Below are positions 1 to 64,000 of a stretch of 64,000 nucleotides of DNA, in pieces. A program made the translations under genes and the position numbers. The first letter of the stretch is position 1. Each line of letters starts with the position of its first letter. The DNA comes from Brevundimonas sp. Lineage in GTDB: Bacteria > Pseudomonadota > Alphaproteobacteria > Caulobacterales > Caulobacteraceae. Location: the NCBI RefSeq assembly GCF_016742135.1, contig NZ_JACVCG010000002.1, positions 124,001-188,000 on the forward strand. The letters are read 5' to 3'. Below the pieces are notes generated by a model. It did not search any database and had not been told where the DNA came from. It saw only the letters and a list, made by a program, of their open reading frames with translations.

Positions 1-198
1 GGCGATTTCGGACAGGCGCTTGGCCCCCCGGGCATCGACCTCCCAGGACATGGCAAAGTCTTCGTCCGGCAGGACAGAGCCGTCCTTCGATGGCAGATCA
101 CGGACGTGGCCATAGGAGGCCAGAACCTCATAGTCGGAGCCAAGGTATTTGTTGATGGTCTTGGCCTTGGCCGGGCTTTCGACAATGACGAGATTCAT
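1..198 (-). CDS. topA: DNA topoisomerase I, N-terminal fragment (cut by window edge)
   Basis: The complement of the first 198 bases reads as a protein starting MNLVIVESPAKAKTINKYLG, the classic start of the TOPRIM domain of type IA topoisomerase (nucleotide-binding ESPAKAKTI motif), followed by a GHVRDLP segment. Only the first 66 residues are in the window; the rest lies to the left. The enzyme relaxes negatively supercoiled DNA through a tyrosine-linked single-strand break. It lies downstream of dprA on the same strand, an arrangement I recall from other alphaproteobacteria. Start is the ATG at 198. Confidence 0.93.
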   Translation of the reverse strand, partial: MNLVIVESPAKAKTINKYLGSDYEVLASYGHVRDLPSKDGSVLPDEDFAMSWEVDARGAKRLSEIA

Positions 199-410
199 GC
201 GGGCGTGGGCTTTTCGGGGAAAGGAGGCCCGGGAGCGGGGCCGAAAGGAAGGCGGGGGAACGTGGTTCGCCTCTCGCCCCGTGTCAATCGCCAGGCCCGA
301 AAACACGGTAAAGTAGACATTTACTATCAATAAGCGGTAAGGTAGCGTCGGTTCATCACCGAGGCACACGCATGCAGAATCCCGATCCCCGCCATGCCGC
401 GACTCCCAGA

Positions 411-635
411 ATGACTGATGATAGCGCGGCGCTCCGCACGGAGCGTCCCTTCCGGGAATACATCAGCGCCATGGCGAGCCAGCTTGCGGACCTGGCACGC
501 TCCAAATGCCAGGGCGATGAGCCGCTGGCGGTTGCCCTCGAACAGGCAGCGATCTTGGCAACCGGATCGCGGGATGACGGCCTTACCGGGAGGCCAATCC
601 ACCCGGCAACAAGCGCGCGCGGCCGACAAGGCTGA
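411..635 (+). CDS. possible small hypothetical protein
   Basis: An open frame of 74 codons in the gap between topA and dprA, on the opposite strand, with its last 53 bases overlapping the 3' end of dprA. The first 50 residues look protein-like (MTDDSAALRTERPFREYISAM..., then an amphipathic Ala/Leu-rich helix) and codon third positions are GC-rich. The tail, antisense to dprA, is low-complexity. An upstream in-frame ATG at 372 is an alternative start. No convincing ribosome site and no recognisable domain. Without it, 199-582 would be a gene-free gap. Confidence 0.35.
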   Translation: MTDDSAALRTERPFREYISAMASQLADLARSKCQGDEPLAVALEQAAILATGSRDDGLTGRPIHPATSARGRQG

Positions 636-1665
636 GCTCCAGCAGGGCCCCTGCAACGACAGAGGACGGCAACCCCAGGGACCGGGCCAGATCATCGCGA
701 GGGGTTGGGGTCGGGGATAGGGAAGCCTCGACGGCCCTGAGCGTGGCGGTGTCGAGATCGGCGGAAATCTCAAGGGGTGTCGGGCGCTGCGGTTTGATCC
801 GGACACTGCGAAGGTTGCCGAGTGCATCCAGTACATCCTCGACCCGTTCGCACAGGATCGCGCCGTCTCGCAGCAGGGAATTGGGACCACGGGACCGGGG
901 GTCCAGCGGCGATCCAGGTACGGCGAACACCTCGCGCCCCTGCTCGGCGGCGAGGCGGGCGGTGATCAGGGAACCAGACCTGATTTCGGCCTCGACCACG
1001 ATCACGCCGCGCGACAGGCCCGATATGACCCGGTTGCGCCTTGGAAAATCCCTGGCCTGGGCCCGGGTCCCCGGTGGGCTTTCCGACAGAATGCAGCCCT
1101 CGGCCAGAATGCGCTCGTACAGGTCCTGATTATCGGAGGGGTAGACGTCATCGACGCCGCCGCCCAACACGGCCACCGTTCCTGTCGACAGGGCACCCCA
1201 GTGCGCTGCGGCATCAATTCCCCGCGCCATGCCCGAAACGACGATCAGGCCGGCCTCGCCCAGTTGTGAGGCCAGCCCCCGGGCGATGCGCTGGCCACCG
1301 GCAGAGGCGATGCGTGCGCCGACAATGGCCACGGCCTCCTTCTGAAGACCGTCGAGGCTTCCTCTCGCCCAAAGCACCGGCGGGGCCGGGTCAACCGCTG
1401 CAAGCGTCTCGGGATAGTCTGCGTCTCCGATGACCAGCAGCCTCGCGCCAAGGGCCTCACCACTGGCGATCTCTGCCTCGATCCGGTCTCTAGGGGCGGC
1501 GGTATAGGTCGCGCCGCCCGCCTTGCGGATGACGCCGGGCAGGGCGTCCAGGGCTGCCTGCGCGCTGCTGTATCGCGCGATCAGCTGGGCGAAGGTGACG
1601 GGGCCGATCCGCTCGCTGCGGGCCAGTTGCAGCCGGGCAATCCGTTCGGCTGCCCCCAGCGCCAT
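583..1665 (-). CDS. dprA: DNA-processing protein DprA (Smf)
   Basis: 360-residue DprA. It has the Rossmann-like fold motifs VAIVGAR, SGMARGIDAAAH, GGGVDDVYP and FPRRNRVISGLSRGVIVVEA (SGS/LITAR follow). DprA binds single-stranded DNA and loads RecA during natural transformation; the C-terminal winged-helix-like region is also visible (ending ALLELSLVGRARLLPGG). The ATG at 1665 overlaps the plsY stop by one base (TGATG), implying translational coupling. The frame stays open further upstream, but that stretch is antisense-like plsY sequence and was rejected as an extension. Confidence 0.93.
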   Translation of the reverse strand: MALGAAERIARLQLARSERIGPVTFAQLIARYSSAQAALDALPGVIRKAGGATYTAAPRDRIEAEIASGEALGARLLVIGDADYPETLAAVDPAPPVLWARGSLDGLQKEAVAIVGARIASAGGQRIARGLASQLGEAGLIVVSGMARGIDAAAHWGALSTGTVAVLGGGVDDVYPSDNQDLYERILAEGCILSESPPGTRAQARDFPRRNRVISGLSRGVIVVEAEIRSGSLITARLAAEQGREVFAVPGSPLDPRSRGPNSLLRDGAILCERVEDVLDALGNLRSVRIKPQRPTPLEISADLDTATLRAVEASLSPTPTPRDDLARSLGLPSSVVAGALLELSLVGRARLLPGGLASR

Positions 1666-2303
1666 CAGGCGGACTTGGCGCCGATCCGGGGCTCCTTGCC
1701 CTTGATCAGCCGAATGATGTTGTCGAAGTGGCGCAGCCAGATCAGCGTCATGGCCGCCAGCGCCAGCAGAAAGACGCTGTGTGACGTCGGCAGGTCGAGG
1801 ACGGCAATGGGCATGAGGGCGAGAGCCGGGGTCACCAGGGTCGCGACCAGTGCCGACAGCGACGACACCCGGAACACGGCTGCGGTCAGCAGCCAGACCG
1901 CTGCCGCGACCAGTCCCAGTGGCCAAGCCGCCGCCAGCATCAGACCAAAGAATGTCGCGACACCCTTGCCACCCCTGAAGCCCAGCCAGACGGGATACAG
2001 ATGTCCCAGAAAGGCCGCGCCGCCCGCGATGGCCGCCACGGCATCATTGTCGGTAATCGCGCGCGCGATCAGCAGGGCCGCAGCCCCCTTTCCGGCATCA
2101 AGGATCAGGGTCGCAAACGCGAGGTCCTTGCGGCCGGTGCGCAGCACATTGGTGGCGCCGATGTTGCCCGACCCGATCTTGCGGACGTCGCCCGCCCCGG
2201 CGGCCCGGGTCAGAAGCACGCCGAAAGGAATGGAGCCGACCAGATAGCCGCCCACTGTCGCCGCCAGCAGCGTCAGCATCGCGATTCCCGCCAGATCCTG
2301 CAC
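1665..2303 (-). CDS. plsY: glycerol-3-phosphate acyltransferase PlsY
   Basis: 212-residue integral membrane protein carrying the three conserved PlsY motifs: GSIPFG, SGNIGATNVLR and the glycine-rich RGGKGVAT. PlsY transfers acyl groups from acyl-phosphate to glycerol-3-phosphate, the first step of phospholipid synthesis. Several hydrophobic helices alternate with these cytoplasmic loops, and the C-terminus is basic (RLIKGKEPRIG). Followed by dprA with a one-base overlap; 60 bases separate it from the stop of the upstream pseudo-dihydroorotase gene, so 4633-583 may be one transcription unit. Confidence 0.95.
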   Translation of the reverse strand: MQDLAGIAMLTLLAATVGGYLVGSIPFGVLLTRAAGAGDVRKIGSGNIGATNVLRTGRKDLAFATLILDAGKGAAALLIARAITDNDAVAAIAGGAAFLGHLYPVWLGFRGGKGVATFFGLMLAAAWPLGLVAAAVWLLTAAVFRVSSLSALVATLVTPALALMPIAVLDLPTSHSVFLLALAAMTLIWLRHFDNIIRLIKGKEPRIGAKSA

Positions 2304-2363
2304 CTGATTCGGCCTCCCTTAATCCAGAGAGGGACGATGAGGCCTCGCAAGCGGAGCCGCAAG

Positions 2364-3650
2364 TCAGGTCGAAAAGATCGACCGCCCCCCGACCCAGGTC
2401 CGCTCCACCCGTCCCTGCAGACGACGGTTGTCGAACGGCGAGTTCTTCGACTTGGAACGCAGGGCATCGGCGTCGATCACAACGGGCGCATTCGGGTCGA
2501 GCAGGATCAGGTCGGCGGGTGCGCCCTCGGCCAGCCGTCCAGCGGCCAGTCCCAGCAGATCAGCCGGGCCGACGGTCATGGGCCTCAGAACATCCAGCAG
2601 CGGCAGGTCATCCTCGTGGTGCAGCCCCAGCGCGGCGGGCAGCAGGGTCTGCAGACCCACGGCGCCCGGCGCGGCCTCGGCAAAGGGGCGACGCTTGTCC
2701 TCGGCAGGGGCAGGGGAGTGGGCGGAGGTGATCACATCGATCCGCCCGTCGCGCACCGCCTCGATCAGCGCCAGCCGGTCGCTTTCGTCCCGCAGCGGCG
2801 GGTCCAGGCGGTAGAAGGTGCGATAGTCGCCAATGTCGACCTCATTGAAGCGCAGGTGGTTGATCGAGACACTGGCCGCGACCTCCAGCCCCCGCTTGCG
2901 GGCCCGGTCCAGGGTCTCCAGCGCCCCCGCCGTGGAAATCTGGTCAATGAGGAAACGCACGCCGGTCTGTTCGACCAGCGCCAGATCGCGCTCCATCTGC
3001 ATGCGTTCGGCAATGGCCGGCACGGACGAGAGGCCCAGCCGCGTCGCCAGCTCGCCCGAAGTCGCCACGGCCCCCTTCGACAGCCACGGATCCTGCGGGC
3101 GACAGGCGATCAGGGCATTGAAGGCCGTGGCATAGGCCATCACCCGCATCAGGGTGCCGCTGTCGGCAATGACCTGATCGACATCGGTGAAATAGAGGGC
3201 ACCGGCCTCCTGCATCAGGCCGATCTCGGCCATCAGGCTCCCCTGGCACCCCTGTGTCGCCGCCCCTGCCGTCAGGATGTTGACCAGCCCCAGCGCGGCC
3301 CCGCGCCGCTGGATGAAGTCGACCATGGCCGGGTCGTCGACCGCGGGTGCGGTATCCGGCTGGATCACCAGCGTCGTCACGCCACCGGCCGCCGCCGACA
3401 GGGCAGCGGATTTGAGCGTTTCCTTCGGCTCGGCTCCCGGTTCGCCGGTCTTGACCCGGATGTCGATCAGACCGGGCGACAGGCACAGGCCATCTGCATC
3501 AATGGTCTCGGCATCGTCGGGTGCAGTAAATGCGGCGCTCCTGACCACCTTGGCAATCCGGCCGTCCTCGACCCGCACGGCGCCCGGGCCGTCATAGCCG
3601 CTGTCCGGGTCCAGCAGCCGGGCATTCACGATCCAGACGGGCGCGCTCAC
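2364..3650 (-). CDS. dihydroorotase-like protein PyrC', predicted catalytically inactive
   Basis: 428-residue amidohydrolase-fold protein related to type I dihydroorotase. The GTG start at 3650 overlaps the pyrB stop by four bases (GTGA). The metal-binding HxH after the first barrel strand (normally PGxIDxHVH) reads LIDIRVK, with Arg65 and Lys67. The later metal-site histidine in the HVS segment is replaced ([10 protein letters not shown]), and the usual TDHAPH is altered to TSAHSPAP. In Pseudomonas and related bacteria a degenerate dihydroorotase of this type is a structural subunit of aspartate transcarbamoylase. By inference it scaffolds PyrB here, with the active dihydroorotase elsewhere in the genome. 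Confidence 0.88.
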
Positions 3651-4633
3651 AGTCCGGCCTCCTCGCGCCGCAGCGACAGGCCCGCCAGCACGGCCATGCG
3701 CGCCGAGACCCCCATCTCGACCTGGGTCTGGATCAGCGAGATCACCGGATCGTCGGCGATGTCGGAATCGATCTCGACCCCGCGGTTCATGGGGCCGGGG
3801 TGCATGACCCGCACGCCGGGCGCGGCGACCTTCAGCTTCTCGCGGTCCAGCCCCCAGAACCGGTAGTATTCGCGCGTCGAGGGGACCAGCGCCCCCTGCA
3901 TCCGCTCCAGCTGCAGGCGCAGCATCATCACCACGTCGCAGCCCTCCAGCCCCTGCCGCATGTCGTGGAAGACCTCGCAGCCCCAGCGGTCGGCATCGCC
4001 CGGCACCAGCGTCGGCGGCCCGACCAGCCGCACGCGCGCCCCCATCATGGACAGCAGGGCCACGTTCGAGCGTGCGACCCGGCTGTGGGCCACATCGCCA
4101 CAGATGGCCACCGTCAGACCGCCCACGTCGCCGAACTCGCGCTTGAGCGTCAGCAGGTCGAGCAGGGCCTGGGTCGGATGTTCGTGGCGTCCGTCCCCGG
4201 CATTGACCACGGCGCATCCGACCTTCTGCGACAGCAAATCTGCGGCCCCCGAGGCCGAGTGGCGCACCACCAGGATGTCGGGTTTCATGGCGTTCAGGGT
4301 GGCTGCCGTATCGATCAGGGTCTCACCCTTGGCCACCGAAGAGGCGCGCGGGCTCAGACTGACCACATCGGCACCCAGCCGCCGCGCGGCGATCTCGAAG
4401 GAGGCACTGGTGCGGGTCGAGTTCTCGAAGAAGAGGTTCACGACCGTACGCCCGGCCATCAGCTCCAGCGACTTGGTCGACCCCTGGTTCAGCTCGACGA
4501 AGCCGTCGGCCAGGTCCAGCAACTCGCGCGCGGTCTGCTCATTCAGATCGGTGACGGACAGGAAATGGTCGCGGGGAAACGGCCTCAGCCGTTCTTGAAT
4601 GACAGTCAGAAGGTCTGAGTCAGGGCGAGCCAT
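3647..4633 (-). CDS. pyrB: aspartate carbamoyltransferase catalytic subunit
   Basis: 328 residues with the carbamoyl-phosphate-binding motif FENSTRTS, the [13 protein letters not shown] segment and HPGPMNRG near the C-terminus, all diagnostic of ATCase. It catalyses carbamoyl phosphate plus aspartate to N-carbamoylaspartate in pyrimidine synthesis. It is slightly longer than the E. coli subunit, as in class A ATCases that assemble with a PyrC-like partner. The four-base overlap with the downstream degenerate pyrC gene supports stoichiometric co-expression. No PyrI regulatory gene is adjacent. Confidence 0.96.
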
Positions 4634-4684
4634 CGACGGGCGGCTATAGTCCGATGCGCGGCAAAACGAAAGCGCGAACCGCGA

Positions 4685-5149
4685 TCAGCCGCGCAGACTG
4701 TCCAGTGCGCCCTGCAGAATCCACGCCGCGGCATTGCGGTCGACGACCTCGCCCCGGCGGGCGCGGCTCATATCCATATCGTCGATCAGGAACCGTTCGA
4801 CGGCCGAGGTCGATAGCCGCTCGTCCCAGAAGGCGACCGGAATGTCGCGCAGGCGGTCGAGGTTGCGGGCAAAGGCGCGGCTGGACTGGGCGCGCGGGCC
4901 CTCGGACCCGTCCATATTGAGGGGCAGGCCGATCACCAGCGCCGTGGCACCCCGGCTGTCCATCAGTCGGAACAGGGCATGAGCGTCGTCGGTGAACTTC
5001 GTCCGGAGGATCACCTCGAATGGCGAGGCGATCATGCGCGTGGCGTCGGAAGCCGCGACGCCGATGGTCTTGCTACCGAGGTCCAGCCCAAGCCACGGCG
5101 TGCCGGGCGGGCAATGGGCGGCGAGGTCAGGCAGGGCGTGGACGGACAC
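4685..5149 (-). CDS. ruvX: putative Holliday junction resolvase RuvX/YqgF
   Basis: 154 residues with the RNase H-like fold motifs GLDLGSKTIGVAASD, VIGLPLNMDGSEG and WDERLSTSAVE, ending with the conserved VDRNAAAWILQ. The three acidic residues expected of the YqgF nuclease (Asp in GLDLG, Glu in DERLST, Asp in VDRNAA) are present. The family is linked to pre-16S rRNA 5' maturation as well as recombination. It lies upstream of pyrB on the same strand with a 51-base gap. Confidence 0.92.
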   Translation of the reverse strand: MSVHALPDLAAHCPPGTPWLGLDLGSKTIGVAASDATRMIASPFEVILRTKFTDDAHALFRLMDSRGATALVIGLPLNMDGSEGPRAQSSRAFARNLDRLRDIPVAFWDERLSTSAVERFLIDDMDMSRARRGEVVDRNAAAWILQGALDSLRG

Positions 5150-5220
5150 GTGTCAGGCGATAGGGCTTGCTGCCAAGGCTGTCAAAGCTGAAGCTGGTCG
5201 CGGGAAACGGGAGGCTGATC

Positions 5221-5784
5221 ATGAAACGCATCATGATTGCGGGAACGTGCGGGCTGCTGATCAGCGGCCTTGCCGGATGCGATCGCCTGTCGGCGGCATG
5301 GGAGGGCTTCAACAATCCCGGGTCCGCCGCGCGATCGTCGACATCGACCGGCTCGACGCCGGCCCCCACCCCGGGCGGCGCCCTGGTCGAGGCCGGTCAG
5401 GCGGTGGTCCTCCAGCCAGAAACGGACGATTCGCTGCAGACCGCCGCCGCCGTGGTGGCGCTCGACTATCTGCCGGATCAGGGCGACCTGACCGCCAAGG
5501 TGTTCGGCACGGCGGGCGGCGACCCGGCCATGAACGGCCTCTATACCTACATCGCCTTCTTCCAGAGCCCGGCCGAGGGCTGGCGCGTGTTCCGCATCGG
5601 CGACTATCTGGACTACCAGATCCAGGCGGTGTCGGCGGGCCGCGTCGAACTGCGGCTCGGCGAAAGCGTCATGGATCAGGCCACCAGCGAGATCAGCAGC
5701 CGCCAGACCGCCCTCATCCTCAGCTTCACACCCGGCCCCGCCGGGGGCGTGCCCGAAACGGTGACCGTCACCCCGGCACGATAA
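5221..5784 (+). CDS. putative lipoprotein, unknown function
   Basis: 187-residue predicted lipoprotein: Met-Lys-Arg, a hydrophobic stretch and lipobox LAGC, so Cys at about position 20 should be lipidated. After a Ser/Thr/Pro-rich linker the mature part forms a compact domain (DQGDLTAKVFGTAGGDPAMNG..., ending with an RQTALILSFTPG strand). I do not recognise the family. The start is the ATG at 5221, preceded by GGGAGGCTGATC; an upstream in-frame start at 5167 would spoil the signal peptide. Divergent from ruvX. Confidence 0.75.
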   Translation: MKRIMIAGTCGLLISGLAGCDRLSAAWEGFNNPGSAARSSTSTGSTPAPTPGGALVEAGQAVVLQPETDDSLQTAAAVVALDYLPDQGDLTAKVFGTAGGDPAMNGLYTYIAFFQSPAEGWRVFRIGDYLDYQIQAVSAGRVELRLGESVMDQATSEISSRQTALILSFTPGPAGGVPETVTVTPAR

Positions 5785-5793
5785 AGGCAGCGC

Positions 5794-6108
5794 TCAGACG
5801 TCGTCGTCACCGACCGGGCCGCCCTCGCTTTCCATGCGGTTGATCTGGCGGGCATCCTTGCGCGTCCATTTCAGCCGTACCCCGACGCCACCACCGGGGG
5901 TGCCCGGGCTGTCTTCGTCGATGAAGACCGCGCCGGCCTGTTCCAGCACGGCGCGCAGAGCATCCCGGGTCGCCTGGCCGGGATCAACCTTGCCGCGCTC
6001 GAAGGCCGTCAGGGCCTCGACGTCGATGTTCGCCAGACGGGCGACCTTGTCGCGGGGCCATTCGACCAGGATGCGCGCCGCGCGCGCCTGAGGTCCGGTG
6101 ATAATCAT
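5794..6108 (-). CDS. small helix-turn-helix (XRE-like) protein
   Basis: 104 residues starting MIITGPQARAARILVEWPRDKVARLANID, a short XRE/Cro-like helix-turn-helix of the type common in alphaproteobacteria, followed by an acidic C-terminal strand region. The start at 6108 is preceded by a good ribosome site (AAGGAGCCCACC). A longer frame upstream has no signal. It probably binds DNA as a small regulator; the target is unknown. Convergent with the lipoprotein gene (9-base gap) and divergent from gatC. Confidence 0.8.
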   Translation of the reverse strand: MIITGPQARAARILVEWPRDKVARLANIDVEALTAFERGKVDPGQATRDALRAVLEQAGAVFIDEDSPGTPGGGVGVRLKWTRKDARQINRMESEGGPVGDDDV

Positions 6109-6252
6109 GGTGGGCTCCTTGCAGCCAGTCCCGGACCTAGCACGCGGCACGGGGGTCGACCTAGCCGCGCCGCCTTGTGAAACAGGGCCTGTCCCGCTAA
6201 TCCCGCCGTGTCGGGCCGCGTGCCCGTTCACCCGAGTTGTGGAGAGGCCGGA

Positions 6253-6540
6253 ATGGCGATCGACGCCGCGACGGTGCGCAAGGTGGCGCATCTCGCCCGT
6301 ATCAAGACCCCCGAGGCGCGGCTGGAGCCGCTGGCCCGCGAGCTGAGTGGCATCCTGGACTGGATCGAGCAGCTGAACGAGGTCGATGTCGACGGGGTCG
6401 AGCCCATGACCTCGAACGTGGCCCAGCCCCTGCGCCTGCGCGAGGATGTGGTCACCGACGGCAACAAGGTCGCCGAAGTGCTCTCCAACGCCCCGAAGTC
6501 AGCGGATGGCTTCTTCGTCGTGCCCAAGGTGGTCGAATAG
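6253..6540 (+). CDS. gatC: aspartyl/glutamyl-tRNA amidotransferase subunit C
   Basis: 95 residues matching Gat[18 protein letters not shown] at the start, [19 protein letters not shown] in the middle and a C-terminal [12 protein letters not shown]. GatC stabilises GatA in the amidotransferase that converts Glu-tRNA(Gln) and Asp-tRNA(Asn) to the amidated forms. A GGAGAGG ribosome site lies just before the ATG at 6253. One base separates its stop from the gatA start. Confidence 0.95.
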
Positions 6541-6541
6541 T

Positions 6542-8020
6542 ATGTCCGACCTGACCAAATTGACCCTCAAGGCCGCGCTGGACGGGCTCAAGGCCCGCGA
6601 TTTCTCGTCGGAAGAGATCACCCGTGCCTTCGTCACCAGTATCGAGACCGCCAATCCGGCCCTTAACGCCTATGTCGTCCAGACGACCGACAAGGCGCTC
6701 GACATGGCCCGCGCCTCCGACGCCCGGCTGGCGAAAGGGGAGGGCGGGGCGCTGGAAGGCGCACCGCTGGGCATCAAGGACCTGTTCTGCACCGACGGCG
6801 TCCAGACGACCGCCGGCTCCAACATGCTGAAGGGCTTTGTCCCGCCCTATGAGTCGACCGTCACGGCCAATCTCTGGGCCGACGGCGCGGTCATGCTGGG
6901 CAAGCTCAACATGGACGAGTTCGCCATGGGCTCGTCGAACGAGACCTCGGCCTTCGGCCCCGTACGGAATCCCTGGAAATCAAAGGCCTCGAACGCAGAG
7001 CTGACACCGGGTGGCAGCTCCGGCGGTTCGGCCTCGGCGGTCGCGGGTGACCTGTGCCTCGCGGCCACGGCGTCCGACACCGGCGGTTCGATCCGCCAGC
7101 CCGCGGCCTTCACCGGCACGGTCGGCATCAAGCCCACCTATGGCCGCGCCAGCCGCTTCGGCATGGTCGCCTTCGCCTCCTCTCTGGATCAGGCCGGGCC
7201 GATCACCAAGACCGTCGAGGACGCGGCCATCCTGCTGCGCTCCATGTGCTCCTTCGATCCGAAGGACTCGACCAGCCTCGACGTCGAAACCCCCGACTGG
7301 ACCGCCAGCCTCGGCAAGGGCGTCAAGGGTCTGCGCATCGGCGTGCCGAAGGAATACGTCGTCGACGGCATGCCCGCCGAAATACAGGCCCTGTGGGACA
7401 AGGGCGTCGAGTGGCTGAAGGCCGCGGGCGCCGAGATCGTCGAGATCAGCCTGCCGCACACCAAATATGCCCTGCCGGCCTATTACATCATCGCTCCGGC
7501 CGAGGCCTCGTCCAATCTGGCCCGCTATGACGGCATGCGCTTCGGCCATCGGGCGACCGAAGCGAAATCGCTGACCGACCTTTATGAAACCAGCCGGGCC
7601 GAGGGCTTCGGGACCGAGGTCCAGCGCCGCCTGACCATCGGCGCCTATGTGCTGTCGGCCGGATTCTATGACGCCTATTACGTTCGCGCGCTCAAGGTCC
7701 GCCGCCGCATCGCCCAGGATTTCGATGCCGTCTGGGACAAGGTCGACGCCATCCTGACCCCCTCGACCCCCTCGGCCGCCTTTGCCCTGGGCGACAAGGA
7801 AATCGATCCGATCCAGATGTATCTGAACGACATCTTCACCGTGACCGCCAACCTTGCGGGTCTGCCCGGCATTTCTGTGCCCGCCGGTGTCGACAGCGGC
7901 GGCCTGCCCCTCGGCCTTCAGGTCATCGGCAAGGCGCTGGATGAGGCGACGGTGTTTCAGGTGGCAGACGTGCTGGAACAGTCGGCCGGGTTCGTCGCCA
8001 GGCCGGAGCGGTGGTGGTGA
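6542..8020 (+). CDS. gatA: Glu-tRNA(Gln)/Asp-tRNA(Asn) amidotransferase subunit A
   Basis: 492-residue amidase-signature enzyme: [19 protein letters not shown] with the catalytic lysine, then [10 protein letters not shown] and [24 protein letters not shown] with the Ser-cis-Ser-Lys triad. It releases ammonia from glutamine for transamidation of misacylated tRNA, working with GatB and GatC. It follows gatC after one base and overlaps the next small gene by four bases, so the three form an operon. Confidence 0.97.
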
Positions 8021-8295
8021 ACGACCGCGGACGCCGAAACCTCGTAGGTTTGCTGGGCGGTTTTGGTGCCGCCTTGCTGTTCGGCGGCCTTTTTGCGGCC
8101 GGTACTATGGTCGTTCTCCCCTTTCAGGTCGGACTGGTGGACCTGTGGCGCGAGAACGCATTGGCGGATCCGGGCTTCTACTTTTTTGCCGGGTTCGCGA
8201 TCCTCTTCCTGATCCTCGCCGGCGCAGGCGCCTATCTATGCCTTCGTGCCTGGCGGCTTTATCGAGACGGTCGACCAGGCCGGAATGATAGATGA
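8017..8295 (+). CDS. small two-helix membrane protein, unknown function
   Basis: 92 residues with two hydrophobic helices (about 10-35 and 52-75) separated by a short loop and ending in a basic, probably cytoplasmic tail ([13 protein letters not shown]). The GTG at 8017 overlaps the gatA stop in a GTGA arrangement; two more in-frame GTG codons at 8011 and 8014 are alternatives. No family recognised. Translational coupling suggests co-expression with gatCA, but there is no evident functional link. Confidence 0.7.
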
Positions 8296-8413
8296 CGGGC
8301 ATGCTCAAAGACATCCCAAGCCTCAGCGGCACCGGGGGTATCTTCGTGGTGATGGTTAGCTTCGGTTAGTCCTGCGGAATGTGAAACTAGCGCCGGCCCA
8401 AAGAGGTGCCCCA

Positions 8414-8617
8414 TTGTCATCCCGGAATTCGCGCAGCGAATATCCGGGACGCACACCCTCAAAAAGCAAAACTCCCGGAAGACGGGGACCGTCTATCCGG
8501 GAGAAGGCATCTTTCGAGCAACGCGTCTTCCGGACCCTCACTGGCGTGAGCTCCGGGAGCAACAGACACGACGACCTGCCGTCCCGGATAGCGCCGGCGG
8601 CGCTTCCGGGATGACAA
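8414..8617. repeat. nested palindromic repeat element with 14-bp inverted ends
   Basis: The gene-free stretch 8296-8626 is mostly one structure. It is bounded by a perfect inverted repeat (TTGTCATCCCGGAA at 8414-8427 and its complement at 8604-8617). Inside are further hairpins, each built on CCGGA...TCCGG pairs (for example around 8419-8449, 8471-8503 and 8578-8611). Non-coding. This looks like a REP/BIME-like or MITE-like dispersed element rather than a simple terminator. Confidence 0.8.
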
Positions 8618-8626
8618 GGGCGCCCC

Positions 8627-8950
8627 TTACTCTTCCAGCGCTTTGATATCCGCGTCGATGGCGTCGATGATCGCCTGGGTCACTTCGCCCTGGGAGTAGG
8701 GCATGACCTCGGCCAGGGTCATGTCCTCGAACTGCGGGCGAGCCGGATGGTCGCTGATGCCGGGCAGGTGCTTCTCAAGGATGGCGGCGGTATCGGGATC
8801 GTCCAGCAGGTCCTTGATCGGGCTGTCGACGGTCGGGTTGGCGCGCACCGACACGGCGGCTGCTTCCGTGGCGTGGGCCGGGGCGGTCAGGCCGGCGAGG
8901 CTGCCGGTGGCGAGGGCGGTGGCGGCGAGGGCGGTGATGAATTTGGACAT
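8627..8950 (-). CDS. small secreted protein, unknown function
   Basis: 107 residues with a clear signal peptide (MSKFITALAATALATGSLAGLTAPAHA, cleavage after AHA). The mature part is a short helical domain (SPIKDLLDDPDTAAILEKHLPGISDHP..., then ALTLAEVMPY-like and VTQAIIDAIDADIKALEE). From memory, a similar helical module occurs at the C-terminus of some secreted alphaproteobacterial hydrolases; here it stands alone. Start is the ATG at 8950; the frame opens slightly further up at 8965. Confidence 0.75.
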   Translation of the reverse strand: MSKFITALAATALATGSLAGLTAPAHATEAAAVSVRANPTVDSPIKDLLDDPDTAAILEKHLPGISDHPARPQFEDMTLAEVMPYSQGEVTQAIIDAIDADIKALEE

Positions 8951-9077
8951 GGCGGGCGGCTCCAAGGTTAACGTCCCGCCCAGAGAACCCCGTTTTCACG
9001 ACAGGCTCAAGACGGGATTCCCGACCCGCCCGCGAAAACACCTTCACCCCGTGCAAACACCGTCCTAGAAGCAGGGC

Positions 9078-10550
9078 ATGACTGACACCGCGACCAACAC
9101 CAAAACCATCAAGGGCCGTACCGGCGATTGGGAAATCGTCATGGGGCTGGAGATCCACGCCCAGGTGGCGTCGAAGGCTAAGCTGTTCTCGGGGGCGGCC
9201 GTCGGATTCGGCGCCGGCCCGAACGAGCAGGTGTCGCTGGTCGATGCGGGCTTTCCCGGCATGCTGCCGACGCTCAACAAATTCTGCGTGGAACAGGCCG
9301 TGCGCACAGGTCTGGGCCTGCGCGCCAAGATCAACACCTTCAGCCAGTTCGACCGCAAGAACTATTTCTACCCCGACCTGCCGACCGGCTATCAGATCAG
9401 CCAGCTGTATCACCCGATCGTGGGCGAGGGCGTGGTCGAGGTCGAGGCCGAGGACGGCAGCTTCTTCAACGTCGGCATCGAGCGCCTGCATCTGGAGCAG
9501 GACGCCGGCAAGCTGATCCACGACCTGTCGCCGACCGAGAGCTATGTCGACCTGAACCGCGCGGGCACGGCCCTGATGGAGATCGTTTCGCGCCCCGACC
9601 TGCGCACCCCCGAAGAGGCGGTCGCCTACGTCAAGAAGATCCGGACCATCCTGATCTATCTGGGCACCTGCGACGGCGACATGGAAAAGGGCAATCTGCG
9701 GGCCGACGTGAACGTCTCGGTCCGGCGTCCGGGCGAGCCCTTCGGCACGCGCTGCGAGATCAAGAACGTCAACAGCTTCCGCTTCATTTCTCAAGCGATC
9801 CAGTATGAGGCCCGCCGCCAGATCGAGATCCTTGAGGACGGCGGCTCGATCACCCAGGAGACCCGCCTGTTCGACCCGGTGAAGGGCGAAACGCGCTCGA
9901 TGCGCTCCAAGGAAGAGGCGCACGATTACCGCTACTTCCCCGACCCCGACCTGCTGCCGCTGGAGATCGAGGAGGCGTGGATCGACGAGATCAAGGCCGG
10001 CCTGCCCGAGCTGCCGGACGACAAGCGCCGCCGCTTCATGAGCCAGTACGGCCTGTCACAGTACGATGCCGGCGTGCTGATCTCGGAACAGGCCAAGGCC
10101 GACTATTTCGAGGCGGCGGCGACTGGCCGCGATGCCAAGCTGGTGTCCAACTGGGTGACCAATGAGGTCTCGGCGCGTCTGGCGGCCGACGGCAAGGACT
10201 TCAGCGAGAACCCGCTTCCCGCAGGCCATGTCGCCGAGCTGGTCGAACTGATCGAGACCAATGTCATCTCGTCGAAGATCGCCAAGGAGGTCTTCGACCA
10301 CGTCTGGAACGGCGAGGGCGCGCCAGCTGAGGTCGTCGAGAAGCATGGCCTGAAACAGGTCACCGACACGGGCGCCATCGAGAAGGCCGTGGACGAAATC
10401 ATCGCCGCCAATCCGGACAAGGCCGCGGCCGTCGCCGAAAAGCCCCAGGCCATCGGCTGGTTTGTCGGTCAGGTCATGAAGGCGACCGGTGGCAAGGCCA
10501 ACCCCGCTGCGGTCAACGACATCCTGAAGGCGAAGCTGGGTATTTCCTGA
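9078..10550 (+). CDS. gatB: Asp/Glu-tRNA amidotransferase subunit B
   Basis: 490 residues. The N-terminal catalytic cradle shows [31 protein letters not shown], and [17 protein letters not shown]. The C-terminal YqeY-like tail domain follows ([13 protein letters not shown] ... [27 protein letters not shown]). GatB phosphorylates and amidates the misacylated tRNA using ammonia channelled from GatA. It lies about 1 kb downstream of gatCA, separated by two small genes and the palindromic element, and is read in the same direction. Confidence 0.97.
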
Positions 10551-10600
10551 CGCACTAACGCTCGCGACGCGGTCGCTCGCTGCTTGAGCGCGACGAAAAA

Positions 10601-10630
10601 AAGGGCCCGGAGGTCGCTCTCCGGGCCCTT
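10601..10630. terminator. bidirectional rho-independent terminator
   Basis: Perfect 12-bp GC-rich stem AAGGGCCCGGAG / CTCCGGGCCCTT with a 6-base loop between the converging gatB and RcnB-like genes. On the minus strand the stem is followed by a run of T (complement of the A-run at 10595-10602), making it a strong terminator for the RcnB-like gene and a weaker one for gatB. Confidence 0.85.
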
Positions 10631-10649
10631 CGTCATTCAGGCCTGACGC

Positions 10650-11579
10650 CTACCAGCGCCAGAAGTCGTAGACGACCTCGATGATGTAGCCGTCGTATTC
10701 GTCGATCAGATAGATGTGGTTGTCCACATAGACCCAGCGGGTGCCGAGCGGCGGGAAGCCCAGACCGTAGGTGCGATAGTCGTTCACCTGATACCGCCAG
10801 AAGATGGACGGCAGGTACTGCCCCTCGTACCACCGCTGGTTCCAGTACTGGCGCGGCACCGAGTAATAGCCGTAGCCCGGCGCGAAATAGAAGCCGATGC
10901 GGACGCCGGTATAGCCCCGGAACGAGCGGTGCCCCCGCCACCAGTCCGAGCGATGACGACGGTCCCAGTCGCGGCGCCAGTGGTCCCGGTTCCAGTTGCG
11001 CCGGAACTCATTGTAGTCGCGCCGGTCTCGGCGGTTTTCATAACGATCTCCGCGCCGGTCATCACGCCGGTCGGCCCGGTCGTCGCGACGGTCGCCCCGC
11101 CACTCCTGCCGGTCCTCGCGCCGCCCCCCACGGTCGTCGCGGCGATCTTCGCGGCGATCCTGACGGGCATCCGGTCGCGTGCCGGGGCGGGTGTCGGGGC
11201 GTCGATCGTCGCGCCGATCCTCGCGGCGGTCTTGCCGGTCGTCGCGCCGATCCTCACGCCGATCCTGACGAGTGTCGGGGCGGGTCCCCGGACGCGTATC
11301 CGGTCGCGTGTCCGGCCGGGTATCGGGCCGTCGATCCTGACGATCCTCGCGGCGGTCGCCGCGGTCCTGACGGGTCTGCGGGCGATCCGTGCGGGGCTGG
11401 GCCGGGGTCTGTGGCCGGGCCTCGCGGCGCTGCTCCTGGCGTTCGGTACGAGCCTCGCCGCCCCGGCGGTCTCCCCGATCCTGGCGGCGTTCAGACTGCT
11501 GCGCCTCAGCGACTGCAGGCACGATCGCGGGGGCCGCGAACGCCGTCAAGGCACTGAAGACCAAAAGAGTACGCTTCAT
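10650..11579 (-). CDS. RcnB-like exported protein with long Arg/Asp-rich repeat region
   Basis: 309 residues. Signal peptide MKRTLLVFSALTAFAAPAIVPAVAEAQ, then about 170 residues made almost wholly of R, D, Q, P and T in short repeats (RPDTRPDTRPGTRPDTRQDRREDRRDD type). A C-terminal RcnB-like domain rich in Tyr and Trp follows (FAPGYGYYSVPRQYWN, LPSIFWRYQVNDYRTYGL, WVYVDNHIYLID). E. coli RcnB is a periplasmic protein affecting nickel/cobalt homeostasis; whether that applies here is unknown. The paralogue upstream has the same architecture with a shorter repeat. Start ATG 11579; ends at the terminator. Confidence 0.82.
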   Translation of the reverse strand: MKRTLLVFSALTAFAAPAIVPAVAEAQQSERRQDRGDRRGGEARTERQEQRREARPQTPAQPRTDRPQTRQDRGDRREDRQDRRPDTRPDTRPDTRPGTRPDTRQDRREDRRDDRQDRREDRRDDRRPDTRPGTRPDARQDRREDRRDDRGGRREDRQEWRGDRRDDRADRRDDRRGDRYENRRDRRDYNEFRRNWNRDHWRRDWDRRHRSDWWRGHRSFRGYTGVRIGFYFAPGYGYYSVPRQYWNQRWYEGQYLPSIFWRYQVNDYRTYGLGFPPLGTRWVYVDNHIYLIDEYDGYIIEVVYDFWRW

Positions 11580-11687
11580 CTCGATGTCCTTGTCGCCCCT
11601 GTCTGTCATCCCGATCGATGACCTGTGCCGAGGCTTGGCAGGAACAGGCTGAACCGTATGTGAACGAAATCTGACTGCCGGTCATGA

Positions 11688-11720
11688 GAAACCCCGCGCG
11701 GCGAACCACGCGGGGTTTTC
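11688..11720. terminator. rho-independent terminator between the two RcnB-like genes
   Basis: Stem GAAACCCCGCG / CGCGGGGTTTTC around a loop of about 10 bases, directly downstream (minus-strand sense) of the second RcnB-like gene. The U-tract is short in both directions. Confidence 0.7.
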
Positions 11721-11739
11721 TGTCCGAAACCGTGGACGC

Positions 11740-12282
11740 CTACCAGATGTCCAGCAGCACCTCGGCGATGATGCCCGTGGCCAGGGCTACCAGCAGGATG
11801 TTGTTGTCGGCATGGACCCAGCGATAACCGCGCGGAGCGGGCCTCAGACCATAGTAATGCGGGTCCCGCACATAATAGCGGTGATAGGTCGCCGGCAGGC
11901 GCGCGCCCCGCTGCCAGCGATAGCCGTAGTAGCGTGGCTCGACCCGGTAGTAGCCGTACCCCGGCGCATACCAGTAACCCCGGCGTTGTCCGCGGAAGTC
12001 ATGGAACTCCGGACGACCCCGCCACCAGTCGCGGTTGTTGCGGTCCCAGCGGTCGGCGCGGCGATCATTGCGGTAGTCGCGGCGGTCATCGCGGCGGTCG
12101 TTTCGATAGTCCCGCCGATCATCGCGCCGGTCGCGGCGGTAGTCCCGTCGGTCGTCGCGACGGTCCTGACGCCATTCCCGTCGGTCGTCGCGGTCGCGGC
12201 GGCTCTGGGCTTCGGCGATGGCGGGTACGGCCAGGGCGGCCATTGTGAGCGCGGCGACGGCCACGCGGGCAAGATGTCTCAT
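11740..12282 (-). CDS. RcnB-like exported protein, shorter paralogue
   Basis: 180 residues: signal peptide (MRHLARVAVAALTMAALAVPAIAEAQ), an Arg/Asp-rich block of repeated RRDDRRDYRNDRR-type units (about residues 28-75), and an RcnB-like C-terminal domain (YWYAPGYGYYRVEPRYYGYRW, LPATYHRYYVRDPHYYGL, YRWVHADNNILLV). It shares the layout and key motifs of the neighbouring 309-residue protein, so the two are probably tandem duplicates. Between them lie the terminator and about 150 bases that can hold a separate promoter for the downstream copy. Confidence 0.82.
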   Translation of the reverse strand: MRHLARVAVAALTMAALAVPAIAEAQSRRDRDDRREWRQDRRDDRRDYRRDRRDDRRDYRNDRRDDRRDYRNDRRADRWDRNNRDWWRGRPEFHDFRGQRRGYWYAPGYGYYRVEPRYYGYRWQRGARLPATYHRYYVRDPHYYGLRPAPRGYRWVHADNNILLVALATGIIAEVLLDIW

Positions 12283-12440
12283 GACTCTACTCCGGTGAGG
12301 GTCCGGTGGATCAGGCTTGATCCGCGATGAGCGGAGGCTGTCGGGTTCCAAATGAACCCGACCTGAACGCCATGGTCAGGAAAACCTTGTGACGGGTCTG
12401 TCCTGTGCCCAGATGCAAGGGCCGCAAGCAGGAGGCCTCC

Positions 12441-13166
12441 ATGACCCGCCCCATCGAACTCTGGTACTGGCCGACGCCCAATGGCTGGAAGGTCTCGATC
12501 GCCCTTGAGGAAATGGGGCTGCCCTATGAGGTCAAGCCGGTAAATATCGGCCGGGGCGAGCAGTTCGAACCCGCTTTTCAGGCCATCAGCCCCAACGGGC
12601 GCATGCCCGCCATCATCGATCCCGACGGCCCGGACGGCCAGCCGCTGTCGATCTTCGAGTCCGGCGCCATCCTTCAGTATCTGGGCCTCAAGTCCGGACA
12701 GTTCTATCCGCAGGACGTCCGTGCCCGCACCGAGGTCGACCAGTGGCTGTTCTGGCAGGTCGGCGGCCTCGGCCCCATGGCCGGCCAGACCCACCACTTC
12801 CGCCAGTATGCCCCCGCCATGATCAAGGACCAGCGCCAGATCGCCTATGGTGTCCGCCGCTATACGGACGAGACCCACCGCCTGTATGGCGTTCTGGACC
12901 GCCGCCTGGCCGACCGCGCGTTCGTCGCCGGGGACTACTCCATCGCGGACATGGCCATCTGGCCCTGGATCCTGCCCACGCATCAGGGGCAGGACCTGGC
13001 CGAGTTTCCCAACCTCGCCGCCTGGATGGATCGGGTGGGGCAGAGGCCTGCGGTCAAGGCCGGGCGGGCCGTCGGCGATGAGCTGCGAAGCAATCTCGGC
13101 GCTGCCGGCAAGGACGCGGAAGAGGCGCGCAAGCTGCTGTTCGGCCAACGCGCCCGTCGGGGATGA
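12441..13166 (+). CDS. glutathione S-transferase family protein (YfcG/Nu-like)
   Basis: 241 residues. The N-terminal thioredoxin-like domain begins IELWYWPTPNGWKVSIALEEMGLPYE, like E. coli YfcG/YghU, in which the Thr-Pro-Asn segment contacts glutathione. NGRMPAIIDPDG and SIFESGAILQYL complete the glutathione site, and an all-helical C-terminal domain follows (FVAGDYSIADMAIWPWI). Nu-class enzymes reduce disulfides and organic peroxides using glutathione. Preceded by AGGAGG (in GCAGGAGGCCTCC) and divergent from the RcnB-like genes. Confidence 0.9.
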   Translation: MTRPIELWYWPTPNGWKVSIALEEMGLPYEVKPVNIGRGEQFEPAFQAISPNGRMPAIIDPDGPDGQPLSIFESGAILQYLGLKSGQFYPQDVRARTEVDQWLFWQVGGLGPMAGQTHHFRQYAPAMIKDQRQIAYGVRRYTDETHRLYGVLDRRLADRAFVAGDYSIADMAIWPWILPTHQGQDLAEFPNLAAWMDRVGQRPAVKAGRAVGDELRSNLGAAGKDAEEARKLLFGQRARRG

Positions 13167-13356
13167 GGCCCGCCCATCAACCGTAAACCGCCTCTGAACA
13201 ACCGATTTACGCGTAGTAAATACAGCAACTTGTCTTCATGACTTGGTGACACAAAAGTCGTCGCAAGCCCCTGTGGTGTTAACGCTAACTTCAATCGCGA
13301 CCGGTTTTATCGGGACCATCGGCGGGCCAGAAAGGCCTTGGCTGGAGGGACTGGTG

Positions 13357-13656
13357 ATGATGGCGCAAGAACTCGCGCAGGATGCTGAAACGGGCGGCCT
13401 GCCGCTGCCCACCCCGGACATGGACGGCGACGCCCTGTTCAAACTGGGCCTGATGTATTCGGCCGGGCAGGGGGGCTGTCCCCTCGACCGGGTCTCGGCC
13501 CACATGATCTTCAATCTGGCGGCCATGAAGGGCTCGATCGAGGCGCGCGACTATCGCCGCGAGATGTCGATGGAGATGGACCGCGAGGAAATCAGCGAGG
13601 CCCAGCGCGCCGCTCGCCGCTGGATCGACGCTGGCACGGTGACGCTCGCGGCCTAA
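13357..13656 (+). CDS. Sel1-repeat-like small protein
   Basis: About 99 residues from MMAQELAQDAETGG, with a Sel1/TPR-like pair of helices: DALFKLGLMYSAGQGGCPLDRVSAHMIFNLAAMKGSIEARDYRREM. Sel1-like repeats mediate protein contacts. The ATG at 13357 is preceded by TGGAGGGAC; the frame also opens at 13243, but that leader is not protein-like. The last four bases overlap the stop of the convergent export lipoprotein gene. No specific partner is evident. Confidence 0.72.
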   Translation: MMAQELAQDAETGGLPLPTPDMDGDALFKLGLMYSAGQGGCPLDRVSAHMIFNLAAMKGSIEARDYRREMSMEMDREEISEAQRAARRWIDAGTVTLAA

Positions 13657-14390
13657 AACTGCTGATACTGCCCGTTGATCGTGTAGTTGAAGCCGATGGG
13701 CAGGGCGTTGCGAATCTGCGTGAAGAAGTTGGCCAGCTCGCCCAGGTTGGATCGCGGCACGAACAGGACATCGCCCCGTCGCAGAGCGACAATCTCGCCC
13801 CGGCGCGGTCTGAGATCCAGAACCCGCATCATGCGCCGACCGCCGGGCCCCCGGCGGATCAGGGCCACCTCGGCCGGTCGGGCGGTGGGCAGGAACCCGC
13901 CAGCCTGGATGATGGCCTGATAGGCATCGATGTCGCCCGCCATGTCATAGACACCCGGGGCGCGGACCTCGCCGTCCACCCAGACCTTGAGCGGCCCGGC
14001 CTGCCTCAGCGTCACCTCGACGACGGGGCGAACCAGCTGGGTGGACAGGGCCGCGCTGACATCGCTTTCCAGCTCGAACAGGGTCCGGTCCGCCGCCATC
14101 ACCTGGCCGATCAGGGGCAGGGACACCCGTCCGTCCGGACCGACCCGGAGCGTGCGGGTCAGCTCCGGCGCGGTCGGCGTTGCGACCTCGATCTCGTCGC
14201 CGGGATAAAGAACATACTCCGGCTCTGCGTCGGTCCAGTCCGCGAAGGCGATATCCGGGAATGCCCCGGGCGAGGCCGTCGTGGCGACCCGGCCATAGCC
14301 GGCCGAGGGCATGCGCCCCGCGTTGCCGCCGCAGGCTGACAACCCCAGCGCCACCCCCAGCAACAGCAGGTGTCTGCGATCGACCGTCAT
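13653..14390 (-). CDS. hfsD: polysaccharide export lipoprotein (Wza/HfsD-like)
   Basis: 245 residues with a signal peptide ending in lipobox LSAC. It has the polysaccharide export domain (YVLYPGDEIEVATPTAPELTRTLRVGPDGRVSLPLIGQV) and an SLBB-like domain (KVWVDGEVRAPGVYDMAGDIDAYQAIIQAGGFL). It is shorter than E. coli Wza, as in HfsD-type secretins. It is predicted to form the outer-membrane pore for exopolysaccharide. Divergent from the HfsA-like gene, and the surrounding gene set matches the Caulobacter holdfast export machinery; the hfs name is by analogy. Confidence 0.82.
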   Translation of the reverse strand: MTVDRRHLLLLGVALGLSACGGNAGRMPSAGYGRVATTASPGAFPDIAFADWTDAEPEYVLYPGDEIEVATPTAPELTRTLRVGPDGRVSLPLIGQVMAADRTLFELESDVSAALSTQLVRPVVEVTLRQAGPLKVWVDGEVRAPGVYDMAGDIDAYQAIIQAGGFLPTARPAEVALIRRGPGGRRMMRVLDLRPRRGEIVALRRGDVLFVPRSNLGELANFFTQIRNALPIGFNYTINGQYQQF

Positions 14391-14510
14391 CCGGGCTTAC
14401 CTCGACTCATTCTGACCATGGCCATGGCACTGTCGGGGAACGTGGGTAACCGATGGTTAACGCGCGGGGCACAGGATCATCCGGACCGGCCCGACAGGAT
14501 TCTCCCCCGT

Positions 14511-15953
14511 ATGCGTTCCACCGCCTACACCTCTGCCAGACCCCGATATGACCTGGCGGACATCGTCGGGCTGCTGTTTCATCAGATCGGCATCATGGTG
14601 CTGGTGTTTCTGGTGATTGCCGTTCTGGGCACTCTGGCCGTCATGACCCTGCAAAAGACCTATACGGCCGAGGCTCGGATCCTTGCCGGGGTCGGTCAGG
14701 AATATGTCTATCAGCCCCGCGTCGGCTTGACGGAAAGAGGGCAGGCGCCGGACGGCGATCTGGTCACCCAGTCCGAGGCTTCGATCCTGAGCAGCAACGA
14801 AGTCAAACAACGCGTCGTCCAGTCCCTGGGCCCCGCCGCCATCCTTGGCGACGAGACCAGCGGCACCCGGGCCGTTCAGGAGGCACGGGCCATGAAGGCG
14901 CTTCAGGATGGTCTCAAGGTCGGGGTCTCACCCGGGAGCCCGATCATCGCCGTGGGCTTTGAAAGCCATGATGCCGCGCGCTCGGCCACGGTGCTGAACG
15001 CGATCATCGACTCCTATCTGACCTATCGCCGCGAACTGTTCACGGATCGCTCCACCGATGCCAACCTGGCCCAGCAGCAGGCCTTCGAGAATGACCTAGC
15101 CCAGGCCGATGCCGAGTATCAGGCCTTTCTACGTTCCAATGACATCGGCGACTTCGCGGCGGCCAAGGCCGGCTATGCCACCAGCTATCAGACGGTCTAT
15201 GCCGACCGCCTGTCGACCCAGGCCCTGCTGAGACAGACGGATCAGCGCCTGCAGACACTCGAGGCTCAGCTGGCCCGCACCCCGCCCGAGGTTGCCCTGT
15301 CCCAGGATCTGAACGTGTCGGCCCGGGACCAGATTCTTCAGGCCCGCAACGAGCGCGAGGCCCTGTTGGCCCGCTACCTTCCGGATTCCCAGCCCGTCCG
15401 CGACATCGAGGCCCGCATTGCCCAGCTGGAGGCCTATGTCGCTTCGGGCGGTGGGATCGGGGTCAAGGAGGTGCGCACCGGTCCGAACCCGATCTGGACC
15501 GAGCTGGAAACGACCCGGATCACCGTTCAGGCCGAGCGCGACTCGCTTCAGGCCCGGCTGGCGGTGCTCGACGGCCAGTTGGCCCAGATCAAGGCCCGTC
15601 AGTCCGACCTGGTGCAGATGGAATCCCAGAACGCCACCCTGTCCAGCGAGCGCGAGGTGCTGTCGGCCAACATCCGGGAGTTCCAACAACGCGCCTCTCA
15701 AAGCCGCGCCGACAGCGCCCTGGTCCAAGCCGGCGCAGACAATGTCACCGTGATCGAGCGGGCCACCGCGCCGACCACCGGCAAGAGCCTCAAGCTGCCT
15801 CTGCTGGCTCTGGTGATCCTGTTTGCCGGGTTCACGGCGCTCTGCGTCGGGCTGATACGGATTTTCTCCCGGCGCGATTTCGCGACGGCGGGGGTGGTTG
15901 GCCGCACCCTCGACATGCCGGTGCTGGCGGTCGCGCCCCTGAAGGCACGATAA
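14511..15953 (+). CDS. hfsA: chain-length determinant/GNVR-type exopolysaccharide transport protein (HfsA-like)
   Basis: About 480 residues. An N-terminal Wzz-type membrane helix (LLFHQIGIMVLVFLVIAVLGTLAVMTL) precedes the periplasmic stretch GQEYVYQPRVGLTERG, typical of Caulobacterales HfsA-like proteins. A long coiled-coil region (about 180-420) and a second membrane helix near the C-terminus (LPLLALVILFAGFTALCVGL) follow. No kinase domain: the ATPase-like partner is the next gene. It acts as a polysaccharide copolymerase linking synthesis to the outer-membrane pore. Start taken at ATG 14511 (RYDLADIVGLL follows); an earlier start in frame exists. Confidence 0.82.
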   Translation: MRSTAYTSARPRYDLADIVGLLFHQIGIMVLVFLVIAVLGTLAVMTLQKTYTAEARILAGVGQEYVYQPRVGLTERGQAPDGDLVTQSEASILSSNEVKQRVVQSLGPAAILGDETSGTRAVQEARAMKALQDGLKVGVSPGSPIIAVGFESHDAARSATVLNAIIDSYLTYRRELFTDRSTDANLAQQQAFENDLAQADAEYQAFLRSNDIGDFAAAKAGYATSYQTVYADRLSTQALLRQTDQRLQTLEAQLARTPPEVALSQDLNVSARDQILQARNEREALLARYLPDSQPVRDIEARIAQLEAYVASGGGIGVKEVRTGPNPIWTELETTRITVQAERDSLQARLAVLDGQLAQIKARQSDLVQMESQNATLSSEREVLSANIREFQQRASQSRADSALVQAGADNVTVIERATAPTTGKSLKLPLLALVILFAGFTALCVGLIRIFSRRDFATAGVVGRTLDMPVLAVAPLKAR

Positions 15954-16006
15954 GAGCGCGGGCGTGTTAGCCTGTTCGGTGCAGTGGTGCGTGTGATTGC
16001 GATTCG

Positions 16007-16708
16007 ATGATCGACCTGACGACCGAAATGGCAGAGTTGTGGGCCGCCCTGGGGCCCGGTCGTAGGCATCGCGGCCGCGTGATCCTGTTCGTTTCGGCCC
16101 TGGCGGGTGAGGGGACCTCGACCGTCGCCCGTGAATATGCCCGCCTCGCCGCCGTGCGGGCGCGCCGCCCCGTGTGGCTGATCGATGCCGACCTTGTCCA
16201 GCAGGGCCAGATGGAGGCCATCGGTGCCGATCCCGAACGCTTCGGTCGGCTGGGACGCCCGGCCCAGGCCTCACCCGACGGGTCCAGCTTCTTCGCCATC
16301 AGTCCGCCTCTGATGGGACGGGACGGCCAGGTCGTGGCCCCGGCACGCCTTCTGACCGCGCGCCCGGCCCTTGGCGGTCGCCTGTGGGTGACCCGCTTCA
16401 ATCAGGAAATCCTGCGCTCAGGCCAGCGCGCCGAGGCCATCGACGACAGCCGCTACTGGGATGCCATTCGCGCCCATGCCGAGACCATCGTCATCGATGC
16501 GCCATCTGCGGACCGCAGCGATCTGGCCCTGATCCTGGCCCCGCTTGCCGATCTCACCGTGCTTGTGGTGGCCGGTCAGGCCACCGAGGCCGCGGCCCCC
16601 GTGGCCCTGCGCGACGAGATCGAGGCGGTCGGCGGTCATATCGCCGGCGTGGTCGTCAACCGATCAACCTATCAGGCACCGACCCTGCTGCGCCGCCGGT
16701 CAGCCTAG
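16007..16708 (+). CDS. hfsB: CpsD/CapB-like ATPase partner of the copolymerase (HfsB-like), Walker lysine absent
   Basis: 233 residues resembling the cytoplasmic BY-kinase-type ATPase that pairs with Wzz proteins. The P-loop position reads ALAGEGTSTVAREYA, with Thr where the Walker A Lys should be, followed by a Walker A'-like VWLIDADLVQQ and a Walker B-like ETIVIDAPSADRSDLALIL. No C-terminal tyrosine cluster is visible. It is therefore probably a scaffold rather than an active kinase. It lies 53 bases after the HfsA-like gene, and its last four bases overlap the converging glycosyltransferase gene. Confidence 0.8.
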   Translation: MIDLTTEMAELWAALGPGRRHRGRVILFVSALAGEGTSTVAREYARLAAVRARRPVWLIDADLVQQGQMEAIGADPERFGRLGRPAQASPDGSSFFAISPPLMGRDGQVVAPARLLTARPALGGRLWVTRFNQEILRSGQRAEAIDDSRYWDAIRAHAETIVIDAPSADRSDLALILAPLADLTVLVVAGQATEAAAPVALRDEIEAVGGHIAGVVVNRSTYQAPTLLRRRSA

Positions 16709-17643
16709 GTCACGGCGCGGTCCAGTCGCTGCAATTCCGATGCGCCGTAAAAGCGCGGCTCCAGCCCCGGCATCCACAGCAGCTTGCCCAGACCCCGCGC
16801 CGCCCGATCCAGCGCTCGCGCCCGTCCGGGTCTTCGCAGCAGGGTCAGCGGCAGGGCGATGACGCTCCAGCCCACCAATTGTACCGCACCGACCGCCATC
16901 CATTTGATCACACCGACCATGTCCCGCCTGCCCCAGGCCGCCTGCGACGGGCTCTGGCCATAGGCAAAGGCGCGCGACAGGGCATAGCCCAGATTGGCGC
17001 GGTGGGCCGGTGCGACTTCATCCACCCAGGCCCCGGCTGACCAGCCATAGCGACCCCCGCGTGCGCTCAGGGCGGCGAACAGGGCGTCATCCTCGCCGCC
17101 CGACTGGTCCCAGCGCACCTCGAACGGCGCCGGGCCGGGCAGGGCGGTCGCCCGCACCATCAGACTGTTGCCACAGCCGAAGGGGTGGTCAATCAGGGCA
17201 TCGCTCTTCGGACCGGCACGCCCGAAGAACTCTTCGAGATAAGGGCGCACGTCAGCAGGGGCCTCCGGCGTCTGGCCCCGGATCGGACCGAACACAACAT
17301 CCGCGCCGATGTTCGCCTGCGTGGCCAGAAGCGCGGCCAGCCATCCGGGCGAGGCGATCTCGTCATCGTCCAGAAAGGCGATCAGCGGCGCATCGGTCGC
17401 CGCCAGCCCGGCGTTCCGCGCCGAGGCCACCCCGACCGTAGGCTCGTGCACATAGACGACGGGAAGGGCCTGTCCCTGAAAGCGCTCTGTCACCGCCCGC
17501 GCGCTGGGCTCGCGGTCATTGTCGACCACCACGATCTCGCCCGGCACGTCGGCGACGCCCTCCTGCGCCACCAGTGAGGCGAGCGCGCTGGCCAGCCCCT
17601 CGGGGCGTCTCAGCGTGGGGACGATGACGGCAACCCGGCTCAT
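16705..17643 (-). CDS. family 2 glycosyltransferase
   Basis: 312 residues with a GT2/GT-A N-terminus: VAVIVPTLRRPEGLASALASL, IVVVDNDREPS, GVASARNAGLAATDAPLIAFLDDDEI (DDD metal site). C-terminal hydrophobic segments (IKWMAVGAVQLVGWSVIALPLTLL) suggest membrane association. Probably adds a sugar to the lipid-linked holdfast or exopolysaccharide repeat; HfsG is the obvious comparison but identity is unproven. The ATG at 17643 overlaps the upstream glycosyltransferase stop by one base (TGATG). Confidence 0.85.
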   Translation of the reverse strand: MSRVAVIVPTLRRPEGLASALASLVAQEGVADVPGEIVVVDNDREPSARAVTERFQGQALPVVYVHEPTVGVASARNAGLAATDAPLIAFLDDDEIASPGWLAALLATQANIGADVVFGPIRGQTPEAPADVRPYLEEFFGRAGPKSDALIDHPFGCGNSLMVRATALPGPAPFEVRWDQSGGEDDALFAALSARGGRYGWSAGAWVDEVAPAHRANLGYALSRAFAYGQSPSQAAWGRRDMVGVIKWMAVGAVQLVGWSVIALPLTLLRRPGRARALDRAARGLGKLLWMPGLEPRFYGASELQRLDRAVT

Positions 17644-18578
17644 CACACCGCCTCGGCATAAAGAGCGGCGCGGTAAAGGCGCAGGGCAAAGGCCCGGCTG
17701 GCGACCGGAAGCCCGTCCCGCAGCGCCCACGCCCGCGCCATTCCGCGCAGCACGCCCCGTCCGGGGATACTCCGGATCTTCCGTGCCGCCCGATAGCTGG
17801 GATAGGTGGCGATTATATCGGGATGCTTGTCGATTACCCGGGCAAAGTTTGCGGCTGACTGCTCATATTTCCGCATCAGGCTCTCGACCGTGTCCAGACC
17901 CATATGGGTGGCGGGAATGTCGACATGGAGAACCGGATGGGCGCGCGAGACCCGCATGGCCCATTCCACGTCCTCCCAGCCCCAGCCGGTAAAGCCGGGG
18001 TCGAAGGCCTCGCTCTCGAACACATCGCGCCGGACCAGAAGGTTGGAGGTATAGACGTATTTCTCGGGGGTCAGGCGACGCACCTCGACCGGCAGGCACT
18101 CGGATCGTGCCGCCAGCGCCCGATGAACCGCGAACTGCCCGTCCGTCGGCGCCTGCAGCAGCGAGAAACCGCCGAACGCCACTGCGGGGTCGTCTTGCCG
18201 CACCAGAGCCAGCCAGGCCTGCAAGAAATCGGGTCGGTCCGGCCGCATGTCGCTGTCGAGGAACAGCCAGGTCCGGCCCCGCGCTGCGGTCGCCAGCCGG
18301 TTGCGCCCCTGCGAACGTCCTTCATTGGTCGGCAGGGTGATCAGGCGAACGGGCAGCCGGGCCGCTCCGACCTCACCCATCAGGGCGGTGGTCAGCGTGG
18401 CATCCCCGGTCCCGTCATCCAGGACGACCAGCTCGACTGCGCCCTCCAGCGCCGGGGCCTCCCCATCAAGACATTGCAGCAGGGCTGTGGGGTCGTCCCG
18501 CAGAAACGGGATCAGCACCGACAGGGTCGGACGGGCCGTCGCATACGCCGGGCTGTCGATCATGCGCGCGCGGTTCAT
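17643..18578 (-). CDS. family 2 glycosyltransferase (second)
   Basis: 311 residues: LSVLIPFLRDDPTALLQCL, VELVVLDDGTGDA, NEGRSQGRNRLATAARGRTWLFLDSDMRPD (DSD metal-binding) and FTGWGWEDVEWAMRV, a motif typical of GT2 chondroitin/galactosyl-type enzymes with GWGGED-like acceptor loops. Its ATG overlaps the flippase stop by four bases (ATGA), and its stop overlaps the next glycosyltransferase start. Likely substrate: lipid-linked glycan made by the HfsE-like enzyme. Confidence 0.85.
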   Translation of the reverse strand: MNRARMIDSPAYATARPTLSVLIPFLRDDPTALLQCLDGEAPALEGAVELVVLDDGTGDATLTTALMGEVGAARLPVRLITLPTNEGRSQGRNRLATAARGRTWLFLDSDMRPDRPDFLQAWLALVRQDDPAVAFGGFSLLQAPTDGQFAVHRALAARSECLPVEVRRLTPEKYVYTSNLLVRRDVFESEAFDPGFTGWGWEDVEWAMRVSRAHPVLHVDIPATHMGLDTVESLMRKYEQSAANFARVIDKHPDIIATYPSYRAARKIRSIPGRGVLRGMARAWALRDGLPVASRAFALRLYRAALYAEAV

Positions 18579-20026
18579 GCCGGCACCCCCCGGGCTTTCA
18601 GTCGCCGATAGCGGTCCGCCAGCACATCGCGAACTCCCGCGGCATTGAGCGAGATGGCGACCAGCCCGTAAACGGCGGCACCCACCCCGGCATCCAGCAT
18701 CAGCTCGACAAAGCCACCCGGCGAGGGCAGGGTCATGACCACGGCGGCCATCGCCACCGACGCGACGCCGATCCGGATCAGGCTGTCGACCGGAATGGGC
18801 AGGGCCACGACCCGTCGTCCGATCAGGATGACCGACGTCAGCCCCAGCCCGAGGCTGGCGGCGGTGGCCCAGGCGGCGCCCATCACCCCGTGCGCCGGGA
18901 TCAGGACCAGATTCAGGGCGACATTGGCCAGCGCGGGGATCGCCATGGTCACGAACAACAGGCTGGTGCGCTTGCCCAGCGTAAAGGCCTGACCGAAGTA
19001 GTAGCTCGACAGTCCCGACATCAGGGCGGCAAAGGCGATCCACGGCGTGATGGCGGCCGCGGCTCCGCGTAGATCTTCACCAATCATGAACTCGGCCATC
19101 GGGCGCGCCACCAGGGCCAGACCGACGGCGGCGGGAATGCCGATCAGCAGAAAGGTCGAGGCCTGCTCGCGGGCCGCCACCTTCAGTCCGTCATGGCCGT
19201 GCCGTTCCAGCGCCATGACCAGGGCCGGCCCGCCCGCCGCGCCCAGCCAGATGAACAGCACATCCAGGGTACGGTTCGCCAAGCTGTAGGCCGCGTGATA
19301 GGCCCCGGTCGCCGCCTCATCCAGAAACACGGCCAGCAGGATCCGGTCGGTTGATCCCAGGACAAGCGTCAGGGCCAGCGATATGGCGATCGGATAGCCA
19401 TAGCGGGCATAGGACAAAAGGCGCCGCGGATCGGCCCGTCCCCCCCGCGCGAACCTGAGCTCGGCCGGCAGCACGAACGGCAGAAGCACCAGCGGCGCCA
19501 GTCCCAGCCCCATCAGGGGGGAGGCCGCGCCGGCCCCCAGCAGGGCGAAGACCACGCCGATTCCAAGCCCGCCGACGCTGGTGAAGATGTCCACCCAGGC
19601 CGACTTGCCGACCTCGCCCGAGGCCCGATACCGCTCCTGCACCAGCCGCGCGAGGCAGCGCACGGGGACACCGGCCACCCCGGCCGCCACGGCGATCCGG
19701 AAGGTCATGTCCATCGGCCACAGCCAGATGGCCAGTCCCATGACCGGCAGGAAGATCAGCGTCAGGACAAAGGTCGCTTGATACAGTCCGGCGAAATGGT
19801 CGGCCAGTGAGGGCCCCTCGCTCTCGGCAGCCCAGAAGCGCGCCATCGCCGCCTCGATCCAGGTGAACACCGCCACATGGGTCAGGCTGAATATCGCAAA
19901 GGCGACCGCATAGCGCCCGAAGTCATCGGGGCTCAGCAGGCGGGTGAACAGTACCAGGGTCAGAAAGCCGACCACGCCCTGGATCACATTGGCGGGCAGA
20001 TAGCCCCAGACTCCGCGCCAGAACAT
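18575..20026 (-). CDS. hfsF: Wzx-type oligosaccharide flippase (HfsF-like)
   Basis: About 483 residues, 12-14 hydrophobic helices, MATE/Wzx superfamily (FTRLLSPDDFGRYAVAFAIFSL at the start; STDRILLAVFLDEAATGAYHAAYSL in the middle). Predicted to flip undecaprenyl-linked repeat units across the inner membrane. The start chosen is ATG 20026, 14 bases after the HfsE-like stop; a GTG at 20062 would overlap that gene by 23 bases. Operon order is E, F, then two glycosyltransferases, with overlapping junctions. Confidence 0.85.
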   Translation of the reverse strand: MFWRGVWGYLPANVIQGVVGFLTLVLFTRLLSPDDFGRYAVAFAIFSLTHVAVFTWIEAAMARFWAAESEGPSLADHFAGLYQATFVLTLIFLPVMGLAIWLWPMDMTFRIAVAAGVAGVPVRCLARLVQERYRASGEVGKSAWVDIFTSVGGLGIGVVFALLGAGAASPLMGLGLAPLVLLPFVLPAELRFARGGRADPRRLLSYARYGYPIAISLALTLVLGSTDRILLAVFLDEAATGAYHAAYSLANRTLDVLFIWLGAAGGPALVMALERHGHDGLKVAAREQASTFLLIGIPAAVGLALVARPMAEFMIGEDLRGAAAAITPWIAFAALMSGLSSYYFGQAFTLGKRTSLLFVTMAIPALANVALNLVLIPAHGVMGAAWATAASLGLGLTSVILIGRRVVALPIPVDSLIRIGVASVAMAAVVMTLPSPGGFVELMLDAGVGAAVYGLVAISLNAAGVRDVLADRYRRLKARGVPA

Positions 20027-20039
20027 CAGGACACGCCGT

Positions 20040-21611
20040 TCACCGGACCGCCAGCCGGTCACCCAGCAGCACGGGCACGGTGACCATCATGATCCACAGG
20101 TCCATCCAGAACGACTGCCGCTCCACATATTCCACATCCAGCTGCACGCGGCGGCGGACGTCCTGGGCCGTGTGCAGGGGGCCGCGCGATCCCTTGATGG
20201 CGGCCCAGCCGGTCATGCCGGGCTTGATCCGGTGGCGGTGGGCATAGTCGGCGACCAGTCGCGCGGACTCGATCTGGCCGGTCTTCATACCGATGGCGTG
20301 GGGGCGGGGCCCCACCAGGCTCATCTCGCCCTTCAGTACGTTCAGCAGCTGCGGCAACTCATCCAGACTGGTCGAGCGCAGGATCTTGCCCAGGCGCGTG
20401 ACGCGGTCGTCGTCGTGGGTGACCTGGCGGCTGGCGGTGGCGTCGGCGGCTTCCTGCTTCATCGTCCGGAATTTCCAGACCACGATCTCCTCGTGATTGA
20501 AACCGTGACGCCGCTGACGAAAGAAGGCGGGGCCCGGACTGTCCAGCTTCACCAGCACGGCGATAATGGCCATGACAGGCATCAGCAGGATCAGGGCAAT
20601 GCCGCCGATGACCAGGTCCTGCAGGCGCTTGTTGAAGGCGCGGCGGTCGTCGTCGACGGGCCCGTTCAGGCGCGCGAGGCGCGTGCGCGCCAGCCGCTCC
20701 ATCGCCGAGGCTCTCAGCTTGCCATCCTCGGCATCGACCAGCAGGCTGACCGGATTGGGCAGGGTGCCCAGCCGGCGGGTCAGGTCGCGCACCCGGTCCT
20801 CGGCCTTCGGATCGATGGCCAGCACCACGCGATCCACATAGGGCAGGATCCGATGCGCCATCAGCGCCTCGCTGTCACCCAGCACCGGGACGCCCTCGAC
20901 CGCCGTTGGAGACCGCGCCATCCGGTCATCGAACACCCCGATGATGTTGAGATCGCGCCGCTGCATCGCCTCGCGGATCATGGTCTCGGCGTGTTTGGTG
21001 GCACCGACCAGCACCACGTTAGGGGTCAGGGCCCCCGTGGTCCGCATGCGCCGGATCAGTTCCAGCCAGCACAGGTGAAGGCCGTACAGGCTGACGATCA
21101 TCAGGGCGGGCCAGACCAGCCACAGGGCCAGGTTCGTGCCGCCCAGAGCCAAACCGGTCGCCAGGGCAACCAGTCCCCCGGCCAGCACCAGTCCGCCGAC
21201 GGTTCCGAGATGAATGATGCCCGAGGTGTCGCGGCCGAACCGGTAGATATCGATCGAGCGCATCAGGCCTACGGTGACCACCGCGCCGAGCATCACCGGC
21301 AGCACATTGCCCACGCTCGCCTGCCCCAGCCCCTGCGGTGTCGACAGAAACAGGCTCAGCAGGGTGACGACCGTGACGACCAGCATGTCGATGGCGTGAA
21401 AATAGTGAACCGACAGCCGGGCGCGCGCCCGCTCACGCGCGTTCAGCCAGACGCCAGGACGGAAAGGGCCCCGCTTGTGGCCGGCCTTCCTGTCGGTCGG
21501 TGAATCCCCTGACAAGGATGCGCGCGCAAAGGCCTGGAGGCCCGCAGCATCCAGCTCGCCTGTCGAACCGGGGACGTCATCGACAATGGCATTGGCGAGC
21601 GGGTTGGACAT
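20040..21611 (-). CDS. hfsE: undecaprenyl-phosphate glycosyl-1-phosphate transferase (HfsE-like)
   Basis: 523 residues, PHPT family. Four or five N-terminal helices, a CoA-binding-like Rossmann segment ([14 protein letters not shown]), and a C-terminal bacterial sugar transferase domain ([75 protein letters not shown]). It primes repeat-unit synthesis by placing a sugar-1-phosphate on undecaprenyl phosphate. First gene of the minus-strand operon. Genome context supports holdfast or related exopolysaccharide. Confidence 0.88.
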
Positions 21612-21749
21612 GGGGCAGGGCGGCTTCCTGTCTGAGGTCCCGGCATCACACCACAGTCCGCTGACCGTCCCGTTAACGCACGAGCCTGTCGTCGTCGCTG
21701 AACAGCCTGTTGCGCACCCGCGCCGGCTCGGCTATCGACGGCGCCTGCC

Positions 21750-21841
21750 GGAGACGTGGCCGAGTGGCTGAAGGCAACGGTTTGCTAAATCGTCGTACCC
21801 TGTAAGGGGTACCGAGGGTTCGAATCCCTCCGTCTCCGCCA
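21750..21841 (+). tRNA. tRNA-Ser (anticodon GCU), CCA encoded
   Basis: 92 bases. Acceptor GGAGACG pairs with CGTCTCC at 21831-21837, discriminator G, then CCA. D-arm GGCCGAGTGGCTGAAGGC, anticodon loop TTGCTAA (GCU, reads AGC/AGU), a long variable arm (GTACCCTGTAAGGGGTAC) and T-arm GGGTTCGAATCCC. The long variable arm confirms serine. The lasso-peptide cluster starts 54 bases downstream. Confidence 0.97.
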
Positions 21842-21894
21842 GAACCTTCCCCTTCCGATCTTGCCAGCGGGGTGGAAACGGGCGAGCAGGGCGT

Positions 21895-22803
21895 GTGCCC
21901 GATTATGCTTGCGTCGATTTCGTCCTGCGTTCCGACATTCCGCTTCCCGAACTGATCGAGGTCGGGACGGACGCCGGTCGGGATGTTGTGCCCGTGCAGC
22001 GAGGGACGGTGGCGTCGGCGGGCCCCAACTGGCTGGAGTGTGACGGCGATACGGCTGTGCTGGCCATCCCCGGCGTGGCGAGGTTCCGGATCGAAAACGG
22101 TCGGTCCATGACCGTGGATGTTGACGAGGGCTGCTCCGAGCGGAACCTGCGACTGTATCTCCTGGGCTCGGCGCTGGGCATCCTCATTCACCAGCGGGGC
22201 CTGTTTCCCCTGCACGCCAATGCGGTGGTCATGGACGGTGTCGCCGTGACGTTCACCGGGCATTCCGGCGCGGGAAAGTCGACCCTCGCCGCCTGGTTCT
22301 CGGCGGCCGGCCACACGGTGCTCAGCGACGATGTCTGTGTCATCGGTTTTGATACCGCCCGGCGTCCCATCGTCTATCCGGGATTGCCCCGTGTGAAGCT
22401 GTGGGCCGACGCGGCGAAATTCCACGGCCACGACATCGACGGTCTTGAGCGGATCCACGATGACCTGGACAAGTATCAGCTGGGGCTGCCCGCTCGTCCG
22501 GATCAGGGCCCCGTGCCGCTGGCCGCTGTCATCCGCCTGAGCCGCGCGGATGAACAGCCCGCGGGCCTTCGCCAGCTTCGCGGGCGCGCCGCGGTGCAGT
22601 TGCTGATGGCAGAAACCTATCGCCCGCAGGTCGTCACCGCGCTGAACCTCCAGCAGGCCCACTTCGGCCACTGCGTGTCCATTGCCGCCGCCGTTGCCGT
22701 TCTGGATTGGACGCGCAAATGGGGGCATGAGGTTTTCGAGGCCGAGGTCGAACAGCTGATTCGTCAACTCGGACAGGTGAAGATCGACGAACGGACGGGG
22801 TGA
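21895..22803 (+). CDS. HPr-kinase-like lasso peptide kinase
   Basis: 302 residues. The N-terminal half is a variable domain (VDFVLRSDIPLPEL...), the second an HprK-type ATP-binding domain: LFPLHANAVVMDGVAVTFTGHSGAGKSTLAAWF, with a P-loop at about residues 122-130, and VLSDDVCVIG. Homologues in paeninodin-type lasso clusters phosphorylate the C-terminal Ser hydroxyl of the precursor. The precursor found downstream ends in Ser. GTG start at 21895, preceded by GAGCAGGGC. First gene of the cluster; 10 bases separate it from the PqqD-like gene. Confidence 0.85.
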   Translation: MPDYACVDFVLRSDIPLPELIEVGTDAGRDVVPVQRGTVASAGPNWLECDGDTAVLAIPGVARFRIENGRSMTVDVDEGCSERNLRLYLLGSALGILIHQRGLFPLHANAVVMDGVAVTFTGHSGAGKSTLAAWFSAAGHTVLSDDVCVIGFDTARRPIVYPGLPRVKLWADAAKFHGHDIDGLERIHDDLDKYQLGLPARPDQGPVPLAAVIRLSRADEQPAGLRQLRGRAAVQLLMAETYRPQVVTALNLQQAHFGHCVSIAAAVAVLDWTRKWGHEVFEAEVEQLIRQLGQVKIDERTG

Positions 22804-22813
22804 GGGCGCGCGC

Positions 22814-23101
22814 ATGGGGCATCAGAGGTTTCAGGATGAGGATCAGATCGTCGCCGCCCGGGGCCTGTTGACCACGCGGGTGGACGGCGAGGTCATGGCC
22901 ATGAGCATCGACCGGGGGGCCTGCTACGGGCTGGATCCGATCGGCTCGCGCATCTGGGAATTGCTGGAGACCCCGATCACCGTCGGCGACCTGGTCGCTC
23001 GCCTGACCCGGGAATATGAGGTGGACGCCGCCGTCTGCAGGACCGATGTCTGCGCCCTTTTGTCCAGTATGGAATCCGAGGGGATGATCCTGCGCGTCTA
23101 G
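22814..23101 (+). CDS. PqqD-family RiPP recognition protein (lasso B1)
   Basis: 95 residues: winged-helix PqqD/RRE fold with VAARGLLTTRVDGEVMAMSIDRGACYGLDPIGSRIWELLETPITVGDLVARLTREYEVDAAVCRTDVCALLSSMESEGMILRV. In lasso clusters this stand-alone domain (B1) binds the precursor leader and delivers it to the B2 protease and C cyclase. Conserved Trp in RIWELLE and the C-terminal GMI/L-V motif are visible. Followed by about 197 bases without a long gene before the precursor. Confidence 0.9.
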   Translation: MGHQRFQDEDQIVAARGLLTTRVDGEVMAMSIDRGACYGLDPIGSRIWELLETPITVGDLVARLTREYEVDAAVCRTDVCALLSSMESEGMILRV

Positions 23102-23298
23102 GATGAATCACCGCTCGTCGGCAGGATGTCGGATGCGAGTCACCCGGGCATTGGGGCCACCAACTGACTGTTTCGATTCAGGGCGTAAAGAGGGCTAAGC
23201 CCTTGTAGCCCCGAAAAAGAATTCGCGCTTTGGTGGATATCCGTTGACTGCTGCTTCGGATATGTCAGGCTGTCGTCACATCCGCAGGGACAATCAGA

Positions 23299-23454
23299 AT
23301 GCGTAATCCGATCAACGACGAGCGTGATATTCAGCAATCGGGCGAGGCGACCAACCGCAAGCCGTGGCAGTCGCCCTCCCTGCTTCGGCTGGACGCGGAG
23401 CATGCCGAGTTGAATCCGGCTCCCGGTGTCGACGCCAACACCTCCGCCTCCTGA
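23299..23454 (+). CDS. lasso peptide precursor (A), 51 residues
   Basis: Short frame from ATG 23299 (CAGGGACA ribosome site upstream) to TGA 23454, between B1 and the cyclase. Leader region has K21-P-W-Q-S-P-S-L-L-R-L-D32, matching the WQxP/YxxP-Lxx-LD recognition motif of paeninodin-type precursors. By alignment with that family the core would be LNPAPGVDANTSAS (residues 38-51), an 8-residue ring from Leu38 to Asp45; a 9-residue Glu37-Asp45 ring is the alternative. The usual Thr at -2 is Ala here. The only Asp in the second half is Asp45, the natural isopeptide acceptor. C-terminal Ser51 fits the kinase. Core boundary is inference. Confidence 0.75.
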   Translation: MRNPINDERDIQQSGEATNRKPWQSPSLLRLDAEHAELNPAPGVDANTSAS

Positions 23455-23597
23455 CATTTAACCTGTCTGCGACAGGCTTTGGCGGAAGGCGTTTGGCTTG
23501 GGCATCGCCCTGCCGTAGGGTTTTCGGGTTGGGATAGCCTCGGGCTGTTCGTTGGTCTGGCTGTCTGACACGTGATGAACCCGGGAACACGGACGCA

Positions 23598-25532
23598 ATG
23601 ACGGCGCTTGCGGGCGTATGGCGTCTGGACGGGCGGGCCGCCGCCGAGTCCTGCCGTTTGATGAACATCGCCCAGGCTCTCTATGGTCCGGACGGCGAGG
23701 GATTCTGGGACGGGGGCGATGTCGCCTTCGGCCTGCGCCGGTTTGACTGTCTGGATGAGGACCGGTTCGACACCCCACCCCTGACCAGCGGGTGTGGACG
23801 CTACCACCTGGTTGCCGATGTGCGCCTCGACGACCGGAACGGTCTGTCCGAAAGGCTGGGTCTGGATCCCGGCCAGACCGCGATTGCCTCTGATACCCGC
23901 CTGCTTCTGGCGGCATGGGAGCGGTGGCAGACCGGCCTGTTTGACCATGTATACGGCGATTATGCCTTTGCCGTCTGGGACGCACGCGACCGGCAGCTGG
24001 TCCTGGCGCGCGACGCCCTGGGGGGCAAGCCCCTGCATTACCATCGCCAGGGCGGGCTGTTCGCCTTTGCCTCCATGGCCAAGGGATTGCACGCCTTGCC
24101 GGAAGTGCCGATTGGCCCCAATCCCGCGCGCATGGCCGAGCTTCTGGCCCTCCTGCCGGAAAGCGGTCCCGAGACCTGGTTTCAGGATATCTATCGGGTT
24201 GAGCCGGGTTGCTATGTCCGGGTGGATGCGACGGGCCAGACCCGTCACCGACACTGGAATCCCGATCGATCCATGCCGGTCCCCGAGACATTCCAGGCGC
24301 AGGTTGAGGGGCTGCGCCGACATCTGGACCGGGCGGTTCAGGCGCGATTGCGGGGGGCTGGCCGTCGGATCGGCAGCCATCTCAGCGCCGGTCTGGACAG
24401 TTCCGCTGTGGCGGCCACCGCAGCCAGGCTGATGGCGGAACGGGGCGGCCGCGTCACAGCCTTCACCTCTGCTCCCCGGCGGGGCTTTGAGCTTCCCGGC
24501 ACCCCCGGTCGGGTCGAGGACGAGACCGAACTCGCGGCGGCCACGGCGGCGCTCTATCCGAACATGGACCACGTCGTGCTGCGCAATGACGGCCGCGATC
24601 TGACGGCGGGCCTTGACCGGGCTTTTCACACATCCGAGCGGCCCGTGCTCAACATCTGCAATGCGCGCTGGATCGATCACATTCATGACGAGGCGCGGCG
24701 ACTGGGCCTGAATGTGCTGCTGATCGGCACCATGGGCAATATGAGCTTCAGCTTCGACGGCAAGACCCTGCCCGGTGAGCTGATCCGAAGGGGCGACCTG
24801 ATCGGCTTTCTGCGTCAGGGCCAGGCGCTGTCGCGTGAGAAGCGGATGAACTGGCAGGGCTACATCGCCCAGGCCCTCGGGCCCTGGATGCCGTCCATAC
24901 TCTGGAAAGGGATCAACCGGATCCGCGGCCGCGTGGCGTCGCTCCGCGACTATTCGGCCGTGAACGAGAGCGCGGTCACCGCCTATGATCTGGAACGCCG
25001 GGCCCGGGAAAGAGGTCATGACCTCGAGTATCGTTCCGAGGCCGATGCCTTTGCCCAGCGTCTCCGCATTCTGGAACGCGTGGACGTGGCCAACTATGCC
25101 AAGGGTGTGACGGGCGGCTGGGGGCTGGATGTCCGCGACCCCACCGCAGATCGGCGACTGGTGGAGTACTGCCTCGCCCTGCCGACCGAAGCCTTTCTCT
25201 CGGGCGGCCTGCCTCGCCGTCTGGCGCGTCTGGGGCTGTCCGACCGTCTTCCCGCCGCCGTGCTGCAGGAACGACGCAAGGGCTATCAGGCTGCCGACTG
25301 GTACGAGAATGTGAAAACCTCGCGCCAGTCCCTGCTTCAGGAGGTCAGTCGATTGCGCAACGTTGACGGCGTCGCGGATATTCTTGATCTCGACCGGCTC
25401 GAGAGTCTTCTTCAGTCCATGCCCGAGGACGGAGGATCCGGTCAGGAAATCATGTATGCCTATCGTCTGCTGCTCCTGCGGGGGGTTTCCGCCGGCCACT
25501 TCATGCGCAAGGCGGCCCGCACCAATGCCTGA
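23598..25532 (+). CDS. lasso peptide isopeptide-forming cyclase (asparagine-synthetase-like, C protein)
   Basis: 644 residues, two-domain McjC/AsnB-like. The N-terminal Ntn-like domain (about 1-220) begins MTALAGVWRLDG, with Thr rather than Cys at position 2, so glutaminase activity is lost, as expected of lasso cyclases. The synthetase domain has SAGLDSSAVAATAARLM at about residues 263-279 (PP-loop for adenylation) and GGWGLDVRDPTADRRLVEYCLALPTEAFL near the C-terminus. It adenylates the Asp/Glu side chain of the precursor and forms the macrolactam ring. 12 bases precede the exporter start. Confidence 0.9.
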   Translation: MTALAGVWRLDGRAAAESCRLMNIAQALYGPDGEGFWDGGDVAFGLRRFDCLDEDRFDTPPLTSGCGRYHLVADVRLDDRNGLSERLGLDPGQTAIASDTRLLLAAWERWQTGLFDHVYGDYAFAVWDARDRQLVLARDALGGKPLHYHRQGGLFAFASMAKGLHALPEVPIGPNPARMAELLALLPESGPETWFQDIYRVEPGCYVRVDATGQTRHRHWNPDRSMPVPETFQAQVEGLRRHLDRAVQARLRGAGRRIGSHLSAGLDSSAVAATAARLMAERGGRVTAFTSAPRRGFELPGTPGRVEDETELAAATAALYPNMDHVVLRNDGRDLTAGLDRAFHTSERPVLNICNARWIDHIHDEARRLGLNVLLIGTMGNMSFSFDGKTLPGELIRRGDLIGFLRQGQALSREKRMNWQGYIAQALGPWMPSILWKGINRIRGRVASLRDYSAVNESAVTAYDLERRARERGHDLEYRSEADAFAQRLRILERVDVANYAKGVTGGWGLDVRDPTADRRLVEYCLALPTEAFLSGGLPRRLARLGLSDRLPAAVLQERRKGYQAADWYENVKTSRQSLLQEVSRLRNVDGVADILDLDRLESLLQSMPEDGGSGQEIMYAYRLLLLRGVSAGHFMRKAARTNA

Positions 25533-25544
25533 TTGCCCCTGCTG

Positions 25545-27263
25545 ATGGAAAAGTCTGTTGCCTTTGCCAGGGATCTGGCCCGCTACATCGGGGGTCGGGC
25601 ACCGGGGCTGATCATTCTGGTGGCCCTGGGGGCGCTTCTGGAGGGGTTCGGCCTGGTCCTGCTGGTGCCGCTGCTTGGAACGCTGTTCGCGGACACCACA
25701 ACCCTGACCGGGCCGCTTGGGGTCTTGCTGAATCTCTGGCCGGAGGTTCAGGGAGCCCCCCGGCTGGTCCTCGTTCTGGCCCTGTTCGGAATGGTCACGG
25801 GACTGCGTGCGCTGGTCCTGTGGCAGCGGGACCTGCGCATGGGGCAGCTCCAGGTGGGATATCTGGAGAGCAAGAGGTCCACGCTGGCGCGGGCGCTCGC
25901 CAACAGCCGGTGGGAAGCGCTGAACGCGCTCGGGCACGGTCGTGTCACCCATCTGATGGGGGGAGACATCCAGCGGTGTGCCTCGGGTGTGTATTTCCTG
26001 CTGCAGGGCGGTGTGGCCGTCGTCCTTCTGGTTATCCAGGCGGGGGTAGCCGTGGCCCTTGCTCCGGTTCTGGCGCTTTTCGCGCTGATCTCATTGACGC
26101 TCGGAGCCCTTGTCATGGGGCGCTGGCTGGGAGCCACCCGCGAGATCGGCGCCCGGGTCACCTCGTCGAACATGCGGCTGATGGTCGAGCTGGGTCGCTT
26201 CCTGGGCGGGCTCAAGGCCGCCATGAGTCAGAATCTGCATTCCGCCTTCGTCGCCGCCTTCGAACGGGATCTCGACGTGGCTACCCGCCAGCAGGTGGCC
26301 TTCATCAATCGCCAGGCGGCCATGCGGGTCATGTGGAGCCTGCTGGGCGCAGCCGTGGCCTCGGTCTCCCTGCTGCTGGGATTTCTGGTGCTCGACTATC
26401 CGCCGGCCGTCATGCTGACCCTGCTGGTCGTGCTCGCGCGGATCGCGGGCCCCGCCATACAGATCCAGTCGGGCCTGCAGCAGGTCGCCTATGCCCTGCC
26501 GGCGTGGGAGGCGGTTCAGGAGACCCTTGATGAGTTGGGCCGCGAGGCCCGCATCGCCGTGGACGACAGCCCGGATGCCGGCGCATTGCAGGGCCCCGTC
26601 CGACTGCAAGACGTCACCTATCTGCACGAGGGGGCGACCGATGGACGGGGTGTTCGCGCCCTGTCCCTGACGCTCCGGTCCGGAGAGTTCGTGGCCGTTA
26701 CCGGCATGTCGGGCGCGGGCAAGACCACCTTTGCCGATCTACTGGCTGGTCTGCTTGAGCCGCAGCAGGGCTGTATCCGTGTCGGCGATCACACCCTTGA
26801 TGCGCGGACCGTTTCCACATGGAGGGACCGTCTCGCCTATGTGACCCAGGATCCGCTGCTGTTCAACGACACAATCCGCGCCAATCTGCTCTGGGGGGGT
26901 GTCGAGGCGGACGAGGCCCGGATAGAGCAGGCGCTTGCCCTGACCGGCGCGGACCGGGTCGTGTCCCGGCTGTCCCTGGGACTGGACAGCGTCGTCGGCG
27001 AGGACGGAGCCATGGTATCGGGCGGAGAGCGCCAGCGGCTGGCCCTGTCCCGCGCCCTGCTCCGGCGTCCCGACGTCCTCGTGCTGGACGAGGCGACGGC
27101 CGCTCTCGATACCGACAGCGAAGACGCGGTCCTGAAGGCGCTGGCCGAACTCGACCCCCGACCCCTGATCCTGATGATCTCGCACCGCTCTGACAGTCTG
27201 TCGGTGTGCAGTCGTCGCCTGACCTTCGACGAGGGACGTCTGGTCGACGACCGGCAGCTGTGA
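25545..27263 (+). CDS. ABC exporter, transmembrane plus ATPase (lasso D protein)
   Basis: 572 residues. Six-helix transmembrane domain (about 1-320) followed by an ATPase domain with Walker A GMSGAGKTT at about residues 387-395, signature VSGGERQRLALSRAL and Walker B VLVLDEATAALD. No C39 peptidase domain. In lasso clusters this type exports the mature peptide and confers immunity. Start ATG 25545; a TTG at 25533 in frame is less likely. The GTGA overlap with the next gene points to a tightly coupled operon. Confidence 0.88.
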   Translation: MEKSVAFARDLARYIGGRAPGLIILVALGALLEGFGLVLLVPLLGTLFADTTTLTGPLGVLLNLWPEVQGAPRLVLVLALFGMVTGLRALVLWQRDLRMGQLQVGYLESKRSTLARALANSRWEALNALGHGRVTHLMGGDIQRCASGVYFLLQGGVAVVLLVIQAGVAVALAPVLALFALISLTLGALVMGRWLGATREIGARVTSSNMRLMVELGRFLGGLKAAMSQNLHSAFVAAFERDLDVATRQQVAFINRQAAMRVMWSLLGAAVASVSLLLGFLVLDYPPAVMLTLLVVLARIAGPAIQIQSGLQQVAYALPAWEAVQETLDELGREARIAVDDSPDAGALQGPVRLQDVTYLHEGATDGRGVRALSLTLRSGEFVAVTGMSGAGKTTFADLLAGLLEPQQGCIRVGDHTLDARTVSTWRDRLAYVTQDPLLFNDTIRANLLWGGVEADEARIEQALALTGADRVVSRLSLGLDSVVGEDGAMVSGGERQRLALSRALLRRPDVLVLDEATAALDTDSEDAVLKALAELDPRPLILMISHRSDSLSVCSRRLTFDEGRLVDDRQL

Positions 27264-28456
27264 GGCCGGGCGAGGCTCTACCCCTGCCCCTGGCCCTCCA
27301 CGTCGTGGCCACCTGCTGCCGCCCGGCCGACGGGGGTGCGCGTGGCGAGGCGCTGCGAACCCTGATGGCCAGTCCACGCGTCGATATGGACCGCTTGCTC
27401 CAGACCGTGGCGCGGCACCGGGTGGCCCCGCAGGTCCACCGGGCGCTGACCGAGGCCGGTGTCGCTCTGCCTGCGGACACGGCCGCGCATCTCGCCGGCC
27501 TGGCCGGGCAGGCCGCCCGGCGCAGTCTGAACCTCGCGCGCGAAAGCCTGTTCCTACAATCCGCCTTCGATCAGTTCGGGCTGGATGCCACCTTCGTGAA
27601 GGGGTCTGCGCTTGCCCTTCTGATTCACGGGGACGTGGGCATGAAGGACTCCTGGGACATCGATCTTCTGGTGCCTCCGGATCAGGTCGATGCCGCCTGC
27701 CAGCTCCTGCTGGCCCAGGGTTACACCCTTCATTACCCGACCGGCCTGTCTCCCGAAGCGTTCGGCCGCTTCCAGGCGGTGGCCAAGGAATGTGTCTTCT
27801 TTCATCCCGGGCGGCAGGTCTATCTCGAGCTTCACTGGAAGCTTGTCGACAATCCGCATGAACTTGCGGGACTGGATGTTCGCCGCACCCAGACCGTCGC
27901 TCTGGGCGCGGGCAAGTTGCGGACGCTCGCCGATCCCGAACTGTTCGCCTACCTCTGTGTTCACGGCACCCGTCACAGCTGGTCGCGGCTGAAATGGATC
28001 GCTGACGTGGCCGCTTTCCTGAAAGGCCGCGACAGGGATGAGGTTGCCCGGTTGAGGGACGAGGCCGTGGCCATGGGCGCGGGGCGCGCGCCGGATGTGG
28101 CGCTGGCTCTCTGTCGGGGACTGTTCGGCCGCCACCTGCCCGTGACCCGCCTGGACGCCGCCGGCCGTTATCTGGTGCGCGCGGCCCATGCCAGCCTGAC
28201 CCACGGCGGGGGCGTGACCGAGATCGCGGCCTACAGCAAGCCGTGGCGCATGACCTGGATCGGCCGCCATCTGATCGGGACCAGCGGCAAAGCCTTCCTG
28301 GCGGAACTGCAGAGCAACTGGGCCGGGGATTACGACCGCGTTCACATCCCCCTGCCGCAGGGACTGGGCTTCCTCTACGTCGTGATCCGGGTCCCGCTGT
28401 GGCTCTGGCGCAAGGCGCGCCGGCGTCTGGCAGGGGGAAGCGATGAAGCTGCGTGA
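27260..28456 (+). CDS. nucleotidyltransferase-family protein of lasso cluster
   Basis: About 398 residues. Central NTase motif FVKGSALALLIHGDVGMKDSWDIDLLV (Gly-Ser then D133-I-D135), typical of the uncharacterised nucleotidyltransferase family PF14907 that often neighbours lasso kinases. From memory, a homologue in the Bacillus pseudomycoidin cluster acts after the kinase to add further groups; that parallel is not proven here. Start taken at GTG 27260, overlapping the exporter stop by four bases. The C-terminus overlaps the B2 gene by 14 bases. Confidence 0.8.
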   Translation: MRPGEALPLPLALHVVATCCRPADGGARGEALRTLMASPRVDMDRLLQTVARHRVAPQVHRALTEAGVALPADTAAHLAGLAGQAARRSLNLARESLFLQSAFDQFGLDATFVKGSALALLIHGDVGMKDSWDIDLLVPPDQVDAACQLLLAQGYTLHYPTGLSPEAFGRFQAVAKECVFFHPGRQVYLELHWKLVDNPHELAGLDVRRTQTVALGAGKLRTLADPELFAYLCVHGTRHSWSRLKWIADVAAFLKGRDRDEVARLRDEAVAMGAGRAPDVALALCRGLFGRHLPVTRLDAAGRYLVRAAHASLTHGGGVTEIAAYSKPWRMTWIGRHLIGTSGKAFLAELQSNWAGDYDRVHIPLPQGLGFLYVVIRVPLWLWRKARRRLAGGSDEAA

Positions 28457-28847
28457 CGTCCCCATACTGACCGAGGCCGTGCTGGCGCTCGGCGTGGGGG
28501 CCTTCTGCCTCGCCTTTGTGCCGTTCCGCCATGTGGCCAGGCATGGCGTGCAATCAGGTGGCCGTCCGGCCCGGACGCGCGACGACATCATGCCCGTCCG
28601 TCGTGCGGTGCGTCGCGCCGCCCGGAATGTGCCCTGGCGTGCCCTGTGTTTCGAACAGGGACTGGCGGCCCACGTCATGCTGAGGCGACGCGGGATCTCC
28701 AGCGTCCTTCACTACGGCGTTGCGCGGGACGGGCCGGGGGACGCGCTGAAGGCCCACGTCTGGGTTACATCGGGCGAGCAGATGGTGGTCGGCGGCGAGG
28801 TGGCCGGGCAATTCACTGAACTGGCCCGCTTTTCCGGGACAGCGTAA
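28443..28847 (+). CDS. lasso leader peptidase, transglutaminase-like (B2)
   Basis: 134 residues with a short N-terminal hydrophobic segment (ILTEAVLALGVGAFCLAFV) and a transglutaminase-like core: WRALCFEQGLAAHVMLRRRGISSVLHYGVARDG, with Cys69 as the predicted nucleophile, and LKAHVWVTSGEQMVVGG, with His105. The third catalytic residue is not obvious (Glu112 could serve). B2 cleaves the leader after B1 has bound it. A separate B1 and B2, rather than fused McjB, is common outside microcin J25 clusters. P450 starts 37 bases later. Confidence 0.87.
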   Translation: MKLRDVPILTEAVLALGVGAFCLAFVPFRHVARHGVQSGGRPARTRDDIMPVRRAVRRAARNVPWRALCFEQGLAAHVMLRRRGISSVLHYGVARDGPGDALKAHVWVTSGEQMVVGGEVAGQFTELARFSGTA

Positions 28848-28884
28848 GCAGGACGTCGCAGCCGAGTCGCGCGGAGGGGCGGGG

Positions 28885-30147
28885 ATGAAGGAGACGCAGG
28901 CCCGGGCCACGGTCGACCTGCCGCATCTGATCTTTCAGGGGCGCGAGCCCCTGCGCTTTCCCGGCATGATCAGGGCGCTTCAGGCCCCCGATCATCACTG
29001 GCCGGACTCCTGCCTGGACGAACCATTCGTCGAGGCGACGGTCGGGCGCCGTCGCATGGTGATGATCACCGATCCGGCCGTGGTGACCGAAATGCTGCGG
29101 AACCGCACAGGGCAATTCCGCAGGTCCCGACTTCACGACCGGATTCTCGGCAGCAGCTTTGGCGACACCCTGCTTCAGGGCGAACAGATTGAATGGCCGG
29201 AACGGCGGCAGGCCATGCTGCGCCCGATCCACGAAGCGTCCGGGGACGTCGCTGTCGATCCGGTGGGTCTGGCCTGCACCCAAGCCCTGTCGGATTGGCA
29301 GGAGGGCCCGGTCGATTTGCTCCGGACGGCGCGGCATCTGACGATGCAGGCCCTGTGGCGGGCCTTTTTCTGCGACGAGGCCGAGGCACGGCACAGTGAT
29401 CCGCTGCTGGTTGACGCCGCGAACCATATGGACCGGCTGGCCCATGCCCCCCTGCAGGATCAGATCGAATGCCTGCGTCCGCTCGGCACCCGGGCGGTCG
29501 AAATCCGCAGGGAGGATAACGGCGACCCGGATCGCCTGATGAATACCACCCTGCTGTTCCTGCACGCCGGACACGACAACGCGACGGCCACCCTGACCTG
29601 GGCGCTCTGGCTGCTGGCAAGGCACCCGGGGATTCAACAGCGGGTGCATGACGAATGGAGTCGCGGCTCCGGCACGTCAAGGCCCGTACCTGACCTGCGC
29701 GCCTTTCCCCTGACCAGCGCCGTCATCCATGAAACGTTGCGGCTCTATCCTCCCATTCCCCAGCTTCTGCGGGACGTCACCGTGGATCTTCCGGTCGGCG
29801 GCCAGGTCGTGGACAAGGATTTCATCGCTGTCCTCGGGATCTATGCCATGCACCGCCACCGGCGCCTCTGGGACCGGCCCGATGCGTTTGATCCCGACCG
29901 CTTCATGGACAACGGCCTGACCGCTCATCGCCGGCTTTGGCTGCCGTTCGGTGCCGGCCCCAGAGGCTGCGTCGGCACCTCCTTCGCTTTCACGGTGCTC
30001 AGCCGCGCGATCGGCCAGGTGGTCACGGATTATGAGCTGTTCCCCAACCCCGGCCACGATCTGACCTGCCGGGTCGACTATACCCTCAGGCCCTGGGGTC
30101 GTGCCCCGGTCCGGGTCACCCCGCGGCACCCGGGCGGGCGGTCCTGA
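28885..30147 (+). CDS. cytochrome P450 linked to lasso cluster
   Basis: 420 residues. I-helix motif AGHDNATATL (residues 228-237, with Asn where an acidic/Thr pair is more usual), ExxR at E283-R286 (ETLRLYPPIPQLLR), PDAFDPDRF meander region, and haem ligand Cys362 in FGAGPRGCVG. All parts needed for haem binding are present. It would insert oxygen into an unknown substrate; position suggests the lasso peptide or an attached group. 37 bases after B2 and 6 bases before the MBOAT gene, so co-transcription is likely. No dedicated ferredoxin or reductase gene is adjacent. Confidence 0.85.
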   Translation: MKETQARATVDLPHLIFQGREPLRFPGMIRALQAPDHHWPDSCLDEPFVEATVGRRRMVMITDPAVVTEMLRNRTGQFRRSRLHDRILGSSFGDTLLQGEQIEWPERRQAMLRPIHEASGDVAVDPVGLACTQALSDWQEGPVDLLRTARHLTMQALWRAFFCDEAEARHSDPLLVDAANHMDRLAHAPLQDQIECLRPLGTRAVEIRREDNGDPDRLMNTTLLFLHAGHDNATATLTWALWLLARHPGIQQRVHDEWSRGSGTSRPVPDLRAFPLTSAVIHETLRLYPPIPQLLRDVTVDLPVGGQVVDKDFIAVLGIYAMHRHRRLWDRPDAFDPDRFMDNGLTAHRRLWLPFGAGPRGCVGTSFAFTVLSRAIGQVVTDYELFPNPGHDLTCRVDYTLRPWGRAPVRVTPRHPGGRS

Positions 30148-30153
30148 TCCGTC

Positions 30154-31650
30154 ATGAGCTTTCACAGCCTCGACTATCTGCTGTTCCTGCCGCTCGTCGT
30201 GGTGCTGTATTTCTTCACGCCGCAGCGGTGGCGGTGGGTCGTTCTGCTCGCTCTCAGCAATCTGTTCTACGCAGCCTGGCGGTGGGACTTCCTCTGGCTG
30301 CTGTGGGTTTCCACCCTGATCGACTTCGTCGTGGGGCAGGGGCTGCCCCGTGCCCGGCCGGGGTGGCGACGCAAGGCCCTGCTGTCGGTCAGCCTGTGTG
30401 GCAATCTCGGCCTGCTGTTCACCTTCAAATACTTCGCGCTTGTCGCCAATACCGGCCTGACCCTGTTCCACGGGGGTGACAGCCAGGCGTTCGAGCCGAT
30501 CAGCCTGCTGCTGCCGCTCGGCATATCCTTCTACACCTTCCAGACCCTGGGCTATGTGATCGACGTCTATCGCGGTCGCCGTCAGCCGGAGCGACACCTC
30601 GGCTATTTCGCCGTCTACGTCATGTATTTCCCCCAGCTTCTGGCGGGGCCGATCGAGCGCCCGGGGTCCCTGCTGCCCCAGCTCCGTCGTCACAAGGTGT
30701 TCGAGGTCGGTCGGGCCGCGGCCGGCGGCGCCCTGATGCTGGTCGGCTATTTCAAGAAGCTGGTGATCGCCGATCGACTGGCCGACATCGTGCCGCCGGT
30801 GCTGAGCCAGCCGCTCGACCATTCGCCGCTTCTGGTTCTGGCCGCGGCCGCGGGTGAGATCTACCGCTACTATGCCGATCTGTCGGGCTATGCCGACATC
30901 GCCATCGGCACCAGCCTGATCCTCGGCATCCAGCTGACAAAGAATTTCGACCGCCCGCTCGCGTCGGTCTCGGTGGCCGAATTCTGGCGGCGGTGGCACA
31001 TCACCGTGTCCAACTGGTTCCGCGACTATGTCTATCTGCCGATCAGCCGGGGTGCCGCCAGGGGCAGGGGGCACCGGGACACCCGGGCGGCCCGTTCAGC
31101 GGCCGCGACCCTGCTCACCCTCGTGCTCGTCGCCCTGTGGCACGGGGCCGCCTGGACCTGGCTGGCGGCGGGCCTTGTCGCGGGTCTGGTAATGATCGGC
31201 GAAGGCGTCGTCCGTCGCAGTCGCAGCGCGACGGCGCTGTCGAACGGCCTGTCGCGCGCGCTCGGACTGTCCCGAGGCGTGGAGGTCTTCCTTCAGAACG
31301 GTCTGAACCGGGTCGTGCTGTGGAGCTTCCTCATCCTCCTGGGGTCCCTGGTCGCGACGCCCGGCTGGCAGACGTCCGTCCAGACCTGGGGCCAGATGGC
31401 CGCGCTGCCTGCATGGGCCATCGACGACCCCCGGGCGTTGCTGTCGGGCTTCGGCATCCTGCCCCGCTATCTGATCATCGCCATCGTCGCCCTGGAGATT
31501 TACCAGTGGCTGGACGCGCGACAGCCGGTGTTCGAGCGCCTGAAATCACGTGGCCCGGTCGTCGCCTGGGGCTTCTACTACGCCCTGATCGCGGTCATTC
31601 TGATATTCGGGACCTTCGACAAACCCGGCTTCCTCTATTTCAACTTCTGA
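30154..31650 (+). CDS. MBOAT-family membrane O-acyltransferase (AlgI/DltB-like)
   Basis: 498 residues, about 10-12 membrane helices. Diagnostic MBOAT segments: PLGISFYTFQTLGYVIDVYRG, YVMYFPQLLAGPIERP, FWRRWHITVSNWFRDYVYLPISRG (His282) and ALWHGAAWTW (catalytic His330). AlgI/DltB-type enzymes move acyl groups from a cytoplasmic donor to polymers or peptides outside. The next gene supplies an SGNH-like partner, as in AlgI-AlgJ and DltB-DltD. Could act on the lasso peptide or on the nearby exopolysaccharide; context favours the former by spacing only. Confidence 0.88.
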   Translation: MSFHSLDYLLFLPLVVVLYFFTPQRWRWVVLLALSNLFYAAWRWDFLWLLWVSTLIDFVVGQGLPRARPGWRRKALLSVSLCGNLGLLFTFKYFALVANTGLTLFHGGDSQAFEPISLLLPLGISFYTFQTLGYVIDVYRGRRQPERHLGYFAVYVMYFPQLLAGPIERPGSLLPQLRRHKVFEVGRAAAGGALMLVGYFKKLVIADRLADIVPPVLSQPLDHSPLLVLAAAAGEIYRYYADLSGYADIAIGTSLILGIQLTKNFDRPLASVSVAEFWRRWHITVSNWFRDYVYLPISRGAARGRGHRDTRAARSAAATLLTLVLVALWHGAAWTWLAAGLVAGLVMIGEGVVRRSRSATALSNGLSRALGLSRGVEVFLQNGLNRVVLWSFLILLGSLVATPGWQTSVQTWGQMAALPAWAIDDPRALLSGFGILPRYLIIAIVALEIYQWLDARQPVFERLKSRGPVVAWGFYYALIAVILIFGTFDKPGFLYFNF

Positions 31651-31660
31651 CGGGGATCCG

Positions 31661-32656
31661 ATGCGCCGCCTGATCCTCTTTTTCATTCTGGGCGCGGTCC
31701 TGCTCGCCGGGCTCAACCTCGTGTCGCGTCCGTTCGACGACAACCGTCAGATGGACGCCATGAATGCCCTGCTCGCCGATACCCCGGGCAAGGAGGCCAT
31801 CATCGTCGGCAGTTCCGTCGGAGGGGCGATCCGTTTTGACACCCTTTGCCTCGACGGGGCGGATTTCTTCTTTGTCCTTCAGGACGTGTTCGAGACCCGC
31901 GCCATGGTCGAGCTGGTCCTCAGTCGTCCCGACCCGCCCCGAACGTGGTTCCTGGCGCTCAGTCCGGGCGCGGCGCTCTACAACAACGCCATCCCGGCGT
32001 CAGGGCGCAGCCACAACCGGCGCATCACCTACCGCTTCCTGTTCGAAAACGGCCGTAGCGGTCTGATCGACGGCGACTGGCGTCAATATGCCGTGACCCG
32101 GATCTCCCCCGCCCTGGGCTATCAGGACTGGCGCAGGCGGTTTCAGCAGATGCTGGTGACGGCCGGTCTTCGCCCCCCCGCCAGACCGATCGATACCCTG
32201 ATCTGGCGGCTCGATGGCACACTGGACCCCGCGCAGGACGCCGGCATGGCACAGGGCCAGGTATCGGACCGGACGGCCGAGATCAGGGCCATCGCCTTTT
32301 ATGACGCGCACGTGGCGCAACGATCTGCCCGGGCGATCAGCGACATCCACAAGCGGATCCGGGCCGCGGGCGGACAGCTGTACATCATCGTGCCTCCGGC
32401 CTCACCCGGAATGCAGGCCAGTACCCTTCGCCATCTGGATGCCGAGCTTCAAACCCTGTGGCGGTCCCTGGACGAGATCGAGGCGGAGGGTGCCGTGGTC
32501 ATCAATGGCTGGCGAGACCCGGCCCGTTCCTATCCGGCCGAGTTGTTCGTCGACCCCAACCACATGAATCCGGAGGGCGCGCGTCTGTTTTCCACGGATA
32601 TCGCCTCCGCGCTCAAGGCGCGGGGCCACGGGGAAGGGGTAACATGTCCCGGTTGA
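31661..32656 (+). CDS. SGNH-hydrolase-like partner of MBOAT (AlgJ/DltD-type role)
   Basis: 331 residues: one N-terminal membrane anchor (LILFFILGAVLLAGLNL), then an exported domain with EAIIVGSSVGGAIRFDTL (Gly50-Ser51-Ser52, block I-like) and LFVDPNHMNPEGARLFSTDIASAL (Asp298-x-x-His301, block V). That is the catalytic pattern of SGNH acyl-transfer proteins working with MBOAT enzymes. Overall similarity to named families is too weak for me to specify. Starts 10 bases after the MBOAT stop. Confidence 0.75.
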   Translation: MRRLILFFILGAVLLAGLNLVSRPFDDNRQMDAMNALLADTPGKEAIIVGSSVGGAIRFDTLCLDGADFFFVLQDVFETRAMVELVLSRPDPPRTWFLALSPGAALYNNAIPASGRSHNRRITYRFLFENGRSGLIDGDWRQYAVTRISPALGYQDWRRRFQQMLVTAGLRPPARPIDTLIWRLDGTLDPAQDAGMAQGQVSDRTAEIRAIAFYDAHVAQRSARAISDIHKRIRAAGGQLYIIVPPASPGMQASTLRHLDAELQTLWRSLDEIEAEGAVVINGWRDPARSYPAELFVDPNHMNPEGARLFSTDIASALKARGHGEGVTCPG

Positions 32657-32734
32657 ATTCACGCGCCGTCTCCCCAGCCCGTGCAAGCCATGATAGCGTC
32701 AGCCGTCCGAGCCTGTATCGGCGAGGGAGGCAGT

Positions 32735-33835
32735 GTGTCGAGTACCCGTAGAATCCGTCTGGCCCGGCTGGCGCAGCTGCTCGAGGGGGCGCCGCATCTG
32801 ACCCCGGCCTATGAAGAAGCCAAGCGGGTCGTGCGGGCTTTCCGCAAGCCCGCCTTCTATGAGGTCGCTACCCGCTGCAATCTGTTCTGCGAAGGCTGCT
32901 ATTATTTCTCCGACGATTTCAAACCGATCGAGGGTGTTGAGGGCGTCGACACCTGGGACCGGTTTTTTGCCGCCGAGGCGGAGCGCGGCGTCACCATGGC
33001 CTACTTCGTCGGGGCCGAACCAGCCCTGCATCAGGATCGCCTGATCGCCGCCGGCAAGTACTTCCCCTATGGCAACATAGGCACCAACGGCACGATCAGG
33101 ATCGATCCGTCCGTGCCCTACCGGATCGGGGTCTCGGTCTGGGGGGTGGAGGCCGATACCGACGCCGACCTGCGCGGCGGTCGCTCGTTCCACAAGGCCA
33201 TCCGCAACTATGCCGGCGATCCCCGCGCCATTCTGCTCTACACCCTGACGAAGACGAACCTCGGCGACGCCCGACGTCTGGCCGAGATCGGGCGCGACAA
33301 CGGCCTGCCGGTCACCTTCAACATGTATTCGCCGACCCACACCTATCTGCGCAAGCTGACCGAGGGGGAGGGGAATGATCGCGAATTCTTTCGCATTTCC
33401 AACCGGGAAAACAATCTTCTGTGGGATGAGGACAGCCTGTCGCAAGTCCTGCGCACCATGGATGACCTGATCGACGACTTTCCGGACACCGTTGTCTATT
33501 CGAAAGCCTACAACGCCTGGGCGACCCGACCGGGCCCCCTCTATGACGTCGATCCCGAGACCGGCATCGCCCGCGACTGCCATTCGCGGATGATCGGCCA
33601 GATGCGCTATTTCAAGACCGACCTGCAGCAGGGTCAGGAAAAGTGCGGCACCTCGGACGCCGTCTGTTCTGAATGCCGGATGTACAGCGGCGGCTGGTCG
33701 TCGAAATTCGAGCCGCGCGACGCCGATCTGGTCAGCGAGGCGTCACTGGCCGACTGGCTGGACATGATCGCCACTCTCGGGCGCATCTTCCTGATCGAAC
33801 GGGACGCGCCGCGGCAATCCACGCTCGCCGCCTGA
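32735..33835 (+). CDS. radical SAM protein with C-terminal cysteine cluster
   Basis: 366 residues. Radical SAM motif YEVATRCNLFCEGCYYF (Cys48-x3-Cys52-x2-Cys55). The C-terminal region has four more Cys (about residues 282, 304, 311 and 314 in DCHSR, EKCGTS and VCSECRMY), suggesting an auxiliary iron-sulfur cluster like SPASM/Twitch enzymes. Some resemblance to hopanoid-type HpnH radical SAMs, but not close. GTG start at 32735, with GGGAGG six bases before. 78 bases after the SGNH-like gene: last plus-strand gene of the cluster and a candidate tailoring enzyme. Confidence 0.82.
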   Translation: MSSTRRIRLARLAQLLEGAPHLTPAYEEAKRVVRAFRKPAFYEVATRCNLFCEGCYYFSDDFKPIEGVEGVDTWDRFFAAEAERGVTMAYFVGAEPALHQDRLIAAGKYFPYGNIGTNGTIRIDPSVPYRIGVSVWGVEADTDADLRGGRSFHKAIRNYAGDPRAILLYTLTKTNLGDARRLAEIGRDNGLPVTFNMYSPTHTYLRKLTEGEGNDREFFRISNRENNLLWDEDSLSQVLRTMDDLIDDFPDTVVYSKAYNAWATRPGPLYDVDPETGIARDCHSRMIGQMRYFKTDLQQGQEKCGTSDAVCSECRMYSGGWSSKFEPRDADLVSEASLADWLDMIATLGRIFLIERDAPRQSTLAA

Positions 33836-33844
33836 GCCACGCCG

Positions 33845-35419
33845 TCAGGCCGCCGACTGAACCCTGTCGAAGGGCGGGGCCTCCATAAGGGCCCACTCCG
33901 CGTCATAAACGCCCTTTTCCATGTGCACATAAAGCGACAGCATCCAGGTCGTCAGGATGTCCGCCAGCCCGTCGCGGATGTCCGGCCGGGCGCGCATCAG
34001 GCGGTTGGCCTTGCGGATGACGTCGGCGATCTCGGGATTGCCCCGGCTGACGGCGCGTAGCATCCGTCCAAAATGGGCATTGGCCCTGGCCCGCGACGGC
34101 GAATTGTAAAGCCGTCCGGTCCCGCGCTTCAGCAGGGGATTGGGCCCCAGAATGTCGGCCAGTGCCTCGAAACGCGTCCAGAACGCCGCCGGGCTGTACA
34201 GCCGACTGATCAGCCAGCGTGTGCCGGTATAAAGCTGTTGCTTGGTCATCTGGGCGGGGATGATGTTGGTCACCATGTCCGCCCCGGGGAAGTGCGCCTG
34301 CTCCCCCGTCAGGTCCAGCCGACCGGCCTTCAGCATCTCGTCATAGATGGGTGTGGCCATGGGCGCGACCAGCGAGGAAATCTTGAACGTCCCGACCGGC
34401 AGGCCCATGCCGAACCGGTATTGGCGCTCAAAAATCGTCAGATCGTCCGCGTCAAATCCGACCATCAGGGCGGCCTCGATCTTCAGGCCGTGGCTGGCCA
34501 CCTTGCGCAACTGGGCCTGCATGTCGGTGTTCAGGTTCTGGCGCTTCTTGCTGGCCTTCAGGCTCTCTTCGTTCACCGACTCCACGCCGATGAACAGGTT
34601 GGACACACCCGCCTCGGCACAGCGCACCAGCATCTCGTCGTCGCGCGCCACATCGATCGAGACCTGGGTGGCAAAGATCACATGATCGCGTCCCTCGTGC
34701 CCGTTCCAGGCGATCAGGGCGTCCAGCAGTTCGGTGGCGCGCTTGCGATAAACGGTGAAATTGTCGTCGGCTAGCGCGATGCGGTTATAGCCCAGATCAT
34801 ACAGGCGCTGGACCTCGGCGATCACCTGATCCGGCGTCTTGTGGCGCTGCTTGCGGCCCAGATACTGGATCACGTCACAATAGTTGCACTCGAACGGACA
34901 GCCGCGGCTGGTCTGCACCACCCCGACCAGAGCCCGGTCATTGTCGAACAGCTCCCAGGCCGGCACGGGCGAGCGCGACAGGTCGGGGCGGCCCCCCGAA
35001 TAGTGCGGTTTGAGCGAACCGCTCAGCATGTCAGCGAAAAAGCCCTCGGCGATCTCCTCGAACTCGCCGGTCACGGCAACGTCACAGGCACCCTCGAAGG
35101 CCCCGGGGTCCAGGGTGATGTGCGGCCCACCGATGATCACTGTCTTGCCCCGGGCCCGGAACTCACGGGCGATCTCGATTGCGCGCTTGGCTTGCGAGAC
35201 ATTGGCCGTGATGCCGACGAAGTCCGCATCGGTCTCGAAATCGACCGGCACCAGGGCTTCATCGTGGAGCGTGATGACAAGCCCGTCCGGCGCCATGGCC
35301 GCCACGGTGGCGATGGCGACCGGTGCCACCCGGGTCACCGAGTCGTCCGCTCCGCCGGAGATACCGGCGAAGTCGGCGTCCCAGTGCGGCCTGGGCGCGA
35401 TCAACAGAAAACGGACCAT
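33845..35419 (-). CDS. B12-binding-domain radical SAM protein
   Basis: About 524 residues. Rossmann-like B12-binding domain (RFLLIAPRPHWDADF... KTVIIGGPHITLDPGAFEGACDVAVTGEFEEIAEGF), then TSRGCPFECNYCD (Cys174-x3-Cys178-x2-Cys181). A C-terminal helical region (DUF4070-like) follows. The cobalamin DxHxxG motif is not seen, so B12 may bind differently or not at all. Such enzymes methylate or rearrange unreactive carbons. Converges with the previous radical SAM gene (9-base gap). The ATG at 35419 or the GTG at 35431 may be the start. Confidence 0.82.
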   Translation of the reverse strand: MVRFLLIAPRPHWDADFAGISGGADDSVTRVAPVAIATVAAMAPDGLVITLHDEALVPVDFETDADFVGITANVSQAKRAIEIAREFRARGKTVIIGGPHITLDPGAFEGACDVAVTGEFEEIAEGFFADMLSGSLKPHYSGGRPDLSRSPVPAWELFDNDRALVGVVQTSRGCPFECNYCDVIQYLGRKQRHKTPDQVIAEVQRLYDLGYNRIALADDNFTVYRKRATELLDALIAWNGHEGRDHVIFATQVSIDVARDDEMLVRCAEAGVSNLFIGVESVNEESLKASKKRQNLNTDMQAQLRKVASHGLKIEAALMVGFDADDLTIFERQYRFGMGLPVGTFKISSLVAPMATPIYDEMLKAGRLDLTGEQAHFPGADMVTNIIPAQMTKQQLYTGTRWLISRLYSPAAFWTRFEALADILGPNPLLKRGTGRLYNSPSRARANAHFGRMLRAVSRGNPEIADVIRKANRLMRARPDIRDGLADILTTWMLSLYVHMEKGVYDAEWALMEAPPFDRVQSAA

Positions 35420-35475
35420 GGAGTCAGGCACTCTCCCTGATCCCTTTGCTACACGTGTGCGGTGGCTGTGGCCAC

Positions 35476-35985
35476 TCAGGTCAGCGAGCAGTTGATCACG
35501 TTCTGGGCCCGCTGCGGCCCCGGCAGATGCCCCACGGCGCTGCCCGGCAGGCTGCTGAGATCATAGACAAAGGCTTGAAGATCATAGACGCTGCGGATGA
35601 ACCCCTGATCGCGCAGCACCCGCACGCCCCAGCAGTCCGCATTGGTCTCGCTGTTATAGGGGCCGAGCGCGTGGTGCCCGCATTCGTGGGCGAACCACCA
35701 CACCTGCACCAGCGGCTGAAAGCGGGCCAAAACATCAGGGTTCATGACGATGATCGGCCGACCGTTCCTTACGCGGGTCGCAATCCCCACGTTGTTGAGG
35801 CCCCTGGTCATGTAGATGCGCACGGGCTCGCCATAGAAGCTGACGCAGTTGAGCGGGACCCCGGCGATGTTGACCTGCCACATGCCACCGTCCTGGGCGC
35901 GGGCCGGGTCGGGGCCGGACGTCAGCGCGACCAGGGGCAGGGCAAGCGACAGAACGCCGCCAAGGATACGTCTGGACCGAACCAT
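35476..35985 (-). CDS. secreted HExxH metalloprotease-like protein
   Basis: 169 residues with signal peptide (MVRSRRILGGVLSLALPLVALTSGPDPARA) and zinc-binding VWWFAHECGHHALGPYNSETNADCWGVRVL: H100-E101-x-x-H104, with a downstream Glu/Asp region that could supply the third ligand. Four cysteines in the mature part could form disulfides. Not a full M48 protein; family unknown. The ribosome site GGAGGGAAG precedes ATG 35985. Confidence 0.75.
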   Translation of the reverse strand: MVRSRRILGGVLSLALPLVALTSGPDPARAQDGGMWQVNIAGVPLNCVSFYGEPVRIYMTRGLNNVGIATRVRNGRPIIVMNPDVLARFQPLVQVWWFAHECGHHALGPYNSETNADCWGVRVLRDQGFIRSVYDLQAFVYDLSSLPGSAVGHLPGPQRAQNVINCSLT

Positions 35986-36125
35986 TCTTCCCTCCATCCG
36001 GCCTCCCTTCTGAACCGGTAAAGCCGTCCTGTCGACCGATCGGCTGCAAGCGGCAGCGGGGAAACGATTCCCTCGCGCCCGCGCCCGGACTAAGCTTTCG
36101 CGGGTAGCAGGCGAAGCGAGGCAGG

Positions 36126-37715
36126 ATGGCGCGCGAGGCGTGGGATGCGGTGGTGCTGGGCGGTGGCCACAACGGGCTGGTCTGCGCCTGGTACATGGCG
36201 CGCGCCGGGCTGAAGGTGCGGGTTCTGGAGCGGCGCTCTGTGGTCGGCGGCGCGGCGGTGACCGAAGAATTCCACCCTGGCTATCGCAACTCGACTGCCA
36301 GCTACACCGTCAGCCTGCTCAATCCAAAGGTCATCGCCGACATGCAGCTGGCGCGCCATGGACTGCGCGTGGTCGAGCGGCGCATGTCGAACTTCCTGCC
36401 CCTGCCGGACGGCGACAGCCTGTCGGTGGGCGAGGGGGGGCTGACGGCGCGGGAAGTGGCCCGCTTCTCGCCGCGCGATGCGGCGCGGCTGGATGACTAT
36501 GGCCGCCGGCTGGACGCGGTCGCCGATGTGCTGCGCGATCAGGTGCTGAAAGCCCCGCCCAATCTGACCCCCGGTCTGGGCCTCGCCAGCCTCGGGCCTG
36601 CGATTGCCGCGGGGGCGCTGGGCCTGCGGGTCAAGACGCTGGATCAGACCACCCAGCGCGATCTGGTCGACCTGTTCACCCGTTCGGCCGGGGAATGGCT
36701 GGACGGCTGGTTCGAAAGCGACCCGATCAAGGCCCTGTTCGGGTTCGACAGCGTGGTCGGGGCATATGGCAGTCCCTGGACCCCGGGCTCGGCCTATGTC
36801 CTCCTTCACCATGTGTTCGGCGAGGTGAATGGCAAACGCGGCGCCTGGGGCCATGCCCTCGGCGGCATGGGTGCCATCACCCGGGCCATGGCCGCCGCCT
36901 GTGTCGAGGCGGGGGTCCAGATCACCCTGGATGCTCCTGTGGCCGAAGTGCTGACGGAAAAGGGCCGGGCCGTGGGCGCGGTTACTGAGGCCGGAGAGGT
37001 GGTGCGCGGCCGCGCGGTCGTCTCGAACCTGCATCCGCGCCTGTTGTTTGATCGTCTGGTCGACCCGGCGATCGTGCCCTCTGATTTCCGCGAGCGCATG
37101 GATCGGCATGTGTCAGGCTCGGGCACATTCCGCATGAACGTGGCGCTGGATCGCCTGCCGGACTTCACCGCGCTGCCGGGGAAGGGGGACCACCTGACGG
37201 CCGGCATCATCATCGCACCCAGCCTGGACTATATGGACCGCGCATACCAGGACGCGCGCCGCGACGGCTGGTCCCGCCAGCCGATCGTCGAAATGCTGAT
37301 CCCCTCGACCCTCGACGACAGCCTCGCGCCCGAGGGACACCACGTGGCCAGCCTGTTCTGCCAGCACGTCGCGCCCGACCTGGCCGACGCGCACCGAGAC
37401 ACGGTCGCCGACCTGATGATCGATACGGTTGAGGCTCATGCCCCGGGCTTCAGGGCGTCAATTGTGGGCAGGCTGGCACTGGGCCCGCGCGATCTGGAGC
37501 GGCGGTTCGGCCTGATCGGGGGCGACATCTTCCATGGCCGCCTCAGCCTCGATCAGCTGTTCAGTGCCCGCCCTGTGCTGGGGCATGCCGACTATCGCAT
37601 GCCTGTTCCCGGTCTTTATCTGTGCGGCTCCGGTGCCCATCCCGGCGGGGGCGTGACCGGTGCGCCCGGGCACAACGCAGCCCGTGCGGTGGTTCGCGAT
37701 CTCAGGCGTATCTGA
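36126..37715 (+). CDS. FAD-dependent oxidoreductase, phytoene-desaturase/PYROXD2-like
   Basis: 529 residues. N-terminal dinucleotide fold VVLGGGHNGLVCAWYMARAGLKVRVLERRSVVGGAAVTEEFHPGY and C-terminal FAD motif PVPGLYLCGSGAHPGGGVTGAPGHNAARAV, in the CrtI/PYROXD2 group. The substrate cannot be inferred; no carotenoid genes nearby. Length is normal for the family. Its last 14 bases overlap the stop of the opposing response regulator. Confidence 0.88.
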   Translation: MAREAWDAVVLGGGHNGLVCAWYMARAGLKVRVLERRSVVGGAAVTEEFHPGYRNSTASYTVSLLNPKVIADMQLARHGLRVVERRMSNFLPLPDGDSLSVGEGGLTAREVARFSPRDAARLDDYGRRLDAVADVLRDQVLKAPPNLTPGLGLASLGPAIAAGALGLRVKTLDQTTQRDLVDLFTRSAGEWLDGWFESDPIKALFGFDSVVGAYGSPWTPGSAYVLLHHVFGEVNGKRGAWGHALGGMGAITRAMAAACVEAGVQITLDAPVAEVLTEKGRAVGAVTEAGEVVRGRAVVSNLHPRLLFDRLVDPAIVPSDFRERMDRHVSGSGTFRMNVALDRLPDFTALPGKGDHLTAGIIIAPSLDYMDRAYQDARRDGWSRQPIVEMLIPSTLDDSLAPEGHHVASLFCQHVAPDLADAHRDTVADLMIDTVEAHAPGFRASIVGRLALGPRDLERRFGLIGGDIFHGRLSLDQLFSARPVLGHADYRMPVPGLYLCGSGAHPGGGVTGAPGHNAARAVVRDLRRI

Positions 37716-38082
37716 CGTCCAGCACCCGCATCAGGGCATCCCGGATCATCGCCTCGGTATAGGGCTTCTGGACCGTCGGTCGACCGGCCCAGTCCTCGGC
37801 CAGTCCGCCCTGGCCATAGCCGGTTGAGAATACCAGCGGCACGCCCTTGCGATCCAGGGCCTCGGCCACGGGATAGACGGTCTGGCCGGCGACATTGACG
37901 TCCAGCAGGGCCACGTCCGGCGCGGTGTCACCCGCGACGAGCTCCAGGGCGTCCTCCACGCGCGCCGCCGTGCCGAAAATCGTGCAGCCCATGTCCTCGA
38001 GCATGGTCTCCAGCAGCATGGCGACCAGGGACTCGTCCTCGACGACCAGCACCTTTCGGCCTTCCAGCCCGGGATTACTCAT
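37702..38082 (-). CDS. single-domain response regulator
   Basis: 126 residues, receiver domain only: KVLVVEDESLVAMLLETMLEDMGC, phospho-acceptor Asp in VALLDVNVAG, FSTGYGQ and the conserved Lys in VQKPYTEAMIRDAL. No output domain. Overlaps the HWE kinase stop by eight bases, so the pair is translated together. Such receivers commonly serve HWE kinases as partner or phosphate sink. Confidence 0.92.
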   Translation of the reverse strand: MSNPGLEGRKVLVVEDESLVAMLLETMLEDMGCTIFGTAARVEDALELVAGDTAPDVALLDVNVAGQTVYPVAEALDRKGVPLVFSTGYGQGGLAEDWAGRPTVQKPYTEAMIRDALMRVLDVRYA

Positions 38083-39586
38083 GGCGCATTCTCTCGAGAG
38101 GAAAGGTCAGTGAAAAGATCAATCCGTCAGGGGCATAGTCGAAGCGGCACTGTCCCGCCAGATCATGACGCACATTCCGCTCCATCAGACGGCTGCCAAA
38201 GCCCTTGTGCTCGGAGACCGCGACCGGCGGGCCGTCGATTTCGCGCCAGACCAGCGACACCTGGCCATCCTGCACGGACCAGTCGACCAGAACCCGTCCG
38301 TCTCCTGACTGCAGGGCCCCGTGTTTGGCGGCATTGGTGGCCAGTTCGTGGAAGATCATCCCCAGGGACAGGGCCTGGGCCGGGTCCAGCGAAACGGCCG
38401 GTCCGTTCGGCAGGATACGCGTGGCCCCGTGGGCTTCGGTCTCGTGCGTCAGAATATCGGCCAGCTCCGCCCCCTCCCAATGGGTGCGGGTCAGAAGGTT
38501 GTGCGTATGGGACAGCGACATCAGGCGCGCCTGGAACCCTTCGGCGAAGCTTTCGGGGTCGGCGTGTGTCCGGGCGGTCTGCATGGCGATCGACTGAACT
38601 GTCGCCAGCGTGTTCTTCACGCGGTGGTTCAACTCGTCGATCATCAGCTTCTGCCGGTTGCCGGCCTCGACGACATCGGTCACGTCGTGCCCTTGCACGA
38701 ACACGCCCGCCACATCGCCCTGACCGTCGCGCAACGGCTGATAGACGAAGTTCAGATAGTGGGTGCGCAGCGCGCCGTCCGGTCCGCTGCTCAGCTGCAC
38801 CGGCATGGCGCGACCCTCGAACGTCTCGCCGGTATCGCGCACCTGTTTCAGCAGATCCAGAAAGCCCTGGGCCACGATCTCGGGCATGGCCTCGACCATA
38901 GGCCTGCCGTTGAGCGATCGGTGGCCCGTCAGTTCGGCATAGGCCTCATTGTGCATCTGGAAGACAAAGTTCGGCCCGGTCAGTACCGCGATGAAGCCCG
39001 GTGTCTGCATGAAGATGTCGAGCAGGCGGTTGCGTTCTGACTGCAGGCGCAGGTTGTCGCTCTGCAGATGCTCGGCGCGGGCCATGACGTTGCTGCTCAG
39101 CAGGTCCATGACCGTGGCCTTGTCCTGGTCACCCAGCACCCGTTTCCGCAGGTTCTGCAGTTCGGTGATGTCCATGGTGTGCTGCAGGATATAGGCGACC
39201 TTGCCGTCCGCCCCCCGGATCGGCGTGTGGGTTGCGCTCCAATAGCGATCCTCGATCCGCGTCAGGCCATCCGCATCGGTGACTTCAATGGGATAGTGGA
39301 TCAGCGCCAGATGGTCGGGCTCTCCGTTCTTCAGAACCCGCTCGAACGATGCCCGCAGTTGACGGGCGTTCTCGTGCGCCTGCTCGCTCTGTCCGCCCCC
39401 GTCGAACAGGTCGAACAGATTGCGCCCGATCAGGTCTTCCCGCTCGCGTCCGACGGCATCCAGATAGGCCTGGTTGACCCCCGCATAGCAGAAGTCGCGG
39501 GTCAGCATGGTGTAGGGATTGGGCGATGCATCGAACGCGCGCGCCATGTCCCGCGCCGCGACATCACTCAACTCAAGATACTTCAA
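38075..39586 (-). CDS. PAS-domain HWE-family histidine kinase
   Basis: 503 residues from the TTG at 39586 (GAGGGGGC upstream). Two PAS domains (about 14-140: NPYTMLTRDFCYAGVNQAYLDAVGREREDLIGRNLFDLF; about 190-310: TPGFIAVLTGPNFVFQMHNEAYAELTGHR), then the HWE/HisKA_2 phospho-acceptor LNHRVKNTLATVQSIAMQT and ATP-binding FHELATNAAKHGALQSGDGRV with N and G boxes. Lacks membrane segments, so cytoplasmic. PAS ligand is unknown; a flavin-type Cys motif is not present. Coupled to the response regulator. Confidence 0.9.
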   Translation of the reverse strand: MKYLELSDVAARDMARAFDASPNPYTMLTRDFCYAGVNQAYLDAVGREREDLIGRNLFDLFDGGGQSEQAHENARQLRASFERVLKNGEPDHLALIHYPIEVTDADGLTRIEDRYWSATHTPIRGADGKVAYILQHTMDITELQNLRKRVLGDQDKATVMDLLSSNVMARAEHLQSDNLRLQSERNRLLDIFMQTPGFIAVLTGPNFVFQMHNEAYAELTGHRSLNGRPMVEAMPEIVAQGFLDLLKQVRDTGETFEGRAMPVQLSSGPDGALRTHYLNFVYQPLRDGQGDVAGVFVQGHDVTDVVEAGNRQKLMIDELNHRVKNTLATVQSIAMQTARTHADPESFAEGFQARLMSLSHTHNLLTRTHWEGAELADILTHETEAHGATRILPNGPAVSLDPAQALSLGMIFHELATNAAKHGALQSGDGRVLVDWSVQDGQVSLVWREIDGPPVAVSEHKGFGSRLMERNVRHDLAGQCRFDYAPDGLIFSLTFPLERMRHE

Positions 39587-39696
39587 TCGGCAGCCCCCTC
39601 GACGAAGCTGTCGAAACGCCCGAGTCCGACAGGGGTTCCCAGGACATGTCAAGCGACCGGCTTGGGATTGACGGGTCAGCCGTCTAGGATCGCAGG

Positions 39697-41238
39697 ATGA
39701 TGCTTTCCGGACTGATTTCCCTGATGATGGTCCTTGCGCCCGTGTCTGTCCCTGCACCCGATCCCGTCGACACTGTCCGGCTGGAAAACGGCATCGTTCA
39801 GGGCGTGGTGACGCAAGATGTGGTGGCGTTCAAGGGGCTGCCCTATGCCGCGCCCCCGGTGGGCGAGCGGCGCTGGCGTCCCCCGGCCCCGGCCGCAGAC
39901 TGGTCGGGCGTGCGCGACGCCACGGATTACGGGGCCATCTGTATCCAGCCACCCGCGAACGGCGATCCCGGCGTCGGCCCCCTGCCGATGAGCGAGGACT
40001 GCCTCACCCTCAATGTCTGGGCCCCGGTCGAACGTCCGGGCCCGCTGCCCGTCATGGTCTGGATTCACGGCGGGGGGTACAGCAACGGCTCAGGCACCGC
40101 AGCCCTCTATGACGGCAGTGCGCTGGCCCGTCGCGGCGTGGTGGTGGTGACAATCAACTATCGCCTCGGCCGTCTGGGCTTCTTCGATCACCCGGCCCTG
40201 GCCGCGGAACGACCCGCCGGTGAACCGGCGGCCAACTATGGCGTCATGGACCAGATCGCCGCGCTCGAATGGGTCCGTCGCAACATCGCGACTCTGGGCG
40301 GTGACCCCGGCAACGTCACCATCTTCGGCGAGTCGGCGGGCGGCGTCGCGGTCACCCAGTTGATGATTGCCCCCTCCGCACGCGGCCTGTTCCACAAGGC
40401 CATCGTCCAGTCGGGCCTCGGCCGTCAGCGATCGGCCCAGCTTGCGCTTGACCGCCCCGGCCGACCCTCGGCCCAGTCGCTGGGGGTCGCCTTCGCCCGC
40501 AGCGCCCGCCTGCCTGCCGAGGTCGATGCGGTGCAACTGCGCGCCGTGCCCGCCGAGGCCCTGCTCAGCCCCATGCCGGCCTTCTACTCGGATAATCTGA
40601 TTGTCGACGGCATCATCCTCACCGAAGATGTGGTCGAGGCCTTCGCCGCCGGGCGTCAGGCCCCGGTGCCCCTGATGCTTGGCACCAACAGCGCGGAGTT
40701 CTGGTGGATCCGCCCCACGGACGCCGGGGCCTACGGCCGCACCGACGATGCCATGACCACCGCCGAGCACGACGCCCTGCTGGCGGCCTACGGCGGCCCC
40801 GACGGCTATGACGCCCATGTGGTCAGCGACCTGATCTTCAACGAGCCGGCCCGCCATCTGACGCGCCTGCACGCCGCAGCCGGGCATCCGACCTTCCTCT
40901 ACCGGTTCGACGTGGTGGCGGATTCCAACCCCGAGCCCAGCGGCGGGGCGACCCATGCCTCCGAACGTCCCTATGTGTTCGACACCCTGGACACGGTCGG
41001 ACGGCCCCTGGGCCAGAGAGATCAGGACGCCGCCGACGCCATGGCCGGCTACTGGACCCGTTTCGCGAGGGCCGGCGATCCAAACACCCCTTCCGCGGTT
41101 GTCTGGCCGGACCTGCGCTCTGCCCCGGATCAGCTTCTGGAGTTCACCAATGACGGTCCCGTTGCCCGACCGATGCCTCATGCCGACCGGCTGGACCTGA
41201 TCGAAGCCTTCTACGCCCGGGTCCGCCCCGCAGGTTAG
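39697..41238 (+). CDS. secreted carboxylesterase, type B
   Basis: 513 residues with signal peptide (MMLSGLISLMMVLAPVSVPAPDP). Alpha/beta hydrolase type-B motifs: FKGLPYAAPPVGERRWRPP, EDCLTLNVWAP, VWIHGGGYSNGSG (oxyanion hole) and GESAGGVAVTQLM (nucleophile Ser). Family members cleave carboxylic esters of broad range. Divergent from the HWE kinase, no operon partner. Confidence 0.9.
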   Translation: MMLSGLISLMMVLAPVSVPAPDPVDTVRLENGIVQGVVTQDVVAFKGLPYAAPPVGERRWRPPAPAADWSGVRDATDYGAICIQPPANGDPGVGPLPMSEDCLTLNVWAPVERPGPLPVMVWIHGGGYSNGSGTAALYDGSALARRGVVVVTINYRLGRLGFFDHPALAAERPAGEPAANYGVMDQIAALEWVRRNIATLGGDPGNVTIFGESAGGVAVTQLMIAPSARGLFHKAIVQSGLGRQRSAQLALDRPGRPSAQSLGVAFARSARLPAEVDAVQLRAVPAEALLSPMPAFYSDNLIVDGIILTEDVVEAFAAGRQAPVPLMLGTNSAEFWWIRPTDAGAYGRTDDAMTTAEHDALLAAYGGPDGYDAHVVSDLIFNEPARHLTRLHAAAGHPTFLYRFDVVADSNPEPSGGATHASERPYVFDTLDTVGRPLGQRDQDAADAMAGYWTRFARAGDPNTPSAVVWPDLRSAPDQLLEFTNDGPVARPMPHADRLDLIEAFYARVRPAG

Positions 41239-41272
41239 CCCTTCGTCCAAATCGCCCTGGGCGTCAGGCGGG

Positions 41273-41701
41273 TCAGCCCGGGACCATGCGCTCGAAGACC
41301 GGCAGCGCCGGATCGAGGGTGTCCCATGTCTGGGCACGGACGCCGTAGGTGACCGCCTGCGGAACGAACAGGCCGGGATCGTCCAGACTCGCCGCATGGA
41401 CCGCGATCAGGTCCGGCATGGCAGCAAAGGTCAGATAGACCGGCGTGCCGCAGGCCGGGCAAAAGGCGTGCCGCTTTTCGTTGCCGCTGTCGGCGACAAT
41501 CCCCCATGCCCGCGCCTCGCCCGTCACCTTCACCCCGTCGCGGCCCGAGAAGGAGAGGTAGGAGCCGTGACCGGTGCCACTCCTCGTCTGACAGTCCCGG
41601 CACTGGCAATGGTTCTGGAAGACGGGTTCGCGGCGCGTCTCATAGCGGATCGCGCCACAGGCACATCCGCCGGAATATATCCTGGTCATGGTGATGCTCA
41701 C
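41273..41701 (-). CDS. GFA-domain (glutathione-dependent formaldehyde-activating) protein
   Basis: About 142 residues: MTRIYSGGCACGAIRYE, then NHCQCRDCQTRSGTGHGSYLSF and KRHAFCPACGTPVYLTF, the CxC, CxxC and CxxC zinc-binding cysteines of the GFA/CENP-V family. Function as S-hydroxymethylglutathione synthase is disputed for many members. The start could be GTG 41701 or ATG 41689. 14 bases after the preceding AHSA1 gene on the same strand, so part of that operon. Confidence 0.88.
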   Translation of the reverse strand: MSITMTRIYSGGCACGAIRYETRREPVFQNHCQCRDCQTRSGTGHGSYLSFSGRDGVKVTGEARAWGIVADSGNEKRHAFCPACGTPVYLTFAAMPDLIAVHAASLDDPGLFVPQAVTYGVRAQTWDTLDPALPVFERMVPG

Positions 41702-41715
41702 GTTCTGTCGCGCCT

Positions 41716-42174
41716 TCAGGCGGCGGGGGCCGCCAGTTCGGGCAGTTCGGTCCTGCCCGTCTCGATCAGTTCCTTGAGGCTGCCCTGTATCAGGGCGGTC
41801 CAACTGTCCGAGCAGGTGTCAAAGCACTCGACGTTCGGCTTGAGGCCGACATGGGTGAACACGATTTCTGTGCCCGCACCTTTGCGCGCGATGTCGAATG
41901 CAATGGTCGTGCCGGTCCATTCGCTCCTGTCGTCGACGTAGTTCAGCACGCTTTCAAGCACCCGCCAGGCAACCCGCTTGCCGGGCACCAGTTCGCTCAC
42001 CTGCTGCCTCGAATAGTGCAGATCCTCGTAGCGGTAGGTGAAGGTTTCGCCGAGTCGGGCGGGGTTGCCTTCATGCTGTCCGCTCCACCAGGCGCGCGGA
42101 GTGGTGATGGCGGCAAAGACCACTTCGGGGCCTTGGGCGACCCGGAAGGAGGTCGTGAAATCGGGACCGGACAT
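41716..42174 (-). CDS. SRPBCC/AHSA1-domain protein
   Basis: 152 residues: FTTSFRVAQGPEVVFAAITTPRAWWSGQHEGNPARLGETFTYRYEDLHYSRQQVSELVPGKRVAWRV, typical helix-grip SRPBCC fold of AHSA1-like proteins that often accompany ArsR regulators. It may bind a hydrophobic ligand. 62 bases downstream of the first AHSA1 gene. Confidence 0.87.
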   Translation of the reverse strand: MSGPDFTTSFRVAQGPEVVFAAITTPRAWWSGQHEGNPARLGETFTYRYEDLHYSRQQVSELVPGKRVAWRVLESVLNYVDDRSEWTGTTIAFDIARKGAGTEIVFTHVGLKPNVECFDTCSDSWTALIQGSLKELIETGRTELPELAAPAA

Positions 42175-42236
42175 TGTGTCTCTCTGTTGAAAATGGGCGC
42201 GCGGCGCGGTGCCCGCGTTGCCGACTCCCTCAGTCG

Positions 42237-42701
42237 CTAGGCGGCTTTCGGTTTGGCGAAGATGTCCAGACCGGCACCGGTCTCGACGAAGGACTTCAGG
42301 CTGGACAGGACGACCGGCCAGCCCCGGGTGACGCCCGTTTCCATGCCGCTGCCGACGATGAGGTCGTCGTGGGAAACGGTCAGCCGCACCATGTCCTCAT
42401 ACTCCTCGATGCCGAAGGTGACGCGGCTGTAGGCGTCGCGATCCGCTTCCTGGGAGGCGTTGGCCCAGGTCATGACGAGGCGCGAGGGCGGGCAGACTTC
42501 GACGACCTCGCCGACCAATTCCACGGTGCGTGCGTCGTTGGCGCGGATGTGCTGCCACTTCGAGCCGGGCTGCCAGTCGGACACGTTCTCGTGCCCCCAG
42601 TAACGGCGGGCCAGCTCGGGCCGGGTGATCGCCTCGAACACCTTTTCGGGCGTCGAGCGGATATAGGTCACATAGACGAAGCGGGTCTTCTGCAGGGTCA
42701 T
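42237..42701 (-). CDS. SRPBCC/AHSA1-domain protein paired with ArsR
   Basis: 154 residues: VYVTYIRSTPEKVFEAITRPELARRYWGHENVSDWQPGSKWQHI, AHSA1/activator-of-Hsp90-like SRPBCC domain, common in operons with the ArsR regulator immediately upstream. ATGA overlap with the ArsR stop at 42698-42701. Much longer upstream-frame readings are artefacts. Confidence 0.9.
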   Translation of the reverse strand: MTLQKTRFVYVTYIRSTPEKVFEAITRPELARRYWGHENVSDWQPGSKWQHIRANDARTVELVGEVVEVCPPSRLVMTWANASQEADRDAYSRVTFGIEEYEDMVRLTVSHDDLIVGSGMETGVTRGWPVVLSSLKSFVETGAGLDIFAKPKAA

Positions 42702-43018
42702 TCCGGATTTCCTTCCAGGTCCTTCTTCAGGTCGTGCAGCAGGCTCAGCCGCTGGCGTTCGAACTTGCGTACCCACCGCTCGTAGACGTCGTGCAGGGGC
42801 ACCGGGTTGATGAAATGCAGCTTCTCGCGGCCGCGCCGTGTTGTGCTCACAAGATTGGCGTCCTCCAGGATGCCGAGATGCTGCGTGACCGACTGCCGGG
42901 CCATGTCGAGATGGTCGCAGAGCTGGCCGAGCGTCTGCCCGTTCCGCTCGGCCAGAAGATCGAGCAGCTTGCGGCGTGTCGGGTCGGCCAGTGCCTTGAA
43001 AACCTTGTCCGTGTCCAT
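42698..43018 (-). CDS. ArsR-family winged-helix regulator
   Basis: 106 residues: MDTDKVFKALADPTRRKLLDLLAERNGQTLGQLCDHLDMARQSVTQHLGILEDANLVSTTRRGREKLHFIN. No conserved Cys pair of metal-sensing ArsR proteins, so probably not metal-responsive; this type commonly pairs with AHSA1 proteins. It heads an operon of ArsR, two AHSA1 proteins and GFA. The palindrome at 43046-43065 is its likely operator. Confidence 0.92.
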   Translation of the reverse strand: MDTDKVFKALADPTRRKLLDLLAERNGQTLGQLCDHLDMARQSVTQHLGILEDANLVSTTRRGREKLHFINPVPLHDVYERWVRKFERQRLSLLHDLKKDLEGNPE

Positions 43019-43045
43019 CGCTCTCAATCGGTGTTGCCGGCCAAT

Positions 43046-43065
43046 ATGCAGGTAAATACCTGCAT
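43046..43065. promoter_or_regulatory. perfect palindromic operator upstream of arsR
   Basis: ATGCAGGTAAATACCTGCAT: nine-base arms around AA, ending 28 bases upstream of the ArsR start. Its position fits autoregulation by ArsR. Confidence 0.8.
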
Positions 43066-43399
43066 GTCAAGTCCACCTTCGACCGCCTGGCAGGGCGCAC
43101 TGCCACCCCGTTCCGCAGGTCGCGTTCGAAGATCGGTCGCTTTCCCGTGACATTTTGGACCGAACTGTGACGCAGTGACCCCAGGCCGCCGGCCATCTGC
43201 ACCGGCCCGGTCGACCGCTCCCGTCGGCCGAACGGGGACTGAAAAACACCAGAGTTTACAATGTTAACGGTGTTATCCAAACGCGCGATCCGGCCCCGTG
43301 CATCGGGCGATGAGCGTGGGGGAAGGGGGGTGTGGCCCGCCCACCCCGGGCACCTGTGTCTAATTCGGGGCACTTGCGCGTTTCATGACTCGTGTGTCA

Positions 43400-43413
43400 T
43401 GTAACCGATTACA
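43400..43413. promoter_or_regulatory. LacI-type operator upstream of the LacI gene
   Basis: TGTAACCGATTACA, near-palindromic (one mismatch per half), about 108 bases before the LacI start, in the 500-base gene-free gap 43019-43520. It closely resembles GTAACCGGTTAC at 56897-56908 upstream of the MsmX-type ATPase, and both fit the LacI-family consensus with a central CG step. The rest of the gap shows no other gene or RNA that I can support. Confidence 0.7.
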
Positions 43414-43520
43414 CGATCTGACCGACGAACCTCGCCAAGGGGTCGGCACGGCTGGATCGTTCAGGGAGCCCGAAGCGTGACGTTCGATCCAGACCCTTCG
43501 CCAGTCCGCGAGGCCGGAAA

Positions 43521-44609
43521 ATGAAACCGGCTACAATTCGCGATGTGGCGCGTCATGCCCAGGTTTCTGTGGCCTCGGTCTCGCGCGCCCTGAACGGCTC
43601 GGACACCGTCACCGAGGAAACCCGCAAGCGAATTCTCGAGTCGGCCGAAGCCCTGCAGTACGTGCCCCACAGCGGTGCCCGCAGCCTGTCGACCAGCAAG
43701 ACCAACACCCTCGGCATCATCCTGCCCGACCTGTACGGAGAGTTCTTCTCAGAACTGATCCGGGGCATGGATCTGGCCGCGCGCGAGCACGGCTATCACC
43801 TGATCGTCTCCAGCTCGCATGACGATGCCGACGGTGCCGCCGCCGCGATCCGCTCGATGCGCGGCCGGGTGGATGGCCTGTTCGTCCTGTCGCCCCAGAT
43901 CGACTCGGCCAATCTGGCCACCGCCATGGCCGGACGCCTGCCCGTGGTGCTGATGCACGGCGGGGCGGCCGAAAGCACCCTCCCGTCGATCGTGGTCGAC
44001 AACAACGGCGGCGCGCATGCGGCCGTGGACCATCTGCTGGCCACGGGATGCCGCTCGATTGCCCACATCGCCGGTCCGGCCGGCAACCTCGAGGCCGAGG
44101 CCCGTCTGGCCGGCTACCTCGAAGCCATGGCCGAGGCCGGACTTGAGCCGCATGTCGTCGAGGGCGACTTCAACCAGGGCTCCGGCCATGCCTCGGCCCG
44201 CGCCCTGATGGCGGCCCCGCGTCGCTTCGACGGCGTCTTCTGCGGTAATGACATGATGGCCATCGGGGCGCTGCTGGCCTTCCAGGAGGCGGGCGTGCGC
44301 TGCCCCGAGGATGTCGCCGTGGTCGGCTTCGACGATGTGCCGATCGCCGCCCTCGTCAGGCCCGGTCTGACCACGCTCAGAATTCGCATCGCCGAGACCG
44401 GTCGCCGCGCCCTGCAGCGGCTGGTCGATCAGATCGGGACCGCGCAGGCCGGACGAGAGGCGACCGGGTCGTCCTCCATCTGCGAGGTCGTTCGACCTGA
44501 ACTCGTAATCCGCACGTCCACCCGGGCGTCGGTCTCAACCACGCGCGCGACGGACGGGCGGCCGTCGGGCGTGACCGCTTCCGCTCAGGGGGAAAACCAG
44601 GATGGCTAA
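43521..44609 (+). CDS. LacI-family transcriptional regulator
   Basis: 362 residues. N-terminal helix-turn-helix ATIRDVARHAQVSVASVSRALNGSDTVTEETRKRILESAEALQYVPHSGARSL, then a periplasmic-binding-protein-like effector domain (GIILPDLYGEFFSELIRGMDLA; GVFCGNDMMAIGALLAFQEAG; VVGFDDVPIAALVRPGLTT). Ends eight bases inside the TonB-receptor start, implying coupled expression. Predicted sugar-responsive repressor of this locus. The last 40 residues are a non-conserved, Thr/Ser-rich tail. Confidence 0.92.
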   Translation: MKPATIRDVARHAQVSVASVSRALNGSDTVTEETRKRILESAEALQYVPHSGARSLSTSKTNTLGIILPDLYGEFFSELIRGMDLAAREHGYHLIVSSSHDDADGAAAAIRSMRGRVDGLFVLSPQIDSANLATAMAGRLPVVLMHGGAAESTLPSIVVDNNGGAHAAVDHLLATGCRSIAHIAGPAGNLEAEARLAGYLEAMAEAGLEPHVVEGDFNQGSGHASARALMAAPRRFDGVFCGNDMMAIGALLAFQEAGVRCPEDVAVVGFDDVPIAALVRPGLTTLRIRIAETGRRALQRLVDQIGTAQAGREATGSSSICEVVRPELVIRTSTRASVSTTRATDGRPSGVTASAQGENQDG

Positions 44610-47600
44610 AATGAACATTCGATATCTGGGGGCGGTCTCCGCCCTCGCCATGGCCGTGTCGCTGGGCATGGCTGGAACGGCCACGGCCCAGGTGGCGACG
44701 TCCACCATCCGGGGTGCGGTCACCGACGGCGGTGCGGCGGAAGCCGGCGCCACGATCGTGGCCCGCGATGTGGCTTCGGGCTTCACCTCGCGGACCACCG
44801 CCAATGCCAACGGCGGCTATGTCCTGTCGGGTCTGCGCCCCGGCACCTATCAGATCACGGTCACGACGGCCGAGGGTGAAACCGCCACCGACGTCGTCAC
44901 CATCGGCGTCGGCCAGGTCGGCGATCTGGATCTGGACGTCGGCGGTACCGTCGTCGCTGGCACGCCCGGTGGCACCAGCGTGGATGACATCGTGGTCGTG
45001 GGTCGTCGCCTGCCCGAGGTCCGCACCCCGGAAATCGCGACCAACGTCACCACCCAGCAGATCGAGACCCTGCCGCAGATCAACCGCAACTTCCTGAACT
45101 TCGCCGCCCTGGCCCCGGGCGTGCGTGTCTCGGTCAATGAGCAGGAGCAGACCATCACTGCGGGCGGTCAGCGCGCCGAGTCGGTCAATGCCTTCATCGA
45201 TGGCGCCAGCCTGAAGTCGAACGTCATCGCGGGGGGCATCATCGGCCAGGACGACAGCCGCGGGAACCCCTTCCCCCAGGCCGGCATCCAGGAGTTCCGG
45301 GTCGTCAGCCAGAACTTCAAGGCCGAGTATGAACAGGCCTCGTCGGCCATTATCACGGCGGTGACCCGCTCGGGCACCAACGAATTCCAGGGCGAAATCT
45401 TCGGCTCGTACCGCGACGAGAGCCTGATCGCGCAGGATGTGTTCGCCCGCCGTCGGGGTGACGACAAGGTTGACCTCAGCGTCGAGCAGTGGGGTGTGGC
45501 CTTCGGCGGCCCCATCATCCGGGACCGGCTGCACTTCTTCGGCACCTATGAGCGCAAGGAAGAAAACCGCGCCAATGTGGTCAACCTCGGCCGCCAGGAC
45601 CCGCGCTTCCAGACCCAGTTCGGTCAGTATGTCGGCACCTTCGCCGCGCCCTTCGAGGAAGACCTGTTCTTCGGCAAGCTCAGCTGGCAGCCTCGGGAAG
45701 GCCATCTGGTCGACTGGAGCGTCACCTACCGTGACGAGTTCGATATCCGCGACTTCGGCGGTGCGGATTCCTACGAGCGCGCCAACAATCTCAGCCAGCA
45801 AACCCTGACCAGCAACCTGCGCTGGCAGTGGCAGGGCAATGGCTTCCTCAACGAGCTGGCCGTCGACTACCGGGATTACAACTATAACCCCGGCGCCCTG
45901 AACTTCTCGGATGTCGGCCAGAGCTACCGCCTGTTCGAGAACGACACCAATCCGACCCTGCCGGGCTTCCAGCCGGACTATTTCGGCGGGGCCACCATCA
46001 TCAACCTGGGCGGTCGTGACAGCACCCAGGACATCAACGATCGGGCCCTGACGCTCCGCAACGATCTGACCTTCAACCAGCTGGAAATGAACGGCTTCCA
46101 CACCGTCAAGATCGGCGCCAAGGTCTCGATGCAGAACTATGAGGTCCTGAAGCAGTTCGGCCGCAACCCGTTCTTCTACTTCGATGTCGACGGTCGCCCG
46201 GAACTGAGCGGTTCGACCACCGTGCCTTATCGCGTCGAACTGGGCCGCTCCTTCCCGAACGTCGATCTGGATAACACGGTGATCGGCCTGTACGTCCAGG
46301 ATGACTGGCAGCTGACCGACAAGCTCGAGATCAACCTCGGCCTCCGTTGGGACTATGAGTCCAACTCCAATAACAAGGACTATGTCACCCCGGCCGCCGT
46401 GGTGGCGGGTCTGGACCAGTGGATCGCCTCGACCGACGGCGGCAAGCCGGCCGGCTATGCTCCCAGCTGGTTCAACCGCGACGACTATATCTCGACCGGC
46501 GACAACCGTGATCCCTTCATGGGCGCCTTCCAGCCCCGGATCGGCTTCTCGTACGATGTGTTCGGGGATCGCCGCACGGTGATCTTCGGTGGTGCCGGCC
46601 GCTACTACGACCGGATCAACTTCAACTTCTCGTACGACGAGATCGTCAAGCCGTTCGACATCCGTCAGAACGTCTTCTTCAGCACCACCGGCGGACCGCT
46701 GGGCGTGGCCTCCGGCTCTGCGGGCGACCCGATCCTGTGGCAGGAGTCCTATCGCACGGCTGCAGGTCTGGATCCGGTGTTCGCCACCATCGCCGGCAAG
46801 GGCGAGGTCTTCCTGCTCAAGAACGACTGGGAACCGCCGCGCACTGACCAGTTCAACCTCGGCATCCGCCAGCGCGTCGGTGAGTGGCAGACCGAGTTCA
46901 CCCTGGCCTACGGCAAGACCGAAAACGAGTTCACCTGGCAGTATCTGACCCGCTGCCGCGAGCAGACCTTCGGTAACGACGGCGGCGGTTTCGGCGACAA
47001 CGGCGGCTTCTGTGGACCGGGCGCGGCCAACCCCTACCGCGGCTATTTCGTCTCGGATCACAACAAGGAGCGCGAATTCACCGCCCTCTACGTCAAGCTG
47101 GACAAGCCCTATACCCGGGACTCCGGCTGGGGTCTGAACCTGGCCTATACCTGGTCGGAAGCGACCCAGAACGGTGGCAATGACGCCTTCTGCTTCGATT
47201 GCTTCAGCGTCGAGACCTCACCGACCCGGCCTTCGGCCAATGATGAAGAGCACCGCATCGTCGCGAACGGCATCTACGACCTGCCGTGGGACATGCAACT
47301 GTCGGGCATCCTGACCCTCGGGTCCGGCACACCGTTCGACGTCTTCGACGGGACGGGTTCCCGGTTCTACTACCGCCCCTATGGCGGACGTCCGGAGAAA
47401 TACAGCTTCATCATTCCGAACGCCTTCGCCTACCGGAACCTGGACCTGCGTCTGACCAAGAACCTGGGCCTGCCGAACGGCTCCGAGCTGTCGGTCTTTG
47501 TGGACGCCATCAACGTCTTCAACTTCGACAACTACGCCGGCTTCGACGGGGGCACCGGCTCTGCCGCCAGCCCCAACCCGAACTTCGGACAGCCCTCGCG

Positions 47601-47652
47601 GGTGCTGTTCCCGACCCGGACCTTCCAGTTCGGCGCGCGTTACAAGTTCTGA
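44602..47652 (+). CDS. TonB-dependent receptor with carboxypeptidase-regulatory-like N-domain (sugar uptake)
   Basis: 1016 residues. Signal peptide (about 1-30, ending ATAQ), then a beta-sandwich CarboxypepD_reg-like domain (TSTIRGAVTDGGAAEAGATIVARDVASGFTSRTTANANGGYVLSGLRPG). A plug domain and a long barrel follow, ending in RTFQFGARYKF with an aromatic last residue as required for BAM insertion. Oar-like receptors in Caulobacterales take up carbohydrates. Overlaps the LacI gene by eight bases; ATG 44611 is an alternative start. A terminator-like hairpin follows the stop. Confidence 0.9.
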   Translation: MAKMNIRYLGAVSALAMAVSLGMAGTATAQVATSTIRGAVTDGGAAEAGATIVARDVASGFTSRTTANANGGYVLSGLRPGTYQITVTTAEGETATDVVTIGVGQVGDLDLDVGGTVVAGTPGGTSVDDIVVVGRRLPEVRTPEIATNVTTQQIETLPQINRNFLNFAALAPGVRVSVNEQEQTITAGGQRAESVNAFIDGASLKSNVIAGGIIGQDDSRGNPFPQAGIQEFRVVSQNFKAEYEQASSAIITAVTRSGTNEFQGEIFGSYRDESLIAQDVFARRRGDDKVDLSVEQWGVAFGGPIIRDRLHFFGTYERKEENRANVVNLGRQDPRFQTQFGQYVGTFAAPFEEDLFFGKLSWQPREGHLVDWSVTYRDEFDIRDFGGADSYERANNLSQQTLTSNLRWQWQGNGFLNELAVDYRDYNYNPGALNFSDVGQSYRLFENDTNPTLPGFQPDYFGGATIINLGGRDSTQDINDRALTLRNDLTFNQLEMNGFHTVKIGAKVSMQNYEVLKQFGRNPFFYFDVDGRPELSGSTTVPYRVELGRSFPNVDLDNTVIGLYVQDDWQLTDKLEINLGLRWDYESNSNNKDYVTPAAVVAGLDQWIASTDGGKPAGYAPSWFNRDDYISTGDNRDPFMGAFQPRIGFSYDVFGDRRTVIFGGAGRYYDRINFNFSYDEIVKPFDIRQNVFFSTTGGPLGVASGSAGDPILWQESYRTAAGLDPVFATIAGKGEVFLLKNDWEPPRTDQFNLGIRQRVGEWQTEFTLAYGKTENEFTWQYLTRCREQTFGNDGGGFGDNGGFCGPGAANPYRGYFVSDHNKEREFTALYVKLDKPYTRDSGWGLNLAYTWSEATQNGGNDAFCFDCFSVETSPTRPSANDEEHRIVANGIYDLPWDMQLSGILTLGSGTPFDVFDGTGSRFYYRPYGGRPEKYSFIIPNAFAYRNLDLRLTKNLGLPNGSELSVFVDAINVFNFDNYAGFDGGTGSAASPNPNFGQPSRVLFPTRTFQFGARYKF

Positions 47653-47666
47653 TCTCCTGAGCCTGA

Positions 47667-47709
47667 GGGCCGCCTCTCACCGTGCGTGGGGGGCGGCCCC
47701 TCTTTTTTT
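47667..47709 (+). terminator. rho-independent terminator/attenuator after the TonB receptor
   Basis: GGGCCGCC (47667-47674) pairs with GGCGGCCC (47692-47699), followed by CTCTTTTTTT. Lies between the receptor stop and the GH144-like gene, so it should lower transcription of the downstream hydrolase and transport genes relative to the receptor. Confidence 0.8.
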
Positions 47710-47751
47710 GTGTTTTCGGGTTTGCCCCGACAGTCGCGTAAAGGTGTAAGT

Positions 47752-49188
47752 ATGGATCGCAGACGGTTTCTTCTGGCTTCAGTGGCGGGTGCAGGGCTCG
47801 TCGGGCTTGCCGCCTGCGGACGCGGCAACGGCGACGGTGCCGCGGCACCGGTCACCCTCGATGCCGATGTCGAGGAGCTGCAAAAGCGCACCTTTGACTG
47901 GTTCCGCCATGTCACCGATCCGCGCACCGGCCTGACCCCCGACCGCTGGCCCACCCCGTCCTTCTCCTCGGTCGCGGCCGTCGGCTTTGCCCTGGCCTGC
48001 TGGCCGGTCGGCGTCGAGCGCGGCTGGATGACGCGCGAGGAGGCCCGCGACATCACCCTGACCACGGTGCGCTTCTTCCATGATGCGCCCCAGGGGCCCG
48101 AGGCCACCGGCATGACGGGCTACAAGGGCTTCTTCTACCACTTCCTCGACATGGACACCGGCCACCGCTTCGGCACGACCGAGCTGTCGACAGTCGACAC
48201 CGCCCTGCTGCTGGGCGGCATGCTGTTCGCCGCCCGCTATTTCGATGGCGACGACGCCGGCGAGACCGAGATCCGCCAGAAGGTCCAGACCATCTATGAG
48301 CGCGTCGAATGGGACTGGGTCGAGGTCCGCCCGCGTCGTATCACCATGGGCTGGCACCCCGAGACCGGCTTCATCGAGGCCGACTGGCATGTCTACAATG
48401 AGGGCATGATCGTCCTGCTGCTGGCGATGGGCAGCCCCACCCACCCGGTCGGCCCCGAGGTGTGGGAAGAGTGGTGCTCCGTGTACGACCGCAGCTGGAC
48501 CGCCGAATACGGCACGCCGCATCTGCACTTCGGCCCGATGTTCGGCCACCAGTACAGCCACATGTTCATCGACTTCCGTGGCATCCGCGACGCCTGGATG
48601 CGCGAGAAATCGGCCGAGATCGGCGACTTCGACTATTTCGAGAACAGCGTCCGCGCCGTTGCGGCCCAGCAGTACTATGCCCGCACCAATCCCATGGGCT
48701 GGGCGGGCTATGACGATCAGATCTGGGGTCTGACGGCCTGCGACGGCCCGGGTGATTTCGTCCAGACCGTCGACGGGCGCGAGCGCGAGTTCTTCAGCTA
48801 CTCGGCGCGTGGTCCGGGCGAGCGCGACGACGGCACCATTGCGCCGACCGCCGCCATGGCCTCGATGGCCTTCGCGCCGGACGCGGTCACCGCCTGCCTC
48901 AAGGCCATGAAAGCCCGCTACGGCGAGGCGCTCTACACGCAGTGGGGCTTCCTCGATTCCTTCAATCCGACCCTCAGGGAACGCGAAGGCCCGCTGATGC
49001 ACGGCAAGATCGTGCCCGACATCGGCTGGGTGAACGGCGACTATCTCGGCATCGACCAGGGACCCATCGTGGTCATGATCGAGAACCATCGCACCAACCT
49101 CGTCTGGAACCACATGCACGGCGAGCCCAATCTGATCCGGGGCCTTCAGCGCGCCGGCTTCCAGGGCGGCTGGCTGGACCCGGCATGA
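47752..49188 (+). CDS. GH144-like (PF10091) exported lipoprotein, putative beta-1,2-glucanase
   Basis: 478 residues starting MDRRRFLLASVAGAGLVGLAACG: twin-arginine motif followed by lipobox LAAC. The mature part is an (alpha/alpha)6 domain with TFDWFRHVTDPRTGLTPDRWP, SVAAVGFALACWPVGVERGW, HDAPQG..TGYKGFFYHFLDMDTG and GWAGYDDQIWGLTACDGP, matching the glycoamylase-like family that includes GH144 endo-beta-1,2-glucanases. Its stop overlaps the next start (ATGA). Substrate assignment rests on memory of the family and should be treated as inference. Confidence 0.8.
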   Translation: MDRRRFLLASVAGAGLVGLAACGRGNGDGAAAPVTLDADVEELQKRTFDWFRHVTDPRTGLTPDRWPTPSFSSVAAVGFALACWPVGVERGWMTREEARDITLTTVRFFHDAPQGPEATGMTGYKGFFYHFLDMDTGHRFGTTELSTVDTALLLGGMLFAARYFDGDDAGETEIRQKVQTIYERVEWDWVEVRPRRITMGWHPETGFIEADWHVYNEGMIVLLLAMGSPTHPVGPEVWEEWCSVYDRSWTAEYGTPHLHFGPMFGHQYSHMFIDFRGIRDAWMREKSAEIGDFDYFENSVRAVAAQQYYARTNPMGWAGYDDQIWGLTACDGPGDFVQTVDGREREFFSYSARGPGERDDGTIAPTAAMASMAFAPDAVTACLKAMKARYGEALYTQWGFLDSFNPTLREREGPLMHGKIVPDIGWVNGDYLGIDQGPIVVMIENHRTNLVWNHMHGEPNLIRGLQRAGFQGGWLDPA

Positions 49189-50462
49189 CGCTGGCCCGGC
49201 CCGACCGCAGGACGGCACTGGGCTGGCTGGCCGGATCGACCGCGGCACTGGCCACAGCGGGCTGCTCGGGCCGCAACGATGGACGCACACACCTGACCTT
49301 CTGGGCCATGGGCGCCGAGGGTACGGCCGTGCCGCAACTGGTCCCCGAGTTCGAACGCCGCAATCCGGGCATCGCGGTCGAGGTCCAGGCCGTCCCCTGG
49401 ACTGCGGCCCACCAGAAGCTGCTGACCGCCTATGCCGGCGACTCCCTTCCGGACATCAGCCAGATCGGCAACACCTGGGTGTCGGAAATGGCCGCCATCG
49501 GGGCCCTGTCAGCCACCCCCGCCTTCGCCTCGGACCTGCTGACCGACCAGTTCGCGGCGGTGCTCGACACCAACCGCGTCGACGGTCAGGCCGTCGCCAC
49601 GCCCTGGTATGTCGACACCCGCCTGCTGTTCTGCCGCACCGATATCCTGTCCCGCGCCGGCTATGACACCGTGCCGACCACCTGGGCCGAGTGGAAGACC
49701 GCCATGCATGCCGTCAAGCGTGCGGCGGGCGATGGCAACTTTGCAATCCTGTTGCCAGTCAATGAGTTCGAGCAACTTCTGACCTTCGGACTTCAGGCGG
49801 ACGAGCCCCTGCTGGCCGATCAGGCGACGCGCGGCAACTTCTCCAGCCCCGGCTTCATCGCGGCGCTGGCCTTCTACAAAAGCCTGTTCGACGAGGGTCT
49901 GGCGCCGCTGGTGTCCGCCACCCAGATCTCGAACGTCTGGACCGAGTTCCAGCGCGGCTATTTCAGCTTCTACTTCTCCGGGCCTTGGTCGATCGGCGAC
50001 TTCCGCCGCCGCCTGCCGCCCGAGACCCAATGGGCCACCGCCGGCATACCGGGCCCCACCGGCCCCGGCGCCTCGGCCCCCGGCGGTTCGTCGCTGGCGG
50101 TGTTCCACTCGACCCGCCACCCCGAGGCCGCCTGGGCCTGGGTGCGCTATCTGCTCGAGCCCGAGACCCAGGTCCGCTTCAACCAGATCACCGGCAGCCT
50201 GCCGGCCCGCGAAAGCGCTTGGTCGGCACCGGCTCTGGCCTCGGACCCCATGATCCAGCCCTTCAAGGCCCAGCTGGCACGCGCTGAAGCCGTGCCCAAG
50301 GCCCCGGAGTGGGAGCGGATCGTCACCGAGATGCAGATCGTCGCCGAGCGCATGGTGCGCGGCGAATACACGCCCGAGACCGCCGCCGCCGAGATCGACC
50401 GCCGCGCCGACCGCCTGCTTGAAAAACGCCGCTGGATGCTGGAGCGGGGAGGGGCCTCATGA
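49185..50462 (+). CDS. ABC sugar transporter, substrate-binding lipoprotein
   Basis: 425 residues: Tat-like start (DRRTALGWLAGSTAALATAGC lipobox) and family 1 extracellular sugar-binding domain (LTFWAMGAEGTAVPQLVPEFERRNPGIAVEVQAVPWTAAHQKLLTAYAG... AFYKSLFDEGLAPL... FYFSGPWSIGDF). Delivers an oligosaccharide to the two permeases that follow. Overlaps both neighbours by four bases. Confidence 0.92.
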   Translation: MTLARPDRRTALGWLAGSTAALATAGCSGRNDGRTHLTFWAMGAEGTAVPQLVPEFERRNPGIAVEVQAVPWTAAHQKLLTAYAGDSLPDISQIGNTWVSEMAAIGALSATPAFASDLLTDQFAAVLDTNRVDGQAVATPWYVDTRLLFCRTDILSRAGYDTVPTTWAEWKTAMHAVKRAAGDGNFAILLPVNEFEQLLTFGLQADEPLLADQATRGNFSSPGFIAALAFYKSLFDEGLAPLVSATQISNVWTEFQRGYFSFYFSGPWSIGDFRRRLPPETQWATAGIPGPTGPGASAPGGSSLAVFHSTRHPEAAWAWVRYLLEPETQVRFNQITGSLPARESAWSAPALASDPMIQPFKAQLARAEAVPKAPEWERIVTEMQIVAERMVRGEYTPETAAAEIDRRADRLLEKRRWMLERGGAS

Positions 50463-51412
50463 CCATGCGGACCGTCACGGCCCCTGCCGCCACGCGCGAG
50501 GCGACCCGTCCGCCCCGGCGCTCGGACCACCGCAAGCGGACCCGCGCCGCCTGGGGCTTTGTCGCGCCCTCGCTGATCGCCATCGGCCTGTTCTTCGTCA
50601 TTCCGATGGTCTCGGCCCTGCTGCTCAGCCTGACCGATTTCGACATCTATGCGCTGGCCGACCTCAACAACCTGCGCTTCGTCGGCCTCGACAACTACCA
50701 GAACCTGCTGGGCAATTCCCTGTTCTGGGGGGCGATGAGAAATACCGTCTGGTTCAGCGTTCTGGGCGTTCCCCTGACGCTCGCCGTGTCGCTGGCCGCC
50801 GCCGTGATCCTGAACGCCCGCATGGTGCTGTGGCGGCCGATCTGGCGGGTGATGTTCTTTGCCCCCTATGTGACGACCCTGGTCGCCACGGCGGTGCTCT
50901 GGAACTATCTGCTGCACACCCGCTACGGCATCATCAACTGGGGCCTGACCTCGGTCGGCCTGCCCGCCGTGGACTGGCTGGGCCAGCCCTCGACTTCCAT
51001 CCCCGCCATCCTGATGTTCGTTGTGTGGAAGACCTTCGGCTACAATATGCTGATCTTCCTGGCCGTGCTTCAGACCGTCCCGGACGAGCTTTACGAGGCC
51101 GCCCGCATCGACGGCGCCGGCCCCTGGAAACAGTTCCGCCACGTGACCCTGCCGGCCATCGCGCCGACCCTGCTGCTGGTCAGCATCATCTCGGTCGCCG
51201 CCTTCTTCCAGCTGTTCGCCGAGCCCTATGTGATGACGCAAGGGGGGCCCGCCCAGTCGACCGTGACCGTCCTCTATTTCATGTACGAAGAGGGCTTCAA
51301 ATGGTGGAACCTCGGCTCCGCCTCGGCCGTCGCCTTCATCCTGTTCCTGTGCATCTTCGCCATCACCCTGATCCAGCTGTGGGTGTCGAAGCGTCTGGGG
51401 GCCACGTCATGA
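50459..51412 (+). CDS. ABC sugar transporter permease (MalF-like)
   Basis: 317 residues, six helices: GFVAPSLIAIGLFFVIPMVSALLLSL at the start and the EAA loop LYEAARIDGAGPWKQFRHVTLPAIAP that docks on the ATPase. Overlaps the binding-protein stop (ATGA). Confidence 0.93.
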   Translation: MTMRTVTAPAATREATRPPRRSDHRKRTRAAWGFVAPSLIAIGLFFVIPMVSALLLSLTDFDIYALADLNNLRFVGLDNYQNLLGNSLFWGAMRNTVWFSVLGVPLTLAVSLAAAVILNARMVLWRPIWRVMFFAPYVTTLVATAVLWNYLLHTRYGIINWGLTSVGLPAVDWLGQPSTSIPAILMFVVWKTFGYNMLIFLAVLQTVPDELYEAARIDGAGPWKQFRHVTLPAIAPTLLLVSIISVAAFFQLFAEPYVMTQGGPAQSTVTVLYFMYEEGFKWWNLGSASAVAFILFLCIFAITLIQLWVSKRLGATS

Positions 51413-52245
51413 AGCTGAAGCCCCTGAAGCTCAAACCCCGTGTCATCGCGCTGAACCTCGCGGTCGCCTTCATCGCCCTGATGGTGTTGTTCCCGCTGGC
51501 CTGGATGGTCTCGGTCAGCTTCATGCAGACCGGCGAGGCCGCCACCTTCCCGCCGCCGCTGCTGCCCGACAACTGGACGCTCGAACACTACCGCACCCTG
51601 TTCGTGACCCAGGGCATGGGCCAGTACCTGTGGAACAGCTTCGCGCTGGCCACCATGGCCACTGTGCTGGCGCTCAGCTTCACGGTCCCGGCCGGCTACG
51701 CCTTTGCCAAGCTCAAGTTCGCCGGGCGCGACCGGCTGTTTCAACTGTTGATCGGCGCTCTGGTCATCCCGGCCCAGATCGGCACCCTGCCGCTGTTCCT
51801 GATGCTGAAGGGCATGGGGCTGGTGAACACCTATGCGGGCGCGCTGGTACCCTGGCTGGCCTCGATCTTCGGCCTGTTTCTGGTCCGCCAGTACGCCCTG
51901 TCGATCCCCGACGAAATGCTGGAAGCCGCCCGCGTCGACGGCGCGACCGAGGGCCAGATCTTCCGCCGTGTCGTCCTGCCGACCATGCAGCCGATCATCG
52001 TGACGCTGGGCCTGTTCGTCTTCCTCGGCAGCTGGAACGACTTCCTCTGGCCGCTGATCATCCTGACGGACCAGTCGAACTACACCCTGCCGGTCGCCCT
52101 GGCCGCCATGTCGCGGGAGCATGTGCAGGACATTGAAATGATGATGGCCGGATCGGTCATCACCGTCGCTCCCGTGCTGATCCTCTTCCTCGCGCTGCAG
52201 CGCTACTACATCCGGGGAATGCTGGCCGGCAGCGTCAAAGGCTGA
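51409..52245 (+). CDS. ABC sugar transporter permease (MalG-like)
   Basis: 278 residues, six helices: LNLAVAFIALMVLFPLAWMVSVSF and EAA loop MLEAARVDGATEGQIFRRVVLPTMQPIIVTLGLF. Overlaps the MalF-like stop by four bases. Its ATPase is not in this operon; the divergent MsmX-type ATPase at 55748-56860 is the probable partner. Confidence 0.93.
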   Translation: MKLKPLKLKPRVIALNLAVAFIALMVLFPLAWMVSVSFMQTGEAATFPPPLLPDNWTLEHYRTLFVTQGMGQYLWNSFALATMATVLALSFTVPAGYAFAKLKFAGRDRLFQLLIGALVIPAQIGTLPLFLMLKGMGLVNTYAGALVPWLASIFGLFLVRQYALSIPDEMLEAARVDGATEGQIFRRVVLPTMQPIIVTLGLFVFLGSWNDFLWPLIILTDQSNYTLPVALAAMSREHVQDIEMMMAGSVITVAPVLILFLALQRYYIRGMLAGSVKG

Positions 52246-52261
52246 GTAAGGAGTGCCTCGT

Positions 52262-55200
52262 ATGTCCATGATCCGAAACGGTCTTTTGGCGACCATTGCC
52301 TGTCTTCTGGCTGTCGCTCCGGCGCTCGCCCAGGACACCCGCGTGCTTGACGCCTTCGAGACCACCGGCGCGTGGGAAGCCGACGCTTCGACCGATGTGA
52401 CCTCCACCATCCGCACCGTGCCGGGGCGGGAGGGGCAGGCCCTCCGCCTCGACTTCGACTTCAATGGCCGCGCCGGTTACGCCTTTGCCGCGCGCGAGAT
52501 CGACCTCGTCCTGCCCGATAATTACGAGATCAGCTTCTGGGTGCGCGGCGTCGGCCCGTCCAACACCTTCGAGGTCAAGTTTACCGACGCGGCCAATGAA
52601 AACGTCTGGTGGCGTCAGGTGTCCCGCTATGACTTCCCCGACGACTGGACCCTGTTCACCATCAAGCGCCGTCAGGTGACCAAGGCCTGGGGCCCGGGTG
52701 AAGATCCGGTCCTGCGCCGCGCCGAGCGGATGGAGTTCGTCGTGGTCGCCGCCGAGGGTGGCGCAGGCCATATCGAGATCGATCAACTGACCCTACGCGA
52801 ACTGCCGCCCGAGCCCGCCGTGCCGCCGCGTCCGCTCGCGTCCGCGACGTCCGAAGCCGAGGGCTTTCCCGCGTCCAACGCCGTCGATGGCGACCCGTCC
52901 ACCGTCTGGCGCACCGGGGAGGGGGCGTTCCAGAGCCTCACGCTCGACCTCGGCTATGAGCGTGAGTTCGGTGGCCTGACCCTGCAGTGGGAGCGCGACC
53001 GGGCCGCCACCCGCTACCGCGTCGAGGCCTCGAACGACGGCACGACCTGGCAGACCCTGATCGCGGTCGAGGATGCCGACGGCGGTACCGACTGGCTGCG
53101 CACGCCCGAGGCCTCGGCCCGCTATCTTCGCCTCATGCTGTTCGAGGGGGCTGAGACCTATGGCCTCGCCGACCTCGAGGTCCAGCCGCTGGCCTTCGGT
53201 GCCTCCCAGACCGCGTTCGTCACCGCCATCGCCTCGCAATCCCGTCGCGGCCAGTATCCGCGCGGGTTCCACGGCGAACAGCCCTACTGGACCCTGGTCG
53301 GCGTCGATGGCGGCGGCGAAAGCGGCCTGATGGGCGAGGACGGCGCCATCGAGCTGCGCCGCGGCGGCCCCTCGATCGAACCCTTCATCCTCGAGGACGG
53401 TCGCCTGACTACCTGGGCCGACGTCAACATCACGCAGGGGCTGCGCGACGATGACCTGCCCATGCCCTGGGTCCAGTGGCAGACGGACGGCCTCGCCCTG
53501 CGGATCGCGTCCTTTGCCGATGGCACGCCCGACAACTCCCGCCTGTTCGGTCGCTATCACCTGACCAACACCTCGGACCGCGCCCGCACCGTGACGCTCG
53601 CCCTGATGGCGCGTCCGTATCAGGTCAACGGCCCTCGCCAGTTCCTTGCCGTGCCCGGGGGCGTCGGCCCCATCGCCCGGATCGACTGGACCGGCGGCGA
53701 GCTGGTGCTCAACGACGACACGCGCGTCCGCCCACTGGTCATGCCCGACGGGGTTGCCGCCTCCATCTTCGCCTCCGGGGCCGACCCGCACAGCCTGCTG
53801 ACGCGGCCCGAACGCCGCCAGTCTGCGTCCACGCGTCTGGTCGAGTCCGACGACGGCCTCATGGCCGGCGCGCTCTTCTATGAGGTCACCCTCCAGCCCG
53901 GCGAAACGCGGCAGTTCGGCTGGATGCTGCCCATGGCCGGTGTCCCTGATCCCTTGCCGGTCACCGCCTCGGCCGAGGCTGCCCTTGATTCCATCGAGGA
54001 TCGCGTCGCCGCCGACTGGCGCGCCAGGATCGACCGCGTCGAGCTGATCCTGCCGCCCCGGGCCCAGGTGGTTGAGGATGTGCTGAAATCCTCGCTGGCC
54101 CACATCCTGATGTCGCGTCAGGGGCCGATCCTCCAGCCCGGAACCCGCTCCTACAACCGCTCCTGGATCCGAGACGGGGCCATGATCGCCGAGGGGCTGA
54201 ACCGCCTCGGACATGCCGATATCTCGGCCGACTATCTGCGCTGGTTCGCCCCCTATGTGTTCGATAACGGCAAGGTGCCGTGCTGCGTCGACGCGCGCGG
54301 GGCCGATCCCGTCCCCGAGAACGACAGCCACGGCGAGTTCGTCTTCCTCGCCGCCGAAGTCTATCGCTACACCGGCGACCAGGCCCTGCTGCGCGACGTC
54401 TGGCCCCAGGTCGAGGGCGCCATCAATTACATGGACGAACTGCGCGCCGAGACCCGCACGGCGGAATACCAGGCCCCGGACACCCGCCACCTCTACGGCC
54501 TGCTGCCACCGACCATCAGCCACGAGGGCTATTCCGACAAGGTCGCCTATTCCTACTGGGACGACTTCTGGGGCCTGATCGGCTATCGCGACGCCGTCTT
54601 CATCGCCGATGTTCTGGGCGAGGACGTGGCCCGCACCCGTTTCGCCGCCGGCCGCGACCAGTTCAGCGCCCACATCGCCGCCGCCATCGTCGCCACCGCC
54701 GAGCACCACGACATTGACTGGATCGCGGGCGCGGCTGACCGGGGCGATTTCGACGCCACCTCGACCACCATCGCTCTGTCGCCCGGTGGCCTGATCGACG
54801 CCCTGCCGCGTGACCTGCTGCAGCGGACCTTTGATCTTTACTGGCTGAATTTCGAGGCCCGCCGCACGGGTGACTGGTCGCCGCTTACGGCCCAGGGCTG
54901 GGACGCCCGTCCCGACTGGCCCGACTATACGCCGTATGAACTGCGCGCGGTCGGCGCCTTCGTTCGCCTTGGCCAGCGCGACCGGGCCATCGCCGCGCTC
55001 GACTACTTCTTCGGCGACATGCGCCCCGTCGCCTGGAACGGCTGGGCCGAGGTCGTCGGCCGCCACGAGCGCGAGCCGCGCTTCATCGGCGACATGCCCC
55101 ACGCCTGGATCAGCTCGGACTACATCCGCTCGGCGCTGGACCTGTTCGTGCACGAGCGGGACCGCGACCACGCCCTCGTGCTGGCGGCCGGCATCCCGCT

Positions 55201-55459
55201 GGACTGGATCGAGACGGAGGAGGGCGTCGGCATCGCCAATCTTCGCACTGCTTACGGCCCGGTCAGCTGGCACCTGCGGCAGGACGGCCGCGGCTATGTG
55301 CTCGACCTCGACACCGCGGCTACGCCCCCTGGCGGCTTCGTCCTCGCCTGGCCCGATGGCAGCGATGCCCGCACCGCCCGCATCGACGGCCGCGCGATCG
55401 ACTGGTCCGGCGGCGAGCTGGTCCTTCCGCCGGGCACGCGGAGGGTCGAGCTGCGCTAA
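52262..55459 (+). CDS. large secreted glycoside hydrolase with F5/8-type carbohydrate-binding domain
   Basis: 1065 residues. Signal peptide (MSMIRNGLLATIACLLAVAPALAQ), an N-terminal beta-sandwich with a jelly-roll feel (about 30-180), and an F5/8 type C-like domain (about 190-305: ATSEAEGFPASNAVDGDPSTVWRTGEG...SLTLDLG). A beta-rich linker and an (alpha/alpha)6-type catalytic domain (about 590-960: PGTRSYNRSWIRDGAMIAEGLNRLGH) follow. Family unassigned by me. Probably acts on oligosaccharides released by the GH144-like enzyme. ATG 52262 with AAGGAG before it; 16 bases after the permease. Confidence 0.82.
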   Translation: MSMIRNGLLATIACLLAVAPALAQDTRVLDAFETTGAWEADASTDVTSTIRTVPGREGQALRLDFDFNGRAGYAFAAREIDLVLPDNYEISFWVRGVGPSNTFEVKFTDAANENVWWRQVSRYDFPDDWTLFTIKRRQVTKAWGPGEDPVLRRAERMEFVVVAAEGGAGHIEIDQLTLRELPPEPAVPPRPLASATSEAEGFPASNAVDGDPSTVWRTGEGAFQSLTLDLGYEREFGGLTLQWERDRAATRYRVEASNDGTTWQTLIAVEDADGGTDWLRTPEASARYLRLMLFEGAETYGLADLEVQPLAFGASQTAFVTAIASQSRRGQYPRGFHGEQPYWTLVGVDGGGESGLMGEDGAIELRRGGPSIEPFILEDGRLTTWADVNITQGLRDDDLPMPWVQWQTDGLALRIASFADGTPDNSRLFGRYHLTNTSDRARTVTLALMARPYQVNGPRQFLAVPGGVGPIARIDWTGGELVLNDDTRVRPLVMPDGVAASIFASGADPHSLLTRPERRQSASTRLVESDDGLMAGALFYEVTLQPGETRQFGWMLPMAGVPDPLPVTASAEAALDSIEDRVAADWRARIDRVELILPPRAQVVEDVLKSSLAHILMSRQGPILQPGTRSYNRSWIRDGAMIAEGLNRLGHADISADYLRWFAPYVFDNGKVPCCVDARGADPVPENDSHGEFVFLAAEVYRYTGDQALLRDVWPQVEGAINYMDELRAETRTAEYQAPDTRHLYGLLPPTISHEGYSDKVAYSYWDDFWGLIGYRDAVFIADVLGEDVARTRFAAGRDQFSAHIAAAIVATAEHHDIDWIAGAADRGDFDATSTTIALSPGGLIDALPRDLLQRTFDLYWLNFEARRTGDWSPLTAQGWDARPDWPDYTPYELRAVGAFVRLGQRDRAIAALDYFFGDMRPVAWNGWAEVVGRHEREPRFIGDMPHAWISSDYIRSALDLFVHERDRDHALVLAAGIPLDWIETEEGVGIANLRTAYGPVSWHLRQDGRGYVLDLDTAATPPGGFVLAWPDGSDARTARIDGRAIDWSGGELVLPPGTRRVELR

Positions 55460-55516
55460 ACAGGTTTCATCACAGCGACCAAGGCGATTTCACAACGGTA
55501 TCGAAGCCGACACATC

Positions 55517-55681
55517 GTCTCCTCCCTGCCGCGCAGCGGTGGGGAGGGGGACCACGAAGTGGTGGAGGGGTTTTTCACCGCAGGTACGCCCTCAAGAGCC
55601 CCTCCGTCTACGCCCTCAAGAGCCCCTCCGTCACGGCGCTTTCGCGCCGCGCCACCTCCCCAACTTCGTCAGGGAGGAGAC
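55517..55681. repeat. nested palindromic repeat element with internal 24-bp direct repeat
   Basis: The gap 55460-55747 holds no gene. It contains an element with 11-bp inverted ends (GTCTCCTCCCT at 55517-55527, complement at 55671-55681), further hairpins, and two perfect tandem copies of a 24-bp unit at 55585-55608 and 55609-55632 (starting TACGCCCTC). The left part is similar to the element at 59308-59366. Confidence 0.8.
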
Positions 55682-55747
55682 AGGAAAGCTCTCCCTCCGC
55701 TTCCCCGGCGTAGGCCGGGGCCCAGAGAGACTTGCAACACGGTCGGC

Positions 55748-56860
55748 TCAGGCCTTTTTCTGGACCTCGCCTTGCAGCCGCTGGAACGCCTTGCCGTCCA
55801 CATCGAACAGATAGGCCTTGTCCGAGGGCACCTTCAGCTCCAGCCGGTCGCCCGACTTCGGTCGCGCCGACCCGGCCAACTGGGCCGTCATACTGTCCTG
55901 GCCCTCGCCGATGTCGACATAGGCATAGGTGGCATTGCCGAGCGTCTCGACAAAGTCGGCCCGCCCATGGATGGCCTCGCCCGGTCCGTCCAGCGACAGA
56001 TGCTCGGGCCGGATCCCCAGCGTCAGGGTGTCGCCCGGCTTCGCACCCCCGGCCCTGACCGCCGCCCGCAGCGTATCGCCGCCCGCCGTCTTCACCACCG
56101 CACCCGCAGCCGTGGCCTCGACCAGGGTCACCGGGATCATGTTCATCTTCGGACTGCCGATGAACTCGGCCACGAAGCGGTTGCAGGGGTGCTCATACAG
56201 ATCCATCGGCGCGCCGACCTGTTCGATCACCCCGCCGTTCAGCACCACGATCCGGTCGGCCAGGGTCATGGCCTCGATCTGGTCGTGCGTTACATAGACC
56301 ATGGTGGTCTTCAGCCGCTGGTGCAGGGCCGCGAACTCATAGCGCATACGCACCCTGAGCGCCGCGTCCAGGTTCGACAGCGGCTCGTCGAACAGGAAGA
56401 CCTCGGGCTCGCGCACAATGGCCCGGCCGATGGCCACCCGCTGGCGCTGCCCGCCCGACAGGGCCTTGGGCTTGCGGTCCAGATAGTCGGTGATGTTCAG
56501 GATGGTCGCCGCCGCATCGACGCGCCGCGCGATCTCGACCTTGTCGTGCTTGGCCAGCTTCAGGCCAAAGGCCATGTTCTCGCGCACCGTCATGTGCGGG
56601 TAGAGCGCATAGGACTGGAACACCATGGCGATGCCCCGGTCCGAGGGAGACAGATCATTCACCACCCGGTCGCCGATCATCACCTCGCCGGCGCTGACCT
56701 CCTCCAGCCCCGCGATGGTGCGCAGCAGGGTCGACTTGCCACAGCCCGAGGGGCCGACGAATACGACGAACTCTCCGTCGGCGATGTCGAGGTCGATGCC
56801 CTTCAGCACCTGCACGGTGCCAAAGTCCTTCCGCACGCCGTTGAGACCGACGCATGCCAT
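55748..56860 (-). CDS. sugar ABC transporter ATP-binding protein (MsmX/UgpC-like)
   Basis: 370 residues. Walker [10 protein letters not shown], signature [15 protein letters not shown], Walker [14 protein letters not shown], switch His in VYVTHDQ, and a C-terminal TOBE/OB domain ([11 protein letters not shown]) typical of MalK/MsmX. Likely energises the MalF/MalG-like permeases of the plus-strand operon, and could serve other importers. GTAACCGGTTAC lies 37 bases upstream of the ATG. Confidence 0.92.
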
Positions 56861-56896
56861 CGCGTTTCCTGCCCTTCGTTTCTCGTTGGCGTCAAC

Positions 56897-56908
56897 GTAA
56901 CCGGTTAC
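56897..56908. promoter_or_regulatory. LacI-type operator upstream of the MsmX-like ATPase
   Basis: GTAACCGGTTAC, a perfect 12-bp palindrome with a central CG step, 37 bases before the ATPase start. It matches TGTAACCGATTACA upstream of the LacI gene (43400-43413), so both are likely bound by that regulator. Confidence 0.75.
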
Positions 56909-57048
56909 AGGCCCCGATCAAGCGCGGTGTCACAGGAATATGTCGCCGGCCCTTTCACGCGCCCGACCGGGCGTCGGCGAGCGTTCGCCGCCCCTCACGG
57001 AGCGGATCGCGCCAGCGGTCCTGGCGTGAGTGATGAAAAGTAGGGGAA

Positions 57049-57123
57049 TGGTGGATGCGACAGGGATTGAACCTGTGACCCCCTCGGTGTGAACGAGGTG
57101 CTCTCCCGCTGAGCTACGCATCC
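57049..57123 (-). tRNA. tRNA-Val (anticodon CAC), CCA encoded
   Basis: Complement gives acceptor GGATGCG / CGCATCC plus A and CCA, D-arm TAGCTCAGCGGGAGAGCA, anticodon arm CCTCG-TTCACAC-CGAGG (CAC, reads GUG) and T-arm CACAGGTTCAATCCCTGTC (stem and loop). 75 bases including CCA. Confidence 0.95.
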
Positions 57124-57145
57124 GACCGGTCAGGAGGCGGGGTGT

Positions 57146-57865
57146 TTAGCCCGGCGATCCGGCAAGGGCAAGGCCCTGTTCGGTCTCTCGCACACAGCGC
57201 GCCACCAGCGCTGGAAAGGCATCGTAATGGTCCAGCACCGCCCAGGGCGTCATCCCGGGAATCGCCATGTCGGCATAGCCGAAGCCGACGGCCACGAACG
57301 GCAGGCCCGCGGCGTGGGCGGCCCCGGCATCCAGACTGCTGTCGCCGACCATCAGGGCGCGATCCGCCCGTCCGCCACATGCCGCGATGGCCTCCAGCAG
57401 ATGCGCGGCATCGGGTTTCCGCGCCGACACCCGGTCCGGCCCGAATACACAGGCGAACAGGCCGGTCAGTCCCAGTGCGTCGGTCAGGGCCACCGACAGG
57501 TCCGTCCGCTTGTTGGTCGTCACCGCCAGCGTATGGCCCTCGGCCTTCAGCGCCGTCAGCGCTTCCACACAGCCCGGATAGGGCCGGGTCAGATCGGCGA
57601 TCCGCCCGACGTACAGCTCAAGGAACAGGGCGAACCGCACATCCAGTGCCTCGGCCTCCAGCGGCGCGCCCGCCGCCGCATAGCCCCGCCGCAACAGCGC
57701 CCGCGCCCCGTGTCCGATCAGGTCGCGCCCCTGTGCCATCGGCAGGGTCGGCAGGCCATCGGTCGCCAGCACGGCATTCAGCGTGCCGATCAGGTCCGGC
57801 GCGGAATCGACCAGAGTCCCGTCAAGGTCGAACAGCAGCGTCCATCCTTTCGCCTTTGATGACAT
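57146..57865 (-). CDS. gph: phosphoglycolate phosphatase (HAD family)
   Basis: 239 residues: FDLDGTLVDSAPDLIGTLNAVL (motif I with nucleophile Asp), TTNKRTDLS (motif II), KPDAAHLLEAI (motif III Lys) and MVGDSSLDAGAAHAAGLPFVAVGFGY (motif IV). Gph-type HADs remove phosphate from 2-phosphoglycolate. 22 bases upstream of tRNA-Val on the same strand and divergent from glmU. Confidence 0.85.
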   Translation of the reverse strand: MSSKAKGWTLLFDLDGTLVDSAPDLIGTLNAVLATDGLPTLPMAQGRDLIGHGARALLRRGYAAAGAPLEAEALDVRFALFLELYVGRIADLTRPYPGCVEALTALKAEGHTLAVTTNKRTDLSVALTDALGLTGLFACVFGPDRVSARKPDAAHLLEAIAACGGRADRALMVGDSSLDAGAAHAAGLPFVAVGFGYADMAIPGMTPWAVLDHYDAFPALVARCVRETEQGLALAGSPG

Positions 57866-57941
57866 ACAGCCTCCCCTTATGCCGTCTCATGCGTTATGCC
57901 GCCCGGACGATGAGACGGACGACTAGACGAGGAACGACGAC

Positions 57942-59306
57942 GTGACCACCCACAGCCATAACGGGCCCGCGCGCGCCGCCGTCATCCTTGCCGCGGGGCA
58001 GGGCACCCGCATGAAATCCCGCCTGCCCAAGGTGCTGCACCCGGTCGGCGGGCGCGCCATGCTGGACCACGCCATCGACGCCGCCGAGGCTCTGGGCTGT
58101 GAGCGCATTGTGGTCGTCGTCGGCACCCACTCGCCCGAGGTCCGCGCCCATGTCGTCGCCCGTCTGGGCGAGGCCGCCATCGCGGTTCAGGATCCGCCCA
58201 TGGGCACGGGCCACGCCGTCCTGTGTGCCCGCGAGGCGCTGAACGGGTTCGACGGACAGGTGGTCATCACCTATGGCGATGTGCCCCTGCTCAAGGCGCA
58301 CGACATCGCCCCGGTGTTCGAGGCCGCCGACGCCCTGTCGGTGATCGGCTTCGAGGCCCGTGACCCCGGCGCCTATGGCCGTATGGTCATTGAGGGCGGC
58401 GAACTGACCGCGATCACCGAAGCCAAGGAGGCCTCGGCCGAGGTGTTGGCCATCCGCACCTGCAACTCCGGCGTCATGTCGGCCCCGGCGCGCGTGCTGT
58501 TCGACCTGCTGGACAAGGTCGGCAACGACAATGCCAAGGGCGAATACTATCTGACCGACGTCGTCCAGCTGGGCCGCGAGGCCGGTGTGCCGACCCGGGC
58601 CGTCATGGCGTCCGAGGACGCGGTCATGGGCGTCAACGCCCAGTCCGAACTGGCCGAGGCCGAGGCCCTGTTCCAGAAGGTCCAGCGCGACACCTTCCTC
58701 GCCCGCGGCGTCACCATGCCCGCCCCGGACACCGTCCATTTCGCCTGGGACACCGATCTGGAACCCGGCGTAGTCGTCGAGCCCTATGTCGTCTTCGGCC
58801 CCGGCGTGAAGGTCGCCTCGGGCGCCCGCATCCGCAGCTTCAGCCATCTGGAGGGCGCTGACGTCGGCGAGGGCGCCATCGTCGGCCCCTATGCCCGCCT
58901 GCGCCCCGGCGCCCGCCTCGACCGCGACGTCCACATCGGCAATTTCGTCGAGGTCAAGAACAGCCACATCGGCGAGGGTGCCAAGGCCAATCACCTGTCC
59001 TACCTCGGCGACGGCCATGTCGGCCCGCGCGCCAACATCGGCGCGGGCACCATCTTCTGCAACTATGACGGCGTGTTCAAACACAAGACCACGGTGGGCG
59101 AGGGGGCTTTCGTCGGCTCCAACAGCTCGCTGGTCGCCCCCGTCAGCATCGGCGCCGGCGCCATGACCGCCTCGGGCTCGGTCATCACCGAAGACGTCCC
59201 CGACGGCGCCCTCGCCCTCGGCCGCGCCACCCAGACCGTCAAGGACGGCTGGGCCGCCCGCTTCATGCAGATGATGACCGCCAAGAAGGCGAACCAGAAG
59301 AAATGA
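57942..59306 (+). CDS. glmU: bifunctional UDP-N-acetylglucosamine pyrophosphorylase / glucosamine-1-phosphate N-acetyltransferase
   Basis: 454 residues. Uridyltransferase half: [41 protein letters not shown]. The acetyltransferase half is a left-handed beta-helix (hexapeptide repeats from about 250) with [29 protein letters not shown] and [15 protein letters not shown]. It makes UDP-GlcNAc for peptidoglycan and lipopolysaccharide. GTG start at 57942; ends one base before the palindromic repeat. Confidence 0.96.
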
Positions 59307-59307
59307 T

Positions 59308-59366
59308 CCTCCCCCGACGCGCAGCTTCGGGGGAGGGGGACCGCCGAATGGCGGTGGAGGGGGCGA
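59308..59366. repeat. double-hairpin repeat between glmU and rpiA
   Basis: Two adjacent hairpins: CCCCCGA...TCGGGGG (59311-59333) and CCGCC/GGCGG (59341-59354), followed by TGGAGGGGG. Same family as the left part of the element at 55517-55681, which has the pattern GGGGACC[hairpin]GGTGGAGGGG. Confidence 0.75.
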
Positions 59367-59373
59367 AATAGTC

Positions 59374-60057
59374 ATGTCTGATTCCCAAAAACGCCTCGCC
59401 GGCGAGGCCGCCGCCCTTCGGGTCGAGGCGGGCATGAAGGTCGGGCTCGGCACCGGCTCGACCGCCGCCTGGTTCGTCAAGGCGCTGGCCGCCCGCAACC
59501 TGCCCGACCTGCGGTGCGTGCCGACGTCGGATGCCACGGCCGATCTGGCACGGGAGCTTGGCCTGACGCTCTCGACGTTGGAAGACACCCCGCGCCTCGA
59601 CCTCACCGTCGACGGGGCGGACGAGGTCGGACCGGGCCTGGCCCTGATCAAGGGCGGTGGTGCGGCCCTGCTGCGCGAGAAGCTGGTGTGGGAGGCCTCG
59701 GACCGCTGCCTCGTCATCGCCGACGCGGCCAAGGTGGTGAAGACGCTCGGCACCTTTCCCCTGCCGATCGAGGTCGTCGCCTTCGGGCACAAGACCACCG
59801 GCAACCGCATCGCCGATGTACTGGCCGACCACGACATCGCCATGCCCGCCCGGGTTCGCACGGCCGAGCGGGGACTGGTGCGCACCGACGGCGGCAATCT
59901 GATCTATGACGCCAGATGCGGTGCCATCACCGACCCCAGCCGCCTCGCCGACGACCTGAAGCTGATCACCGGCGTCGTCGAACACGGCCTGTTCCTCGAC
60001 CTCGCGGATGAGGCGATCATCGGGACCGACGACGGGATTGAGGTGTTGGTGCCGTGA
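59374..60057 (+). CDS. rpiA: ribose-5-phosphate isomerase A
   Basis: 227 residues with the RpiA motifs GLGTGSTAAWFV (substrate loop), DLTVDGADEVGPGLALIKGGGAALLREKLV and RTDGGNLIYD. Interconverts ribose-5-phosphate and ribulose-5-phosphate in the pentose phosphate pathway. Its stop overlaps the ATG of the next small gene by one base (TGATG). Confidence 0.95.
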   Translation: MSDSQKRLAGEAAALRVEAGMKVGLGTGSTAAWFVKALAARNLPDLRCVPTSDATADLARELGLTLSTLEDTPRLDLTVDGADEVGPGLALIKGGGAALLREKLVWEASDRCLVIADAAKVVKTLGTFPLPIEVVAFGHKTTGNRIADVLADHDIAMPARVRTAERGLVRTDGGNLIYDARCGAITDPSRLADDLKLITGVVEHGLFLDLADEAIIGTDDGIEVLVP

Positions 60058-60317
60058 TGGGAGACTCTCGCACCACCAAGTTCACATGGAACGACATTGT
60101 CACGGCCAAGGCGGGGGCGCCGCCGGAGACAAGGCCCGGTGAGCGTGCGTGGGTGGTTGGAATCTTGCCGGAAGCTACGAGGTCTGACTCGCTTCTTGAG
60201 CAGTTTCCGACTGGTATCGTTTACGATATCGAGTTCGAAGATGGCTCGTCTGTGTCGGTACATGAAGGCACTCTCGACGCCCTCGAGGTGACCGCCGATC
60301 GCCCGCAGAGGCCCTAA
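60057..60317 (+). CDS. small hypothetical protein
   Basis: 86 residues: FTWNDIVTAKAGAPPETRPGERAWVVGILPEATRSDSLLEQFPTGIVYDIEFEDGSSVSVHEGTLDALEV, a compact beta-rich (SH3-like) domain. Its start overlaps the rpiA stop. From memory, similar domains occur as small stand-alone proteins in proteobacteria; role unknown. Confidence 0.7.
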   Translation: MGDSRTTKFTWNDIVTAKAGAPPETRPGERAWVVGILPEATRSDSLLEQFPTGIVYDIEFEDGSSVSVHEGTLDALEVTADRPQRP

Positions 60318-60462
60318 GCCTCGTGAATATGAAGCTGGCCGGGTAACAGCCGATGCACACCCGACCTCTCCTTGCTGCAGCGCCCCTTCCTTCCTAAGTC
60401 CCTGACACGACGGAGCGACCCGCTCTGCAGCACCCCTCTTCACCCTGTCTTCGCCGGAGCGG

Positions 60463-60650
60463 ATTTCAGACGGTTCAGACGGTTCAGACCCTTTTTTCCA
60501 CCGTCTGAATTCGGCACTGCCGCCGATTTCAGACCCTTCAGACGGTTCAGACGGTCTAATTTCACCGTCTGAGTTCCGGACCGCCCCCGGTTTCAGACTA
60601 TTCAGACCATTCAGACGGTCTTTTTTCACCGTCTGGTTCAGGAGCCCCGA
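60463..60650. repeat. three tandem ~63-bp repeats in the gor leader
   Basis: In the gene-free stretch 60318-60650. Units begin at 60463, 60526 and 60590. Each starts TTTCAGAC, carries two or three further TTCAGAC copies, then a T-rich run and ACCGTCTG, which pairs with the CAGACGGT of the same unit to form a hairpin. No open frame through it is convincing. May be a regulatory leader for glutathione reductase. Confidence 0.85.
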
Positions 60651-62051
60651 ATGCCCACGACCTACGACTACGACCTCTTCGTCATCGGTGCGGGCTCGGG
60701 CGGGGTGCGGGCGGCGCGGCTGACGGCCCTGTCGGGCAAGAAGGTTGCCGTGGCCGAGGAGCACCGGGTCGGCGGCACCTGCGTCATCCGGGGCTGTGTG
60801 CCCAAGAAATTCATGGTCATGGCCTCCGAGGTCAGCCACGCGCTGGAAATCGCCGGGGGCTATGGCTGGGACATCGAGGGCGCGACCTTCGACTGGAAGC
60901 GCTTCCTTGAGACCAAGGACGTCGAGATCGCCCGGCTGTCCGGCATCTATGTCGCCAATCTGGGCAAGGCAGGGGCCGAGCTGATCCACGGCCGCGCCCG
61001 GCTGAAGGACGCCCATACGGTCGAGGTGCTCAAGAAGGACGGCGCGCTCGACCGCACCGTCACCGCCGAAACCATCCTGATCGCCACCGGGGGCCGCCCC
61101 TGGGTGCCGGAAGACCTGCCGGGCATTGAACACGCCATCACCTCGGAAGAGGCCTTCCACCTGCCCGAGCTGCCGAAAAGCATCCTGATCGCCGGCGGCG
61201 GCTACATCGCGGTCGAGTTCGCCGGCATCTTTGCCGGTCTGGGGGTCGAGACCACCCTGGTCTATCGCGGGCCCAACATCCTGCGCGGCTTTGACGACGA
61301 TGTCCGCGCCCATCTGGCGGGCGAGATCGAGCGGCGCGGCATCAAGGTGGTGCTGGGCTGCCAGCATTCCTCGATCGAAAAGACCGCCGACGGCCTGGTC
61401 AGCCATCTGGAAAACGACATGAAGCTGACGACCGAGGCCGTCATGTTCGCCACGGGCCGCATCCCTTACGTCAAGGGTCTGGGGCTTGAGGAGGCCGGGG
61501 TCGAACTGACCGAGGGCGGGGCCATCAAGGTCGATGAATACTCGCGCACCAGCGTCGACAGCATCTGGGCCATCGGCGACGTCACTGACCGGATCAATCT
61601 GACGCCCGTCGCCATCCGCGAGGCCGTGGCCTTCCACGAGACCGTCTACAATAACAATCCCTCCTCGTTCGACTATGAGGCCGTCGCCACCGGCGTCTTC
61701 AGCCAGCCGCCGGTCGGTGTGGTCGGCCTCAGCGAGGCCGAGGCGCGGCGTCACTGTTCAAAGGGCGTCGATGTCTATCTGACCCGCTTCCGGCCCATGA
61801 AGACCGTGTTCGTCGGCTCGGACGAGCGGGTGCTGATGAAGCTGGTAGTCGATGCCGACACCCAGCGCGTGGTCGGCGTCCACATCGTGGGCCCCGAAGC
61901 GCCCGAAATGATCCAGCTGGCCGCCATTGCGGTCAAGGCCGGCCTGACCAAGGCCCAGTGGGACGCCACCTGCGCCGTTCACCCGACGCTGGCCGAGGAA
62001 CTGGTCACCCTGAAGGACAAACAGTCGGTCGCCGCGACCGCCGCCGAATAG
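60651..62051 (+). CDS. gor: glutathione-disulfide reductase
   Basis: 466 residues. FAD motif FVIGAGSGGVRAARLTA, redox-active pair in GGTCVIRGCVPKKFMV, NADPH motif ILIAGGGYIAVEFAGIFAGLGVETTLVYRG, and active-site His with Glu in CAVHPTLAEELVT. Reduces GSSG with NADPH. The GST at 12441 and the GFA protein at 41273 are other glutathione-related genes in the window. Preceded by the threefold repeat; AGGAG lies 9 bases before the ATG. Confidence 0.94.
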   Translation: MPTTYDYDLFVIGAGSGGVRAARLTALSGKKVAVAEEHRVGGTCVIRGCVPKKFMVMASEVSHALEIAGGYGWDIEGATFDWKRFLETKDVEIARLSGIYVANLGKAGAELIHGRARLKDAHTVEVLKKDGALDRTVTAETILIATGGRPWVPEDLPGIEHAITSEEAFHLPELPKSILIAGGGYIAVEFAGIFAGLGVETTLVYRGPNILRGFDDDVRAHLAGEIERRGIKVVLGCQHSSIEKTADGLVSHLENDMKLTTEAVMFATGRIPYVKGLGLEEAGVELTEGGAIKVDEYSRTSVDSIWAIGDVTDRINLTPVAIREAVAFHETVYNNNPSSFDYEAVATGVFSQPPVGVVGLSEAEARRHCSKGVDVYLTRFRPMKTVFVGSDERVLMKLVVDADTQRVVGVHIVGPEAPEMIQLAAIAVKAGLTKAQWDATCAVHPTLAEELVTLKDKQSVAATAAE

Positions 62052-62055
62052 GAGC

Positions 62056-63930
62056 TCAGAACCCGGCCAGCCGGTCCCGGATCGGCTTCAGGCCCGCCAG
62101 CAGGGGCTCGATCTCCGCCGCATTCTTCTTCCACTTGTCGGGGGCCGGCGGGGTCAGGGTGTGGCGCGACTCGGGCAGCTTGCCGCCGGTCCGCTCCGCC
62201 AGCGCTGCATCGAACTCCAGCCCGGCGAAGTCACAGATGCCCCGCATCACTGCCGCCGGATCGGCCACAAAGTCGGCATAGAGGACCACGTGCCGCCGGT
62301 CGGCGGGCAGGGCCGACAGGTCGTCCATGATGGTCTGGTTGGTGGTCGCCCACTGATAGGCCGCCACCTCCGGCAGGGGCTTGCCCTTCAGGCCCTGCCA
62401 GCCCTGCGGCAGCAGCAGCGACCACGGCCCCTCCCAGCCCGGCAGCTGCGGATAGGTGACCCACCCGCCCGACCGCCAGGCGTCGATGATGCTGGAGACG
62501 TTCTCTTCCGGCTCGCGCCACAGGAAGACAAACCGCGCGTCCGGGAACAGGGCGTTGAAGAAGGGGATCCGCAGGGCGTTCTTGGGCGTCTTCTCCAGCA
62601 GCCTCACGCTGTCCTGGTTGGCAAAGGGCCGTTCGGCCCCGTCGCGCAGCTTCTCGGCCAGCCGGGCCTTCATCGCCAGGCCGATCTGGTCGCTGTAGTG
62701 CTCGGCCGTTACCCTGTTGGAGTCGATGCCGGGGGCACCGGGCCGCAGGGCCTTGAAGCCCTCGACCAGCCAGTGGGCCTCGCCGCCCACGGTGTGCAGC
62801 TGGGGCGTCACCGCCAGCGTCTCGAACAGGGCCGTGCTGCCCGACCGGGGGGCGGCCACGATGATCACCGGCCGGTCATAGTCCGGCGTCTGCAGGATGG
62901 CGGACGGGCGCGACGGAGCCGGGCTTGCAGTGGCCGCTGCGGGGGCCTGACCGACCATGCCGGTCGGCGCGCCACCGCCCATCGGCGCCACCCCCGGGTT
63001 GACGCCGTAAGCGCCGATCCGCTGCCGGACCACGGCGGGCACGGGCATCATGTTGGAGGTGACCCTCAGGTCGTCGCCCAGCGCGGTGACCTGCTGCATC
63101 AGCATCTGCAGCCGCTTCTGGTAGTGGGGGATGCCCCGGTCGGTGTCGGCGAACAGCGACCACAGCTGGCGCCAGTCCTGCCGGAAAGCGTGCGTCAGTC
63201 TGGCGAACTGCTGCAGATGCGCCCGGCCCTCGTCACCTTGCCGGACCGAGCCGGTCTCGGCCACCAGATCGCTGAGCAGCTCATCGACCTCCGACGGCGG
63301 CATGACGCGGTAGATGTTGAACTGCTCCACGGCCAGCGGGGCCCGCTCGCCGGGCCGGAAGGGGATCGGCGTCTCGGGCAGGGCCTGCGTCGCCGCAGCC
63401 TCCGCCAGGTCCCAGAAGCGGCCGTTGCCGGTGGTGTCCGCCACCAGGTGCACCCGCGAGATGTCGGAGCCGTTGTCGACCTTGTGGATCCGCCAGTTGT
63501 CGAAGATCCAGGCCTCCCCCGGGGCCATGTGGACCACCTCGCCATCGCAGTGGAACCGCACGTCCGGCGTCGTCACGATCGGCACATGCAGCCGCACCCG
63601 GTGAAACCAGTGGTAGTTTATGTCCGTGTGCTCGGGCACCGACGATCCCGGCCCCAGTCGCATCAGCCGCGACCGGCTCCACACCACGCCAAAGTGGCTG
63701 AGCACCTGCTGGATATAGGGCGAGGACTGCAGATGCGGGGTCGGCGCCATGGCCCCGGCGACGTCGTCGTTCTCGGTGCCGCCGACGGTGATCAGGCGCA
63801 GGGCGCTGTTGCCGGGGATGTTGTTCGGGTGCTTGGCCCAGGCGTCAGCCGGGAAGGCCTCGACCTCGCGCCGCAGCTGGTCCACGTCGAAGCGGAAGGG
63901 CAGCTTGATGAAGGGGCGGGACAGTTTCAC
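62056..63930 (-). CDS. fusion: Asp/Asn beta-hydroxylase domain plus sulfotransferase domain
   Basis: 624 residues. N-terminal (about 1-215): Asp/Asn beta-hydroxylase fold with the iron-binding His101-x-Asp103 in PEHTDINYHWFH, a distal His149 in NWRIHKVDN and Arg159. C-terminal (about 350-620): P-loop sulfotransferase domain with the PAPS 5'-phosphate loop PRSGST at 361-366. A linker (about 215-350) is helical and Gly/Ala/Pro-rich. Joint activity and substrate unknown. Runs toward the gor stop on the opposite strand; 63931-64000 holds no gene. Confidence 0.85.
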   Translation of the reverse strand: MKLSRPFIKLPFRFDVDQLRREVEAFPADAWAKHPNNIPGNSALRLITVGGTENDDVAGAMAPTPHLQSSPYIQQVLSHFGVVWSRSRLMRLGPGSSVPEHTDINYHWFHRVRLHVPIVTTPDVRFHCDGEVVHMAPGEAWIFDNWRIHKVDNGSDISRVHLVADTTGNGRFWDLAEAAATQALPETPIPFRPGERAPLAVEQFNIYRVMPPSEVDELLSDLVAETGSVRQGDEGRAHLQQFARLTHAFRQDWRQLWSLFADTDRGIPHYQKRLQMLMQQVTALGDDLRVTSNMMPVPAVVRQRIGAYGVNPGVAPMGGGAPTGMVGQAPAAATASPAPSRPSAILQTPDYDRPVIIVAAPRSGSTALFETLAVTPQLHTVGGEAHWLVEGFKALRPGAPGIDSNRVTAEHYSDQIGLAMKARLAEKLRDGAERPFANQDSVRLLEKTPKNALRIPFFNALFPDARFVFLWREPEENVSSIIDAWRSGGWVTYPQLPGWEGPWSLLLPQGWQGLKGKPLPEVAAYQWATTNQTIMDDLSALPADRRHVVLYADFVADPAAVMRGICDFAGLEFDAALAERTGGKLPESRHTLTPPAPDKWKKNAAEIEPLLAGLKPIRDRLAGF

Positions 63931-64000
63931 GCGATCAGGGCCGATACTCGAGGAGAGGGCAGGGCCAACAGATACGCCCCGTCCGGGAGGGGGTCAAAGC

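Follow-up and report, generated by a model that had tools for sequence, protein, structure and literature searches.

Kinase and nucleotidyltransferase genes are known from several lasso peptide clusters. Those of paeninodin and pseudomycoidin contain a kinase with an H-K-D-D residue set, B1, B2, a cyclase and an exporter together with a precursor ending in Ser, and that of pseudomycoidin also includes a nucleotidyltransferase gene. The BsfA lasso cluster of Bradymonas, a Gram-negative bacterium, likewise has both a kinase and a nucleotidyltransferase gene and departs from the Thr(-2) rule, while the accessible parts of the literature place a P450 within the lasso pathways of nocapeptin and longipeptin. 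An earlier annotation based on the letters of the DNA (the sequence-only reading) had described a lasso peptide cluster in the window, the whole 64,000-nt stretch of Brevundimonas sp. DNA analysed here. It regarded the kinase and the nucleotidyltransferase as familiar, which the precedents of paeninodin, pseudomycoidin and BsfA bear out, and an appended oxidation and acylation set as unfamiliar in such clusters. The latter holds for the MBOAT and SGNH genes, of which no description in a lasso pathway was found in the open-licence literature, but not for the P450.

K, B1, the precursor, the cyclase, the exporter, the nucleotidyltransferase-like protein and B2 (Table 1) apparently constitute an intact lasso cluster of the known kinase/nucleotidyltransferase kind, as judged from their sequences. 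All open reading frames previously listed were recovered, collinear on the + strand, and the assignment to lasso peptides is supported by the families of B1 (PqqD), B2 (peptidase) and the asparagine-synthetase-like cyclase occurring together with a precursor. The cyclase comprises Asn_synthase and GATase_7 domains, with 'lasso peptide isopeptide bond-forming cyclase' as its best NCBIfam match, and its N-terminus reads MTALAG, with Cys absent from position 2. The lasso-specific NCBIfam cut-off was passed by B2 only, the cyclase and B1 scoring below theirs. B2 retains C69 and H105. In the HPr-kinase homologue H107, K128, D145 and D146 are all in place, which with the C-terminal Ser of the precursor corresponds to the paeninodin type, and the presence of both the kinase and the nucleotidyltransferase gene inside the cluster corresponds to the pseudomycoidin type. 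The overlaps or short gaps described earlier apply throughout except around the precursor gene, which is flanked by 197 and 143 nt.

Table 1. Features of the lasso peptide block and its left edge (window coordinates; values are E-values unless given in bits)
Feature	Position	Strand	Evidence
tRNA-Ser(GCT)	21750..21841	+	ARAGORN; left edge of block, integration site in genus
K, HPr-kinase-like peptide kinase	21895..22803	+	Hpr_kinase_C 0.00056, HprK_rel_A 33 bits, both below cut-off
B1, PqqD-type leader-binding protein	22814..23101	+	PF05402 1.2e-18; NF033536 70.9 bits, cut-off 80
Precursor A, 51 aa	23299..23454	+	Relatives in L020, L021; more distant one in Pseudomonas L016
C, lasso cyclase (asparagine-synthetase-like)	23598..25532	+	PF00733 5.5e-26; NF033535 250 bits, cut-off 525
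D, ABC exporter	25533..27263	+	PF00005 7.2e-30
Nucleotidyltransferase-like protein	27206..28456	+	PF14907 7.9e-44, 150 bits, cut-off 31
B2, leader peptidase	28443..28847	+	PF13471 2.3e-21; NF033537 75 bits, cut-off 33
Cytochrome P450	28885..30147	+	PF00067 3.3e-49; heme motif FGAGPRGCVG
MBOAT O-acyltransferase with C-terminal acyl-shuttle motif FLYFNF	30154..31650	+	PF03062 4.4e-27; DltB by sequence 2.4e-30
SGNH acyltransferase partner, membrane-anchored	31661..32656	+	ALGX 0.00049, below cut-off; GSS and DPNH motifs
Radical SAM protein	32735..33835 (longer ORF from 32681)	+	CxxxCxxC and later C-x2-C; Pfam only E 0.055
B12-binding radical SAM protein, convergent	33845..35431	-	PF04055 2.9e-19, B12-binding, DUF4070

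The precursor gene is real, because relatives sit at the same position in two genomes, and no family match over cut-off was found for it in Pfam and NCBIfam profile searches. The proposed core comprises residues 38-51, LNPAPGVDANTSAS. A lasso ring is expected to close on an acidic residue at position 7-9, and Asp occupies position 8 of the proposed core in the window as well as in its relatives from G035 and G077. The leader motif YxxPxL appears as WQSPSL, with Trp replacing Tyr, and as WTAPQL in the same two relatives. All three window-type precursors end in SAS and carry Ala instead of Thr at position -2 of the proposed cut site; the Pseudomonas relative has Thr there, and exceptions with Ile, Val or Ala are mentioned in the accessible part of one report (PMC10368454).

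Downstream of B2, the sequence-only reading gave gaps of 37, 6, 10 and 78 bases leading into the P450, MBOAT, SGNH and radical SAM genes, which is correct if the last begins at GTG 32735, a start supported by two relatives. The heme-binding FxxGxRxCxG of the P450 lies at residues 355-364. Its best NCBIfam match is ApyO at 103 bits against a cut-off of 525, and ApyO is not the best match for the P450s of loci L046 and L065. In all eight aligned MBOAT sequences, that of the window included, the C-terminal FXYXXF is present and H330 is invariant; with the Ser and Asp-x-x-His of the partner protein they make up the residues of an MBOAT-SGNH pair. FXYXXF is an acyl-shuttle motif of PatA and DltX according to the accessible parts of the sources. 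For the SGNH protein the Pfam matches (ALGX, GDSL) are all sub-threshold and a profile search of PDB sequences returned no match; the structures that its fold model (pLDDT 69.8) resembles include DltD and PatB. The CxxxCxxC and C-x2-C motifs of the radical SAM protein are invariant across eight aligned sequences; its fold model is of low confidence (pLDDT 66.7) with weak PDB matches, AbmM being the best (E 0.0014), as it likewise is by sequence (E 0.0062). The convergent B12-radical SAM gene, left out of the earlier description, is part of the block and, in each of the five genus genomes carrying these added genes, comes after the radical SAM gene.

The 12 genes are inherited together. A block of 13.6 kb (21852..35467), its edges defined by comparison of the window with the empty site of the nearest relative, G021, is missing from that genome and represented there by 120 nt; window positions 20932-21851 and 35468-41238 align to positions 1-922 and 1043-6813 of the G021 locus. 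The empty site spans both the lasso and the added genes, and the whole therefore came or went as one block. When co-occurrence was checked among genus genomes, as had been proposed, an identical set and order of the 12 genes was found in 2 of 130 others, G035 and G077, whose right flanks differ from that of the window. In both, the end of B2 with its stop and the in-frame ATG of the P450 overlap by 16 nt; the window strain has no such overlap. The added genes occur in 5 of 131 genus genomes, including all three with this lasso type, a coincidence with a naive chance of 2.7e-5 when the 131 genomes are counted and kinship is ignored. In 26 of 30 loci examined, one and the same sugar-transferase gene adjoins the tRNA-Ser, and in G077 a phage integrase stands beside this tRNA; a search of the window for another copy of its 3' end found none.

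We give a probability of roughly 0.42 to the reading that a lasso operon of the kinase/nucleotidyltransferase type and an oxidation/acyl-transfer module that also exists on its own have come together in one 13.6-kb block beside a tRNA-Ser, the module having most likely been recruited for modifying the exported, phosphorylated lasso peptide. The genes, their order, motifs, co-inheritance and overlap are read directly from the DNA, and from them we infer each chemical step, above all the acceptor. K would phosphorylate the C-terminal Ser of the precursor, B1 and B2 would cleave the leader before Leu38, and C would form an 8-residue ring from Leu1 to Asp8 in the 14-residue core, after which the nucleotidyltransferase-like protein may place a sugar on the phosphate and D may export the product. 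The P450, radical SAM and B12-radical SAM proteins could oxidise or methylate the peptide or the acyl donor. In the MBOAT, Tyr495 of the C-terminal shuttle motif would be loaded with an acyl group and pass it to the SGNH serine. The final acceptor would be a hydroxyl outside the cytoplasm, most probably one of the lasso peptide or of its sugar. The full scheme, in which the peptide or its phosphoserine sugar is O-acylated outside the cytoplasm through the tyrosine shuttle while the P450 and radical SAM enzymes oxidise acyl group or peptide, is put forward tentatively and with some doubt. Aromatic cross-linking of the proposed core by the P450 was rejected, since this core has no aromatic residue.

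It is also quite possible, at somewhat short of even odds, that the two halves are merely neighbours in one island, sharing transcription and transfer with separate chemistry, the lasso operon producing a phosphorylated peptide of its own and the module of P450, MBOAT, SGNH, radical SAM and B12-radical SAM genes independently building a group, or attaching one, on a different acceptor such as a small molecule, a lipid or a surface glycan. The added genes occur without lasso genes in two genus genomes (loci L046 and L047), G102 (100% complete) and G064 (77% complete), and the lasso peptide is therefore not their only acceptor. Conversely, 14 of 16 other lasso-cyclase loci (L014-L027, L072 and L073, searched up to 10 kb on each side) are without the block; four of the 16 (L018, L019, L026, L027) matched by their cyclase only and are perhaps not lasso clusters, and two further weak cyclase matches of G081, at the short loci L012 and L013, were left out of the count. 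The claim that the last four genes join the lasso genes thus stands for one operon-like, co-inherited block but not for a dedicated lasso set. Only lasso clusters of more remote kinship, that of G130 among them, were seen to lack the block. In more distant bacteria a radical SAM-P450 pair recurs at three loci of G170 and G805 (L065, L114, L115), beside a carbamoyltransferase at two of them, and distant radical SAM relatives sit among ACP, NRPS or quorum-signal genes. No P450, MBOAT or SGNH gene was found in the stretch examined near the weaker radical SAM matches, from outside the genus, of G152 (L066, 37%) and G291 (L067, 31-35%), a check from which the further weak matches of G163 and G389 were left out; plasmid records were examined for 2 of 58 and 2 of 14 entries in two listings, and a second PF13471 match in the window's own genome (L002/L028) has no lasso genes around it. 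Conservation is higher for radical SAM, B12-radical SAM and MBOAT than for the lasso genes. Four-fold sites are near random in the lasso genes and SGNH but not in the two radical SAM genes, and these differences suggest histories that are in part separate. That the P450 and SGNH evolve faster than the radical SAM genes was considered as a sign of coupling to the lasso genes and dropped, as the pair G102-G064, without lasso genes, ranks similarly. Against mere neighbourhood stand the B2/P450 overlap in two genomes, the single insertion or loss spanning both halves and the presence of the block in every genome of this lasso type.

Service of the module to the adjoining exopolysaccharide cluster (13.6-21.6 kb of the window), by O-acylation of the alginate or cellulose type, is improbable. 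Exopolysaccharide genes do lie immediately left of the tRNA, the MBOAT-SGNH pairs described in the accessible source work on envelope polymers, and a putative phosphohexomutase lies two genes from SGNH in G170 (L065:2178-3599). However, the exopolysaccharide genes of the window lie outside the block and on the opposite strand, 127 of 131 genus genomes have the adjoining sugar-transferase gene against five with the module, and the Pfam-checked neighbours of the module in G102 and G064 include no exopolysaccharide or other glycan genes; an acylation set belonging to the neighbouring cluster was rejected on strand, position and distribution, and the suspicion that the block mainly accompanies exopolysaccharide genes was not borne out. 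More improbable still is that the module protects the producer from its lasso peptide or alters the receptor, for instance by acylation of the envelope. Such a role would account for both the co-inheritance and the occurrence without lasso genes, and MBOAT-SGNH pairs act on envelopes in the sources as far as accessible, but a P450 and two radical SAM enzymes exceed its needs.

A lasso block followed by enzymes of small-molecule oxidation and cell-surface acylation hints at a new way to decorate lasso peptides. In the open-licence literature, no paper was found that combines a lasso peptide with a kinase, a nucleotidyltransferase and a P450, nor any description of the radical SAM-P450-MBOAT-SGNH set, the combination with a carbamoyltransferase included. 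Action of the module on the lasso peptide would mean a new way of making acylated lasso peptides and the first link between envelope acyl transfer and lasso peptides found in that literature; even otherwise, radical SAM-P450-MBOAT-SGNH is a module recurring in several genomic settings.

Compared with pseudomycoidin and paeninodin, for which the accessible parts of the reports name no P450, MBOAT, SGNH or radical SAM gene, the present precursors have Ala at the proposed -2 position and Leu or Asn as first core residue, and the nucleotidyltransferase-like protein is a putative counterpart of PsmN by annotation and place. BsfA differs in its phosphorylated Ser3 and Ile(-2), and its accessible description names no added genes of the present kind. 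The P450s of nocapeptin and longipeptin form cross-links, which in longipeptin join two Trp through a biaryl bond, according to the accessible text, unlike what the non-aromatic core proposed here would allow. Aminopyruvatide (Apy) biosynthesis also applies a P450 and a B12-radical SAM enzyme to a ribosomal peptide, but it involves Tyr cross-linking and an MNIO, and the ApyO score of the window P450 is far below cut-off. PatAB and DltBXD share the MBOAT His, the SGNH partner and the FXYXXF shuttle, which here and in PatA is part of the MBOAT itself, whereas their acceptors are peptidoglycan or lipoteichoic acid, and no P450, radical SAM or lasso genes accompany them in the accessible accounts. 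Should the proposed acceptor be correct, a ribosomal peptide would join the substrates of an MBOAT-SGNH machinery that those accounts otherwise connect with envelope polymers.

The gene content and collinearity that the sequence-only reading had described, in which lasso genes run on into P450, MBOAT, SGNH and radical SAM genes, were borne out by the order of the open reading frames (ORFs) and by family searches. Its eleven genes stood as stated, yet the block is in fact larger, with a convergent B12-radical SAM gene added as the twelfth. B2 scored above a lasso-specific NCBIfam cut-off and contains a Cys and a His, which presumably play the roles expected for a B2 peptidase. The best NCBIfam matches of the cyclase and B1 were lasso models, both under cut-off, and the kinase gave only HPr-kinase matches, all sub-threshold. 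This kinase has the H-K-D-D residues described for lasso kinases (PMC9266682).

Features of the block, its surroundings and related loci (window positions unless a locus is named)
Feature	Position	Strand	Content
Whole block	21852-35467		Twelve genes
Collinear genes	21895-33835	+	Eleven genes
Lasso cluster, first seven genes		+	HPr-kinase-like K, PqqD-type B1 (leader binding), 51-residue precursor, asparagine-synthetase-like cyclase (C), ABC exporter (D), NTP_transf_5 protein, B2 leader peptidase
Four genes after B2		+	P450, MBOAT, SGNH, radical SAM
B12-radical SAM		convergent	9 bases beyond the radical SAM gene
tRNA-Ser(GCT)	21750-21841		Beside exopolysaccharide sugar transferase
Flanks compared with G021	20932-21851 and 35468-41238		
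CrtO/phytoene-desaturase-like gene	36126-37715		Scored under the cut-offs; immediately to the right of the block, in the flank common to G021
Precursor-like stretches, Pseudomonas sp. MRCP1333	L016:11954-12458	opposite to cyclase	Two lasso precursor-like stretches; kinase and nucleotidyltransferase relatives close by
Lasso-like region, Azospirillum sp. TSH100 plasmid	L073:7788-20889		Asp/Asn beta-hydroxylase, 2OG-Fe(II) oxygenase and cupin genes
Radical SAM-P450 pairs, distant Pseudomonadota	L114:7498-11905, L115:3603-6034, L065:4369-11829		Carbamoyltransferase at 2/3
Cousin clusters of G107 and G002	L068:1479-11638 and L069:9008-19341		L069 in part by ORF order only

Two further genomes of the genus, G035 and G077, contain all 12 genes in the window's order. 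In both, the in-frame ATG of the P450 gene lies within the end of B2 (overlap 16 nt); the window has a 37-nt gap there and no overlap. The three genomes have in common a left flank of exopolysaccharide genes and tRNA-Ser; to the right of the block, G035 and G077 partially match each other and not the window. Judged by its flanking sugar transferase (92%), G021 is the closest relative. It is missing from both the cyclase and the module match lists of the 131 genus genomes, and its counterparts of the two window flanks are separated by 120 bases. This empty site indicates that the block was either gained or lost as one whole. In the second nearest relative, G084, the contig ends within the tRNA. 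Among the best 30 of 127 genomes, tRNA-Ser adjoins the sugar transferase at 26 of 30 loci, one of them truncated where its contig stops; only in G021 does the window's right flank adjoin this pair. G077 carries a phage integrase and a resolvase between the tRNA and the block, with a tRNA 3'-end piece preceding the kinase; therefore, within the genus, the tRNA-Ser(GCT) locus serves as an integration site. A metallophosphatase/nSTAND protein is also encoded there in G077. Pfam searches found no integrase among the 12 block genes, and no second tRNA-Ser end was found within the window.

The lasso genes and the added genes (P450 to B12-radical SAM, hereafter the module) are distributed differently. 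Among the 131 genus genomes, the window's own (G000) included, the cyclase matched in 8 at E 1e-20, with 65% identity only in G035 and G077 besides G000. SGNH (E 1e-5) and radical SAM (E 1e-10) marked an identical set of 5/131, namely G000, G035, G077, G102 and G064. The P450 matched in 61/131 at E 1e-20, reaching at least 45% identity only in these five; the others among the matches listed were partial in length and at most 39% identical. The B12-radical SAM gene occurred in the five plus G002 and G107 (63%). Radical SAM matches numbered 4/299 in the family, all from this genus, 6/385 in the class and 3/398 in the phylum, each count including the window's own genome.

G102 and G064 keep the module in order with no lasso genes in the stretch examined. 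The G064 contig starts 166 bases before the P450, so that the left side is beyond its reach, and no cyclase match was found across this genome (77% complete). In G102, the module is preceded by an opposite-strand ORF, read by eye as spermidine-synthase-like (two overlapping ORFs there gave no Pfam match), and then by an amidase and a peptidase. Outside the genus, radical SAM adjoined P450 at all three loci with radical SAM identity of at least 49%. In G170, from another family of the class, a carbamoyltransferase, an MBOAT (41%) and an SGNH-like gene (25%) are divergent from this pair, and a gene read by eye as phosphohexomutase-like lies near; G805, from another family of the phylum, has the pair on two short contigs, one with a carbamoyltransferase. 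The radical SAM-P450 pair is possibly a separate biosynthetic unit. Near the weaker radical SAM matches in G152 (37%) and G291, neither P450 nor MBOAT was found in the stretch examined. Fourteen plasmid records held radical SAM matches, and of the two examined (identity 27-33%), the Methylomagnum one has the match beside ACP, dioxygenase and NRPS genes, and the Burkholderia one has genes for ACPs, a chlorinating enzyme and AHL synthase in its vicinity.

Conversely, 16 loci with a lasso cyclase were examined beyond the window. Two of them (L020 and L021) also hold P450, MBOAT, SGNH and radical SAM genes, and none of the four was found in the stretch examined at the other 14. In G130, which belongs to this genus too, K, B1, D, nucleotidyltransferase and B2 accompany a cyclase at 34%, and this genome is absent from the P450, SGNH and radical SAM match lists of the genus search.

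Protein identities between G000 and G035 were 93% for B12-radical SAM, 87% for radical SAM, 84% for MBOAT and 58-71% for the lasso genes, P450 and SGNH. At four-fold sites the two genomes agree at 0.67 in both radical SAM genes, 0.56 in MBOAT, 0.49 in P450, 0.36 in SGNH and 0.39-0.47 in K, C, D and the nucleotidyltransferase gene. The random expectation is 0.35-0.52 for the block genes, and seven flank genes gave 0.54-0.75. These uneven values tell against a single uniform history and favour recombination or separate ages of the genes.

The block is a known kind of lasso cluster physically joined, with gene overlap in two genomes, to a module with an independent existence. The earlier view of one system was half right: the joining and the overlap support it, but the module also occurs on its own. 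Decoration of the lasso peptide by the module is the single most likely reading. Almost as probable is that the two gene sets travel together with no shared chemistry.

In G035 and G077, a relative of the precursor is encoded between the B1 and cyclase genes. A tblastn search added two remoter relatives from a Pseudomonas, of which one was examined full-length. Manual alignment of the precursors at the leader motif (WQSPSL in the window, WTAPQL in G035/G077, YVAPRI in Pseudomonas) suggests the cores LNPAPGVDANTSAS for the window, NDVTPGSDGITSAS and NDVTPGTDGITSAS for G035/G077, and FGIGPGIDGTTLFAS for Pseudomonas. All four proposed cores share Asp8 and a terminal Ser in this alignment. At the proposed cut site, residue -2 is Ala in the window, G035 and G077; in Pseudomonas it is Thr, as is usual, and this lends support to the register. 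Leaders departing from Thr(-2) are on record (PMC10368454). The C-terminal Ser is described as the phosphorylation site of paeninodin and pseudomycoidin (PMC9266682, PMC8498205), and the latter is reported to carry a sugar on its phosphoserine. Such a sugar on the lasso peptide would be a natural acyl target.

The closest PDB sequence to the MBOAT was DltB (E 2.4e-30), and its C-terminus, FLYFNF, fits the FXYXXF motif found there in all eight aligned MBOAT sequences, the window's included. The Tyr of this motif in PatA was shown to be acetylated from acetyl-CoA, and handover of the acetyl to the SGNH serine of PatB is supported (PMC12148441). The SGNH protein has a hydrophobic N-terminal stretch and GSS and DPNH motifs, and its structure model, of middling confidence, matched DltD, PatB and other SGNH proteins. 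Taken together, the shuttle motif, the DltB likeness and the SGNH motifs and model make it well supported that the pair would transfer an acyl group to some acceptor outside the cytoplasm. The cousin set of G107 comprises AMP-ligase, P450, ACP, carbamoyltransferase, MBOAT, an SGNH-like protein (assigned by place and motif, with no Pfam match) and B12-radical SAM, and that of G002, in which the P450 is a fused pair, resembles it in the order of its ORFs; both recall a Dlt-like pathway with a carbamoyl group.
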